A stretch of 64,000 nucleotides of DNA, from the NCBI GenBank assembly GCA_030272155.1, contig CP126206.1, forward strand, positions 1,116,001-1,180,000, read 5' to 3'. Position numbers and translations under genes: made by a program. The first letter of the stretch is position 1. Each line of letters opens with the position of its first letter. The notes below the pieces were generated by a model, which did no database searches, had not been told where the DNA came from, and was given only the letters and a program-made list of their open reading frames with translations. Positions 1 through 64,000 of the stretch are shown one piece after another. Origin of the DNA: Tetradesmus obliquus. Lineage: Eukaryota; Chlorophyta; Chlorophyceae; Sphaeropleales; Scenedesmaceae.

Positions 1-2054
1 GACGGTTTGTGGCTCAACGGTTGCTTTTGTACGCCACGACGTGCACAAGGTAAATATGCTGCTCGGCGGCTCGTGCTGTATTGTGTCCGTGAACGCAGGC
101 GAGCCAGGGTTGACATGCAGATTTGGGCACTGCAAGTGCCATCTAGTGACGTCCCGTGCATGCTCCATTTGCGCATGTTCGGTGCGAGCATTACTGCTGC
201 TGACTTAAGGAATGTAAATGGCATCAGCAGCAGCAGGATGCCTTGGGGTTGCTGGCACTGCTGTCTCCCACAGCAGGTCACCTGGTCTCCATGTTGCTGC
301 AGCTGCTCCCGCTCGTGGTTCCCAGATGTTTGCCGTTTTTCCAGCAGTTTGCTGGTACAGGCAGTGAAGTAAATCAGCTCCTCGTACGTGGCACCAGGCA
401 AGCCCTTTATCTTTTCTGTTACCCAGTGCCCTGCCTTGAGGATCTTGGATGCAGCAAGTGCATCCTCCTCGCTGATGATGACCGGCCGCCCTGACCTGTG
501 CGCATCAGCAATACAGCCAAACTCGCGGAAGTTTTTGTAATGCCGCTCAATAAAGACACTGTGCCTCTCCTTGACACGCTTGTGTACACCGCCACCATGC
601 CTGGAGCGGAACAGGATTGCTGCCTTGTGTGGATCTATCTCCCCAGTGCCAAAGTCGAAGGTGGAAGCGGCGCATACCACCGCCCATTCCCTGGTCTCAG
701 CATCCTTGCGCTGGCTAGAACCCTGGGTTTCAGCAGATTTTGAGGTACCTGCACATAATGACACCATACTTCAGTCATGTGATTTGTGCGCCAGTGTGTA
801 CACTTTGGCGGTACAGGCAGTACAGTACAGCCTTTTGTCAATTTGTCTGACCACCCTGCAGTAGCACGAAAAGCCACCTACGCCTCCCCCTGCGAGCTGA
901 CCCGCAACAAGTTGCCACAGTTATACGCTTGTCTTGGCAAAACCGATAATGTGTGCAAGTGTTGAGGCGCGGGGGTGGCTCTGGCGTGAGCTATATTCTG
1001 GACGTCTGCTGTTATCCTGTTATCTTTGCCGCTGATGCATGTGGCCCGCGGCAAAGCGCTGCATGTTGCCATTTTTCGAAATGGAGATATATTGAGCTGG
1101 TGGTGGTGGGGCATGGATGGGTGGCCATGTCATGTGGTGCTGTGTCACACTGTGGGCTCCTGCTGGCTGAAAGCTGCTGGCTGGCGCTGCAGCCTGCTGC
1201 CGCTGTTTTGATTTGGCATGTCAAAAACTCACTGGCAACTCGTGTTAGCGCCATAGCCATTGACTACATTTGAACTACAAGTAACCATCCACGCAGCTGT
1301 TGCCTCCTCATCGCTGCTTCTGCGATAGTTGTGATACATCTGCTGCTGGTGTCAGCTGCTGGGCGGGCTGGTGCTGAGTTCCAGTCACCAAGGTGAGCAT
1401 GGCTGGGAGCCCGCAGTCCGGTTCGATCAAGCTTGCTGTGAAATAGATTGCTGCACTGTGGTTATGCGCTGCGGAATCTGTGGGGTCTATCGTAATCAAG
1501 TGTCTGTGCGACTGCCTTAATCCCCACTGAGGACGACGCTGGAACTGGGCTATCCTGCATGCTTCTGCTGCGCTGCTGCTGCAACGTAAATACTATATTT
1601 CACTGATCTCACGACCACTCACCGGCTGCTTTGTCCACGTCCATGCTGCAAGGTGCAAGGAAACAGCATTGACACACACGGCAGGAGCAGGACGGTTTGT
1701 GGCTCAACGGTTGCTTTTGTACGCCACGACGTGCACAAGGTAAATATGCTGCTCGGCGGCTCGTGCTGTATTGTGTCCGTGAACGCAGGCGAGCCAGGGT
1801 TGACATGCAGATTTGGGCACTGCAAGTGCCATCTAGTGACGTCCCGTGCATGCTCCATTTGCGCATGTTCGGTGCGAGCATTACTGCTGCTGACTTAAGG
1901 AATGTAAATGGCATCAGCAGCAGCAGGATGCCTTGGGGTTGCTGGCACTGCTGTCTCCCACAGCAGGTCACCTGGTCTCCATGTTGCTGCAGCTGCTCCC
2001 GCTCGTGGTTCCCAGATGTTTGCCGTTTTTCCAGCAGTTTGCTGGTACAGGCAG

Positions 2055-2457
2055 TGAAGTAAATCAGCTCCTCGTACGTGGCACCAGGCAAGCCCTTTAT
2101 CTTTTCTGTTACCCAGTGCCCTGCCTTGAGGATCTTGGATGCAGCAAGTGCATCCTCCTCGCTGATGATGACCGGCCGCCCTGACCTGTGCGCATCAGCA
2201 ATACAGCCAAACTCGCGGAAGTTTTTGTAATGCCGCTCAATAAAGACACTGTGCCTCTCCTTGACACGCTTGTGTACACCGCCACCATGCCTGGAGCGGA
2301 ACAGGATTGCTGCCTTGTGTGGATCTATCTCCCCAGTGCCAAAGTCGAAGGTGGAAGCGGCGCATACCACCGCCCATTCCCTGGTCTCAGCATCCTTGCG
2401 CTGGCTAGAACCCTGGGTTTCAGCAGATTTTGAGGTACCTGCACATAATGACACCAT
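2055..2457 (-). pseudogene. Truncated transposase 5' fragment (representative of 9 copies)
   Basis: This minus-strand open stretch matches residues 1-134 of the transposase encoded at 15614-17855. It includes the basic helix-turn-helix-like DNA-binding region but no catalytic residue. At residue 134 the frame runs into the unrelated segment and stays open for ~148 more codons (to 1609), giving a 282-residue fusion ORF without family resemblance in its second half. Equivalent fragments lie at 365-767, 3759-4161, 5448-5850, 7137-7539, 8826-9228, 10515-10917, 12204-12606 and 13893-14295. Almost no differences separate them; the copy at 7137-7539 carries one Ile-to-Met change. They cannot encode an active transposase. 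A truncated DNA-binding repressor, or a source of small RNA, would be conceivable but nothing here shows it. Confidence 0.8.
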
Positions 2458-3482
2458 ACTTCAGTCATGTGATTTGTGCGCCAGTGTGTACACTTTGGCG
2501 GTACAGGCAGTACAGTACAGCCTTTTGTCAATTTGTCTGACCACCCTGCAGTAGCACGAAAAGCCACCTACGCCTCCCCTGCGAGCTGACCCGCAACAAG
2601 TTGCCACAGTTATACGCTTGTCTTGGCAAAACCGATAATGTGTGCAAGTGTTGAGGCGCGGGGGTGGCTCTGGCGTGAGCTATATTCTGGACGTCTGCTG
2701 TTATCCTGTTATCTTTGCCGCTGATGCATGTGGCCCGCGGCAAAGCGCTGCATGTTGCCATTTTTCGAAATGGAGATATATTGAGCTGGTGGTGGTGGGG
2801 CATGGATGGGTGGCCATGTCATGTGGTGCTGTGTCACACTGTGGGCTCCTGCTGGCTGAAAGCTGCTGGCTGGCGCTGCAGCCTGCTGCCGCTGTTTTGA
2901 TTTGGCATGTCAAAAACTCACTGGCAACTCGTGTTAGCGCCATAGCCATTGACTACATTTGAACTACAAGTAACCATCCACGCAGCTGTTGCCTCCTCAT
3001 CGCTGCTTCTGCGATAGTTGTGATACATCTGCTGCTGGTGTCAGCTGCTGGGCGGGCTGGTGCTGAGTTCCAGTCACCAAGGTGAGCATGGCTGGGAGCC
3101 CGCAGTCCGGTTCGATCAAGCTTGCTGTGAAATAGATTGCTGCACTGTGGTTATGCGCTGCGGAATCTGTGGGGTCTATCGTAATCAAGTGTCTGTGCGA
3201 CTGCCTTAATCCCCACTGAGGACGACGCTGGAACTGGGCTATCCTGCATGCTTCTGCTGCGCTGCTGCTGCAACGTAAATACTATATTTCACTGATCTCA
3301 CGACCACTCACCGGCTGCTTTGTCCACGTCCATGCTGCAAGGTGCAAGGAAACAGCATTGACACACACGGCAGGAGCAGGACGGTTTGTGGCTCAACGGT
3401 TGCTTTTGTACGCCACGACGTGCACAAGGTAAATATGCTGCTCGGCGGCTCGTGCTGTATTGTGTCCGTGAACGCAGGCGAG

Positions 3483-3506
3483 CCAGGGTTGCAACCCTGG
3501 CAATTG
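3483..3506. other. 15-bp palindromic insertion unique to array unit 3
   Basis: Unit 3 carries 15 extra bases (3492-3506) relative to all other units. The first nine, CAACCCTGG, are the exact reverse complement of the adjacent CCAGGGTTG at 3483-3491, making an 18-bp perfect palindrome (3483-3500). The remaining six are the palindrome CAATTG. The insertion adds five codons in the open frames across it and is otherwise silent for structure. Confidence 0.9.
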
Positions 3507-6500
3507 ACATGCAGATTTGGGCACTGCAAGTGCCATCTAGTGACGTCCCGTGCATGCTCCATTTGCGCATGTTCGGTGCGAGCATTACTGCTGCTGACTT
3601 AAGGAATGTAAATGGCATCAGCAGCAGCAGGATGCCTTGGGGTTGCTGGCACTGCTGTCTCCCACAGCAGGTCACCTGGTCTCCATGTTGCTGCAGCTGC
3701 TCCCGCTCGTGGTTCCCAGATGTTTGCCGTTTTTCCAGCAGTTTGCTGGTACAGGCAGTGAAGTAAATCAGCTCCTCGTACGTGGCACCAGGCAAGCCCT
3801 TTATCTTTTCTGTTACCCAGTGCCCTGCCTTGAGGATCTTGGATGCAGCAAGTGCATCCTCCTCGCTGATGATGACCGGCCGCCCTGACCTGTGCGCATC
3901 AGCAATACAGCCAAACTCGCGGAAGTTTTTGTAATGCCGCTCAATAAAGACACTGTGCCTCTCCTTGACACGCTTGTGTACACCGCCACCATGCCTGGAG
4001 CGGAACAGGATTGCTGCCTTGTGTGGATCTATCTCCCCAGTGCCAAAGTCGAAGGTGGAAGCGGCGCATACCACCGCCCATTCCCTGGTCTCAGCATCCT
4101 TGCGCTGGCTAGAACCCTGGGTTTCAGCAGATTTTGAGGTACCTGCACATAATGACACCATACTTCAGTCATGTGATTTGTGCGCCAGTGTGTACACTTT
4201 GGCGGTACAGGCAGTACAGTACAGCCTTTTGTCAATTTGTCTGACCACCCTGCAGTAGCACGAAAAGCCACCTACGCCTCCCCTGCGAGCTGACCCGCAA
4301 CAAGTTGCCACAGTTATACGCTTGTCTTGGCAAAACCGATAATGTGTGCAAGTGTTGAGGCGCGGGGGTGGCTCTGGCGTGAGCTATATTCTGGACGTCT
4401 GCTGTTATCCTGTTATCTTTGCCGCTGATGCATGTGGCCCGCGGCAAAGCGCTGCATGTTGCCATTTTTCGAAATGGAGATATATTGAGCTGGTGGTGGT
4501 GGGGCATGGATGGGTGGCCATGTCATGTGGTGCTGTGTCACACTGTGGGCTCCTGCTGGCTGAAAGCTGCTGGCTGGCGCTGCAGCCTGCTGCCGCTGTT
4601 TTGATTTGGCATGTCAAAAACTCACTGGCAACTCGTGTTAGCGCCATAGCCATTGACTACCTTTGAACTACAAGTAACCATCCACGCAGCTGTTGCCTCC
4701 TCATCGCTGCTTCTGCGATAGTTGTGATACATCTGCTGCTGGTGTCAGCTGCTGGGCGGGCTGGTGCTGAGTTCCAGTCACCAAGGTGAGCATGGCTGGG
4801 AGCCCGCAGTCCGGTTCGATCAAGCTTGCTGTGAAATAGATTGCTGCACTGTGGTTATGCGCTGCGGAATCTGTGGGGTCTATCGTAATCAAGTGTCTGT
4901 GCGACTGCCTTAATCCCCACTGAGGACGACGCTGGAACTGGGCTATCCTGCATGCTTCTGCTGCGCTGCTGCTGCAACGTAAATACTATATTTCACTGAT
5001 CTCACGACCACTCACCGGCTGCTTTGTCCACGTCCATGCTGCAAGGTGCAAGGAAACAGCATTGACACACACGGCAGGAGCAGGACGGTTTGTGGCTCAA
5101 CGGTTGCTTTTGTACGCCACGACGTGCACAAGTTAAATATGCTGCTCGGCGGCTCGTGCTGTATTGTGTCCGTGAACGCAGGCGAGCCAGGGTTGACATG
5201 CAGATTTGGGCACTGCAAGTGCCATCTAGTGACGTCCCGTGCATGCTCCATTTGCGCATGTTCGGTGCGAGCATTACTGCTGCTGACTTAAGGAATGTAA
5301 ATAGCATCAGCAGCAGCAGGATGCCTTGGGGTTGCTGGCACTGCTGTCTCCCACAGCAGGTCACCTGGTCTCCATGTTGCTGCAGCTGCTCCCGCTCGTG
5401 GTTCCCAGATGTTTGCCGTTTTTCCAGCAGTTTGCTGGTACAGGCAGTGAAGTAAATCAGCTCCTCGTACGTGGCACCAGGCAAGCCCTTTATCTTTTCT
5501 GTTACCCAGTGCCCTGCCTTGAGGATCTTGGATGCAGCAAGTGCATCCTCCTCGCTGATGATGACCGGCCGCCCTGACCTGTGCGCATCAGCAATACAGC
5601 CAAACTCGCGGAAGTTTTTGTAATGCCGCTCAATAAAGACACTGTGCCTCTCCTTGACACGCTTGTGTACACCGCCACCATGCCTGGAGCGGAACAGGAT
5701 TGCTGCCTTGTGTGGATCTATCTCCCCAGTGCCAAAGTCGAAGGTGGAAGCGGCGCATACCACCGCCCATTCCCTGGTCTCAGCATCCTTGCGCTGGCTA
5801 GAACCCTGGGTTTCAGCAGATTTTGAGGTACCTGCACATAATGACACCATACTTCAGTCATGTGATTTGTGCGCCAGTGTGTACACTTTGGCGGTACAGG
5901 CAGTACATTACAGCCTTTTGTCAATTTGTCTGACCACCCTGCAGTAGCACGAAAAGCCACCTACGCCTCCCCTGCGAGCTGACCCGCAACAAGTTGCCAC
6001 AGTTATACGCTTGTCTTGGCAAAACCGATAATGTGTGCAAGTGTTGAGGCGCGGGGGTGGCTCTGGCGTGAGCTATATTCTGGACGTCTGCTGTTATCCT
6101 GTTATCTTTGCCGCTGATGCATGTGGCCCGCGGCAAAGCGCTGCATGTTGCCATTTTTCGAAATGGAGATATATTGAGCTGGTGGTGGTGGGGCATGGAT
6201 GGGTGGCCATGTCATGTGGTGCTGTGTCACACTGTGGGCTCCTGCTGGCTGAAAGCTGCTGGCTGGCGCTGCAGCCTGCTGCCGCTGTTTTGATTTGGCA
6301 TGTCAAAAACTCACTGGCAACTCGTGTTAGCGCCATAGCCATTGACTACATTTGAACTACAAGTAACCATCCACGCAGCTGTTGCCTCCTCATCGCTGCT
6401 TCTGCGATAGTTGTGATACATCTGCTGCTGGTGTCAGCTGCTGGGCGGGCTGGTGCTGAGTTCCAGTCACCAAGGTGAGCATGGCTGGGAGCCCGCAGTC

Positions 6501-9500
6501 CGGTTCGATCAAGCTTGCTGTGAAATAGATTGCTGCACTGTGGTTATGCGCTGCGGAATCTGTGGGGTCTATCGTAATCAAGTGTCTGTGCGACTGCCTT
6601 AATCCCCACTGAGGACGACGCTGGAACTGGGCTATCCTGCATGCTTCTGCTGCGCTGCTGCTGCAACGTAAATACTATATTTCACTGATCTCACGACCAC
6701 TCACCGGCTGCTTTGTCCACGTCCATGCTGCAAGGTGCAAGGAAACAGCATTGACACACACGGCAGGAGCAGGACGGTTTGTGGCTCAACGGTTGCTTTT
6801 GTACGCCACGACGTGCACAAGTTAAATATGCTGCTCGGCGGCTCGTGCTGTATTGTGTCCGTGAACGCAGGCGAGCCAGGGTTGACATGCAGATTTGGGC
6901 ACTGCAAGTGCCATCTAGTGACGTCCCGTGCATGCTCCATTTGCGCATGTTCGGTGCGAGCATTACTGCTGCTGACTTAAGGAATGTAAATAGCATCAGC
7001 AGCAGCAGGATGCCTTGGGGTTGCTGGCACTGCTGTCTCCCACAGCAGGTCACCTGGTCTCCATGTTGCTGCAGCTGCTCCCGCTCGTGGTTCCCAGATG
7101 TTTGCCGTTTTTCCAGCAGTTTGCTGGTACAGGCAGTGAAGTAAATCAGCTCCTCGTACGTGGCACCAGGCAAGCCCTTCATCTTTTCTGTTACCCAGTG
7201 CCCTGCCTTGAGGATCTTGGATGCAGCAAGTGCATCCTCCTCGCTGATGATGACCGGCCGCCCTGACCTGTGCGCATCAGCAATACAGCCAAACTCGCGG
7301 AAGTTTTTGTAATGCCGCTCAATAAAGACACTGTGCCTCTCCTTGACACGCTTGTGTACACCGCCACCATGCCTGGAGCGGAACAGGATTGCTGCCTTGT
7401 GTGGATCTATCTCCCCAGTGCCAAAGTCGAAGGTGGAAGCGGCGCATACCACCGCCCATTCCCTGGTCTCAGCATCCTTGCGCTGGCTAGAACCCTGGGT
7501 TTCAGCAGATTTTGAGGTACCTGCACATAATGACACCATACTTCAGTCATGTGATTTGTGCGCCAGTGTGTACACTTTGGCGGTACAGGCAGTACATTAC
7601 AGCCTTTTGTCAATTTGTCTGACCACCCTGCAGTAGCACGAAAAGCCACCTACGCCTCCCCTGCGAGCTGACCCGCAACAAGTTGCCACAGTTATACGCT
7701 TGTCTTGGCAAAACCGATAATGTGTGCAAGTGTTGAGGCGCGGGGGTGGCTCTGGCGTGAGCTATATTCTGGACGTCTGCTGTTATCCTGTTATCTTTGC
7801 CGCTGATGCATGTGGCCCGCGGCAAAGCGCTGCATGTTGCCATTTTTCGAAATGGAGATATATTGAGCTGGTGGTGGTGGGGCATGGATGGGTGGCCATG
7901 TCATGTGGTGCTGTGTCACACTGTGGGCTCCTGCTGGCTGAAAGCTGCTGGCTGGCGCTGCAGCCTGCTGCCGCTGTTTTGATTTGGCATGTCAAAAACT
8001 CACTGGCAACTCGTGTTAGCGCCATAGCCATTGACTACATTTGAACTACAAGTAACCATCCACGCAGCTGTTGCCTCCTCATCGCTGCTTCTGCGATAGT
8101 TGTGATACATCTGCTGCTGGTGTCAGCTGCTGGGCGGGCTGGTGCTGAGTTCCAGTCACCAAGGTGAGCATGGCTGGGAGCCCGCAGTCCGGTTCGATCA
8201 AGCTTGCTGTGAAATAGATTGCTGCACTGTGGTTATGCGCTGCGGAATCTGTGGGGTCTATCGTAATCAAGTGTCTGTGCGACTGCCTTAATCCCCACTG
8301 AGGACGACGCTGGAACTGGGCTATCCTGCATGCTTCTGCTGCGCTGCTGCTGCAACGTAAATACTATATTTCACTGATCTCACGACCACTCACCGGCTGC
8401 TTTGTCCACGTCCATGCTGCAAGGTGCAAGGAAACAGCATTGACACACACGGCAGGAGCAGGACGGTTTGTGGCTCAACGGTTGCTTTTGTACGCCACGA
8501 CGTGCACAAGGTAAATATGCTGCTCGGCGGCTCGTGCTGTATTGTGTCCGTGAACGCAGGCGAGCCAGGGTTGACATGCAGATTTGGGCACTGCAAGTGC
8601 CATCTAGTGACGTCCCGTGCATGCTCCATTTGCGCATGTTCGGTGCGAGCATTACTGCTGCTGACTTAAGGAATGTAAATAGCATCAGCAGCAGCAGGAT
8701 GCCTTGGGGTTGCTGGCACTGCTGTCTCCCACAGCAGGTCACCTGGTCTCCATGTTGCTGCAGCTGCTCCCGCTCGTGGTTCCCAGATGTTTGCCGTTTT
8801 TCCAGCAGTTTGCTGGTACAGGCAGTGAAGTAAATCAGCTCCTCGTACGTGGCACCAGGCAAGCCCTTTATCTTTTCTGTTACCCAGTGCCCTGCCTTGA
8901 GGATCTTGGATGCAGCAAGTGCATCCTCCTCGCTGATGATGACCGGCCGCCCTGACCTGTGCGCATCAGCAATACAGCCAAACTCGCGGAAGTTTTTGTA
9001 ATGCCGCTCAATAAAGACACTGTGCCTCTCCTTGACACGCTTGTGTACACCGCCACCATGCCTGGAGCGGAACAGGATTGCTGCCTTGTGTGGATCTATC
9101 TCCCCAGTGCCAAAGTCGAAGGTGGAAGCGGCGCATACCACCGCCCATTCCCTGGTCTCAGCATCCTTGCGCTGGCTAGAACCCTGGGTTTCAGCAGATT
9201 TTGAGGTACCTGCACATAATGACACCATACTTCAGTCATGTGATTTGTGCGCCAGTGTGTACACTTTGGCGGTACAGGCAGTACAGTACAGCCTTTTGTC
9301 AATTTGTCTGACCACCCTGCAGTAGCACGAAAAGCCACCTACGCCTCCCCTGCGAGCTGACCCGCAACAAGTTGCCACAGTTATACGCTTGTCTTGGCAA
9401 AACCGATAATGTGTGCAAGTGTTGAGGCGCGGGGGTGGCTCTGGCGTGAGCTATATTCTGGACGTCTGCTGTTATCCTGTTATCTTTGCCGCTGATGCAT

Positions 9501-12500
9501 GTGGCCCGCGGCAAAGCGCTGCATGTTGCCATTTTTCGAAATGGAGATATATTGAGCTGGTGGTGGTGGGGCATGGATGGGTGGCCATGTCATGTGGTGC
9601 TGTGTCACACTGTGGGCTCCTGCTGGCTGAAAGCTGCTGGCTGGCGCTGCAGCCTGCTGCCGCTGTTTTGATTTGGCATGTCAAAAACTCACTGGCAACT
9701 CGTGTTAGCGCCATAGCCATTGACTACCTTTGAACTACAAGTAACCATCCACGCAGCTGTTGCCTCCTCATCGCTGCTTCTGCGATAGTTGTGATACATC
9801 TGCTGCTGGTGTCAGCTGCTGGGCGGGCTGGTGCTGAGTTCCAGTCACCAAGGTGAGCATGGCTGGGAGCCCGCAGTCCGGTTCGATCAAGCTTGCTGTG
9901 AAATAGATTGCTGCACTGTGGTTATGCGCTGCGGAATCTGTGGGGTCTATCGTAATCAAGTGTCTGTGCGACTGCCTTAATCCCCACTGAGGACGACGCT
10001 GGAACTGGGCTATCCTGCATGCTTCTGCTGCGCTGCTGCTGCAACGTAAATACTATATTTCACTGATCTCACGACCACTCACCGGCTGCTTTGTCCACGT
10101 CCATGCTGCAAGGTGCAAGGAAACAGCATTGACACACACGGCAGGAGCAGGACGGTTTGTGGCTCAACGGTTGCTTTTGTACGCCACGACGTGCACAAGT
10201 TAAATATGCTGCTCGGCGGCTCGTGCTGTATTGTGTCCGTGAACGCAGGCGAGCCAGGGTTGACATGCAGATTTGGGCACTGCAAGTGCCATCTAGTGAC
10301 GTCCCGTGCATGCTCCATTTGCGCATGTTCGGTGCGAGCATTACTGCTGCTGACTTAAGGAATGTAAATAGCATCAGCAGCAGCAGGATGCCTTGGGGTT
10401 GCTGGCACTGCTGTCTCCCACAGCAGGTCACCTGGTCTCCATGTTGCTGCAGCTGCTCCCGCTCGTGGTTCCCAGATGTTTGCCGTTTTTCCAGCAGTTT
10501 GCTGGTACAGGCAGTGAAGTAAATCAGCTCCTCGTACGTGGCACCAGGCAAGCCCTTTATCTTTTCTGTTACCCAGTGCCCTGCCTTGAGGATCTTGGAT
10601 GCAGCAAGTGCATCCTCCTCGCTGATGATGACCGGCCGCCCTGACCTGTGCGCATCAGCAATACAGCCAAACTCGCGGAAGTTTTTGTAATGCCGCTCAA
10701 TAAAGACACTGTGCCTCTCCTTGACACGCTTGTGTACACCGCCACCATGCCTGGAGCGGAACAGGATTGCTGCCTTGTGTGGATCTATCTCCCCAGTGCC
10801 AAAGTCGAAGGTGGAAGCGGCGCATACCACCGCCCATTCCCTGGTCTCAGCATCCTTGCGCTGGCTAGAACCCTGGGTTTCAGCAGATTTTGAGGTACCT
10901 GCACATAATGACACCATACTTCAGTCATGTGATTTGTGCGCCAGTGTGTACACTTTGGCGGTACAGGCAGTACAGTACAGCCTTTTGTCAATTTGTCTGA
11001 CCACCCTGCAGTAGCACGAAAAGCCACCTACGCCTCCCCTGCGAGCTGACCCGCAACAAGTTGCCACAGTTATACGCTTGTCTTGGCAAAACCGATAATG
11101 TGTGCAAGTGTTGAGGCGCGGGGGTGGCTCTGGCGTGAGCTATATTCTGGACGTCTGCTGTTATCCTGTTATCTTTGCCGCTGATGCATGTGGCCCGCGG
11201 CAAAGCGCTGCATGTTGCCATTTTTCGAAATGGAGATATATTGAGCTGGTGGTGGTGGGGCATGGATGGGTGGCCATGTCATGTGGTGCTGTGTCACACT
11301 GTGGGCTCCTGCTGGCTGAAAGCTGCTGGCTGGCGCTGCAGCCTGCTGCCGCTGTTTTGATTTGGCATGTCAAAAACTCACTGGCAACTCGTGTTAGCGC
11401 CATAGCCATTGACTACATTTGAACTACAAGTAACCATCCACGCAGCTGTTGCCTCCTCATCGCTGCTTCTGCGATAGTTGTGATACATCTGCTGCTGGTG
11501 TCAGCTGCTGGGCGGGCTGGTGCTGAGTTCCAGTCACCAAGGTGAGCATGGCTGGGAGCCCGCAGTCCGGTTCGATCAAGCTTGCTGTGAAATAGATTGC
11601 TGCACTGTGGTTATGCGCTGCGGAATCTGTGGGGTCTATCGTAATCAAGTGTCTGTGCGACTGCCTTAATCCCCACTGAGGACGACGCTGGAACTGGGCT
11701 ATCCTGCATGCTTCTGCTGCGCTGCTGCTGCAACGTAAATACTATATTTCACTGATCTCACGACCACTCACCGGCTGCTTTGTCCACGTCCATGCTGCAA
11801 GGTGCAAGGAAACAGCATTGACACACACGGCAGGAGCAGGACGGTTTGTGGCTCAACGGTTGCTTTTGTACGCCACGACGTGCACAAGGTAAATATGCTG
11901 CTCGGCGGCTCGTGCTGTATTGTGTCCGTGAACGCAGGCGAGCCAGGGTTGACATGCAGATTTGGGCACTGCAAGTGCCATCTAGTGACGTCCCGTGCAT
12001 GCTCCATTTGCGCATGTTCGGTGCGAGCATTACTGCTGCTGACTTAAGGAATGTAAATAGCATCAGCAGCAGCAGGATGCCTTGGGGTTGCTGGCACTGC
12101 TGTCTCCCACAGCAGGTCACCTGGTCTCCATGTTGCTGCAGCTGCTCCCGCTCGTGGTTCCCAGATGTTTGCCGTTTTTCCAGCAGTTTGCTGGTACAGG
12201 CAGTGAAGTAAATCAGCTCCTCGTACGTGGCACCAGGCAAGCCCTTTATCTTTTCTGTTACCCAGTGCCCTGCCTTGAGGATCTTGGATGCAGCAAGTGC
12301 ATCCTCCTCGCTGATGATGACCGGCCGCCCTGACCTGTGCGCATCAGCAATACAGCCAAACTCGCGGAAGTTTTTGTAATGCCGCTCAATAAAGACACTG
12401 TGCCTCTCCTTGACACGCTTGTGTACACCGCCACCATGCCTGGAGCGGAACAGGATTGCTGCCTTGTGTGGATCTATCTCCCCAGTGCCAAAGTCGAAGG

Positions 12501-13528
12501 TGGAAGCGGCGCATACCACCGCCCATTCCCTGGTCTCAGCATCCTTGCGCTGGCTAGAACCCTGGGTTTCAGCAGATTTTGAGGTACCTGCACATAATGA
12601 CACCATACTTCAGTCATGTGATTTGTGCGCCAGTGTGTACACTTTGGCGGTACAGGCAGTACAGTACAGCCTTTTGTCAATTTGTCTGACCACCCTGCAG
12701 TAGCACGAAAAGCCACCTACGCCTCCCCTGCGAGCTGACCCGCAACAAGTTGCCACAGTTATACGCTTGTCTTGGCAAAACCGATAATGTGTGCAAGTGT
12801 TGAGGCGCGGGGGTGGCTCTGGCGTGAGCTATATTCTGGACGTCTGCTGTTATCCTGTTATCTTTGCCGCTGATGCATGTGGCCCGCGGCAAAGCGCTGC
12901 ATGTTGCCATTTTTCGAAATGGAGATATATTGAGCTGGTGGTGGTGGGGCATGGATGGGTGGCCATGTCATGTGGTGCTGTGTCACACTGTGGGCTCCTG
13001 CTGGCTGAAAGCTGCTGGCTGGCGCTGCAGCCTGCTGCCGCTGTTTTGATTTGGCATGTCAAAAACTCACTGGCAACTCGTGTTAGCGCCATAGCCATTG
13101 ACTACATTTGAACTACAAGTAACCATCCACGCAGCTGTTGCCTCCTCATCGCTGCTTCTGCGATAGTTGTGATACATCTGCTGCTGGTGTCAGCTGCTGG
13201 GCGGGCTGGTGCTGAGTTCCAGTCACCAAGGTGAGCATGGCTGGGAGCCCGCAGTCCGGTTCGATCAAGCTTGCTGTGAAATAGATTGCTGCACTGTGGT
13301 TATGCGCTGCGGAATCTGTGGGGTCTATCGTAATCAAGTGTCTGTGCGACTGCCTTAATCCCCACTGAGGACGACGCTGGAACTGGGCTATCCTGCATGC
13401 TTCTGCTGCGCTGCTGCTGCAACGTAAATACTATATTTCACTGATCTCACGACCACTCACCGGCTGCTTTGTCCACGTCCATGCTGCAAGGTGCAAGGAA
13501 ACAGCATTGACACACACGGCAGGAGCAG

Positions 13529-14905
13529 GACGGTTTGTGGCTCAACGGTTGCTTTTGTACGCCACGACGTGCACAAGGTAAATATGCTGCTCGGCGGCTC
13601 GTGCTGTATTGTGTCCGTGAACGCAGGCGAGCCAGGGTTGACATGCAGATTTGGGCACTGCAAGTGCCATCTAGTGACGTCCCGTGCATGCTCCATTTGC
13701 GCATGTTCGGTGCGAGCATTACTGCTGCTGACTTAAGGAATGTAAATAGCATCAGCAGCAGCAGGATGCCTTGGGGTTGCTGGCACTGCTGTCTCCCACA
13801 GCAGGTCACCTGGTCTCCATGTTGCTGCAGCTGCTCCCGCTCGTGGTTCCCAGATGTTTGCCGTTTTTCCAGCAGTTTGCTGGTACAGGCAGTGAAGTAA
13901 ATCAGCTCCTCGTACGTGGCACCAGGCAAGCCCTTTATCTTTTCTGTTACCCAGTGCCCTGCCTTGAGGATCTTGGATGCAGCAAGTGCATCCTCCTCGC
14001 TGATGATGACCGGCCGCCCTGACCTGTGCGCATCAGCAATACAGCCAAACTCGCGGAAGTTTTTGTAATGCCGCTCAATAAAGACACTGTGCCTCTCCTT
14101 GACACGCTTGTGTACACCGCCACCATGCCTGGAGCGGAACAGGATTGCTGCCTTGTGTGGATCTATCTCCCCAGTGCCAAAGTCGAAGGTGGAAGCGGCG
14201 CATACCACCGCCCATTCCCTGGTCTCAGCATCCTTGCGCTGGCTAGAACCCTGGGTTTCAGCAGATTTTGAGGTACCTGCACATAATGACACCATACTTC
14301 AGTCATGTGATTTGTGCGCCAGTGTGTACACTTTGGCGGTACAGGCAGTACAGTACAGCCTTTTGTCAATTTGTCTGACCACCCTGCGTGAGGACGACGC
14401 TGGAACTGGGCTATCCTGCATGCTTCTGCTGCGCTGCTGCTGCAACGTAAATACTATATTTCACTGATCTCACGACCACTCACCGGCTGCTTTGTCCACG
14501 TCCATGCTGCAAGGTGCAAGGAAACAGCATTGACACACACGGCAGGAGCAGGACGGTTTGTGGCTCAACGGTTGCTTTTGTACGCCACGACGTGCACAAG
14601 GTAAATATGCTGCTCGGCGGCTCGTGCTGTATTGTGTCCGTGAACGCAGGCGAGCCAGGGTTGACATGCAGATTTGGGCACTGCAAGTGCCATCTAGTGA
14701 CGTCCCGTGCATGCTCCATTTGCGCATGTTCGGTGCGAGCATTACTGCTGCTGACTTAAGGAATGTAAATAGCATCAGCAGCAGCAGGATGCCTTGGGGT
14801 TGCTGGCACTGCTGTCTCCCACAGCAGGTCACCTGGTCTCCATGTTGCTGCAGCTGCTCCCGCTCGTGGTTCCCAGATGTTTGCCGTTTTTCCAGCAGTT
14901 TGCTA
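13529..14905. repeat. Deleted unit 9 and truncated unit 10 at the array end
   Basis: Unit 9 lacks 666 bp: the sequence jumps near 14387-14392 from the transposon leader (just before the position equal to 2550) directly to the start of the unrelated segment. Unit 10 stops at 14905, at the internal junction where the unrelated segment would meet transposase sequence in other units. Thus the array ends exactly on a segment boundary. This suggests that 14391-14905 plus the following unique DNA is the ancestral context of the unrelated segment, before it was joined to transposon sequence. Confidence 0.7.
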
Positions 14906-15613
14906 TGTGCGGATCTGCTTGAAGGCGTGTGTCGAGTAACTAGGCGCTGTGTCGAGAGCTTGTCGGTGAATGCGTGAGTTTGCGAAACTGGTGCAGCCTG
15001 ACAGCTTTGTATTGCATGTAAGCAGTGCGTATCATCAAAGCAACATTTGAATGTGTCCTGCTTTGCCAATGAGGCAGTGACATAGTTATGCCTGTTACCG
15101 CTGTCTGCAGAACACAACCACTCGGGAGGCGACTTCAATTTAACTCCAGCAATCCATCAGACACCCCAGGATGCCACGTCCCAGGTAAATAAACACGCTT
15201 TCAACGTTTGCAGCTCAGTCACACACAACAAGCAGCTCCAAGCCAGGTGCTGTTGATGTGCAGTGACTGCTCAGCTCCTCAGCACTGTCAAGCACTACCA
15301 AAACACAGCAACATGCAGTGGTGCATGCTGCATCATTTGAAACACATCAGCATCAATACATTATACAGGAAACCAGCAGCAATAGTGGCTGCTGAGCTGT
15401 AAGGGTAGCCACATGCAAATGCAGCCACCAACCCTGCAGCAGTGGCAAACCGTAGCACACAGCACTGCTGCTGGTCACATCAAGCAGTAGCAGCAGCAGC
15501 AGCTGCTGCCCAAGTCAATAATTCTCATGCCTATAAAAATAAGAAATATAAAGAATGAAGCAAATGACACACAAAGCTGGCAGTGTCACCAGCTGGCAGC
15601 TGACTGCTGCAGC
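14906..15613. other. Unique DNA between array and transposase stop
   Basis: This ~700-bp stretch separates the array from the transposase stop codon. It contains no gene that I can support; a minus-strand open frame running from 15138 into the array has no recognisable features. It must include the left end of the transposon. I looked for an inverted counterpart of the right end (CAGTGGGGATTAAGGCAGTC on the minus strand) and did not find a convincing one, so the left boundary is undefined. Confidence 0.5.
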
Positions 15614-17855
15614 CTACATGCTGCCGCGTGGACCCCAGTTGCCGCCGCTGCCCACACACACGCGCCCGCTCTCCTGGTCTGTCCACTGCTGACCAGCTGG
15701 GGAGCTGATGATCTGCCACAGCAGTGTCAGGCCTGCCACATCCTTTGCCACAGAGTACTTGGGCACCCCTGTTGTGAACTGCCGCCGCACAATCTTGCGC
15801 AACTCAGCTCCGGTTATAACTTGATGGTTGAGGCTGTAGCACTCGTTGCGCACCCTAGGCTTGCCACCACCAAACTGGTGCTCTATTCCCCTGTTGATGT
15901 CTGGGCTGTAGTTGGGGATCTTGAGGTTGTGGTGTGCTGGCATGCTGATGTTGGGCTGGCCCTCCCTCTTCAGGCAGGTGACGTCGATGTGTGCCTGGAT
16001 GCTCGCGTTGTCAATAGACAGGTAAGGCCATTGCCCAGTCTTCTTTTGGAACTTGGTGCAGACAATGTGCAGCAGGACCTCCATCTCCTCCTCGGTTGTT
16101 GACTTAGCAAGCTCGTTCTCCTTTGTCTGCAATGGCATGCAGGTGCAGCAAGGGGTGGTGGTGGCGGTGGGCGCTGTCAGGCACCAAGCGCATGAACAAG
16201 GGGCTGGATTTGGACTGCAATGACACTCCTGTGTATCAGCCAGCAGGACACCTACCTGTTAGAATCACTAGCTCAGAGAGTTCAGTGCAGCTGTTCTGGA
16301 GGCTGCACAAGAGGGGTGGCAGTGCCAGGCAGCAGTGCGGGCACTACCGCTACTGCACGGCACACACAGTGCACAAGCAGAGCAGCCTGTGGTGCGCCTT
16401 CTGCAGCTATGATGCAGCAGCATGGAAGAGTGAGAAACTAGCAGTCATGCCAGCATGTGAACAGCAGTTCATTGTGAACTTCCTGGTTCCTGCAGGCTGG
16501 GACAGGCAGTACTGCAGGCAGGTGGCGCCAGACTGGTGGTCTTGGCCTGCAGACTTCTGGAACTTTGAGCTAGACATCTACATCCAGATAGATGGCAGCA
16601 GCCACTGGTATGGCATGCATGGTGTGCCAGCTGAGACAGTGCAGGAACGCGACATGATGTTCACCCAGGTAGCTGTAAGCAAGGGTGCGCGTGTGGTGCG
16701 GGTGCATGCAGCAGATGCTTGCAACTATGCGGCATTGCATGCAGCAGTTGCTGCTGCTGCTTCTGGGCAGAAGGTGGTGTTGAGCCCAGCATATGCCACC
16801 ACAAACATCACATGGCAGTCACAAGCGCTGCCCTATGTGGAAGTGCTGCAGCAGCAGTTGTCACTTTGTTACTGTTATGACAACTGGCATGGTAACATCT
16901 GCTTTTGAATAACAAATAACATACAATCACTCACCCAGTACTCCTGCTTCCCTGTCATCTCACTGCCGTCCTGCAGCTTGTTTGCGCGCCGGTCAATGTC
17001 AGTGGTGCCGCTGCACTCCTCATACAGCACCACGCCGTTGGCGTCCTCGTACTGGCCATGTGCTGTGACAGCCAGGAAGAAGTGCACCTTTATTGGTTTG
17101 ATGGTTTTGTCAGATATGAAGCACACGTCGCTGGGCCGTGCTGCTCCTGCGCTGCAGTACACCTGCACACTGTGCTGGCTGAGCCCATGCAGCACAAATG
17201 TGGACTCGTCACAGAACACGATGTGGTACATCATGGAGGGATCCGCCGCAACACGCGCCAGCATCGTCAGGCACCAGCGAATCCTGTCCTGCAGCTCTGC
17301 ATATGAGAACTTGTGGTGTGACCTCAGCGTGATGCGGATGAGATCTGGATCCACCGCGTGCATGCGTTTCAGCAGCTTGCTGGGTGAGACGCCGTACTTC
17401 TGCTGAATGGCCTGCAGCTGTGGGCTCTTGAGCAGTGCCTCGTCCATGGTGCTGAAGTAAATCAGCTCCTCGTACGTGGCACCAGGCAAGCCCTTTATCT
17501 TTTCTGTTACCCAGTGCCCTGCCTTGAGGATCTTGGATGCAGCAAGTGCATCCTCCTCGCTGATGATGACCGGCCGCCCTGACCTGTGCGCATCAGCAAT
17601 ACAGCCAAACTCGCGGAAGTTTTTGTAATGCCGCTCAATAAAGACACTGTGCCTCTCCTTGACACGCTTGTGTACACCGCCACCATGCCTGGAGCGGAAC
17701 AGGATTGCTGCCTTGTGTGGATCTATCTCCCCAGTGCCAAAGTCGAAGGTGGAAGCGGCGCATACCACCGCCCATTCCCTGGTCTCAGCATCCTTGCGCT
17801 GGCTAGAACCCTGGGTTTCAGCAGATTTTGAGGTACCTGCACATAATGACACCAT
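15614..17855 (-). CDS. Tc1/mariner-like DDE transposase, two exons
   Basis: Exon 1 is 17855-16935 (307 codons) and exon 2 is 16126-15614 (170 codons plus TAG), giving 477 residues. The 808-bp intron has donor TGG|GTGAGT and acceptor TTGCAG|ACA, phase 0. Residues ~55-115 form a basic helix-turn-helix-like region (HADHRSGRP-type linker, here with AHRSGRPVII). The catalytic core shows the first Asp in HIVFCDESTF (D216), the second in LSIDNAS (D346) and the terminal block PNYSPDINRGIEHQF, which corresponds to the Tc1 signature YSPDLNPIE (E389). Splicing is required to bring the first Asp together with the other two. About 42 residues separate the second Asp and the Glu, longer than the usual Tc1 (34) spacing. 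The role is cut-and-paste transposition in the nucleus. All key residues are present and there is no stop, so it may be active. Confidence 0.8.
16132..16908 (+). CDS. Intron-nested Vsr/DUF559-like PD-(D/E)XK nuclease
   Basis: This 258-codon ORF lies antisense inside the transposase intron (16127-16934): its ATG is 5 bp from one intron end and its stop 26 bp from the other. Residues ~69-91 hold a Cys/His cluster (C69, C75, H78, H81, C88, C91) that could bind zinc. Residues ~105-195 resemble the Vsr/DUF559 endonuclease-like fold: a Glu in an early helix (E110), the strand pair FELDIYI-QIDGSSHW (D148, D154, H158), then a charged helix with QERD (171-174) and the closing strand KGARVVRVH (184-192), as in DUF559 proteins. 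The likely activity is DNA cleavage or nicking. Whether it serves the transposon, the intron or neither is unknown. The alternative is a nuclease gene that was simply captured. The family call rests on motif order seen by eye. Confidence 0.6.
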   Translation: MACRCSKGWWWRWALSGTKRMNKGLDLDCNDTPVYQPAGHLPVRITSSESSVQLFWRLHKRGGSARQQCGHYRYCTAHTVHKQSSLWCAFCSYDAAAWKSEKLAVMPACEQQFIVNFLVPAGWDRQYCRQVAPDWWSWPADFWNFELDIYIQIDGSSHWYGMHGVPAETVQERDMMFTQVAVSKGARVVRVHAADACNYAALHAAVAAAASGQKVVLSPAYATTNITWQSQALPYVEVLQQQLSLCYCYDNWHGNICF

Positions 17856-18617
17856 ACTTCAGTCATGTGATTTGTGCGCCAGTGTGTACACTTTGGCGGT
17901 ACAGGCAGTACAGTACAGCCTTTTGTCAATTTGTCTGACCACCCTGCAGTAGCACGAAAAGCCACCTACGCCTCCCCTGCGAGCTGACCCGCAACAAGTT
18001 GCCACAGTTATACGCTTGTCTTGGCAAAACCGATAATGTGTGCAAGTGTTGAGGCGCGGGGGTGGCTCTGGCGTGAGCTATATTCTGGACGTCTGCTGTT
18101 ATCCTGTTATCTTTGCCGCTGATGCATGTGGCCCGCGGCAAAGCGCTGCATGTTGCCATTTTTCGAAATGGAGATATATTGAGCTGGTGGTGGTGGGGCA
18201 TGGATGGGTGGCCATGTCATGTGGTGCTGTGTCACACTGTGGGCTCCTGCTGGCTGAAAGCTGCTGGCTGGCGCTGCAGCCTGCTGCCGCTGTTTTGATT
18301 TGGCATGTCAAAAACTCACTGGCAACTCGTGTTAGCGCCATAGCCATTGACTACATTTGAACTACAAGTAACCATCCACGCAGCTGTTGCCTCCTCATCG
18401 CTGCTTCTGCGATAGTTGTGATACATCTGCTGCTGGTGTCAGCTGCTGGGCGGGCTGGTGCTGAGTTCCAGTCACCAAGGTGAGCATGGCTGGGAGCCCG
18501 CAGTCCGGTTCGATCAAGCTTGCTGTGAAATAGATTGCTGCACTGTGGTTATGCGCTGCGGAATCTGTGGGGTCTATCGTAATCAAGTGTCTGTGCGACT
18601 GCCTTAATCCCCACTGT

Positions 18618-18689
18618 TAGGAAGTAGAAACGCCATCATACTCCGTTGATCAGCTATATGATAGTGCAATACGTCAACCCGAAACGACG
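18618..18689 (+). promoter_or_regulatory. 72-bp gap between transposon end and AP2-like gene start
   Basis: Only 72 bp separate the transposon end from the start codon at 18690. Any core promoter beyond this short leader must lie inside the transposon or the array, or the transposon has split the native promoter or 5' UTR. I see no clear TATA box in the gap. Confidence 0.4.
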
Positions 18690-19711
18690 ATGGATGATCA
18701 AGAAGGTCCGGGTGCTGCAGCAGAGCCTGTCAACGAGGAGGCTCAGGCGGTTCCCGGAGCATGGGGCATCGGCGTTAGCCAGGAAGTGCGTCCCGAAGGA
18801 ACAAGCTACAAAGTCCGCGTGTGTGTGCGTGGCGAGGCTCGCTATCTCGACAGGTGGGTGGGACCGGTTTGTCAGGCTATGCTGATCCTGCAGTATTTTG
18901 CATGCCAAACATCGCTCGACATCACGTTCAACCATTTAAACATTATTTATAGCTGTTTTGATCGGGTGCCAAAGAGCATGTCGTTCGTCACCTTGCAGTG
19001 CATTAATCTCGGTGGTCCGGCTGCGTTCATCAGTGCAAACCGTGTATTGTGCATACGACTATATACCTGAAACCCTCGGATATCTTCAAATTGCCGTGTA
19101 CCGTGGTTGAGTCAGTAGTGTGACCACTCACTCACCGGTGTTTGGCGATCTACTCGGCTGAGGGCAGCTTCCCTCTTCTTGATCACCTGTGCATAATTTT
19201 ATACACGTATAATGAGCTATACGCCATCCGAACAGGTGCTTGCTGTCGTCATGTCGCGCCACCTGCTGCTGCTGCTCTTCCTCACCACGGCACTGCATGT
19301 CAATCTGCACTCTGCAGGTTCACTGACGTGGTGACAGCCAGACTGGCTTACGATACCACCATCCTTCACTACAGGTCACATGCAAAGACAAACTATGATC
19401 CCACCCTGTATCAGCTGACAGACCAGGCAGCGCTTTCCAAGATTGAGACCTTCCACCGCAAGGTTGCAGAACTGGACCAAATCAGCGGCCAAAAGCGCGC
19501 TCTGTACGAAACAGATGAAGCACGCGCGCAAAAACTGCTGCACACAGAAAAGGCGCTGCTGCTACTGCAGCTGCAGCAGCAGCAGCCGCAGTGCAGCCCA
19601 CCTACCAGCAGCAGCAGCTGCTCCAGCGGCAGCTGCACCAGCAGCTGCTTCATCAACAGCAGCAGCAGCACCTGCTCCAGCAGCTGCTCCAGCAGCTGCT
19701 CCAGCAGCTGC

Positions 19712-19766
<55 letters not shown>

Positions 19767-19916
19767 CCTGCAGCGGGTGGACAGTGGCCTCACAGGGCTC
19801 ACATCCATGTTCAACAGCTGCCAGCAGGATGCAGCCGACCCTGATGTGCTAATGAGTGACAATGGGTTCATGGGTGATGGCAGCTTCATGCAGCTGCTTG
19901 CGCAGACACCTGCTGC

Positions 19917-19970
<54 letters not shown>

Positions 19971-20464
19971 AGGCAGCATGCTGCTGCCAAGCTACACCCA
20001 GGGGCTTGAGGACACCCGCAGTGAGCCAGCCAGCCAACTTCTTGAAGGGCCTTCTGCTGCAGCAGCAGCAGCTGCCGCAGCCGGAGGCCTCTATCGGAGC
20101 GGCAGCAGCAACGCCGCAGAGGAGATGAGTGCAGCGGAGGCTGCTGCTGGTGTGGCACGCATGTGTGTTGGCTACAGGCCCTCACCACCCGCCCCGATGT
20201 TTCCATCTTCACCAGCACAGGACAGGCAGCACCTGGCTGCTGCTGCTGCTGCTAGTGCAGCTGCAGTGCCAGCTACCCCAGCAGCAGCTTTCATGCTGCC
20301 TGCTGCCCAGCCGGCGCTAGAGAGGAGCAACAGCAGCGTCAGCAACACCAGCGGCGGCCGCCGCTGCTGCCGCTTCTCGCCGAGGGAACAGCCGCGCATG
20401 TCAGCAGCAGCAGCGGCAGCTGCAGCGCCAGCTGGCTTTGGCGGGGCTGTGAACCCCGTTGCAG

Positions 20465-20496
<32 letters not shown>

Positions 20497-20819
20497 CCAT
20501 CAGGCATGGCAGGTGTGTATGCTACGCAGCAGCAGCTGCCTCAGGCAACCGCAGCACCCGCAGCATTCCAATCTATGTGCAATAACATGGTGCCTGCAGC
20601 TGGCTGCAACTACATGCCATCCTCGAGTGCTGCAAACTACATGGCAGCACCAAGTGCTGCAAACTACATGGCAGCACCAGATGCTGCAAACTACATGGCA
20701 GCACCAGATGCTGCGAACTACATGCCAACCCCAAGTGCGTCAAACTACCTGGCAGCACCAAGTGCTCTGCAAGGCTGGCAACGGCCAGCCAGCCCTGCAC
20801 AGCACAAGCGGCGCAGGCT

Positions 20820-20866
<47 letters not shown>

Positions 20867-20975
20867 TTGCGCCAGTGCCTCTGATGAGTAATGCTGAATG
20901 GGACATGCTGCTGCAGCAGGTGGTGCTGCCGCCCGGCCTGCCTGACATCCAGCAGCAGACGCAGCAAGTGCAGAT

Positions 20976-21023
<48 letters not shown>

Positions 21024-21567
21024 GCCTGTGCTGCCACCTTGGCTGCAACCAGCTGCAGGCTCAATGGCGCCAGCTGGCATGGCGGCTCCAGCAGCAGCAG
21101 CAGCAGCAGCACAGCCCGCCTCTCCTACTGTGGGCAATGCAGCTGCAGCTGCTGACATGCCTGTCAGTGTTGCTGGAGCCTACAGGCGCAGCGATGTGCT
21201 GGCATTCATAGGCGTCAGCATCGCACACCTGCTGCAGCTGTCAGTCCAACTGACTCCAACCAGAGACAGCAGCGCTGCATTTGGCGAAGCATGTGCCTGG
21301 ATGGCTAGAACACGCCACCAGCTCGAGTCCGCTGCTGCAGCAGATATCATGAACAGCAGCAGCCAGCAGCAGCAGTGTGGCAGCAGCTGCGCCCTGCAGC
21401 TGCTGCAGCAGCTGACTGCACTGTTCTCAGATGAGCTGCAGGGTGCTGGTGGCGCAGCGATGCAGAGTGCTGCTGGCGTGCTGCTTGAGCGGTCTGAACT
21501 ACTTGGTCTGGCAGAGAATCTGGTGGTTGCGCTAGCGGCTTTCAACCGCATCCTGGTAGAGCCTGGC

Positions 21568-21598
<31 letters not shown>

Positions 21599-21717
21599 GC
21601 TATGTAACAAGCAGCGAGACCAGCCGATGGCTGGCTGGCCTAGAGCAGCTGGCTGCGCGTGGCAGTGCAGTGGATGGCTCCGTGCTGAAGCTGTGCAGGA
21701 AGCTGGTCGGCGGCTGA
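18690..21717 (+). CDS. AP2/ERF-like Gln/Ala-rich transcription factor
   Basis: Exon 1 is 18690-18853; a 464-bp intron follows (donor ACAG|GTGGGT, acceptor TCTGCAG|G). Joining restores an AP2-like segment: exon 1 supplies SYKVRVCVRGEARYLDR and exon 2 RFTDVVTARLAYDTTILHYR then AKTNYDP. This fits the AP2 pattern of a beta-sheet ending in YLG-F, an AARAYD helix and a terminal NFP-like motif. The usual first strand (YRGV) and Trp are not evident, so the domain is divergent. A predicted coiled coil follows (to ~19590), then long polyGln and polyAla tracts, five copies of a nine-residue NYMAAP repeat, and a helical C-terminus ending at TGA 21715-21717. The AP2 frame and the polyGln frame differ by one register near 19590. 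A non-consensus intron 19463-19596 would join them in frame; otherwise it is a frameshift. Such proteins bind DNA in the nucleus. Confidence 0.6.
20629..20763 (+). repeat. Five 27-bp coding repeats (9-residue NYMAAP motif)
   Basis: Units start at 20629, 20656, 20683, 20710 and 20737 and encode variants of AANYMAAPS or AANYMAAPD. The last two are diverged (PTPS and SASNYLAAPS). They lie between the polyAla- and polyGln-rich parts of the AP2-like protein, probably as a disordered linker. Confidence 0.9.
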
Positions 21718-21880
21718 TGGGATGTCGGATTGGTGTTGTTTTGGGGGTGGCTGGGCTGTCAGGGCACTACAGCAAGTTGTTAGGTTACTGCTGCGTTTGA
21801 TTGTGTAGGGATCGTGATCTGGATGGCTTTGGACGGCGGCTGCGTGGCTGGATGGAGGGCTTTGTGTCCCAAATCAAGCC

Positions 21881-21983
21881 TGACCAGCCGTTGGCTGGCT
21901 GGCCTAGAGCAGCTGGCTGCGCGTGGCGGCAGTGTGGATGACTCCGTGCATAAGATGTATCAGGAGCTGGTGCGCGGCTGATG
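21881..21983 (+). other. Duplicate of the AP2-like gene's last coding segment
   Basis: This stretch repeats 21618-21719 with changes: both encode SRWLAGLEQLAARG followed by a ~17-residue tail and a stop (TGA 21979-21981 here). The tail differs (VDDSVHKMYQELVRG against VDGSVLKLCRKLVGG), yet the frame is kept open to the stop. It could be an alternative last exon or a decaying duplicate in the 3' UTR. Confidence 0.6.
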
Positions 21984-24900
21984 CCTGGTCAGATGCATCC
22001 GTTGGTGGTGGGCTGCAAGCAGCTCTGTAGTAGGCTGCTGGGCAGTTGATGGGTCGGCAGTTGATCCGCTGTTGCCTAGGCTGCCACCAACAGTGCAACA
22101 AGCTGAAGGGTGGATGATGCATGAAAATGTGTCTAGTGCACAGCATTCGTGACCTGTGTGGCTGTAGGATGGCGGCAGTCTGTTTCTGGCATGTGCCGCT
22201 GGAGGAAGGTGACATGGGTTTGCAGACGGCTGTTGGTGGTGGCTGAATGACTGCTGGGGGAATCGTGTTGTGAAACTAAAGCAGCGGGATTAGTGTACGC
22301 TTGCATATTTGCTGTAGTCCGCATGTGTGTTGGTCTTTTTTTGACGAGCGGTAGTGGTGACTGTCTGTTGAAGAAGACGCAGTGCATTCAAAGAGCGCTG
22401 CATTGTCTCAGATGCCAGGGGGATGTGGTGCAGCGATGAGGTTGGCAGGCAGGCATCTGCTGAAGAGGATAACAGCATGATCTGTCTGCAGGGCAGCAGA
22501 CAAACGCTGTGCCGTGTGGTGATGTTTTTGGCATGGGGGCAAACCCAGCACAGGTGATTGTTTCTGCTGGGCGGTTATGCATGGGGCAGTTACAAAAGGG
22601 GCAACAATACATTGCGCAGGATCATAACTGGTTACCGCTCACCCATGGGCGGGCCCTTTTCATCTACTGGAGAGGGATAATGTCATGTTTGCATGGCGGT
22701 CAGCCTGGGGGTGAGTAGACCATATCAGGCCATGGCCTAGGGTTATCAAAGTTCCAGCATGCAAGAGTGGTTTATAAGGAGGCCACCTGTGATTTCAAAA
22801 AGGATCTCAAGCATATCGGCAGCACATGTGGCTTGCTGCAGTGCTTGTGGAAGTATCGTAAGTGTGAAGATGACAAGGTGGCTGGATAATCAACGTGGTG
22901 GCAGGTTTGAGATATGGCTACGTGGGGTGGTTTCTGGTGAACTAAGCAGCCTGTAACAGGCAAGTGGAATGGGGCCCTGGGTCTTGTCAGTGTTGTGGGC
23001 GCATGGGTGTGTTGTGGTATCAGGCTTTCCCAAGAAAGGCTGCAGGGTAGCAGCATGTCAACTGGCACGGCAGCAGAGTGCGTTTGTGCTCCTCTGCCGT
23101 GCTGCTTACCTAAATTACACCATACTATTGGATAGCGGGGTGTGGCCGCTGACGCTGACGTGAAATTGGTGAGATTGTGGCAGATATTGTTAAGTTGTTG
23201 TTACTGCTGCAGCCAGGAAAGCATGTGGCGAGGAACTGGGGCATCAGGGGATGGCAGAAATGACTGTTTGATTTGGCCTTGAGGCTTTCAGAGTCGACAA
23301 GAACTTGCAACAGACACTCGCCATTTTTGTGTGTGTTGTGTTGTGTTTTGTGTGTAGGGTGTTGTTTCAACTTGGTGAATTTGACGCCCCAAGAATGGAG
23401 TGTCACTGTGCACCAAGGCGACAGCATGTTTTGGTGCAGCTGCCAGGATTGTGGTCTGCTTCATGGTGTGGAATGAAAGAGCGATGGGTAGAACACCTGC
23501 CTGTGCACTGCACTTGCTTCATGCAGCAACGCAACTCAGCGCATCAGCGTTTGCCGTGTTTAGCAGCAGCAACCATCATCAAGAGAAGCGCGCAGCACGC
23601 ACCTTCTCAACGCATGGCCAACAATGCTATCACTCGCAAAAAACATCACACCACGGCCCACACGAACATCATCCAGGACTGCTGCTGCCAGCTGCTAGGC
23701 TGGCAATCAACCCTATGGTTGCTGCTGCCGCTCCTCATTGTGCATGTTATTAAATGCCTTGGTTTGAGGATACGTTTTGGGTGTAGAATTTTTTGAAAGT
23801 GCTGCTGCCAAGGCCGCTGCGGGTGCTGCTCTGTGTTTGAACCAATGAATGAGCTACGCTCGGTGTGTGAGTACTCAACGCCCGCATACCGTAAGGACGG
23901 AGATGTGTGTGACCGTGGGGATACCCCATGCGCCTCCACACCTCCTGCCACTCTCTGTGGGTCACACTTGTCAGCGCTGCCGCTCAGATGCTGCGGCAAA
24001 TTCTGCATGACCTCCTGCATGCATGTTGATATTTACAGAGTTCCTTCTTGAAGTTTGATTAGGCGCACTTGGTCACTGTGTGGTATGGTTGAACACCATT
24101 CTGCATAGCCGCCACGGCTGCAATGCTGCGGCGGCTCTTGCATGCTGCTCCACTGCAGTGAGAAGCGTATGGTTCAGGGTCGAGATGAGCGCTATCTGCT
24201 GCAGTTGCGGCAACGTCTGCTTTATCCCGCAAGCCGTTGGGATGTCCGGCTGGTTTGATTCTGGAAGGCTGAACAACCATGTAGCTGTGTATCACGTTGT
24301 TGCATGCATGCTGTTATGTTAAGGTGTGAACTGCTGGTTTTGGTGTGTGAAAGGGCACTACCTACTATGTACGCAGCAGCATCAGCGTGGTCTCCTGCAT
24401 GCTTCTTGAGTGCAAAGCAACATTCTGTGTTCAAGTGTGATTAAGCGCATTTCGGTCCCGTCTGGTGCACTGGAAAACCCTCCTGCACAGCTGCCGCGGC
24501 TGCTCAACTGCACTGCAATCTCATGGTGGGACAGCGTATGGTTTGGGGTTGACTGGTTGCAGACAGTTGCATTTGGTACGATGTATGCTTGTTCTCCTGC
24601 AGGTTGAACTGCAAGATGTCATTCATCCCACCCTGTGTTGGTGTATGTATCCTCCGCACCCGCAGCAAGTGGGTGCAACAACATAGAAGTGCCCCTTCCA
24701 AGGTGTGAGTGGGCACATTTCACTGTCACCTGGAGCATTGCAAGATTACGCTTGTGCTATTTATGCCAGATGTGCTGTCTATGCCAGATGCAACATGAGT
24801 GTTGAAAAGCCCAATCGCTGGTTTGGACAAAGTCTGACAGCTGCGGCTAAAGCTGCACTGCGGTTGTTTGGGTGGTTAATACTGCAATGCATGCATGGCA

Positions 24901-27900
24901 TGCAGCCCCCGTTTGGCTTGCTGCCAGATGCTGCCTCTGTTGAGTTTGGTACTGACAGGCAAGTTTGCGTCTGAGGCCCGGTTGTATCACATTGACAGGC
25001 TGGCAGAAGTTATGGGCTGGTTGTAATGCAGCGCTGGTTTTGCTGATGCCTAGTACTACTGAAAGTAAACGAGCGTAGTATGGGGCTTGCGTTTTCGCAA
25101 AGGCTGTTTGCGTCTGACTCAGCTAGATGTGGTGCACAGTGCTGCGCAGTGCCAGTGTGCATCCAGTGGAAGCTGGTTGGAGGCAAGGGTGCAGCTGCTT
25201 GCCAGTGCTGCTGTGCATCACTGTCCAGTTGTAGTTCTGCGTTGTATGTACAGCTCCGAATGACAGTCAGTGCTGCGCCGGCCACTGCCAAAACTAACAA
25301 GAGTGGCGGCTGCACAGGCTCTTGGAGGATCTGTTGTGTCGCTAAACAACGCAATGCACTAGTTACTGCATTTGGCTTGAAGGAGGCAACGGCGGCGTCC
25401 CTTTGTTTTGTTGGTGCACTAGACTGCCGCAACATTTTTTTGAGAATGGTATCTGCCAAGTGCAGTCTACGGTGCAACGGGCACGCAAGCAGACTTGATG
25501 TCACGCTGCTTGATGAGCTCTGCCATGCTTTGCACAGCTGAGCAGTTGTGCTGTGCTGCTGAGCAGCTCCTGGCTGCTGCTGCTGCTGCTTGACACCACA
25601 CCTCAAATGGAGATTGCTCTGGCTTGCGGAGGACTGTGCGGGTGTGTCTGTAGCTGCTGCGCAGTGCGCGCCACTTCTGAGTGAGACAAGAGCTGTACCT
25701 CAGCTGCTCAGTGCTGCTGTGTGCATTGAGTGTGACGGCTCTGGTTGGTGAAGCGGTTGACCAACTGCCAATTTGTAACAGGTGGTGATCTGGTGGAATA
25801 GAAGTTGTGCGTGCCAACTTCTGCATCCATTGAGTAGCCATTACCTGTGCCAGGTGGTGAAGCGGTCAATCAGAGGTCAATTATATATGTCTGGCCTGTT
25901 GAGCAGCATACTGCTGCGTTACAGCATCTGGCTTGCCTGCATTGCAGGGCACTGCACCAGGCCAGCAATGCAACGTTGTGCACCAGCTGCCCAGCTGCTC
26001 AGTGCTGCGGGCCAGTAGCTGCTTAGTAGTGCTGGTATGCTGGCCGTGCAGTTATGCGTTGGAGACCTGCAGCGCCAAGGGCCGTGCCTTGGCTGCTGCA
26101 CAGTGCTAAGCAATGCATTGGCTGCTGCGAGTGCCAGGATTTGTCTTTGCGTTGTTTGGCACCAAGGGCTACCTTGCCTAGTGCTGTGCAGCTCAGTAGC
26201 CACGTGCTGTGCTATCCTGTTGTTTTCATCTTGCTTTGATGCGCAGTTTGCTGGCTCCTGAGCGCCGCGCTGGCTGGTTGGTTCGGCGGCAATCTGTTGG
26301 GCACCAAAGCACAGTCAGCCTGGCAAAGCTGGGATGGCGACAGATGCTCAGCCAGTTGCAGTGATTGTTGTGGTGTGTTAATCGTCGGCCCGGTTTCCCG
26401 TTTTTGAATACCAGCACACCTGCTGCGCTTTGGAACAATGGCGAATGTGCTTGCAGTGGCTGCATTGCACAGGTGCTGGCGTGATATGCAAGAGAAACAG
26501 TTCTCAGTTGTAGTTTTGGGTTTTCCACATTTCCACCTGGTGGGTTGCAGTACGGCCGGCTGTGCAGCACAGATACATGGCTTTAGAGACACGGTTGCCT
26601 TGCTTGATGGTTTCAACAGCAGCTGCTTTGCATGGCTTCCGGTTTCAATTTAAACCATATGTTGGCAATGAACATCACCCGTGGCTCCTTGCAGCAACCT
26701 GCGGGTGGCGGAGGTTTTGACAAAATAGATCGGCATATGTATTGACTGGAGGATGGATTTGGATGTGGCTGTGTTGCAGCTGAATAAGATGCACCTGATG
26801 GCCTGCACACAGCTTGATGCTTTGGGGAACATATGTACTGCAGCTGCAAACTGCAGCACATAAACAAGCCGCACTACCTAATATGCCCGAGGTGCTGTTC
26901 TGCACAGTAGCAGCCGTCGCACTGCCGCGCTGCGTGCGTGTGTCCCGTGACTTGCTGCTACGCATGGGGCAAGTGTGTTTGTGGGCTACGGCTGGCCCTC
27001 ACTCATACATGCACAATGAATGTGTTTTTCCCCCCACAACCTGAGGTGATGAGGAGCTTTTCATCTTCATTCTGCTTGCATGCATTTCAGGTGAAGTTTG
27101 AAGTTTCAGTTGGTATGCTTTGAACATTTTGACTGCTGCCCTGGTGGCAGCGGTAGGGATGTCTGCTGCTGTTGCTGCTTGTTGGGCTGTTGGAGTGACA
27201 TGTTTGATCAACACACACACACATATGCAGCGTGCTTTTCAAAGCAACAGCAGCTTGCATGGGGTGACATTCTTTCTCAACACACACATACATATGCAGA
27301 CATGCTTTGCAGAGCAACAGCAGACCGCAATGTCTGGCCCAGAAGTGCTGGAATGGCATGGCAGTTCAGTCATGAATGTGATGGATCAAGCGCTGCTTCT
27401 GCGCTGCCCTGTTGCTGGCACATATGCGGCTGGAGTGCTGCTGTTCATCTTTTGTGGCATTTGGCAAAGAACTCTGCGTTTGCCGCCAGCTGCGTCGCCT
27501 GCACCCTGCAGCAGTGTCGGGCAATGAAGCGCCGTGTTTGCTACAGTTTTCATACATGTCGAACATGCTAGAGCAGCGTATGTTGTGGCAGGCATTTGGG
27601 TTCTTTCATGGCACGGTTGCAGGATTGTGCTGCACTTTCTGCGTTCAATTCCTGTTTGGGATTTTCAGCAATGCCTTTGCTTGGGGCTTCACAGCTGTGC
27701 ATGCAGTACATGGTTAAACCATGGGCAACACCACTGCTACTCGCAGCTACTCGCAGCGCATTCAACATGCTAGTTACCATGCATCTGGATTGGCCTACAT
27801 TGATGATGCATGCAGCAACACAGCAGCCGGTGCCTGAGACAGCAGTTACTATCGGCAGCAGCATTGCACGTGTTTGCATGCATGCTGTCTTCACATCAAT

Positions 27901-28501
27901 CAAGGCCTCACTGCTTGGATTTGGTAACATGCACAGTACTGCAATGCATGGTGCGTGGTTTGGCACAACGGCGAGGCGGGACGTGTTTTGTGGCGTCGTG
28001 TCAGACCATTGTTGAATGAGTGGATGTAAACAGTTGCAGCCATGGTGGTGATGCCACAGCAGCATGTTTATGGGTTGCTGCACTACCATGGGCAAGGGAA
28101 CGTTTTTGTGGTTGATCTGTGTGGAGTGTGCCTTTTATGGACTGCTCCAGGTGCTGCTGTTGATGCTTGACACGTGGCATGCTTCAGCAGCCAGCTGTGT
28201 TGCAGTGCTGGTGGTACATCTCAAGGAAAATATATGCAACGTGGTGGTTTTTGACTACAGTACATGCTTCATGCAAGCACGGAAGGAATGGGGTTGCTTG
28301 GGGTTGAGGTGTGCAACGCTGGTGCGTCCAGGTGATCATTTGACCCTGCCGCACAAGTGCAGCCTCTCATTTGCTCCAGAATATCAACCCCAAGGGTGAA
28401 GTTGAGAACCTGACACGTCTTTCCACTGCGCCCTTTTTGATGCTGATGCCCCCTTGGTAAGAGAACACGGGCCTATTGTCAGCAGAGCTATCGTGGCTGC
28501 A
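21984..28501. other. Gene-poor, G/T-rich stretch
   Basis: I see no ORF here with recognisable domains and no run of phase-consistent exons like those in the secreted genes. The plus strand is visibly rich in G and T (many TGTTG, GTGGT and TTGTG words) across most of the interval. This would fit a very long 3' UTR of the AP2-like gene, an unrecognised non-coding transcript, or old transposon remains. Short CA/GT runs occur near 27200-27300. Confidence 0.4.
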
Positions 28502-28697
28502 GGTTTGTCCAGAGTTGAAGTTTGGCCAGAGTGGAGGTTTGTCCAGAGTTGTAGTTTGACCAGAGTGGAGGTTTGTCCAGAGTTGAAGTTTGGCCAGAGT
28601 GGAGGTTTGTCCAGAGTTGAAGTTTGATCAGAGTGGAGGTTTGACCAGAGTTGAGGTTTGACCAGAGTTGAGGTTTAACCAGTGTTGAGGTTTGACT
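28502..28697. repeat. 18-bp minisatellite (~11 units)
   Basis: The unit is close to GTTTGNCCAGAGTTGAAG. Units alternate between two forms (AGAGTTGAAG and AGAGTGGAGG), giving a 36-bp super-period in the first half; the copies nearest 28697 are more diverged. No coding role is supported. Confidence 0.9.
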
Positions 28698-29303
28698 GCA
28701 GTTGGCTAGATGTAACCTTCTGAGGTTCATGGTCCAAGCCACCCGCAGCTTCCAGGGGAGCTTCATGCAGGCTTTGCTGAAAGAGTAATACGGCACACTG
28801 CGTTTGTGCTTGTCATGGTGCTGTTTCTATCGACATGCCACCCTTCCTTTCATTCACAGCAAGCTAATACTGTCAAACAGCATCATACAGCGTATGAGCC
28901 AGTCACATATAGTTGTTGACCCTGCAAAGCTGCCAGCCAGCAGCCTTCTGAGTGGTAGTCAGCATATATGCACTTGAGAGAGGACACAGTGTGTGCAGTG
29001 CAGTGAAACACTTGCGCATGACCTGTCCAGCTATTGCTGCTGCAAGTACTGCAGCATTGATCAGTAATTTCACCTGGAAAGCCATCGCGGCTGCAAGCAC
29101 AGAACCAGTGATTTGCTGATGCTGCAACTGCCACTTTACTGTGACTGAGCACTTGCCACGAACGTTGTACGGTTCCTTGCGGTTCCGAGTGCGCCGTACA
29201 GACGTTTTCGTCGCACAACACCAATGGCAGCGTGAGTTTGCACCACATGAGTTGTGCAGGGTGCAGAGGTGGTCTCAATTCAGTGCTGCTGCATGGCTGA
29301 TGT

Positions 29304-29336
<33 letters not shown>

Positions 29337-30189
29337 CGCCGCCACCCGCTGCACGGCTGCCGTGCCACCGCTGCTGCTGATGTGTAACTGTCACGGTAAA
29401 ATTAAAGTGACTCTACACGTGCTGATGCACTCCTACGGCAAATTCTTGCGATCATCAAACAAGAACTGTAGTGCTGCAGCTGCAGGCTGCACACTAGGCC
29501 TGTAATGCTGAGTAGTTGCCGCTGGTGATACCGCCCACAGCTAGCAGTCATGGCCTTGCTTAGTGTGCTTAGTGCTGGTCAGGCCATGTTTTTTTGTGCT
29601 GAAATGCAAAACCCATAGCAGCTGAAGTTTCGGGGCTGCAGTGCTTCATTTTTGCTGCGTGACTTTGTGGAAGACTCATGTTCAGTAAGCCATGGTGTTG
29701 ACGCGCAAGATGCAGTGACTGCATGTGTTTGCAGCACTGCTCTTGTTTGAAACAAGACTTGCCACCAAGCAGGCAGCTTACGCATTGCTTGCTGCTATGG
29801 GCCGTATTTGTGTCAGAAGTTGCTCAAGCAGGAGCAGTCGCATGTTATCCACCTTCAAAGGTTTGGATGCTGCATGCCACCAAACTACACCAAGCAGCAG
29901 GGCTCCTGTGAAACACATGTGTGCAGGACATGCGAGGATAAGGCACAACTGGTCAAGTATGTTGCACGCAGATGCAAGGTTTAGTTCGACAGAACAGAAT
30001 ATGCAAGCCGTACGGGCACGTCGTTTCGGCCTCGCGGGCCTGCCTGCGGGCGTCGACGCACGCGTGGTGCAAGGCCATATGTCCACTGCTGCCGGGACAT
30101 ATTGCACCGGTACACATGTGCACAGCAGGTAAACAAATATGCACAGCAGTGTAAACAAGTGTTCATTGTTCCATACAAGTGGATGCAAC
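28698..30189. other. Intergenic DNA before the CACTA element
   Basis: I find no supported gene. A CTG-rich tract occurs at about 29300-29340. A minus-strand open frame at 28883-29368 has cysteines and a Gln run from that tract, but no recognised domain or paired splice sites. This region would include the original upstream DNA of the secreted-protein gene that starts at 32999, now displaced by the transposon. Confidence 0.35.
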
Positions 30190-32905
30190 CACTATGGTCA
30201 CCGAGATGTCCAGCTGCATGTCCAGGCATGTCCAGTGGCACCAAATCGTGTCCAGTTGGTGGGTTTGCATGTCCAGTTGCAGGTCCACTGGACTGGCAGT
30301 CTGCCTGCAACTGGACATGTGCTGCTGCTGATGCGTTGTACGGCACGATACCCGGCTGAAACGCCGCATGTAGGTGTTGTTGCATGTATGCCGCTTATAC
30401 TGTGTCGCTGAACAGCCAGCACGTCAGCTGGCCAGCCCATGGGCTTGCTGTAGGGTTTGTCGATATCACGTCAACACCGGCTTGATATTCACGCAAAAGC
30501 GTGCGATAGAGTAAAGAAGCATCATATAAAGCAGCATTTATGGTGTCTTATGGCACGACAGCGCCTCAAGGCGAAGATCAGCATGTCACTACAGCATTGC
30601 ACCACTTTTCCCCGCTGCCGAAGCAGCAGCCTTTTCAAACACATCGTTTAGTTCTGGTACAGTACGTTTAGTGGCCCGTATAGCCCCATTGCGCGCTGCT
30701 GCAAGGTGTGTCACTTGTTAAATTACAAAATGGCCAGATGGCATACGCTCGTGAACTGTTCGTCTACTGGTAAGCAAACAGCTGCAAACAAGGATCAATA
30801 TGATTACTGCTGAAGCATTACAGCGATCGCACCTGTGTCGCGCACTGCTGCTGCGTTGCATATGGTGCACGGGGCTGAAACAGACTGCAAGCTCGTGTCC
30901 ACTGGCAGAGACCATCGCTGAAAGCGTTAATGAATGACAACAGATCAATGCGGTTATTGGGCGTTTGTGAGGCTGCAGACGCCTGCTCATTGAGCAGCAG
31001 CAGTCCTTGAAGCACTATGCAGCTGCAAGGTTGATCCTGCAGGAATTCAATGCTGTAGAAAGCGCATGGAGCTGCTACTGCTTATCTTGATACTTTGATG
31101 ACATGGTGAGCGACTCTTACCCAGATCAGCAGCGGCTGAAACGACAGCACCCAGCCCTGCAGCTGCTAGGGCGCCCAGCTCACAGCAGCAGCAGCAGCAG
31201 CTACAGTTGCAGCAGTGCAGCAGTACTGTCGCAGGAATGATCACACCATCACCAGATCAAGATCAGTTTCAGGTATAGCAGCATCAGCCGTGCTATGTCA
31301 GCTGTAGAGGCTGGGTGCATGCAGGTTGTCCACAGGTGCAGTTGTGTGTCACCTGCGTTGCTGCTGCTGCTGTGTGCAGGCTCCTGTCAGCTGCCCGTCT
31401 CCCAGCATCACAGGTAGGTCGGAATAACGAAACCTAACAGGTAGCAGGTTACAGCTGCTGCTACTGCTGCTGCTGCTGTGAAGTGACAGCTCTCCCAATC
31501 AAGAGCATGCCGCTTGCTGCAGGGCTTGTCGTGATCATTCTTGGCAACGCGTGCATGAACATACGCACGCAGCAGACAGCATGCCCAGCAGGCCAGCAGT
31601 TGCATAATGTGGAACGTGCTTGCAACGCACTTCACACACACCATACTTGCTCGCAATGCCCTCCATGTGGTGTGCGCGCCACCCATCCAGCTTTTACTTC
31701 CTGCGTGCATGGGTCCTACTTGATTGCAGTCAGCATGGCGCCACTGTATCTAATGCAGCAGCAGACAGCCTGCTTGGAGACCACCTTGATGATATATTGA
31801 CATGAGACCTCTGTTGGTGCGCAGACCTTCCCTATAGAGACACAGGGGCCGACTTTCCGGCAGCGTGGCATGGCTGATGCACTTCCTGGTGAGCTTGAGC
31901 GGTGTGGCATTGCAAGCAGTCTGCCTCATATGTGCGATTCAGTGGCAGCGATTATGTTGGCGCAGATGCTGCTGCTCTGTAGTGTTGCATGTAGTGGTGC
32001 GTGGCGGGCGCCAATCAACGCGCAAACGCCGGTTGGCCCAGACCTTGCTTGAGATAACGCCAACCTCAACAAGTGCCACATCCTACGCTGCAGCATGCAA
32101 ATCTAAGTGCATCTGCTCTGTTTCTGCTGCACTGCTGCAGGGGTGTTCTTTGAAACAACCGCTACACTTGTGATCAATGCAGGCAGTGGCAGCCTGCCAA
32201 CTCGCAGTTGATGCCGGCTATGGAGACACCAGTGCGCGATCAGCAGCTGCTGGAACTTGTATGTTTTCGTTGGCAGATGGTGGCATGCAGCGGTAGTGGC
32301 AGCTGGTGCATTGTTGTGCTGGCGCTGCCTGCAACAGGATGCACAGTGAATGCAGTTGGCATAGGCATCATCTGTACAAGTGGTAGAGACGCAATCTTGT
32401 CAATGCAGTTCTCGGCAGCTGTTCCGCGTGGTGTCCTCACTGCTTATGTTGTGATTGCAGCAGCTGGGTGCCTTTGCTGTCATGCAGCAGCTGCGTGCTG
32501 TTAATGTTGTTGTGATTGCAGCAGCTGCCAGATTCTGTTTGTATTGCAGCAGCTACATGCTGATTGTGTTACAGCCCATGGGTCACTTGCCCACTTGGCA
32601 GTTGCAGTTGCAGTGACTTGGTACCAGGGGGTCGAGGGCGCCAACCCAAGCACCTCGACATTGCTGTCCTGCCGCGAACACTTGTTTACTGCATCAAATA
32701 CGTTTGATATAACGGTAGTAGGCAGTTTATGAAAGTCCAATTGCCGTGTCCAGTATCGTGTCCAGTCACCTACTCGATGTCCAGCAGCATGCTGGACATG
32801 GCCATGTCCAGTCTCACACTGGACATGCCACATGGCATGTCCAGTTGCACACCATGCAACTGGACATGCCTGGACATGCAGCTGGACATCTCGGTGACCA
32901 TAGTG
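30190..32905. mobile_element. Non-autonomous CACTA (EnSpm/CMC) transposon
   Basis: The 47-bp terminal inverted repeats at 30190-30236 and 32859-32905 match perfectly by eye and begin CACTATGGTCACCGAGATGT. The element is flanked by the direct 3-bp duplication AAC (30187-30189 and 32906-32908), as expected for CACTA elements. Both subterminal regions (about 30200-30320 and 32745-32900) are packed with ATGTCCAG and its complement CTGGACAT in both orientations. This matches the subterminal arrays that transposase-accessory proteins bind in this superfamily. The 2716-bp interior shows no transposase ORF. Perfect ends imply a recent insertion. It ends 93 bp before the start codon of the next gene. 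Confidence 0.88.
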
Positions 32906-32998
32906 AACTTGCGACTACTTCACAACATCGCACGGACGATTCGCAAGTATCCTCTTTCCGAACGCAACAATCGACTCCCACGTTGTGCTTATACTATC

Positions 32999-35900
32999 AT
33001 GAGGTCCTTCATAGTTGTGTGTGTTCTGTTATGGTTTGCCAGGGTGTCAGCGAGTCGGACGCCTGTTGGAATTAACCGTGGTAAGTGTAATTCAGTCAGA
33101 CTCAGTCAGTGGAGCAACAATTTGTACAAGCATGTTTGCAAGCTTGCTTTCCACTTGGTTGTGAAATGCATCTGCACCTGCAGGGGATCCCCGGTCCGGA
33201 CCGTGCAGCAGCTGCTGCAGCCTCAACGCTTGAGCATGTGCCAAGTGCCTCCTCCTCTTTTGTGGATATTCATTTGTGATTCTGCAGGCCGCAGCCTCCA
33301 AGAGTACACGTGTACAGTTGCTACGGGGTGTCCCCGCTGCCCTGACGGATGCATGACCGCCCTGGGAAGCTGTACTGGAGACACCAATGGTGGCTGGCGG
33401 TGTAGGAGGTGCCAGCTGCTTTTACCCGAACCAATAGACCCTAAGGAGAACCTGAGACCTGCGGCTGATGGATCATGCGGTAATTGTACCTGCACACTTA
33501 TAAGTGCTTTGCAAGACGCTATATGCACACAGCAGCTGATCATCAGTGCAAGTACAAGCACACAACAGTGCCGTTTGCCTTGTAAACGCAAAAAGTGTAC
33601 TTTTTGCGGGATCTGCTATGCCATGCAACAAAACTGCTGTCAGGTGTTTCAGGATACCACAGCAGAAGGACAACTTTAAGCCATGGCATGGCTTGCCACA
33701 CATCAAAAATGCAGGCTGAACCATTTTGGCAAAAGAGCAATCTGATGTGATGACTGCATTTTTATTTGTGTTTCAGCGCCTGAACCGCCTCAATCTCCTC
33801 AACCCTGCTATCACCTGCCAAATGAACCTGCAGGCTGTTTCCCTGGCTATTACCTTAATAAGACTGCGGCCCCTGCTAGGAAGTGCGTGCTGTGCCCCAA
33901 AAACTCCTGGTGCCCCGGCGGCACAGAATCCGCCTCAACATACACTGCTTCCGGGGATCCAGGCAAGACAGACTGCCCCACCAACATGGTCACTGTCAAC
34001 AAAGGCGCTCGGACCAAGCTGTTCTGTGGTGAGTAGCACAACTGTGCGTGTGCATGCCATTGTGCAGGGCATGGTGTGCGTATATGTACACCAATATATA
34101 AGTCGTTGTGTACAAGTCTGTTGTGGACAACAACCTACGCACGCTTCTGGACCAACCAGCATGATGCGCAAGCTTTGGCTGCCATCTACTACTCTTTTGC
34201 TGGCAACGTGCTTTCCTTGAAGTTTCAGCTTGTCATTTGCATGTCAACATGCTCAGTATTTCTGGAGATCTTTGCACACGTCTTCAAATCCATTGATCTC
34301 CAACAGATCTCCGTACAACACAGGTTCACTTTGGGTGGCCTTAACATCCAGTACAGCAATCTAACCACGTCAGCACCACACCTGCTTTCACAACAGTCAT
34401 GATGACTTGCTGGCCGGCTGGTTTGCAGTCAACAAGCCGGGCTATTCCTACACTGCCCCGACTTCTGACACTGCTGGAGATCCTTCGGTGGCTGAATGCC
34501 CGGAGAACACGTTCAGCACTGGGTACAAACGCCAGGCCAAGTGCACCCCATGCCCCAGTGAGTTTGTTGCACTGCTCCAAGCGCTTATCTCCCAGTTGCC
34601 AGCATTAGCCCACACCCTTGGCAACGCAGTATCACATCATAGCGGCTATCCCTAACGCTTCCTCCAGATGTCCTGAATTTGCTATTCAATGGCACACATC
34701 CATTTCTCGAGCTGCTCTTTGAGGATCAGGGTGAATGTAGCAACGGGGCGACTGTAGCAGAGTGTCTGCACGTCAGTGGGACACAGTTGTGGTGGTCCAT
34801 CAAACACGACCAAAGGACTGGTCTACCATGGCGTGGTGCTGATTTTACTGGTAATAAAGATGAAGATGCTCGTATTTCATGCACACCGCTTTCTGCTGCG
34901 CACCGCAGGCGGTATGAGGACTGAACATGGCCTACCCGACATCACATTTGTCCCAGCATCAGCCCTTCCTGCCAAAGGCTATTCCACATCGTACTCGGAT
35001 GGAGCAGGAACCATGGCACAAACATCTGCAGCTGGTTGCAGTGAGTACCAGTGCACAAGTCCTGGGTGGTGCTGGTGTGCCAATTTATAATAGATTTCAT
35101 ATACATATCATCAGTCTTGCTTTGCACATCAAGGAGAGAAGAAGACAAGTTTTATGCCACATGCAGTAGTGACGCACGTGCAGACCCTGGCATACAATAC
35201 TAGTAGTCGAATAATTAACGCAACAGCCAGCTGCGGCTTTTTCACAGGCGACAACATGCTGAAGCATCCGTGCATACAAATGACAGCACATCTACCACAA
35301 CAGCATCTGATGTACCACAGTGCAAACGATGTGTTGTTGGCTGTGCCGAGTTTATGCGCAAGTGGCTGCATTGAAGGAATCGCCTGCGCTATATATCTCT
35401 GCCACGTCATGGAACTCGCTGCCTTATTTGATGCATTGGTGCATGCTTTCCACAGCTGAACGGACAAGGTTGGTGCTGCAGTCCTCAGTCACTGCGGCTG
35501 CCAATAGCGTGTCAGTGACGCCCATGTTTGCTCAGTGTATTGTTGGCCTGTTGGCTGCTGTCCCTGCAGAGGTGCCGCCTGGCTGGTATGTCACCAGCAG
35601 CAACAAGGTGATCCGCTGCCCAAAAGGCGAGTACAGGTCTGAATATGTTGACGCGACAGCCACAACGGCCCACCACTGCCTCCGCTGCCCAAGGGGAACA
35701 ACCACATACGCGCCAGCAAGTCCTGACTTCGGGTTCTGTGATGGTGAGTGCTTGCTAGTCGCTCTTATTTGTCAGGAGGTCCCTGTTAATTCTGCAGCAG
35801 AGAGTGACGTCCAATGGCAACCTGGGGCAGGCATACAGCCACCGCTGCTGGTAGCAGTGTGGTGCTATGACTGTCTAACACAACACCATATGTCTGCTGC

Positions 35901-38900
35901 ATGATGTTTTGGTTCAACCACATGCTAGATCAAGAGGCATACTGTGTCATACGTACTGGCTGCTGTGCTCTGTCTTGCAGTCCTGGTTCCTGGGTACTAC
36001 TGGATTGGCCCAGTAACGAGGCCATCAGGATCTGGTCCTGGCACTGAACCTTACACAAAGACATGTGAACAGAAATCATATTGGTGAGTTTCATTGTCTC
36101 CCATGCAAGCCCCAACCATGCAGCATGTTGCACCTTACCTGCGACAACGTATGTGCATGTTCCTGAAAGAAGCATGCAGCGCAAGGTTAAATGTGCCTGT
36201 ACATGCCCACATGCACCCTGGCAGAAACAGTTGAACCCTCATGGGCCCCAGTGGGGCAGCCTGCTCCCAGGCACCTGGCAACGGAGTATGTTGCAGCTTA
36301 CTTCAGGGTTGGTCGTCGAAACTCGATAGGTTTGCCTGATTCTGGTGCATGACATATTTTTAATCTGTAATTGCATGTTCTGTGCCATCTGTTTTGACAC
36401 ACGCACGCCACCCGCACCCTGCCATAACCTACTATGGAAGACAACAACATTTGCTCCCAAGCATGAGAATGGGCGCAATAGCCAGCACTGAATGACTGAT
36501 TGATTACATGTGTGTCTAGATATTGTTTTGCATCATGGATCATGGTAGATGGGCTGAGCGATGCAGTTGCTGCTGCTCAGCCGCGCAGCACTTCTCCAGC
36601 ACGTACAACAGATTATGTTCAGCCTAGACACAGGTGCTAACGCATGCGTGCTCCTGTGCTGTGTCAATGACAGCATGGACATCACTTGCTGTGTGCTGCT
36701 GTTGCTGGTCACAGTTATGGCGGCTATCCAACAGACGCCTCAGACACCAGCCCTGCTGATGGAAAAATCGACTGCACCTCCGGTCTTTGGACCAAAGGCA
36801 TTGGTGCAACGTCTTCTGCAGACTGCTGTGAGTACACAGCTACCACACCAGTCGGCGGCGACTATGTGATGGCAGTATTTCTCTACAACCCAACCAACAG
36901 TGCAGATGTGGCAGCACCTTGTATGTGCATCATGCATGCTCCACTGTAGGAATAGGCTGGGCCGTGCCCATCAGGGACTCTGCTGCCCTGCACAATGCCT
37001 ACGTGCCCTCCACTGTGTCAGCTCTTGATGTACCCACGCGCCCACATCCATGTTATGCGTGTATGCGCACCTGCCATCCACAGTCTGCCGATGCGCCCTG
37101 GCCCACCGTATGTGCCTGTAGCCCTGAACATGTGCTCATGTGCAACATGGCAGCCCGCTCAATCCCATACCCCTAACTTCACTCCCACCATGTAGCCCCT
37201 ACTGCCCCAGTTTATCCACCACATGTCCCCTTGCCCCCCCACTGCTTCCCTTTCAGCTCTCAAACCTCCTTAAGCACCACACCTGTCTACTGAGCACAAC
37301 TTGTAAGTTACGTAGTGCGCATCCCGTGTGCGTTGGTTGGTGCTCCCGTTTGCTTATGTCTGCAGTGATTCCACCAGGACACAAGCTGGCGTCAGGCACG
37401 GTTAGCGAGTGCAGCAACGACCCCGCGGGAGAGTTTGCTCCGGACTGGAGGAAGCCGGGCACCGGCGCAGACGGTTGCACTGCTTGCGGCTCTGGCATCA
37501 AGTCTGACAAAGTGGAGCCCCTCGCCGTCTTTACGCTGGCAACATCTGGTGCAGACAGCGGCTTTGTTGCAGTCAGCCCTGCAACAATCATGAACGTGGC
37601 AGGGACCTCTGCATCCTGCTGTGAGTTGCGGCTACGCGGTCTTGGTGATTGGCTGTGTGCATGAACAGCCAAACTGCAGAATGTTTAAGAATAAAAGTGC
37701 CGCTGTATGGTTGGCCATACTCATGAGCATGGATGAGCAAGCAGGTTGCACATTCAGTAGTCACATGAAAAGCAAAGGCCTAGGCAGGTTTTCCAGACTG
37801 ACATAACTTCACCCACATGTGCATCAAGCCAATGCTGTAGCGGTCCAGTTTTCAAGGACCAGCAGTGACACTGGCACAACCACAAGACCTGATTGCAATG
37901 CTGCTGCTGGTCACTGTGACAAAGCCCAGCACAAGCACTCTCGGTATCTGCCACGCGTCCAGTGACAGCTATATCTTAGGCATACGCCACAGCTGACAGC
38001 CTTGCGACATACTGCCTTTCTATGTGGAATACTTGCCACGTGGCTCCACTTGCACAGATGGTGGCTTATTATAGAGCATGACAGCCGCAGGACTAACCAC
38101 GCTGAGTGGATCTGTATGTGTGCAGATATCGAGCAAGGCCAAGGCACCATGCTTGTATCCAGCTCCACGATGGCAAACCCTGTGTACAGGGCAGTCACCT
38201 GCACCGGCAACAACTACGGTGTTGCTGACAAGCAGTACGAGCTGCGCCTGTCGCCCTGCAAGGACTGCCCCACCAACATGCAGACGAACGCAACTGGTAA
38301 ATGCTACCCTGCACAACCAACTTCCTACAAAGCGAGCAGTGGCGGCTTCTACGACCCCCGGGCCTGCTGTACCCTGCAAGGCTGGGGCTATGACGGTGTC
38401 AGGGCTGCTATCTGTGCACAAGGTGAGGTGCCTTGGTGCTGCTGGTTCCAATGGTTGGCTGGCATTTTGCCCTGTAGGTGTTATTTGGTGGCTGAACATC
38501 ACATGGCCTTGCTGCTGCTCAGTGGTTCCACAAGCCTATTGCTGGCAGTTGTTCTGCGGATGTAGTCTGGTTGAAGTTGCGGATGTGCGTGCACTTTTCT
38601 GACGCGAATACTGGCAGAAACATGGATTGCCGCTTCCCCCTGTCTGCAAATGCTGCACTGCCGACAAGCACTGCCATGTTTCATATTCAGTTGGCTGGCA
38701 TGCTCTTGCTGTCCACAATAATGCGTGCAGGCACCTACAACCCAGCCAACGATGAGCCAGCTGACAAGTGCAGGGACTGCCCTCCGGGAACCACCACGGA
38801 GGCCACTCCACCCACCGTGCCCAGTGATGCAAGCAGTGTCGACGCCCTTGCAGATTGCCAGTACACTCAGCCTGGTTATGGCCAGACTCCTGGAAACCCG

Positions 38901-41900
38901 TACACAGTTGGTGACCCTGCAGGCCTCCAGCAATGCCCCATTGGTGAGTTGCAGCTCTAACTTGACACGTAGCTGTTGAGAATCAGTTTTTAGGGGTCAA
39001 AATTATCAGCACATAAAGCAAGTACTGGCTGCCATACAGCATCTTTGTGGTATTAATTGAAGTCTGTATCAAATCAATGGTCATAACACTAATCCAAGGG
39101 CATGCAGGCTGGGTGTGCTGTGTGCCTCTGCAAGATGAGCAAATGTTTGCAGCCAACATGCACCAACCTGTGTATTGAACCCTGGGTGGTCCTCCGGACA
39201 TGGCGTATACCCTCAACAGCTGCAACCTGCTGAGGTTGTAGCTTATTCCTGCCAAGCACCGCTCCCTCAGCCTTTTAGTAACAGCAGTTGCCAGATCTGT
39301 CACAGATCTGTCACAGAAAATCCGTATTAAAAAGCAGTCTAGACTGCTTTCAGCAGTTTGTTGAGGGTTGCATGTGTGCACACTACAGAGATACATCCTG
39401 CCACTCTACTCCCCTGTAGGGAGGTACAGCACGGGTGGTGCCGTCATCACCTCTTCAAACGGCAACTGCGTACCATGCCCGCTTAATAAGACGACACGGA
39501 TTGAAGGGGCAACAACAGATGCTGAATGTGATGGTGAGGGTCTTCTGATAAATGCTATGTTCACAAGAGCTTCAAACACCCCTTGGCACCAAGGTTGACG
39601 GTATGCTAGTATACTTAGGCATACATTTGATAGAGGTACCTGCTGAACCAACAAGCATGTCAATTGGCAGTAAGTGGGCTCAGTCTGTACGGTACAGTTA
39701 TTTCGACAGTGTTGGTCACCTTCCATTTGAGTAGCGCCGACCCCAACAATAGATAGTACACAGTTGGGTATATGGTGTACATCCACCTGATGATATGAAA
39801 TCTTGGTGTCCTGCGACCCTTTCTTTCTGTGCCATCACACGGCATGGTGCTGCAGTCGTGTTGGTCCTAACAACTGTGGCAGACCAGTAGGCTGAGCAGC
39901 AAGATTTGCCTAAACCTGTTGTTGCCGCATCAAAGCCTGTGTGCAACAGTCTGTCAAACAATGTTAGTATGTGATTGTTATTTACTGGGTGCAACAGACT
40001 TTTCTGTGTGAAACAAATTATGTGCTCTGCCCTGATGTTCGTGCGCAGTGTGCCCTGCCGGTCAAGGTATCGCCAGCAATGGCTTTAGGTTGACTCCCTG
40101 CACTACTTGCGCAGTCAACACATTTGGTGATATAAGCCGTGCAGGGGGTGATTTTGCGTGTAAGGATTGCCCTGGCAACCTTGCCAGCGCCTTCAACTTT
40201 CTGGTCGACTACAACCCAAAAACGCTGTTTGTCAAGCCTGTGTCGGAGGCTGGCGCCACATCTGCCCAGCAGTGCCTGTTGGAGTTTGCTGCGATTCAGG
40301 CAGATAACTGGTGAGGAGGACAACTTCCACATGCGTCGAGATATTGAGAATCCCACCATGACCTTGGCAAGTCAACAGCGTGCATGCTGCAGTCGACATC
40401 ATAGCTGCGACAGCCTGGTCTATACTGCTGCCAGTTCTGTAAGCCTGACTCAGGTGCATGCCATGTGAGCACCAGGTATCTGCAAGGTACTAGGACACTC
40501 GGCCCTAGTAGCAACATCTAAGAACGCTCAAGCTGTGTCAGGTGCAAACTGAGTGAGAATACGAATCAGACTTGTGGTTGCACAGCCACGGTGGCGTGTC
40601 ACATGCTGGTTTGCAAGGAGTCAAGGCTGGCCCTGGAAGCACATCGGCATGCAAGTTTTATTCAGCCACTTACGTGAATTGTTGCTTTCTGCTCAGGTAC
40701 CTACCAACCACAGATTCTTTATCACTGCCTCAAGTCTCAAGCACCGGTGATGCAGACTGTATGGCTGCATGCGGGGCAAATCCTCTGTGTGAGTTTTTCA
40801 CGTACGACTACGGGACTCCCACTGGTGTGACACCAGTAGTGGAACCAGCGTGCTACCACAGGATTGCTGACCAAGCAACAGAAGTAACTGGCCTGTGAGT
40901 GCCTGCTCCTTTCTTCTGCTCAGCAACGATTGTGTGGGGTCTTCCGCGGCTGATGTTCGGAACAGTATCAATTGCTGTTTTACTGGATCGGCTACTGCCC
41001 CGCCTCCTTTTCAAACAGCCGTTTATGGCCAAGCTAGAACCTATTTGAGCAGTCTCAGCCAAATGTGCACTGCTCAAGTGTTGTTATGCAAGCAGTAACT
41101 AACATCAGCCTGCCACAATAGATCAGAATTCTACTTGATGTTGGGACTGCTGAGCTAATTAGCTTGATTTAGAAATCAACTTGGCTGGTCCAGATGAGCC
41201 GTTTAGCCCCAGTTGTGAGTGGGCTGTTGCTGACCTAGGTATAAGCTGTTTTTGACAGTATGCAACTCAACACAGTGCTGGTGATTATTACATTGGATGC
41301 TGGTCAGCACAGTATAAGTTGTTGGCGCTGGATAAGACCTAGAGTGACTCGTTTGTCTCAGAACTTGACAAGTAGAGCTAGCTGAGGCTCTAATGAGTTT
41401 GTCAAATGATGGCCCTCCTTTCACCAAATGTTATCGGACCCACTGAACCTTGTTTGGCGCCTTTTTGGGTGGGCCCGTGGCCCTACTCTGTTGAACCGCC
41501 AATGGTAAAGAGTACGACAAGCTTGCTGCATTGCTATTGCTTGCCTGTGCAGGACAAAAGTAGCCTACAAGGTGCTGCCTGGCAATGGGCTTGGAGATGA
41601 AGGCAGGAAGCGCTTGCTGCTGGCTGGAGCTGCTAAACCCAAGGAATCCGGCTCAGGGGTGTTCTCCTGGTTCAATGATGACAGGGCGCACCAGATTGGA
41701 CAGACCATTGACTTCGTGATAGATACCCCGACAATTTCCAACTGTCTGGATTGGTGCACCGACGAACCAACTTGTGCAGCAGTGGTGTTCACCATGGTGT
41801 CCCCCGACTATACCTCACTGGACACATCAACAGCAAAGAAGCCGTGTGACTTCAAGCGCGGGGTGGTGAATGTGCCAACCTCCACAGACTACACCAAGCG

Positions 41901-41961
41901 CACCATGGTGCATTACAGGACCGACGCTGCGGTCGCGGCAGTGAGGCCCCCCGTGCTTTGA
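32999..41961 (+). CDS. Secreted cysteine-rich protein, GCC/ephrin-receptor-like and PAN-like
   Basis: Fifteen exons keep phase throughout: 32999-33080, 33288-33479, 33777-34028, 34429-34557, 34957-35040, 35570-35743, 35981-36083, 36715-36827, 37366-37620, 38126-38422, 38731-38943, 39420-39533, 40049-40310, 40697-40894, 41553-41961. They encode 958 residues and end in TGA. Residues 1-19 form a signal peptide (MRSFIVVCVLLWFARVSAS). Modules of the type C-x2-CP-x-GTTT (exons 6, 11, 12, 13) resemble the ephrin-receptor-like/GCC2-GCC3 fold. Exon 10 carries the GGFYDPRACC motif. Exons 14-15 hold two C-x3-C-x4-C units like PAN/apple domains, which bind protein or sugar. There is no membrane anchor at the C-terminus. 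A role in extracellular matrix or cell wall is inferred. Introns are mostly phase 1. Its promoter region is interrupted by the CACTA element. Confidence 0.85.
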
Positions 41962-43159
41962 TGGGGATGAAAGGCCGTAGGCAGGCAGCTGCATGCCTGC
42001 CTGCCTAGTGCTGCAGCCAGCTTGAGAGGTGGCGTCTAGCTTCTGGTAGCCTCCAGGCTGCAGAGGCGAGATATCCTAGATCCTGGATACTTCTGAGCAT
42101 TTTAAACTCACCCCCATTGATGCACAGTGGTGCAGCTGGTGGGGGGTGAGGGAGCTTCCTGGCATGCTGCTTACTGAGCAGCTCTGTATGTTGTACGAGT
42201 GGCTGTTCATGTGCAATCTGGCTGCAGCACATGCACTTTGTTGGAACCGAGGAACAGCTGCTTGAGGTGACTTTTGTATAGATACCAGTATGCTGTTTTT
42301 GACTACTTCTACACCGACACAAAGTACCACAGTGCTGCGCTTGAGTTTTGTTTTACGCAGCGCAAGCTGGCCCAGTGGTGCGCAGTCTGATGCACAGTAT
42401 GTGCTTGCCTCCACGTATGTACTTACTCACACTAATGGGAACTCTGCAAGCACAGCTGTTGCTAGAGGAATATGGGCCGGAGTACAAACGTGTTGCTATC
42501 TGCTGTGTGGTTGGTTGAGAAAGGGAAGGAGAATGCAAGAATGCACATCCAATGGTGAGTGTGTGGCGTCCTCCCAGCAGTTCCAAAACACATCTGGGTG
42601 TCACACAGTGCTGCTTGCAACTCTTGTCACAAAAGCTGTGGGCAATATCTACTGGCGCAATCATGCACATGCGTCATCTGCTGGAATTGCTTCAATGGGG
42701 CACCATTTGTGCAACACCTGCACGCATCATTGGATTTTGGGCAGGTACTGTGAGTAGGTTGGATCTCAACCCTGCATGTATGACCCTTGAGTATGTGCAA
42801 ACTCACATACTCACGTTGACGGAGGTGTGCTTGTTGTGTTGTTTGCTTGCCGTTTTGGCCTTGTAGAAGCCTTGTCACAGCAGCATCACTCTATGGATGA
42901 CATTGCCTCAGCCTGTGTGTTACTCAAATCAATGCACTCTGTATCCTACACAGCAATCAGACTGAACTGCCTGTCATCCCGCCTCCTGCATGCTGCTGCC
43001 GGCTCACTCTAAGTTGAAACACGCATACGTATGGGCTGTTCTCCTTCACGTCATCGCATCGCTGAGCCTCCTTGGCTAGACAGCACCGTCAGATGCGAAA
43101 GTACACTTTTTGTGCATTTTGTTGGAGGTTTGGTGAACAGATGATTATCTATCTGTGTC

Positions 43160-43690
43160 ACCGGGCATCGCACTGCCCTGGTTGACACATTGGGTATCAC
43201 GCTGTGATTGTCACACCGGTCCCACACTCTCCTGGCCGACTTCTCTTGCGGTATTGCTGGGCATCATACTGCCCCTGTTGCAGCATTTGGTTTCACACTG
43301 ACCTAGTTGGCACACCTAGGTGATGAAATGCCTTGCATCACACTCTCCTGGCGGACTTTTCTTGCTGTGTTGCTGGGCATCACACTGCCCTAGTTGACGC
43401 ATTGGGTATCACGCTGTCCTGGTTGGCACATTTAGTTTCGCACTGTCCTGATTGTCACACCTTTCACAACACTCGCCTAGCCGACTTCTCTTGCTGTGTT
43501 AACACAGCAACGTTGCTGGGCATCACACTGCCCTGGTTGACGCATTGGGTATCACGCTGTCCTGGTTGTCACACCTGTCACCACACTCTCCTGGACGACT
43601 TTTCTTGCTGTGTTGCTGGGCATCACACCGCCCTGGTTTTGTCATTTAGTAGCGCACTGCCCTGGCTGCCACACCTACCACCACACTCCT
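43160..43690. repeat. Degenerate minisatellite
   Basis: The phrases GGGCATCACACTGCCCTGGTTGACGC, TTGGGTATCACGCTGTCCTGG and CCACACTCTCCTGG...CTTTTCTTGCTGTGTTGCT recur in order, in blocks of roughly 110-150 bp with indels. It is an old, diverging tandem repeat without a coding frame of interest. Confidence 0.75.
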
Positions 43691-44204
43691 GGCCCTTGGA
43701 TCTGCATGGAGACTTGGATTAGTGTGCATTTTGTTTAAGGCCTGATTAGATGTCACGGTTTCAACTTCATGGCATGTGTGGTGAAGGGTTGAGGTACACG
43801 TTTCTCTAAACACCAGGAAGCTACGAGCCTCTGCTGCCATTTGCTGCACTTTGCAATACCATTGTGCTGCCTAGGACCTTGTTGTCTGGGATTGTATGAC
43901 TGTTAGTGCACGCTGGCACTACAGACCTTTATCACCTGCACAGCTTGCCCCTGTGCTGTGCTGCCTGTATGACTGCTTCTCTTTGAATGGCATGCTGTGC
44001 CTAACATGGCATGCCCCCTGCACCTTTACCTTCACGGCAGCTGCACCATGTGTGCAACTTGAGGAACAGATGCCACAGTCCATCTCCCTCACCTAGTTCT
44101 CCTCCTGCGTGTAAACAGTTGGGATGAGTGGGGCTGGGCTGGTGAGGGCTGTTTGTGGGGTGGTATGGCTTTCGGAATGTTTGCATTAACCTGGAGGCTC
44201 ACCA

Positions 44205-44234
44205 GCCTGCCTGCCTGCCTGCCTGCCTGCCTGC
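44205..44234. repeat. (CCTG)7 microsatellite
   Basis: Seven perfect CCTG units plus a partial unit. This is simple slippage sequence in intergenic DNA. Confidence 0.9.
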
Positions 44235-45604
44235 ACGCATGCCTGCACATCTGCTGTAGCACTGTCTTTCAGTTGCGCTGTAGCAACACAAATCGCCTGT
44301 TTTGTGCCCCTGTTGTACAATGCTGATGGCTTTGAAAGAAGGTTGTGGGGCCAGAAGTTGGTTGTTTTGTGGTTGCTTTCTGGTGGTGGTGGCTATCGTT
44401 AACGCTTTGTCAGGCTGTTGGCCTGATGGTGCCACCAAACAGTGTTTGGCTGCAAGGACCTGCTTTGTGACGTGTGCCTAGTGAGCACTTCAGCCACCTC
44501 AACCAGTCTTTGGATCATGCCTTGGCGCTACGAGGATTTGTGCTGTGGTGTGCTGACCTGTGCATAGTTTACCTGTCTTCGGCACTTGGAACGCATGCAT
44601 GCTGCTGGCGTGGTGTTTGATTCCTTACGGCCAAATTAGAATCTACACATGCATGCTGCAGCAGCGCTGCTCAAGGAAGTTGCATCTTGCAATGTGCTGG
44701 TGGTGTTGTGGTTTTGTAGTGGTATGTGGCAATAGCGATGTTGGCTTGAGATCTGAGATGTGACATAAGCACTGCTTGGCACCCACATGGCAGCACAACT
44801 ATGCATGGCGGTGCCGTGGTTTGCTGCATCTAATAATCTGTCCTGCATACCCACGGTTTTGCCACTACCGTGCCATTGTTGGTTGTTTGACTGCTGCGCA
44901 CCGTGCGCATGGCATGACCTTGTTTTGAGTGACTGTTGTTCCGGATTCACGGGAAGCAGAAAGCACATTTGGCTGGAGACAGATGCACCACACATGTAAT
45001 GCTGTCAATGTTTCTGTTGTGCTGCTGTGTCTTCTCTGCTACAACAGATGCCAGTGCTGCTGCAGTTGTCGGCGGCGGGTGGCTGACGATCTTTGCGGCT
45101 AGCTGCTAGATGCCAGTGCTGCTGCAGCTTAAGGGCCTCTTTGAATTGCAGAGTCTCTACACTGTTCAGTACTCAGTTGTTTGAAGAGGCAAGTTAGGGT
45201 TGACTCGGCGCCAGCTATATGCCAAATCAGGCCTCAGACACATGCCTTGCATGTTCAACATAACACACGTAAGTTACGCTCACAGCATGTAAAACAGTGA
45301 TTTCAAAGGCTTACTGCCACGATGCTCTGCAATGCAAACCCCTGCCCTTCATACACACCAAACATGTAACCCATGGCAGTGGCAATGCCACTGCAACGGC
45401 ATTTCACAGCGACAAGCAAGCGCCAGAGTACTTCTCATACTATGAGCAATAGCGGCTATTGCTCCGCTAAGCAAACAGCCTGCACCTGCAAAATGTTGGC
45501 TCAGCAGTTAAAGTGCACTGCGTGCCGCACCGGCGACCTGCAGCAACCATGCACATGGTGCTTGTGGGCAGGTGACAGGAGACTGTATTCGTGCCATTGC
45601 CGTA

Positions 45605-48600
45605 CACTGCACCGACGGGTGACTTCGCAAACCCGTCGCAAAAACATTCGCGAAAACGTTCACAATATATACTTTATGAACGTTTTTGCGAAACCTTTTG
45701 TGAATGGTTTTGTGGCATCACTCGGATTTTTTGTGAACAGCGTGTGAACTTCGTGTGAACACTTTTTGTGAATGTTGCTGTGAACAGTGTTGCATTTATA
45801 TTATAAAGACCACAGACCATGCCGTATTATAGTGTATGATATAAGTATTATCACAACAAAGGTGCATGCACATTGCTTGCTGTCCCAGTAGCCCATAGTA
45901 GTGGTCCTTGGCTGTGCATGCACAGCCATAGGTGCGCACCTACTGCAGAACAGGTACAGCTGTACAACATGTGCAAGTGCTGCATGCAAAGTCATTGCCA
46001 CGCTTAAGCAGCAGAACCACTGCACACAGCATGCAGCATGCAGGCCACAACCACTGCATGCCATGCTCTGCCACCACTCTAGACTGTCCAAACCACTGGC
46101 GTAACACACAGCATCTGCCCTCCACAGGAGTGCATGGCAGACAACATGATGCTGCTGCTGCACTACTGGTGACATTGCGTATCTCTCCACACAGCTGGCG
46201 CGCACAGCACCACAAACTACTGGCTTGTAGTTTGCACAACTGCTTGGACAGCCCGCAGCGTAGCCTGCTAGTCCACGACCACAGCCTCTGCCTTGCACCT
46301 GCAGCAGTGCAGCAGCACAACACCAACTGCATTTGATACCCGCAAGCAGCTGACAGCATGTAGCACCTGTGCTGCCAGCATCAACCCCTGCGATCCACAG
46401 GCCCACTTGCATTGAAATCCCAGCCTTCTTAAAATCTACCACATGCGCAGTGCACTGCAACACATGCTAGACTGCCCATGTTTACATGCATGACAGTCGA
46501 TGCAGTGTTGCAGTGAACAAGGTTGCAGCTGCGGCTTGTTGATTTGGGCAACCCGCTTACAACAGCACTCTCCAGCCTGCAAGCTCACCAGGGGTACAAG
46601 CAACATCCTATTGGCGAGATAAGCTGTGCTTCTTTTGCGCCTTGACCAGCGTCCCAGGTGTCTTAGCAGTGCCAACACTGCAGAACAGCAACAGCATGGG
46701 ACGGAACACAACTGTTGGTTGATTGCTCACGGCGCCACCTCTATCTATCGGCTGGTGGCCAGCATGCCATGCAGGGTGTTCTGCTCTGCATCTGCTGTAA
46801 AGTTTGGTGCATGTCTGCCTGCGCGTCGCAGATCTGTCACTTGCAGCTGCAGCAGCAACAGCCGAAGCCACACAGTGTGAGCAACACCAACTGCATTTGA
46901 TACCCGCAAGCAGCTGACAGCATGTAGCACCTGTGCTGCCAGCATCAACCCCTGCGATCCACAGGCCCACTTGCATTGAAATCCCAGCCTTCTTAAAATC
47001 TACCACATGCGCAGTGCACTGCAACACATGCTAGACTGCCCATGTTTACATGCATGACAGTCGATGCAGTGTTGCAGTGAACAAGGTTGCAGCTGCGGCT
47101 TGTTGATTTGGGCAACCCGCTTACAACAGCACTCTCCAGCCTGCAAGCTCACCAGGGGTACAAGCAACATCCTGTTGGCGAGATAAGCTGTGCTTCTTTT
47201 GCGCCTTGACCAGCGTCCCAGGTGTCTTAGCAGTGCCAACACTGCAGAACAGCAACAGCATGGGACGGAACACAACTGTTGGTTGATTGCTCACGGCGCC
47301 ACCTCTATCTATCGGCTGGTGGCCAGCATGCCATGCAGGGTGTTCTGCTCTGCATCTGCTGTAAAGTTTGGTGCATGTCTGCCTGCGCGTCGCAGATCTG
47401 TCACTTGCAGCTGCAGCAGCAACAGCCGAAGCCACACAGTGTGAGCAACTGCTACCAGTGCCAACTGTATGATGCCCTTTCAGAGCGTACCTGTCAAACC
47501 AGGTTGCAGGACGAGCAGCTGGCTACTGCCTGCACAAAGCAACAACAGCGCATGTGATGCACAGAAGCACCCCTCTGAAACCAGCAGCCAGTCTTTGAGG
47601 CAGCACGCCATGGCTGATGGAAATGTTACTTTCAATCTTGGTCCAGTATCACAGCCATCTCAATGCTGCACTGCTGCATCTGCTGAGTGCCTGCCTCATT
47701 GGCAGCAGCAGACGGCATGTTGCAGCCCTACAGATGATGCTGCCCTTCCAGCTGCAGCCTAGCTGACCGTATGTGGCTCACCCTGACAGGAAAGAAAGCT
47801 CTGAGCTTTTGAACGATGGTCGTTGAAAAGGTCCCAGCGCGTAGATCAACGAACACTGTCCTGCGGGATGCACGGTGCTGCTGCAGCTGCTGCTCCTGCT
47901 GCTCGCCACCCCGCAGACGTCCACAGCGATATGAGAGGAGGACGCCACAGCATCAGAAGAATGCCGTGACAACATCAAAAGTGGAGCTGCCATCACAGTT
48001 GCTCGCCTGCATTTCTGCAACCACACGCACCACACGCAACTGCGGTGTGCAGCTCATCTGCAACGGCTGCGATCAATCAATTTTGTTGACATACCAGCAG
48101 AAACAGTCATTTTTCTCGAACGTTCAGCATTCATCAATGTATGGTTTGACACCTTCTTTGTTTGTATTATGACACATGACAGCCGTGGTACTCAGAGCGG
48201 CGATCACTTCAACAACTCAAGGTAACACCAGGGCATTGCAACAGTACTCCTTTGGCAGAAGGCCTTCTGCCTCGGCAGGGCTGCCTGCTGCTGCCTCACC
48301 GCAGCTGCCCAGTACACGCACTGCAGACTTCGGTGTGCATTTTAAATAGATATCTGTAGTTGTCGTTATAGTATTCAATTCATACGCAAATCGCACACAC
48401 TGTCGAAGATGCGTTCACAGATGTTTCACCACGGAGGGGTGAGGGGCAGAAGGAACAGGTTCGTGGGGACGGCCGCGAACTCCTGAAAGGCAGCGATCAA
48501 ACAGCTTTTTTGGTTTAGGTTAAACACTATAATCAACCGCAAAACGGTATTGGGAGCGAAACAAAGACGATAACAGCAGTTCACGCAGATGTTCACCAAA

Positions 48601-48667
48601 ATTGTGAACATCACAACCCTTGATGAACTATTTGCGAAGGCTTTGTGAAGTCCCTGTCGCCACAGTG
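45605..48667. mobile_element. Second CACTA-type element with CACTG ends
   Basis: The left end reads CACTGCACCGACGGGTGACT and the right end, inverted, CACTGTGGCGACAGGGACTT. Beyond the first bases both continue with GACTTCRCAAA-CC-TCGCAAA, so imperfect inverted repeats run for ~45 bp. The trinucleotide GTA directly flanks both ends (45602-45604 and 48668-48670), as a 3-bp target duplication should. The subterminal ~170 bp on the left, and to a lesser degree on the right, are rich in GTGAAC/GTTCAC and TTCGCAAA words in both orientations. The 3063-bp interior has no recognisable transposase and contains a 564-bp tandem duplication. It is probably an older, non-autonomous element than the one at 30190. 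Confidence 0.65.
46318..47445. repeat. 564-bp tandem duplication inside the second CACTA-type element
   Basis: 46318-46881 and 46882-47445 are nearly identical. I saw one difference (ATCCTATTGG against ATCCTGTTGG). It is a recent local duplication; paired open frames in it are copies of each other and have no recognised product. Confidence 0.93.
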
Positions 48668-48670
48668 GTA

Positions 48671-49905
48671 TTGTGTCCCGGGTAGTTGCTTTGCTGTCCT
48701 GCTTGCTGCAGACGACATGCTGCTTAGCAGCACAATGGTCTGGCAAGGGCTGCACTTGCAGCAGCAGTTGCTGCTGTCCTGAAGGTTAGCAGGCTGTGCG
48801 ACGGCAGACAAGAGATTGCAGCATTACCAGTCAAAGTGCTTGAAATGGCAGCAGAAAGATCAAGATTACCACCAGCAGTGACTGCTGGCAGCAGCTGTAT
48901 CACCAGCTCAACCACAAGCAGCAGCAGTAGCGGCCACGCTGGGCCAGCGGTGGCAGCGATGAGTGCCACGCTGGCACTGCCAGCTCAGCTGGTGATGGCT
49001 GCACTGCATGAGCCCTTTGGATATTTAATCCACCATCAATGGTGCCGCATCAGCACTGCTCCGGGTGACCCATAGGCGCGTTGCAGCATCACCAGCAGTG
49101 CTATCACAGCCATGTGGCTGCAACACATGGGCCCACGTGGGTGCACCGGTGGGTACCCACAACAAGGTCACCTTGTTGCAGTGCAGCCTGCATGGACTCC
49201 ATGCAGGAAGTCAAACTTCCAGCGGCTGGTGCACCAACTGCGAGTGCTGCATGGTATCCTAGCCTACGCACAGCGCTGCTGGAAAGCATGTTAGCAGATC
49301 AACTGCACGAACAGAAGCCTACAAAGCTGAAGCCATGTAACAGCTGTCAATGCATGCTGCATCTGTTGATTGATGTGTTGCTTGCAGCAGGCTGCAGTGA
49401 CCGGATTGAAGCGGATGCATTTGGCTCAGGCCGCACGAAAAAGAAGCTGAAACGTTTAAGGGTTCAAGAAATGATTGGTGAAACGGTGCGAGTGCTGGTG
49501 TCAGGGGTGATAACCAGATGACGGTGCCAGTAGGGTGACCGGGTCTGCAGGCACGTTCGCCACCTGCAATTCATCGATTTAAACTATAGATTAGAACCAA
49601 AAGGTATATAGAGACAAACCAGCCATGATTTCGTCTCATACAAGTCAGTCCAAAACTTGTCCCAGGACATATGTACCCACCAGGGACAAGTTAATGCTGC
49701 TGCCAGCCTCCCGCGAACCGCTGCACTGAAGCCATTCGATTGTAAGCAACCAATGAAAGTAATCACAAACAACGCAAACGTGCGAACCATTGCAAGACAA
49801 CACGTAACCCGGATATCGTCAGTACAGACCGTCGCGATCAAATTTAATGCCGAATCGTGTTTTGATTTGTTTTCAAGTAGGTAATTAGCGCGAAATTAGC
49901 GCGTG
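48671..49905. promoter_or_regulatory. Upstream region of the second secreted-protein gene
   Basis: No gene is supported here. It should contain the promoter and 5' UTR of the gene starting at 49906. Near the start the sequence becomes AT-richer (49570-49880). A perfect 10-bp inverted repeat, AACTTGTCCC (49654-49663) and GGGACAAGTT (49683-49692), with a 19-base loop could be a palindromic protein site or a hairpin. The repeated AATTAGCGCG-like words just before the start (49883-49904) are also notable. Confidence 0.4.
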
Positions 49906-52900
49906 ATGCGGAGTCTAGCACACGTAGCGGTGGTGCTGCTGCAGCTGGCGGGATGTGCAGTAGCTGCTGCCTGGCAATCACCAGCAGCAGGTGTGGCAAC
50001 GAGATTGCAATTGCTACAACAGCTTCAGCAGCCGCGATTATGCATCAGGGCAGGCTGCAACCTCAGACAAATGAAAGTTATAGCCTGCTGCAGCCAGGAG
50101 TGCGTAACACACCCTGCCAAGATGCTACCATACTGCACGGCATACACTCACGACAGGCAGTGCATGCCAAAAGCACTGGCGCACCTCCCTTACATTGAAA
50201 CATCTCGCCCACGCTGCATCTTCGCTGCACCAGACCTTCACTCCAGCCACAGCCCGCATTGCACATGGCTGTTGGACCGATGTTATTCTGTTGTTTTCAA
50301 GCAGCGGCTGCCACAAAACCACTGGTGCGCCATCAGCTGCGTGGCACCGGGCAGCAAGCTGGCACGCCTGTGCATAAGCTAAATACTCCAGCACCGCGTT
50401 GACACACATCTAACGCCTTTGACATCTCTGTTTCTGCCGCATAACAACTGCGTGGGACGCACTTGCAACAACCAAACACTCCAGCAACGCATTTACACAC
50501 AGCTAACGGCTGCAACGTCTTTGTTTTGCTGCTGCAGAGCCGCTGCTGCGCAGGCAGCTGCGCATCATCAAGCCGCAGGCTGGCACGCACCTGCACTTAC
50601 ACTCAGCTGATACATTTGCCCTCTCTGTTTTGCTGCTGCAGAGCCGTTGCTGCGCAGGCTGCTGCGCGACGTCAAGCCGCAGGCTGGCACATGCTCCCGC
50701 ATAAACTCCAACAAAAACAACTGCATCTGCACTGCGCAAACCTCGCTTACAGCCAATGCCTGTTTTCTTCAACTCTGCAGAGCCGATGCTGCGCCGGCAG
50801 CTACGCGTCATCAAGCCGCAGGCTGGCACATGTCCAGAAGGTTGTGAGCTGGAAAGTGTGTCCCCGGGGTCCTGTGTGTTTGACGGCACCTCGGGCGGCA
50901 TGCTGTGCAAATTTTGCAAGGCTTCAACAGGCAGAGTGGCGGCTGCTGATGGCTCCTGCGGTGAGCAAAGCGGCTGGCACTTTTTTTTCGCTGCGCTTTG
51001 AGCACAGCACGCAGTTATGCGCAGTACCGCATCTGTAAGGCAGTGGGCTTAGCGTGCAGTAGCTGCTGCCTGCAGCAGCACTATGAGGTGCTGTGCGCTG
51101 GTGATTGTGCCAGTAGTGCTAGGGTCCTGTGTGTTTGATGGAACCTCGGGCGGCATGCTGTGCAAGTTTTGCAAGCTTCCACAGGCAGAGTGGCAGCTGC
51201 TGATGGCTCCTGCGGTGAGCGAGCAGGCTGGCAGTGGTTGCGCTGCGCGACGGATACAGCACACAGTGCGCACATCCGGCTGTCGTTGACAAGCTGCAGA
51301 GTTGGCGTGGAGTGGCTGCACCTTGCGGCAGTGGGGGCAGCAGCATGGGGTGCTGTGGCCTGGATGATGTTGCAGTGTCCTGTGTATTTGACGGCACCTC
51401 GGGCGGAGTGCTGTGCAAGTTTTGCAAGGCTTCCACAGGCAGAGTGGCAGCTGCTGATGGCTCCTGCGGTGAGTGAGCAGGCTGGCAGTGGTTGCGCTGC
51501 GCAGCGGTCACAGCACACAGTGAGCGCATCCGGCTGTCATTGACAAGCTGCAGCGTTGGCGTGCAGTGAATGCAGCTTGCGGCAGTGGGGGCAGCAGCAT
51601 GGGGTGCTGTGGCTGGTTCGTTTAGTTGCAGTATCCTGTTTGTTTGATGGCACCTCGGGCGGCATGCTGTGCAAGTTCTGCAAGGCTTCAACAGGCAGAG
51701 TGGCAGCTGCCGATGGCTCCTGCGGTGAGCAATCTGGCTGGCATTTGCTGCCATGAGAGTGTGCTGCGTGCAAGTGTGGCCCGGCTGGGTGGTGCTGTGG
51801 CCCGGCTGGGTGGTGCTGTGGCCCAGCTGGGTGGTGCTGTGGCCCGGCTGGGTGGTGCTGTGGCCCGGCTGGGTGGTGCTGTGGCCCGGCTGGGTGGTGC
51901 TGTGGCCCGGCTGGGTGGTGCTGTGGCCCAGCTGGGTGGTGCTGTGGCCCGGCTGGGTGGTGCTGTGGCCCGGCTGGGTGGTGCTGTGGCCCGGCTGGGT
52001 GGTGCTGTGGCCCAGCTGGGTGGTGCTGTGGCCCGGCTGGGTGGTGCTGTGGCCCGGCTGGGTGGTGCTGTGGCCCGGCTGGGTGGTGCTGTGGCCCAGC
52101 TGGGTGGTGCTGTGGCCCGGCTGGGTGGTGCTGTGGCCCGGCTGGGTGGTGCTGTGGCCCAGCTGGGTGGTGCTGTGGCCCGGCTGGGTGGTGCTGTGGC
52201 CCAGCTGGGTGGTGCTGTGGCCCGGCTGGGTGGTGCTGTGGCCCGGCTGGGTGGTGCTGTGGCCCGGCTGGGTGGTGCTGTGGCCCAGCTGGGTGGTGCT
52301 GTGGCCCGGCTGGGTGGTGCTGTGGCCCGGCTGGGTGGTGCTGTGGCCCGGCTGGGTGGTGCTGTGGCCCAGCTGGGTGGTGCTGTGGCCCGGCTGGGTG
52401 GTGCTGTGGCCCGGCTGGGTGGTGCTGTGGCCCGGCTGGGTGGTGCTGTGGCCCGGCTGGGTGGTGCTGTGGCCCGGCTGGGTGGTGCTGTGGCCCAGCT
52501 GGGTGGTGCTGTGGCCCGGCTGGGTGGTGCTGTGGCCCGGCTGGGTGGTGCTGTGGCCCAGCTGGGTGGTGCTGTGGCCCGGCTGGGTGGTGCTGTGGCC
52601 CAGCTGGGTGGTGCTGTGGCCCGGCTGGGTGGTGCTGTGGCCCGGCTGGGTGGTGCTGTGGCCCGGCTGGGTGGTGCTGTGGCCCGGCTGGGTGGTGCTG
52701 TGGCCCAGCTGGGTGGTGCTGTGGCCCGGCTGGGTGGTGCTGTGGCCCGGCTGGGTGGTGCTGTGGCCCAGCTGGGTGGTGCTGTGGCCCAGCTGGGTGG
52801 TGCTGTGGCCCGGCTGGGTGGTGCTGTGGCCCAGCTGGGTGGTGCTGTGGCCCGGCTGGGTGGTGCTGTGGCCCGGCTGGGTGGTGCTGTGGCCCAGCTG

Positions 52901-53819
52901 GGTGGTGCTGTGGCCCGGCTGGGTGGTGCTGTGGCCCGGCTGGGTGGTGCTGTGGCCCAGCTGGGTGGTGCTGTGGCCCGGCTGGGTGGTGCTGTGGCCC
53001 AGCTGGGTGGTGCTGTGGCCCGGCTGGGTGGTGCTGTGGCCCGGCTGGGTGGTGCTGTGGCCCGGCTGGGTGGTGCTGTGGCCCGGCTGGGTGGTGCTGT
53101 GGCCCAGCTGGGTGGTGCTGTGGCCCGGCTGGGTGGTGCTGTGGCCCGGCTGGGTGGTGCTGTGGCCCAGCTGGGTGGTGCTGTGGCCCGGCTGGGTGGT
53201 GCTGTGGCCCGGCTAGGTGGTTGGAGGGCTGTGGAATGGCTGAGTGATGCAGCGCAGACATTGCAGTGAGCTGCAGCAGCCTCTTCTGACTCACATGCAG
53301 CAGAGAACAAGGCAGCACTGCTACTGCAGGCAACAGGTGTAGTATGGGGCGGCGCAAAGGGAACGCAACACGTTCTGTGCTCTGCCCCAGGCACTGACAG
53401 AGCAGTTGACAAACCGAGGCTGACATGTGCTGTGTATTCCTCTGTGTGCGTTGCCATGCAGGCTGCAAGCCAGGTTACTACTTATCCTCAGACAGCTGCA
53501 CGATTTGCCCCAAGGGTTCGTACTGCCTAGGCGGCACTGCAGAGCAGTCAGTAGCAACCGGGTGTGGCCCTAACCTCAACACAATAAACTTCGGGTCGAG
53601 GGAGAGCAAAGACTGCGGTGGGTCTGGTGTATTCTCAGCATTGCCGGCCACTTTCAGGCGATGCTGTTGTACACTGTTGCTTGGATGTGTGGAACCAGTG
53701 CTGCAGTAGATTGCAGCACGGCCACATCAACAGCAGCTAACGCAGCCATAGCAGCTGTGCAGCTCGTCTGAGCACAAGCTGGGTGCGGTACGACAGCAGC
53801 CGCCGCCGCCGCCGCCGCC

Positions 53820-53851
<32 letters not shown>

Positions 53852-53952
53852 GGCGGCGCCACCACTCTGCAACAACGTCAGCGTCTTGCACAGCGGTTAT
53901 GTCGCCCATGCACATCGTTCCCAGTGATGCCACACCAGTGTGTTTGAGCTGG

Positions 53953-54002
<50 letters not shown>

Positions 54003-55087
54003 TGTATGTTGTTCTGCTTGCAGTGACGGAGCCAGGGTTCAGCATCAGCCTTGTTGATGGCTCTGCGGTTTCCTGCCCTGCAAACACGTTCAATAGAGGC
54101 AAAACCAGGCTGACGGCATGCGTGCCATGCCCAGGTAAGCCTTGCAGCGCTGAGCTGACACTTTGTGCTCAATGGGGGAACACGTTTTGCACCCAGTTTG
54201 AGCGTGGGGGATGCGGAAGGGCACGAAGACCTGCAGTGCTGGCATGCTGCAAGTGGCACGTATACTAAATACTGAAGTCGCAAGCAGCTGGGAGCGGTGG
54301 TGCTTAGTCATCGTGCAGCAGTGCTGGCGAGTCAGCATGCAGCTTCTGCCTTGAAGCGTGTGGGAGGATGCCAAGGAAACACAGTGAAAGTGGGCAGCAA
54401 GTGGGCAGCAGAGCCGGGGCCGCTTTACATGCAGCTGCGCGGCACCTCATGTTTTTCAGCGTCGTGTGGCACGTTCCTCGCTGCACCACAACAGTTGAGT
54501 ACAGCATTTACACGATGTGTGGTGCATTTGTGAACACCACCTGCTGAAGCCTTTGTGCCTTTGTCAATGCCTCACTTGCAGCCGCCCTGCTGCTTGCTGC
54601 TGCTTGCTGCTGCAGCTGGTTTGAACACCAATGGGAATGTGCAGCAGACTTCCGTCAGCGGCTGCTGTAAGTAGATCCACATGTTGTTTTACATCAGCAC
54701 AGACAGCATGCAGGGAAGATCGGTAGACAGTATAGACAGCTGGCAGGGAAGCAATGCAGCATGCTACGGCAGCAGCAGTTGGCTGATGACATACTTAGGG
54801 AGTGCACTGTTTGCTGTGCTTCATTAATTGAAACTCGTCTTGTCCTCTGCAGCACGAGAAGTGGCAGGTACTACCTACGTCTCTAGACTAGTAGTCTACG
54901 TAGTTCTTAAAGTGCCATCTGACAACAACACAGCTGGTTTCATACAGGACGTGGTGTTGTTTTCAGCAGTACAATTTGGGCATTGCAATTCACACAACAA
55001 AGTCGCACAGCCTGCTTGAACTGCCTGAGTTAGCCATGCATCAGACACAACAGCATGCGCCCTTCTGTGCTTCATTGCTATTCTTGC

Positions 55088-55162
<75 letters not shown>

Positions 55163-55880
55163 AGTGATCCCGCCAGGCTGGCAGGGCACCAGCCTGTACA
55201 AGGCGGTACGCTGCCCCAGGGGGGAGTACAGGGATAGCTATGCCGGCTTCTCTGTTAGTGTCAGGTGCAGCAAATGCCCTACAGGCACCAACACACAGTT
55301 CTCCACCCGCACAGCAATCACTGAATGCAAATGTGAGTGGCTTTTGAGGCAGGCTAGCTTGCAACAGCAGCAACAGCAAGGCCACGTGTGTTGGACGGAA
55401 TTGTGCCGTCCTGGGCTCACCCTGAACATAGTGTGCTGGTGCAAAACATTGTGCATGACCCTAGCTCTCGATCGGTCACAAACCTGGCTTGATCAAACGC
55501 CTCTTGTGTGAGTGCTTTGCAGCAGCTAGGTAGCAGATGTCAAATCTCGCCACGCAGATCACGCTGCAGATTCTGGCTGACTATACTGCCATAGGCATCG
55601 GAGTGTGATGCATTCATGTCGTGCTGCAGCTTTGCAATCTTTGCATACAGTGCATGTTGTAGACAGAGCAGCTTTAGGAGGCATCAGCAGTGAAGATGCA
55701 GTTGTGGGCATGGTAGATGCACAGCTGCGCACTTGCAAGCCATGCTGGACCAGAAACCTCCCTGTCACTTTGAGCCAAACAGCTGCGCTTGTGCACCTGC
55801 GTCTTCAATACAAAGCTAAAGAAGAGCAACTCAAACACACGCAGTGCATGATAAATTGGGCTGGGGCCAAACTCTAGGGC

Positions 55881-55948
<68 letters not shown>

Positions 55949-56965
55949 TGCCTTGCTTGCAGGGGTGCACCCAGGCTGGCGATGGAAGAGCTCTGTACAG
56001 ACTGTGGAGCAGCAGCTGCTGACATCAGCTGAGCCAGCAGAGAGGTGCCCCTTTCACAGCTACTGCCCAGGTGGCGAGGAAGCAGCTGCCACAGCTGATG
56101 GCAGCATACCGTGCCCAAACGGCCTCTGGACAAAAGGCGCTGGCGCCAAGTTCGCACGCAATTGCTGTGAGTGCTGCTATGTGCAGTGATGATTTCGACA
56201 TGTGTTAAGGGTGCAGTTTTCGGGCCCGAGCTTGCATCAGTTGCAGGAATGACATGTGATGAACACGGTCATGATACTGACAGTTGGAACTGTTGCGCAC
56301 AAGTCGCCCTTATCTGCTCTGCTGTCCTGCGCCTCTGGAACAAGAAACACCCGCTTCTGCCTGCTGCACTCTCTTGCTATGCAGCAATCCCCATTGGCCA
56401 TTACCTATCACCAATCACCAATGCAGTCACAGCCTGCGACTTGGGCGATGCCAGCAATGCAATAGCTAGACCTGGCAGCTATCAGCCCAGCTGGCTTTCT
56501 CCTTCAGATGCAGCAGCAGGAGCATGCCTGCCCTGCGGCTCAGGAGTGCTTTCAGAGCCGGTGTCAGCGGAGCTGGCGGCAATTATCCCTCCAGGTGGCG
56601 GCGTGCCACTGGCAAAAGTAGCAGGGCCCAGCAGCAGCTGCTGTAAGTACTGGCGCTGGTGTGCGTTGTAGAGTGTCTGATCTGTTTCCTCAACCTTCGA
56701 GGAGCGTTCAGCTTGGTGCTGGGGTCACCGTGTTGTTTCACCGTGTACTGCAGCAGCTGTGACAGTAACAGACCTGCACAGCATGCTCACTCACTCCAGG
56801 GAGTGAGCCGCCTCTGAAGATTTTGGCAGGGCCCAGCAGCAGCAGCTGTGAGTATTTGTATCGTTGTTTCTGTTGCTGCCGCTGCTGCCGGTGCGGCCTT
56901 GTCTGAGCCATGCGCCACTGCCGAAGATACCAGCACAGGCCACGGGCTGGCCATACACAGCGACT

Positions 56966-57021
<56 letters not shown>

Positions 57022-57871
57022 CTGAACTTCTGTGCTTCTGTGCGTGTTGTTGCTGCTGCTGCCGCTGCAGACATCTGCAGGGGTCAGGGCCTGGTCATTG
57101 ACAGCAGTGCCACTGCTGCTGCTGCTGCCGCTGCTCGCCTGACACCCTGCATGTCTCACATTTTCACTTTTGCAGACATCCGCAGAGGCCAGGGCCTGGT
57201 CATTGACAGCAGCGCCACTCGGTCAACGGGTGCATTGGCCTTCAGGGCTGTCACCTGCAGCAGCGGCAGCTACGGCATCTCTGCCAAAAAGAACGGCCTC
57301 ACCAGGAGCAGGTGCAAGGTGAGTGCTTCTCCCCTGTCCTCTGCCTGCATGCCTGGCAACGCTTGCTCTCACGCTTTGACCAAATGCGGTGACCAGCAGT
57401 TGACCTTACACATATACACACAACATACACAGCCAAAGTGCTGCAGCGTTTTGAACGTCCCCCATGATCATGGAGCGAACAACACACCTGCGTAGCCTGT
57501 GTTCAATGTTGTCTCAGCTGCCCAGACTGCGCACATTATGGCAGACCTAAATATCATGTATGCGGCTCAATGCGCCATGCACTGTTGCAACTGCAGGACT
57601 GCCCATTCGGCACAGTCACGTCATCAACAGGCTGCACCAACAACCCTGGCACTGAGTGCCCTGACTCAAACACCGGAGGCTTCTACAACATAGACGCCTG
57701 CAGATACACCACAGCAGCCACATGCGGCAACATTCGGGCTACAACCAGCGGCACTGCAGTGTCTTTTGTGTGCACCTCGCCACGCAAGTATGATGCCAGC
57801 AAGAAAGATGTGTCCATTGCGGGGCTGACGCCAGCGTTGGTGGCAGTGGACACGTGCTGCTCGTCGGTGAG

Positions 57872-57939
<68 letters not shown>

Positions 57940-60900
57940 GTGGCCACAACACCGGCACCTTAGCTGCGGCATGCGCAGCTGCTTGCCAAATTACACAAGT
58001 CACAGTATGACAATGAAGCAGCACCATGCTGAGTCAATCAATGCCAGTTCATGCTGGTCTCTGTGCAGGCCACCTGCACAACAGAAACAGCTGGCATCAC
58101 CAGCCACAGCAGCTGTGCATTCTGTGTGTGCTCCTTTTTTGCCCGTCACACTCACCGGTCTGCTGCTCCGTGCTGGTCGCTGCTGCAGGTGTATGCATCG
58201 GGCACGAAGTGCAGTGACAAAAAAAGCGAGATCACATGCTCTGGTACAGCCAAAGTTGACGTTGTACTGGACCCCGCCATTGGGGGCATGGTGCTGTCTG
58301 AGGCGGTGACCGAATGTTGCAAGCCCGTAAGTGCTGCAACGCATCATCAACTATACAGATCAAACCCTATGCCACACGAATCAGCATATCATCTGACTGT
58401 GCTTCGTTGCATCTAGCCGATACACGTTTGGTGCTGCTTTAAAGTGGCGGACACCCAAAATAGGTCTGCCCGGAAGCTCACACTCTTATCCTATGTTTGC
58501 ATCGAACATACAGCATATGCCGCAGCTGTGCTACTGCTGGTGCTGTCATCAATGTTTGCTGCCGCTGCTGTTGCTGCTGCTGCTGTGGCTACCCTGTTGT
58601 GTTGCTTCAATGCTGCTGCTACTGCTGCTGCTGCTGCTGTTGCTGCTCCTGGTGCTGCTGCTGTTACTCGTGCAACATGCTGGCTTGCCCTTTGAGCAGT
58701 TCATTGGAGCTGACACTGTAGCACCATTCTAGCAGTCTGCTGGCTGGCTGCATAGCACATGAATGCCACTCTTGCAGCGCTTGGCGCTGTATGTGTCGTG
58801 CGCTGCTGCCTCATGCAGGTGTACAGCACAGGCACCAAGTGCCAGGACAAGGCTGCTGACATCACTTGCGCCGACACGATGAAAGTGTTTGATGGAACAC
58901 AACTCATAGAAGGGCAGACACTGCCTGAGGCCCTGGTCTCGTGCTGCAAACCAGTGAGTGCTGAGATGTTCGCCACCGGTTGCAGGTTTTTGCATCACTT
59001 TGCTGCTTGATCATATTATCAATCCTCTTTGCAAGTCACATCTGTTGGTACAAGCACAGCACATTACCTCCGAGCGGCAGACCACAGCATTCCTGCTCTG
59101 CTGCTGCTTTTATGTGCCCTGCAGTTGCAGCCCCCTGCTTCTGCTGTGTTTCCTGTGCAAAAGCCAGCGTGCATCACCAACCCAATGTGGCAACCACTGC
59201 TGCAGCACATCGCGCAGCAGACAGCAACACACGCATATGTGCTAGACATTGGGATGTGCTGAAGGCAGTCAATCAGGCATCCAATGCACTGAGCAAGAGC
59301 CACCACGCTAAAATCTTGTTGACTTTTCTAGGCAACACCTGAGCGACATAAAATCTTAGTTCACATGTGCTGTCGCATGCTGTGCCCGCTGTGTGTGTAG
59401 TCATGCAAGGACGTAACATGTACATCTGGCACAGTCAAGCCTGCTGCCACCATCGTCCCAGATGGACAATTGAGCGCAAGCTTCTGCTGCAACGTGAGTT
59501 GCATACGCAGGCTAGCCAACCAGTGGGTATGAGTACGGAAAGCTGACATGGGCAGGCAGTTGATCCACCAAGACTTGCCAGCAGCCAAGCAATGTCATAG
59601 CCAGCCTGGCCCACCCACCACACATTGCTTGTGCAGCCAGCGGTCATGCTGCTGCCACCATTCATGCAGCCACTGCTGCTGCTCCTGCTGCTACCGTGGC
59701 TGATGCGCTTGCTGCCTGTGCTGTACTTGTTATGTATGCTTGCAGACATGTGCCACATACGAATGCACAGCACCCACAGTGCGCAACACCGCGGCCACGC
59801 TGTCTGCAGACGAAGCTCCAACAGTCAACAAGTGCTGTGTAAGCAGGCCGTCTCAACCAGCTAGCCAAGGCACCAGCATTGCACTGTATAATGCCATTTG
59901 CTTCCAGCGTTGCTGTGACCCTTGTGCAAGTCATGACGATTGAAGTAGCAAGATCTGCTGGTGACAGACATGAATTCGACGTTTTGAAACATGCTATCTG
60001 CATTCTGCTCTGGCTGCCGGCAGGGACATGTTGACATTACACCCGCGTACCCACCTCTGTCAGAGCATGCTGCGTAACAATGGCAATGGTGCTGTATGAT
60101 ATAGTCTTGGTCGGCAATCACTGTATTTACGGCTGGTCAAGACTGGTTCTGTTGCCTTTGTATGGTGACGGCTCTTGCTCTATCACACAGACCATGCACG
60201 CACACACCAACATCGGCACTGCATTGTCGCCCGGCTTGCACCTGTTGCCTGCTGCCTTCCGTACTGCAGGTTTACCCTTTAAACTCCAACTGCGGCGATG
60301 TAGACGGCAAAAGCGACACAGTGGGGCCGCAGTACAGCTGTGGAGCTGCCCCATCAGCTCTCAAGGGTCAACCAGAATCCCTTCCGCTTGCAGGCGTTGA
60401 TCCTGGCACAGCCAGCACCACGTGCTGCATCACGGTGAGTGGAAACATCCGTACCAGTATCTGGCCAACCTTGAAACCCTGTACTCCATGCGCATCATCA
60501 GGTTTGTGCACAACTGCAGCTTGCAACGTGCTGCAAGCTAGGAACGACAAGACCATCTCTCTGGGGTGAAAGTTCAATAGCCTACATCAGATTGATCCTG
60601 CCGGGGCGCGTGGCCTGATGAGACACTGGGGCAGGCATGCTCAGGCATTCGAGTGACGCCAGCCGCAAGGCGATGCTCTGTAGAACTTGCAGGACGATGT
60701 TTGTGATGACAGGCAGGCTGCTGGACCCACCATAGCACTGCGCTTGGTTTGAACGAGGAGTCATGTACTGCCCTGAGGATCAGCTTGTCCTGCAGAGCCA
60801 GATTCTATGCACTTTACACATCCTGGTGCCTTGTGTGTGTACCGCAGAGCTGCTCCGCTCACACATGCACAAGCGGCGTGAAAATCACACTAGCCCAGAA

Positions 60901-62428
60901 TGTGGACGGCATTGACCCCACAAAGTGCTGCAATGTGAGGTTGGCTGCGTAACCGTGGCAGTTCAAGAACTGCCACGGGCCACAATATGCATAGTGATGC
61001 AGCCCTTGCTTGCATGAGCATGCGCAGTTGTACATAAATAACAGTGCAGCAGGCCTGGTGTCACCAGCTTCATGTGGGCTGACGGCTGAGGTCATTGCCT
61101 GATATCAAACTGTTCAAACAGGTTGAGAGTCAATGCAGGTTGCAGCAATGCTTTCATACCACACCGAATATGTGATGCTGGCAACGCACAGGCACAGGAG
61201 CCTTGAGGTTGCAAATTGCATAAGAGGACAGTGGGTTGGTGCATCTGCACGGCAACTTGTCTTTTACTCTGTGTGTCTGCTGTTGCTGCTGCTGCTGCTG
61301 ATTGTTTCGACACGATTATGTTTGCAGACCTGCGCCGGCTACAGTTGCCCCGCCCCAACAACCCTTCGCAGCACGCTGCCCCAGTTGGCTGCTGGACAAG
61401 CACCGACTGACAACCTGTGCTGTGTAAGTTGCTACCACACCAGCTGACGGCATCTTGGCACTTGCATGCGTGAACTCCACAGCAAGCTTGAGGGAAGGCT
61501 ATGTGTCTGTGTTCAGGCGGCAACTTGCACAACAGCAACGCAATGTGCTGTCGAAGCTTGCAGGCTGCTGCAAATGGTGGCGGGCAGTCTCTACAGTGCG
61601 CGCTGCATTGTCACCTGCTGCTGCATGGCGCGTCCGCAAAAGCGGCTTGCCATGGCAGATTTCGTAAGCAAGTAGCTGGCTTGCTACATAGGCTGCGGCA
61701 AAATACACCGGCATGTGCAGCACCGCACAACATACGGTTCCTGGCAGCACGGAGACGTCACGCTACCACCAGCGATACTGGCTGCGAGTCACGGCATGCT
61801 TCTTCTGCTTCATCCGCTGCTGCAGGTGTACCGGTCTCTTGCCACCTGTGGAGATGCTGACGGCCCAACGTTGACAGTTGCAGGCGCATTGGCCTGCTTG
61901 AATGGAGCAAACACAGCGTCCACCTCAACAGACATTGGCGGCAAGAGCCCAGCACAGGCCCAAGACACATGCTGCACCACGGTAAGCAGGGCTGCAAGCA
62001 TATTCCCACAAGCACACTGTAGCAAGCTCCTGCACCTGCAACAGGCAGGTGGCTGGAAAGCTTAGCACTACCGCCTGGGATCGTTTGTGCTGAACTGCGC
62101 GCTGTGCCTGGTGTTTGTAGCTGTGATTGGCAAGGTCTGCCTGTGGACGGATCGGGAGCTTGCATGTGTGGTAAAACAGCGCCCCTAAGAGTGACTGATG
62201 GCCACACGAGCAGCATGGTGACATCCGTCTGCACCATACCATTACAACAAAATGAGCTAAAACATGCACTGCCCATGTTGTAACCTCGCCTTCATCGATC
62301 ACGAAGCTACAGTGTTTATCGTGTCTAGCTGCTAGAATACTTGATGCTTAAACAATCAGGTGGTAGACGGCTTGAATGTGCTGCTGCTGGTGGTGGTGGT
62401 GGTGGTGGTGCTGCTGCTGCTGCTGCTG

Positions 62429-62479
<51 letters not shown>

Positions 62480-63672
62480 ATTAATATTATGTTGACACGC
62501 TCTTGCTTGCAGACATGTGCCGGCTTCAGCTGCACTGCTCCCACAGTGCTCCGAAGCACTCTGCCACAGCTGAACCAAGGTCAACTGCCGACTGAAGAGC
62601 TGTGCTGCGTAAGTTGCCACTGCCCCTTCATCATCTTGCCGCTTGCATGCGTGAAGGCTGCACCAGGCTTCAAAAGAGGCTGTTTATCTGAAGTCAAGTC
62701 ACAGCTTGCTCAACAGCAAACCTTGTGTGGTTCAAGCCTGCCAGATGCTGCTGGTAGCGAACCAGTCTGCACAGTGCACGCTGTGCCGTCAGCTGCTCTT
62801 GCACAGCGGGCTGGGAAACTAAGTACTGCAAAAGAGAACATACAAATTTGTCACAGGCCCCGCCTGTACGCCACACAACATGCTTTTGCTGCATGTGCTG
62901 CTGCAGGTGTACCGGTCTCTTGCCACCTGTGGAGATGCTGACGGCCCAACGTTGACAGTTGCAGGCGCATTGGCCTGCTTGACTGGAGCGAATACAGCGT
63001 CCACCTCAACAGACATTGGCGGCAGGAGCCCAGCACAGGCCCAAGCCACATGCTGCACCACGGTAAGCAGGGTGACAAGAATGTTCCTACAGGCACACGT
63101 GCCACTGTACTCTGGAACAAAACAGAAACACCTGCAACAGCAACATGGCAGCGATCATAGCTCCAGATTTTGTTTTCATTGGCAGCGCTGTGCTGGGTTG
63201 CGGTTTTGATCTGATGTATATGATGAACTGATGTATATGTCATGCTTGCAGCCGGTTTGTGACGTTGCATGTGAGGACAGTGATCAAGCATTGCCCACAA
63301 GATGTGGCTGGCGCCAGAGAGCAACGCAGCGTCAGTCATACCAGTACCGTGCTTGAACAGCTGCTTGATGCTTTGAAGATAGCATTGCCAGTTTTGCATC
63401 ATTGGCTCAACATCAAAGCACCCATCTGTACCCATCTGTACCTGACTTGCATGTTGCATATTGCAGTGACATGACTTTGGCTAAGCTGCGCAATGGTGTG
63501 TTGAGGGTCACACTAATTGATGGTAGGTTGTTGCCTGTTGCTGCCTGCTGCTGCTGCTGTTTGTGTGTTGCTGCGACAGTCCTCTCTGTCGTGCGCCAGC
63601 TTCAACTGCCCACCGCCCACGGAGGTCAAAACTACGCAGACAGGGCCAACACTAAGCGCCGACTTGTGCTGC
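49906..63672 (+). CDS. Secreted cysteine-rich paralogue, 3' end outside window
   Basis: Exons: 49906-49990, 50781-50960, 53462-53617, 54024-54134, 54616-54666, 55165-55332, 55963-56166, 56385-56642, 57176-57318, 57597-57866, 58069-58125 (weak), 58189-58326, 58819-58953, 59401-59493, 59746-59838, 60270-60434, 60848-60934, 61328-61423, 61826-61981, 62513-62608, 62907-63062, 63580-63672. All phases agree over 997 codons and no stop is reached. Residues 1-23 look like a signal peptide (MRSLAHVAVVLLQLAG start). Exons 2-8 pair with exons 2-9 of the gene at 32999, with shared signatures such as GWY/GWQ-RCP-GEYR and LWTKGAGA-CC. After exon 10 the protein changes to short phase-0 modules ending Cys-Cys instead of PAN-like units. 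The donor of exon 1 (GTGTGG) is weak. It probably lies in the extracellular matrix, by inference. Confidence 0.78.
50538..50840 (+). repeat. Two decayed copies of the exon 2 acceptor side
   Basis: Intron 1 contains CTGCAG|AGCCG(C/T)TGCTGCG...AAGCCGCAGGCTGGCAC at 50538 and 50642, followed by the real exon 2 start at 50781. Each copy keeps the acceptor and the first ~50 coding bases but lacks a donor, so neither can be an exon on its own. They are partial tandem duplications of the intron-exon boundary. Confidence 0.75.
51118..51724 (+). other. Three extra copies of the exon 2 Cys module
   Basis: Copies of the module encoding VFDGTSGG-LCKFCKAS...DGSCG end at 51214, 51468 and 51724, each followed by GTGAG. 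The last two start after GCAG (51376 and 51632), are 93 bp long, lack stops and would be included in frame (phase 1 to phase 1), adding 31 residues each. The first copy has lost one G (AAGCTTCC for AAGGCTTCC) and is frameshifted. They could be cassette exons of the gene at 49906 or recent pseudo-exons. I left them out of the main model because the paralogue at 32999 has a single such exon. Confidence 0.6.
51776..53224. repeat. 69-unit 21-bp minisatellite in intron 2
   Basis: The unit is GTGGCCCGGCTGGGTGGTGC plus T, with only one common variant: position 8 is G (CCCGG) in 49 units and A (CCCAG) in 20. The last unit is degenerate (GGCTAGG). No frame on either strand has a stop, so long open frames appear on both strands, but the tract sits between exons 2 and 3 of the secreted gene with its own splice sites intact. 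The stretch is GC-rich with G-runs (GGG and GGTGG). Confidence 0.95.
53793..53856. repeat. Compound CCG/CAG microsatellite in intron 3
   Basis: A (CCG) run flanked by CAG runs lies within intron 3 of the secreted gene. No coding role is supported. Confidence 0.85.
53954..53998 (+). repeat. (CTG)15 tract near the exon 4 acceptor
   Basis: About 15 CTG units end 25 bp before the acceptor at 54023, where a polypyrimidine tract would normally lie. Confidence 0.9.
55090..55161 (+). repeat. (CTG)24 tract forming the exon 6 acceptor
   Basis: Twenty-four CTG units run directly into the CAG acceptor (55162-55164) of exon 6. The microsatellite itself is the whole 3' end of the intron. Confidence 0.92.
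55883..55945 (+). repeat. (CTG)21 tract near the exon 7 acceptor
   Basis: Twenty-one CTG units end 17 bp before the acceptor at 55962. Confidence 0.92.
56790..57115 (+). repeat. Partial duplicates of the exon 8 end and exon 9 start, with (CTG)17
   Basis: About 56826-56850 (GGCAGGGCCCAGCAGCAGCAGC then TGTGAGTA) copies the 3' end of exon 8. 57071-57115 copies the acceptor and first ~45 bases of exon 9 (57176). A (CTG)17 tract (56969-57019) lies between. The reading frame is open from 57071 through exon 9, so exon 9 might begin at 57071. Confidence 0.7.
57875..57937 (+). repeat. (CAG)21 tract just after the exon 10 donor
   Basis: The donor TCG|GTGAGTGG is followed at once by 21 CAG units. This is the opposite repeat strand to the tracts near acceptors in the same gene. 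Confidence 0.92.
58069..63672 (+). other. Tandem array of phase-0 Cys-Cys exon modules
   Basis: These exons of the secreted paralogue all begin and end in phase 0, and most end in Cys-Cys or Cys-Cys plus one or two residues. Short type (29-32 residues; 59401, 59746, 60848, 61328, 62513, 63580): S/T-C-x3-x-C-T/P-x-P/G-T core ending CC. Long type (45-55 residues; 58189, 58819, 60270, 61826, 62907): V-Y-x5-C-G/S-D start, mid Cys, and CC(K/I/T)(P/T) end. Short and long types alternate in the second half. A short-plus-long block is duplicated: 61328-61981 and 62513-63062 have 32- and 52-residue exons of equal length, with only about five base differences seen across the long exon. The array continues past 64000. 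I know no named domain that matches. Confidence 0.75.
62381..62490. repeat. Compound CTG/TGG/CTG/ATT microsatellite
   Basis: Runs of TGG, then CTG, then about 16 ATT units ending in AATATTAATATTAT lie in the intron just before the exon at 62513. It is simple sequence and the most AT-rich spot in this part of the window. Confidence 0.9.
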
Positions 63673-64000
63673 GTAAGTGAAGCCAGCAATACATTTGCAG
63701 TCGATCGTATGGTGTTCAACTGTGTGTCTGAGTGCTGCACTGCTGCTGGGAACAGCAAACCACTGTTGCAGCAGCCATGCTTGGCATACTTATGCGCACA
63801 GTATCAAGCTTATGACCAGATAGCCAAGATTCCTGACAATGCCTGGGCGATTCGCTGGCAATGCGAGCTGTGCACGTATTGTCTGCATCACAAAACATGC
63901 CGGCGGCGTCGCAGCGGCTGCCGCCAGCTTGCCACGCAAAACTTCAAACCCAAGCAGTCAGCTGGCCCGGTAGGCTGCATATCAAACCAGCATGTGCAGC

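Follow-up and report, generated by a model that had tools for sequence, protein, structure and literature searches.

Transposons of the IS630-Tc1-mariner (ITm) group duplicate a TA target site, and the group is characterized by 5′-CAG tips and a 3-nt excision footprint. KolobokP is an animal transposon with the plan LTDR-INT-LTDR, in which long terminal direct repeats (LTDRs) surround an internal region (INT) and short terminal inverted repeats (TIRs) lie inside each LTDR (Kojima & Bao 2022, Mob DNA 13:24, PMC9587614). According to the available sections of that report, KolobokP forms multimers with shared LTDRs, in which INT-INT junctions with a missing LTDR occur and the LTDR is thought to have been excised alone; it carries a DDE transposase and, on the complementary strand, an endonuclease, and its target-site duplications (TSDs) measure 3-5 bp depending on the family. 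In the same sections, the authors proposed induced unequal exchange between LTDRs, called the role of the nuclease speculative, and reported KolobokP as a unique lineage (PMC9587614). Among the titles and abstract openings surveyed, KolobokP was the sole close parallel found; no ITm or Vsr composite-like transposon and no nuclease antisense in a transposase intron appeared there. A preliminary description of the locus analyzed here had known of no described case of its arrangement. Within this scope, the intron nesting was indeed not found in print, but a transposon with transposase and endonuclease on opposite strands has been described, namely KolobokP, as the available sections state (PMC9587614).

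We analyzed a window of 64 kb (C16:1116001-1180000) and searched the 104.66-Mb genome (17 contigs) to which it belongs. Judged by its size, its composition, and the style of its introns, this eukaryotic genome may be that of a green alga. On the minus strand of the window, a transposase gene is divided into exon 1 (16935-17855; 307 codons), which encodes an N-terminal helical region and the catalytic D216 as judged by translation and alignment A3, and exon 2 (15614-16126; 170 codons and a stop), which contains D346 and E389 with the motif SPDxNxxIE. A putative spliceosomal intron of 808 bp (16127-16934, minus strand) separates them, with the borders GTGAGT...TTGCAG in phase 0. The coordinates of this split proved exact, and translation of the joined exons gave a frame of 477 aa with no internal stops. 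Because the residues of the catalytic triad lie on both exons, splicing would be required to unite them, as had been proposed earlier. A group I/II self-splicing intron around the nuclease was rejected: no Rfam family reached the gathering threshold within the 64-kb window, and the borders are GT-AG. No tRNAs were found within the window.

Alternatively, the 808-bp segment may not be an intron, so that the transposase would be broken or made as two separate polypeptides. In keeping with this, the database homologs of the transposase covered at most 67% of the query, corresponding to exon 1 alone, with no spliced form among them. However, homologous phase-0 borders (GTGAGT/CAG) were common to family A, to which the window's copy belongs, and families B and B2. 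Furthermore, alignment A3 combined exon 1 of the window with 16 database homologs out of the 18 found. In all 16 homologs V stands exactly at the donor, just as a GTG-AGN donor would be read, and 13 of them have VS as GTGAGT predicts (the others being two VR and one VG). The dN/dS values between B and B2 were 0.33 for exon 1 and 0.36 for exon 2, indicating purifying selection on both halves. We therefore regard a broken or two-part transposase as very improbable and treat the segment as a predicted intron.

Judged from its sequence, the transposase is ITm-like, in agreement with the mariner-type assignment made before. The predicted spliced B2 protein matched Pfam DDE_3 with 28.9 bits (cut-off 28.6), the predicted spliced B protein scored 24.0 bits, below the cut-off, and in the Pfam search no DDE_3 match was obtained for the predicted spliced family A transposase. 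Family A showed a DD42E spacing of the acidic residues, and the other two families, B and B2, a DD38E spacing. A profile built from the three transposases (A, B, and B2) found SETMAR with an E value of 0.004 and Mos1 with an E value of 0.5, the SETMAR match being composed of two segments that flank the splice junction, both of them weak by themselves (i-E 5.7 and 7.7). The top Foldseek PDB match of the exon-1 model was Mos1 (E 0.018), which is only suggestive because the model is of low confidence (pLDDT 58, with the second half mostly below 50).

The intron contains a 258-codon open reading frame on the plus strand (16132-16908), which was read from the ATG at 16132 to the stop at 16906-16908 and lies wholly within the intron, antisense to the transposase. 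Whether it could have opened by chance in an intron rich in GC was weighed by dinucleotide shuffling of the intron, in which an ORF of at least 250 aa was reached in 1 of 2000 shuffles (the best being 260). A nuclease search of the genome, however, yielded at least 147 scored matches from 274 candidates, at least 2 of them in family A and at least 145 in family B at 29-31% identity, and none of the 147 scored matches contained an internal stop. Homologs were present in three families and among database proteins, with invariant active-site residues. Between B and B2, the dN/dS of the nuclease across 261 codons was 0.515, with a bootstrap 95% interval of 0.37-0.72. When all six frames were compared in the 158-codon core, that of the nuclease gave the lowest ratio (0.48, followed by 0.59) and alone was stop-free, which argues against a chance frame. 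The N-terminal part was less clear (0.63; 0.39-1.16), and within family B the nuclease showed few changes, with ratios from 0.36 to 0.95 and one pair without synonymous changes. Taken against these data, a chance origin is exceedingly improbable.

The preliminary description had called the encoded protein a Vsr/DUF559-like nuclease, and the conservation of a Vsr-like D/H active-site pair in all 17 proteins of alignment A4 agrees with this. The candidate nuclease residues are E110, D141, Q152, H158, and D174, and H71-C75-C88-C91 form a possible zinc site. D141, H158, and D174 are invariant in the 17 A4 proteins and E110 is found in at least 90%; the spacing of D141 and H158 is 17, compared with 18 for D51 and H69 of Vsr. 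Taking the EDxHD residue order from the family name, the E, D, H, and D active-site residues of EDxHD/Vsr proteins were found in the A4 proteins, whereas both genomic B2 nuclease copies read carry N at the D174 position. The predicted fold may be Vsr-like, with competing fold matches beside it. A PDB sequence search with the nuclease profile gave no credible match (the best being a phage baseplate protein, E 0.06), and searches of Pfam, NCBIfam, and PADLOC with A-type nucleases gave no meaningful match. Viral or prokaryotic relatives were not confirmed among 37 and 23 pattern stretches, a set from which records very near this genome were possibly excluded.

A Vsr-fold protein that binds nucleic acid without cleaving it, like the RAP/FASTKD proteins, and that acts for example as a regulator of its own transcript is improbable. 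The invariance of D141, H158, and D174 and the retention of E110 argue against it, FASTKD4 has N where the nuclease has H, and no Pfam RAP match was obtained for nine A1 members at E values up to 10, in a scan that filters out the majority of weak matches. Based on these comparisons, the antisense protein looks like a nuclease of the Vsr/EDxHD group and is possibly one of its members.

We then compared the nested arrangement across families. The order exon 1, antisense nuclease, exon 2 was found by tblastn in 42 of 42 loci, a count biased by retrieval, since nuclease matches led to most of the loci; removal of overlaps left 32 distinct copies (2 A, 29 B, and 1 B2). Loci L001-L032 were fetched via the intron or the nuclease, and the monomers L066-L069 were picked from those matches. 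Homologous ORFs were thus present in the homologous intron of families B and B2, so that related nuclease-bearing introns do exist elsewhere in the genome, as one had been led to look for. The transposase search recovered the same two A copies, 59 truncated copies that lack the nuclease and exon 2, a relic on C7, and a B2 array on C4, in which both exon-1 units of locus L064, one cut by the locus end, contain the nuclease. In the B2 array (C4:128-222 kb), 25 exon-1 matches are spaced by 3590 bp (15 intervals) or 4310 bp (9 intervals), a difference of 720 bp. The relic (L065; C7:4742000-4746500) preserves about 90 aa of the transposase N-terminus with 66% identity to the window's protein, and by sequence it is a further family or a decayed copy.

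These observations bear on whether the nuclease belongs to the transposon or merely lives in it. The preliminary description had offered both a two-protein transposon with antisense genes and a selfish nuclease with the intron as its haven. A homing-type nuclease that invaded the transposase intron and hitchhikes without benefit to the transposon would accord with the inclusion of homing enzymes among EDxHD nucleases, as the available part of PMC3943268 indicates, and with the intron as a harmless place to reside; the few changes and the ratios of 0.36 to 0.95 in the family B nuclease also fit, and nuclease-free copies could have escaped a sampling that was mostly nuclease-based. In contrast, the nuclease occupies the same place and orientation in three families, although the predicted spliced transposases of A are only 28-29% identical to those of B and B2. 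It also occurs in copies found via the transposase (two A copies and two B2 units), and a similar pairing of transposase and endonuclease is found in KolobokP. We consider a hitchhiking nuclease unlikely, though less so than a non-cleaving protein, and the haven proposal is accordingly the less favoured of the two. The two-protein proposal is supported. Because the complete copies read in three families, a sample obtained mostly through the nuclease, all carry it in the same intron, it is suggested to be a fixed part of the element.

Next, the limits of the element were examined. On comparison of its copies, the element is larger than the transposase and nuclease genes and is composite-like, with terminal direct repeats, arrays, and excision-like scars. 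A second family A copy at C16:2.89 Mb (L063) was 99.55% identical to the window's over 4228 bp, with one mismatch in the nuclease ORF. This element measures 4896 bp and consists of a 3556-bp core between 670-bp repeats that are 100% identical to each other; we use for them the name LTDR, borrowed from KolobokP. Ordinary TIRs around the window's element were rejected, as none was found in the C16:2.89 Mb element, the terminal repeats of which are direct. In the window, the internal region spans 14391-17946 (3556 bp) and is followed by the right LTDR (17947-18616; 670 bp, CAGTAG...CCACTG), the repeat that stands on both sides of the L063 element. In place of the left LTDR, the window has CGTG (14387-14390) in the context CACCCTG-CGTG-AGGACG, which is a probable footprint of LTDR excision. 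A 708-codon plus-strand ORF near the element (19591-21717) is very rich in Gln/Ala runs (CAG repeats).

Four family B monomers (L066-L069) measured 4987-5006 bp, with an LTDR of about 724 bp (716-728) and a core of about 3.56 kb. Their LTDRs are bounded by inverted tips of at least 25 bp, beginning CAGCTGGGCATGG, and the two LTDRs of a pair were 100% (L068), 99.9% (L067), 99.7% (L069), and 95.7% (L066) identical. The inverted tips of the LTDR thus amount to a 25-bp TIR in family B and just CAGT/ACTG in family A. The LTDRs appear non-coding. With at most two mismatches, the family B tip occurred 177 times in forward and 181 times in reverse orientation in the genome, compared with none for a reversed control. 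All five single elements had CA...TG termini, and four of them were flanked by 3-bp target duplications (GTT, AAC, ATC, and TCA; the fifth had TAT/TCT), for which the chance of four matching 3-bp flanks in five is about 3e-7 under an assumed base composition.

Family B also formed (LTDR-core)n arrays in 12 places, holding 127 of the 147 matches and 115 neighbouring intervals. Most intervals (84) were 4280-4282 bp, that is, a core plus one LTDR, and 23 were 3560-3564 bp, where cores abut without an LTDR. The remaining eight, at orientation changes, were 5039-5041 and 3520-3523 bp; as such intervals total two normal units, the core seems to have been inverted in place, as judged within arrays from the unchanged summed spacing. 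Cores of this kind were seen at C3:7.157-7.216 Mb, C5:4.68-4.71 Mb, and C16:0.198-0.222 Mb, in otherwise regular LTDR arrays. In the monomer L069, which is the L010 copy, the core is reversed relative to both LTDRs. Relative to L068, 23 of the 28 loci L005-L032 had the same orientation of core and LTDR, one had the opposite, and four had no adjacent LTDR. Junctions without an LTDR in the C12 array read ACAGTCT-CTG-AGACC (L025 and L027) or ACAGTCT-CAG-AGACC (L029 and L031), so that 3 nt of the LTDR tip were left at each of the four LTDR-less junctions read; these four may trace to two events.

An internally deleted derivative has been amplified next to the window's element. Positions 1-14386 contain the right end of its tandem array, with a period of about 1689 bp and units made of the LTDR and an INT that lacks the equivalent of 14905-17452, and with it the nuclease and the larger part of the transposase. 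The whole array (C16:1.03-1.13 Mb) extends over about 100 kb of near-identical units with the 59 truncated exon-1 copies. The window's two-gene copy borders this array on the right, and a further two-gene copy lies at C16:2.89 Mb. Further along the window, a 254-bp repeat (50869-51743; 3.4 copies) adjoins a 21-bp repeat (51775-53221; 69 copies, 97% matches).

Taken together, we favour as the probable explanation an autonomous, two-gene, composite-like DNA transposon in which the nuclease has a role in unequal exchange. The description of the element taken by itself is highly likely, and for the part of the nuclease in rebuilding and amplifying units, which we infer, the chances are about even. 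In the proposed mechanism, the predicted spliced transposase would cut at the CAG tips and move either the complete element or an LTDR on its own, which could leave because each LTDR carries both tips. Departure of a lone LTDR would strand the core. The nuclease would break DNA at specific sites, located in the LTDR, at the scar, or where tips abut, and repair of these breaks by unequal exchange between LTDRs would rebuild and multiply LTDR-INT units. It could thereby offset the loss of LTDRs, along the lines proposed for KolobokP. The antisense placement in the intron would leave both reading frames free of overlap, and convergent transcription may restrict either product during synthesis of the other, setting transposase and nuclease against each other.

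The element shares with ITm transposons the DDE_3 catalytic domain (above the cut-off in B2), the DD38E/DD42E spacing, the weak SETMAR/Mos1 similarity, the 5′-CAG tips, and a 3-nt footprint. It differs in having long direct repeats at its ends where ITm elements have simple TIRs, and in its second gene, its composite arrays, and its TSD; despite the ITm-like transposase, we did not file it as Tc1/mariner because the target duplication comprises 3 bp and contains no TA. In comparison with the EDxHD/Vsr proteins Vsr and I-Bth0305I, the nuclease has an extra N-terminal part with the possible zinc site and a Q152-x-D-G motif, and it is encoded in a spliceosomal-type intron of a eukaryotic transposon, whereas those enzymes are encoded by phage introns or bacterial repair genes. 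As in bacterial composite transposons, mobile units flank a core, and either a flank or the whole seems able to move; however, in the present element the transposase gene belongs to the core, and the flanks appear non-coding.

With KolobokP, the element has in common the LTDR-INT-LTDR plan with TIRs at the LTDR ends, the LTDR-sharing multimers, the INT-INT junctions missing an LTDR, the placement of transposase and endonuclease on opposite strands, and a 3-bp TSD. The LTDRs are also of similar length (670 or about 724 bp here, compared with about 660 bp for a KolobokP group described in the available sections). The components are different. The transposase is DDE_3/mariner-like (DDE_3 in B2) rather than Kolobok with a CCHC zinc finger, and C/DxxH between the second D and E, as well as CxxC, is absent from all three predicted spliced transposases. 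The nuclease is Vsr/EDxHD-like, in contrast to the His-Me finger (I-PpoI-like) enzyme of KolobokP, and lies inside the transposase intron, whereas the available sections place that of KolobokP downstream of the transposase. The tips are 5′-CA (CA...TG in all five elements) and not 5′-RR...YY-3′, and the INT-INT junctions keep 3 nt of the LTDR tip, whereas KolobokP, per the same sections, loses 3-4 bp of INT. Moreover, the host is probably not an animal, and INT inversions in place occur here. Because transposase and nuclease are unrelated to those of KolobokP, the shared architecture is apparently convergent. We propose, with an evenly divided expectation, that eukaryotes evolved LTDR-flanked, composite-like transposons with their own homing-type endonuclease on at least two occasions and from unrelated components, and that here an intron-locked, obligate antisense module drives tandem amplification, restores LTDRs to cores that have lost them, and is regulated in opposition to the transposase. 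The element provides an example in which one transposon gene is conserved in antisense orientation within the spliceosomal-type intron of its partner. The recurrence of the same repeats, arrays, missing-LTDR junctions, and opposite-strand endonuclease with an unrelated transposase points to a functional link between the long direct repeats and the nuclease, which would make the "induced unequal crossover" of KolobokP a general, testable route from DNA transposon to long tandem array.
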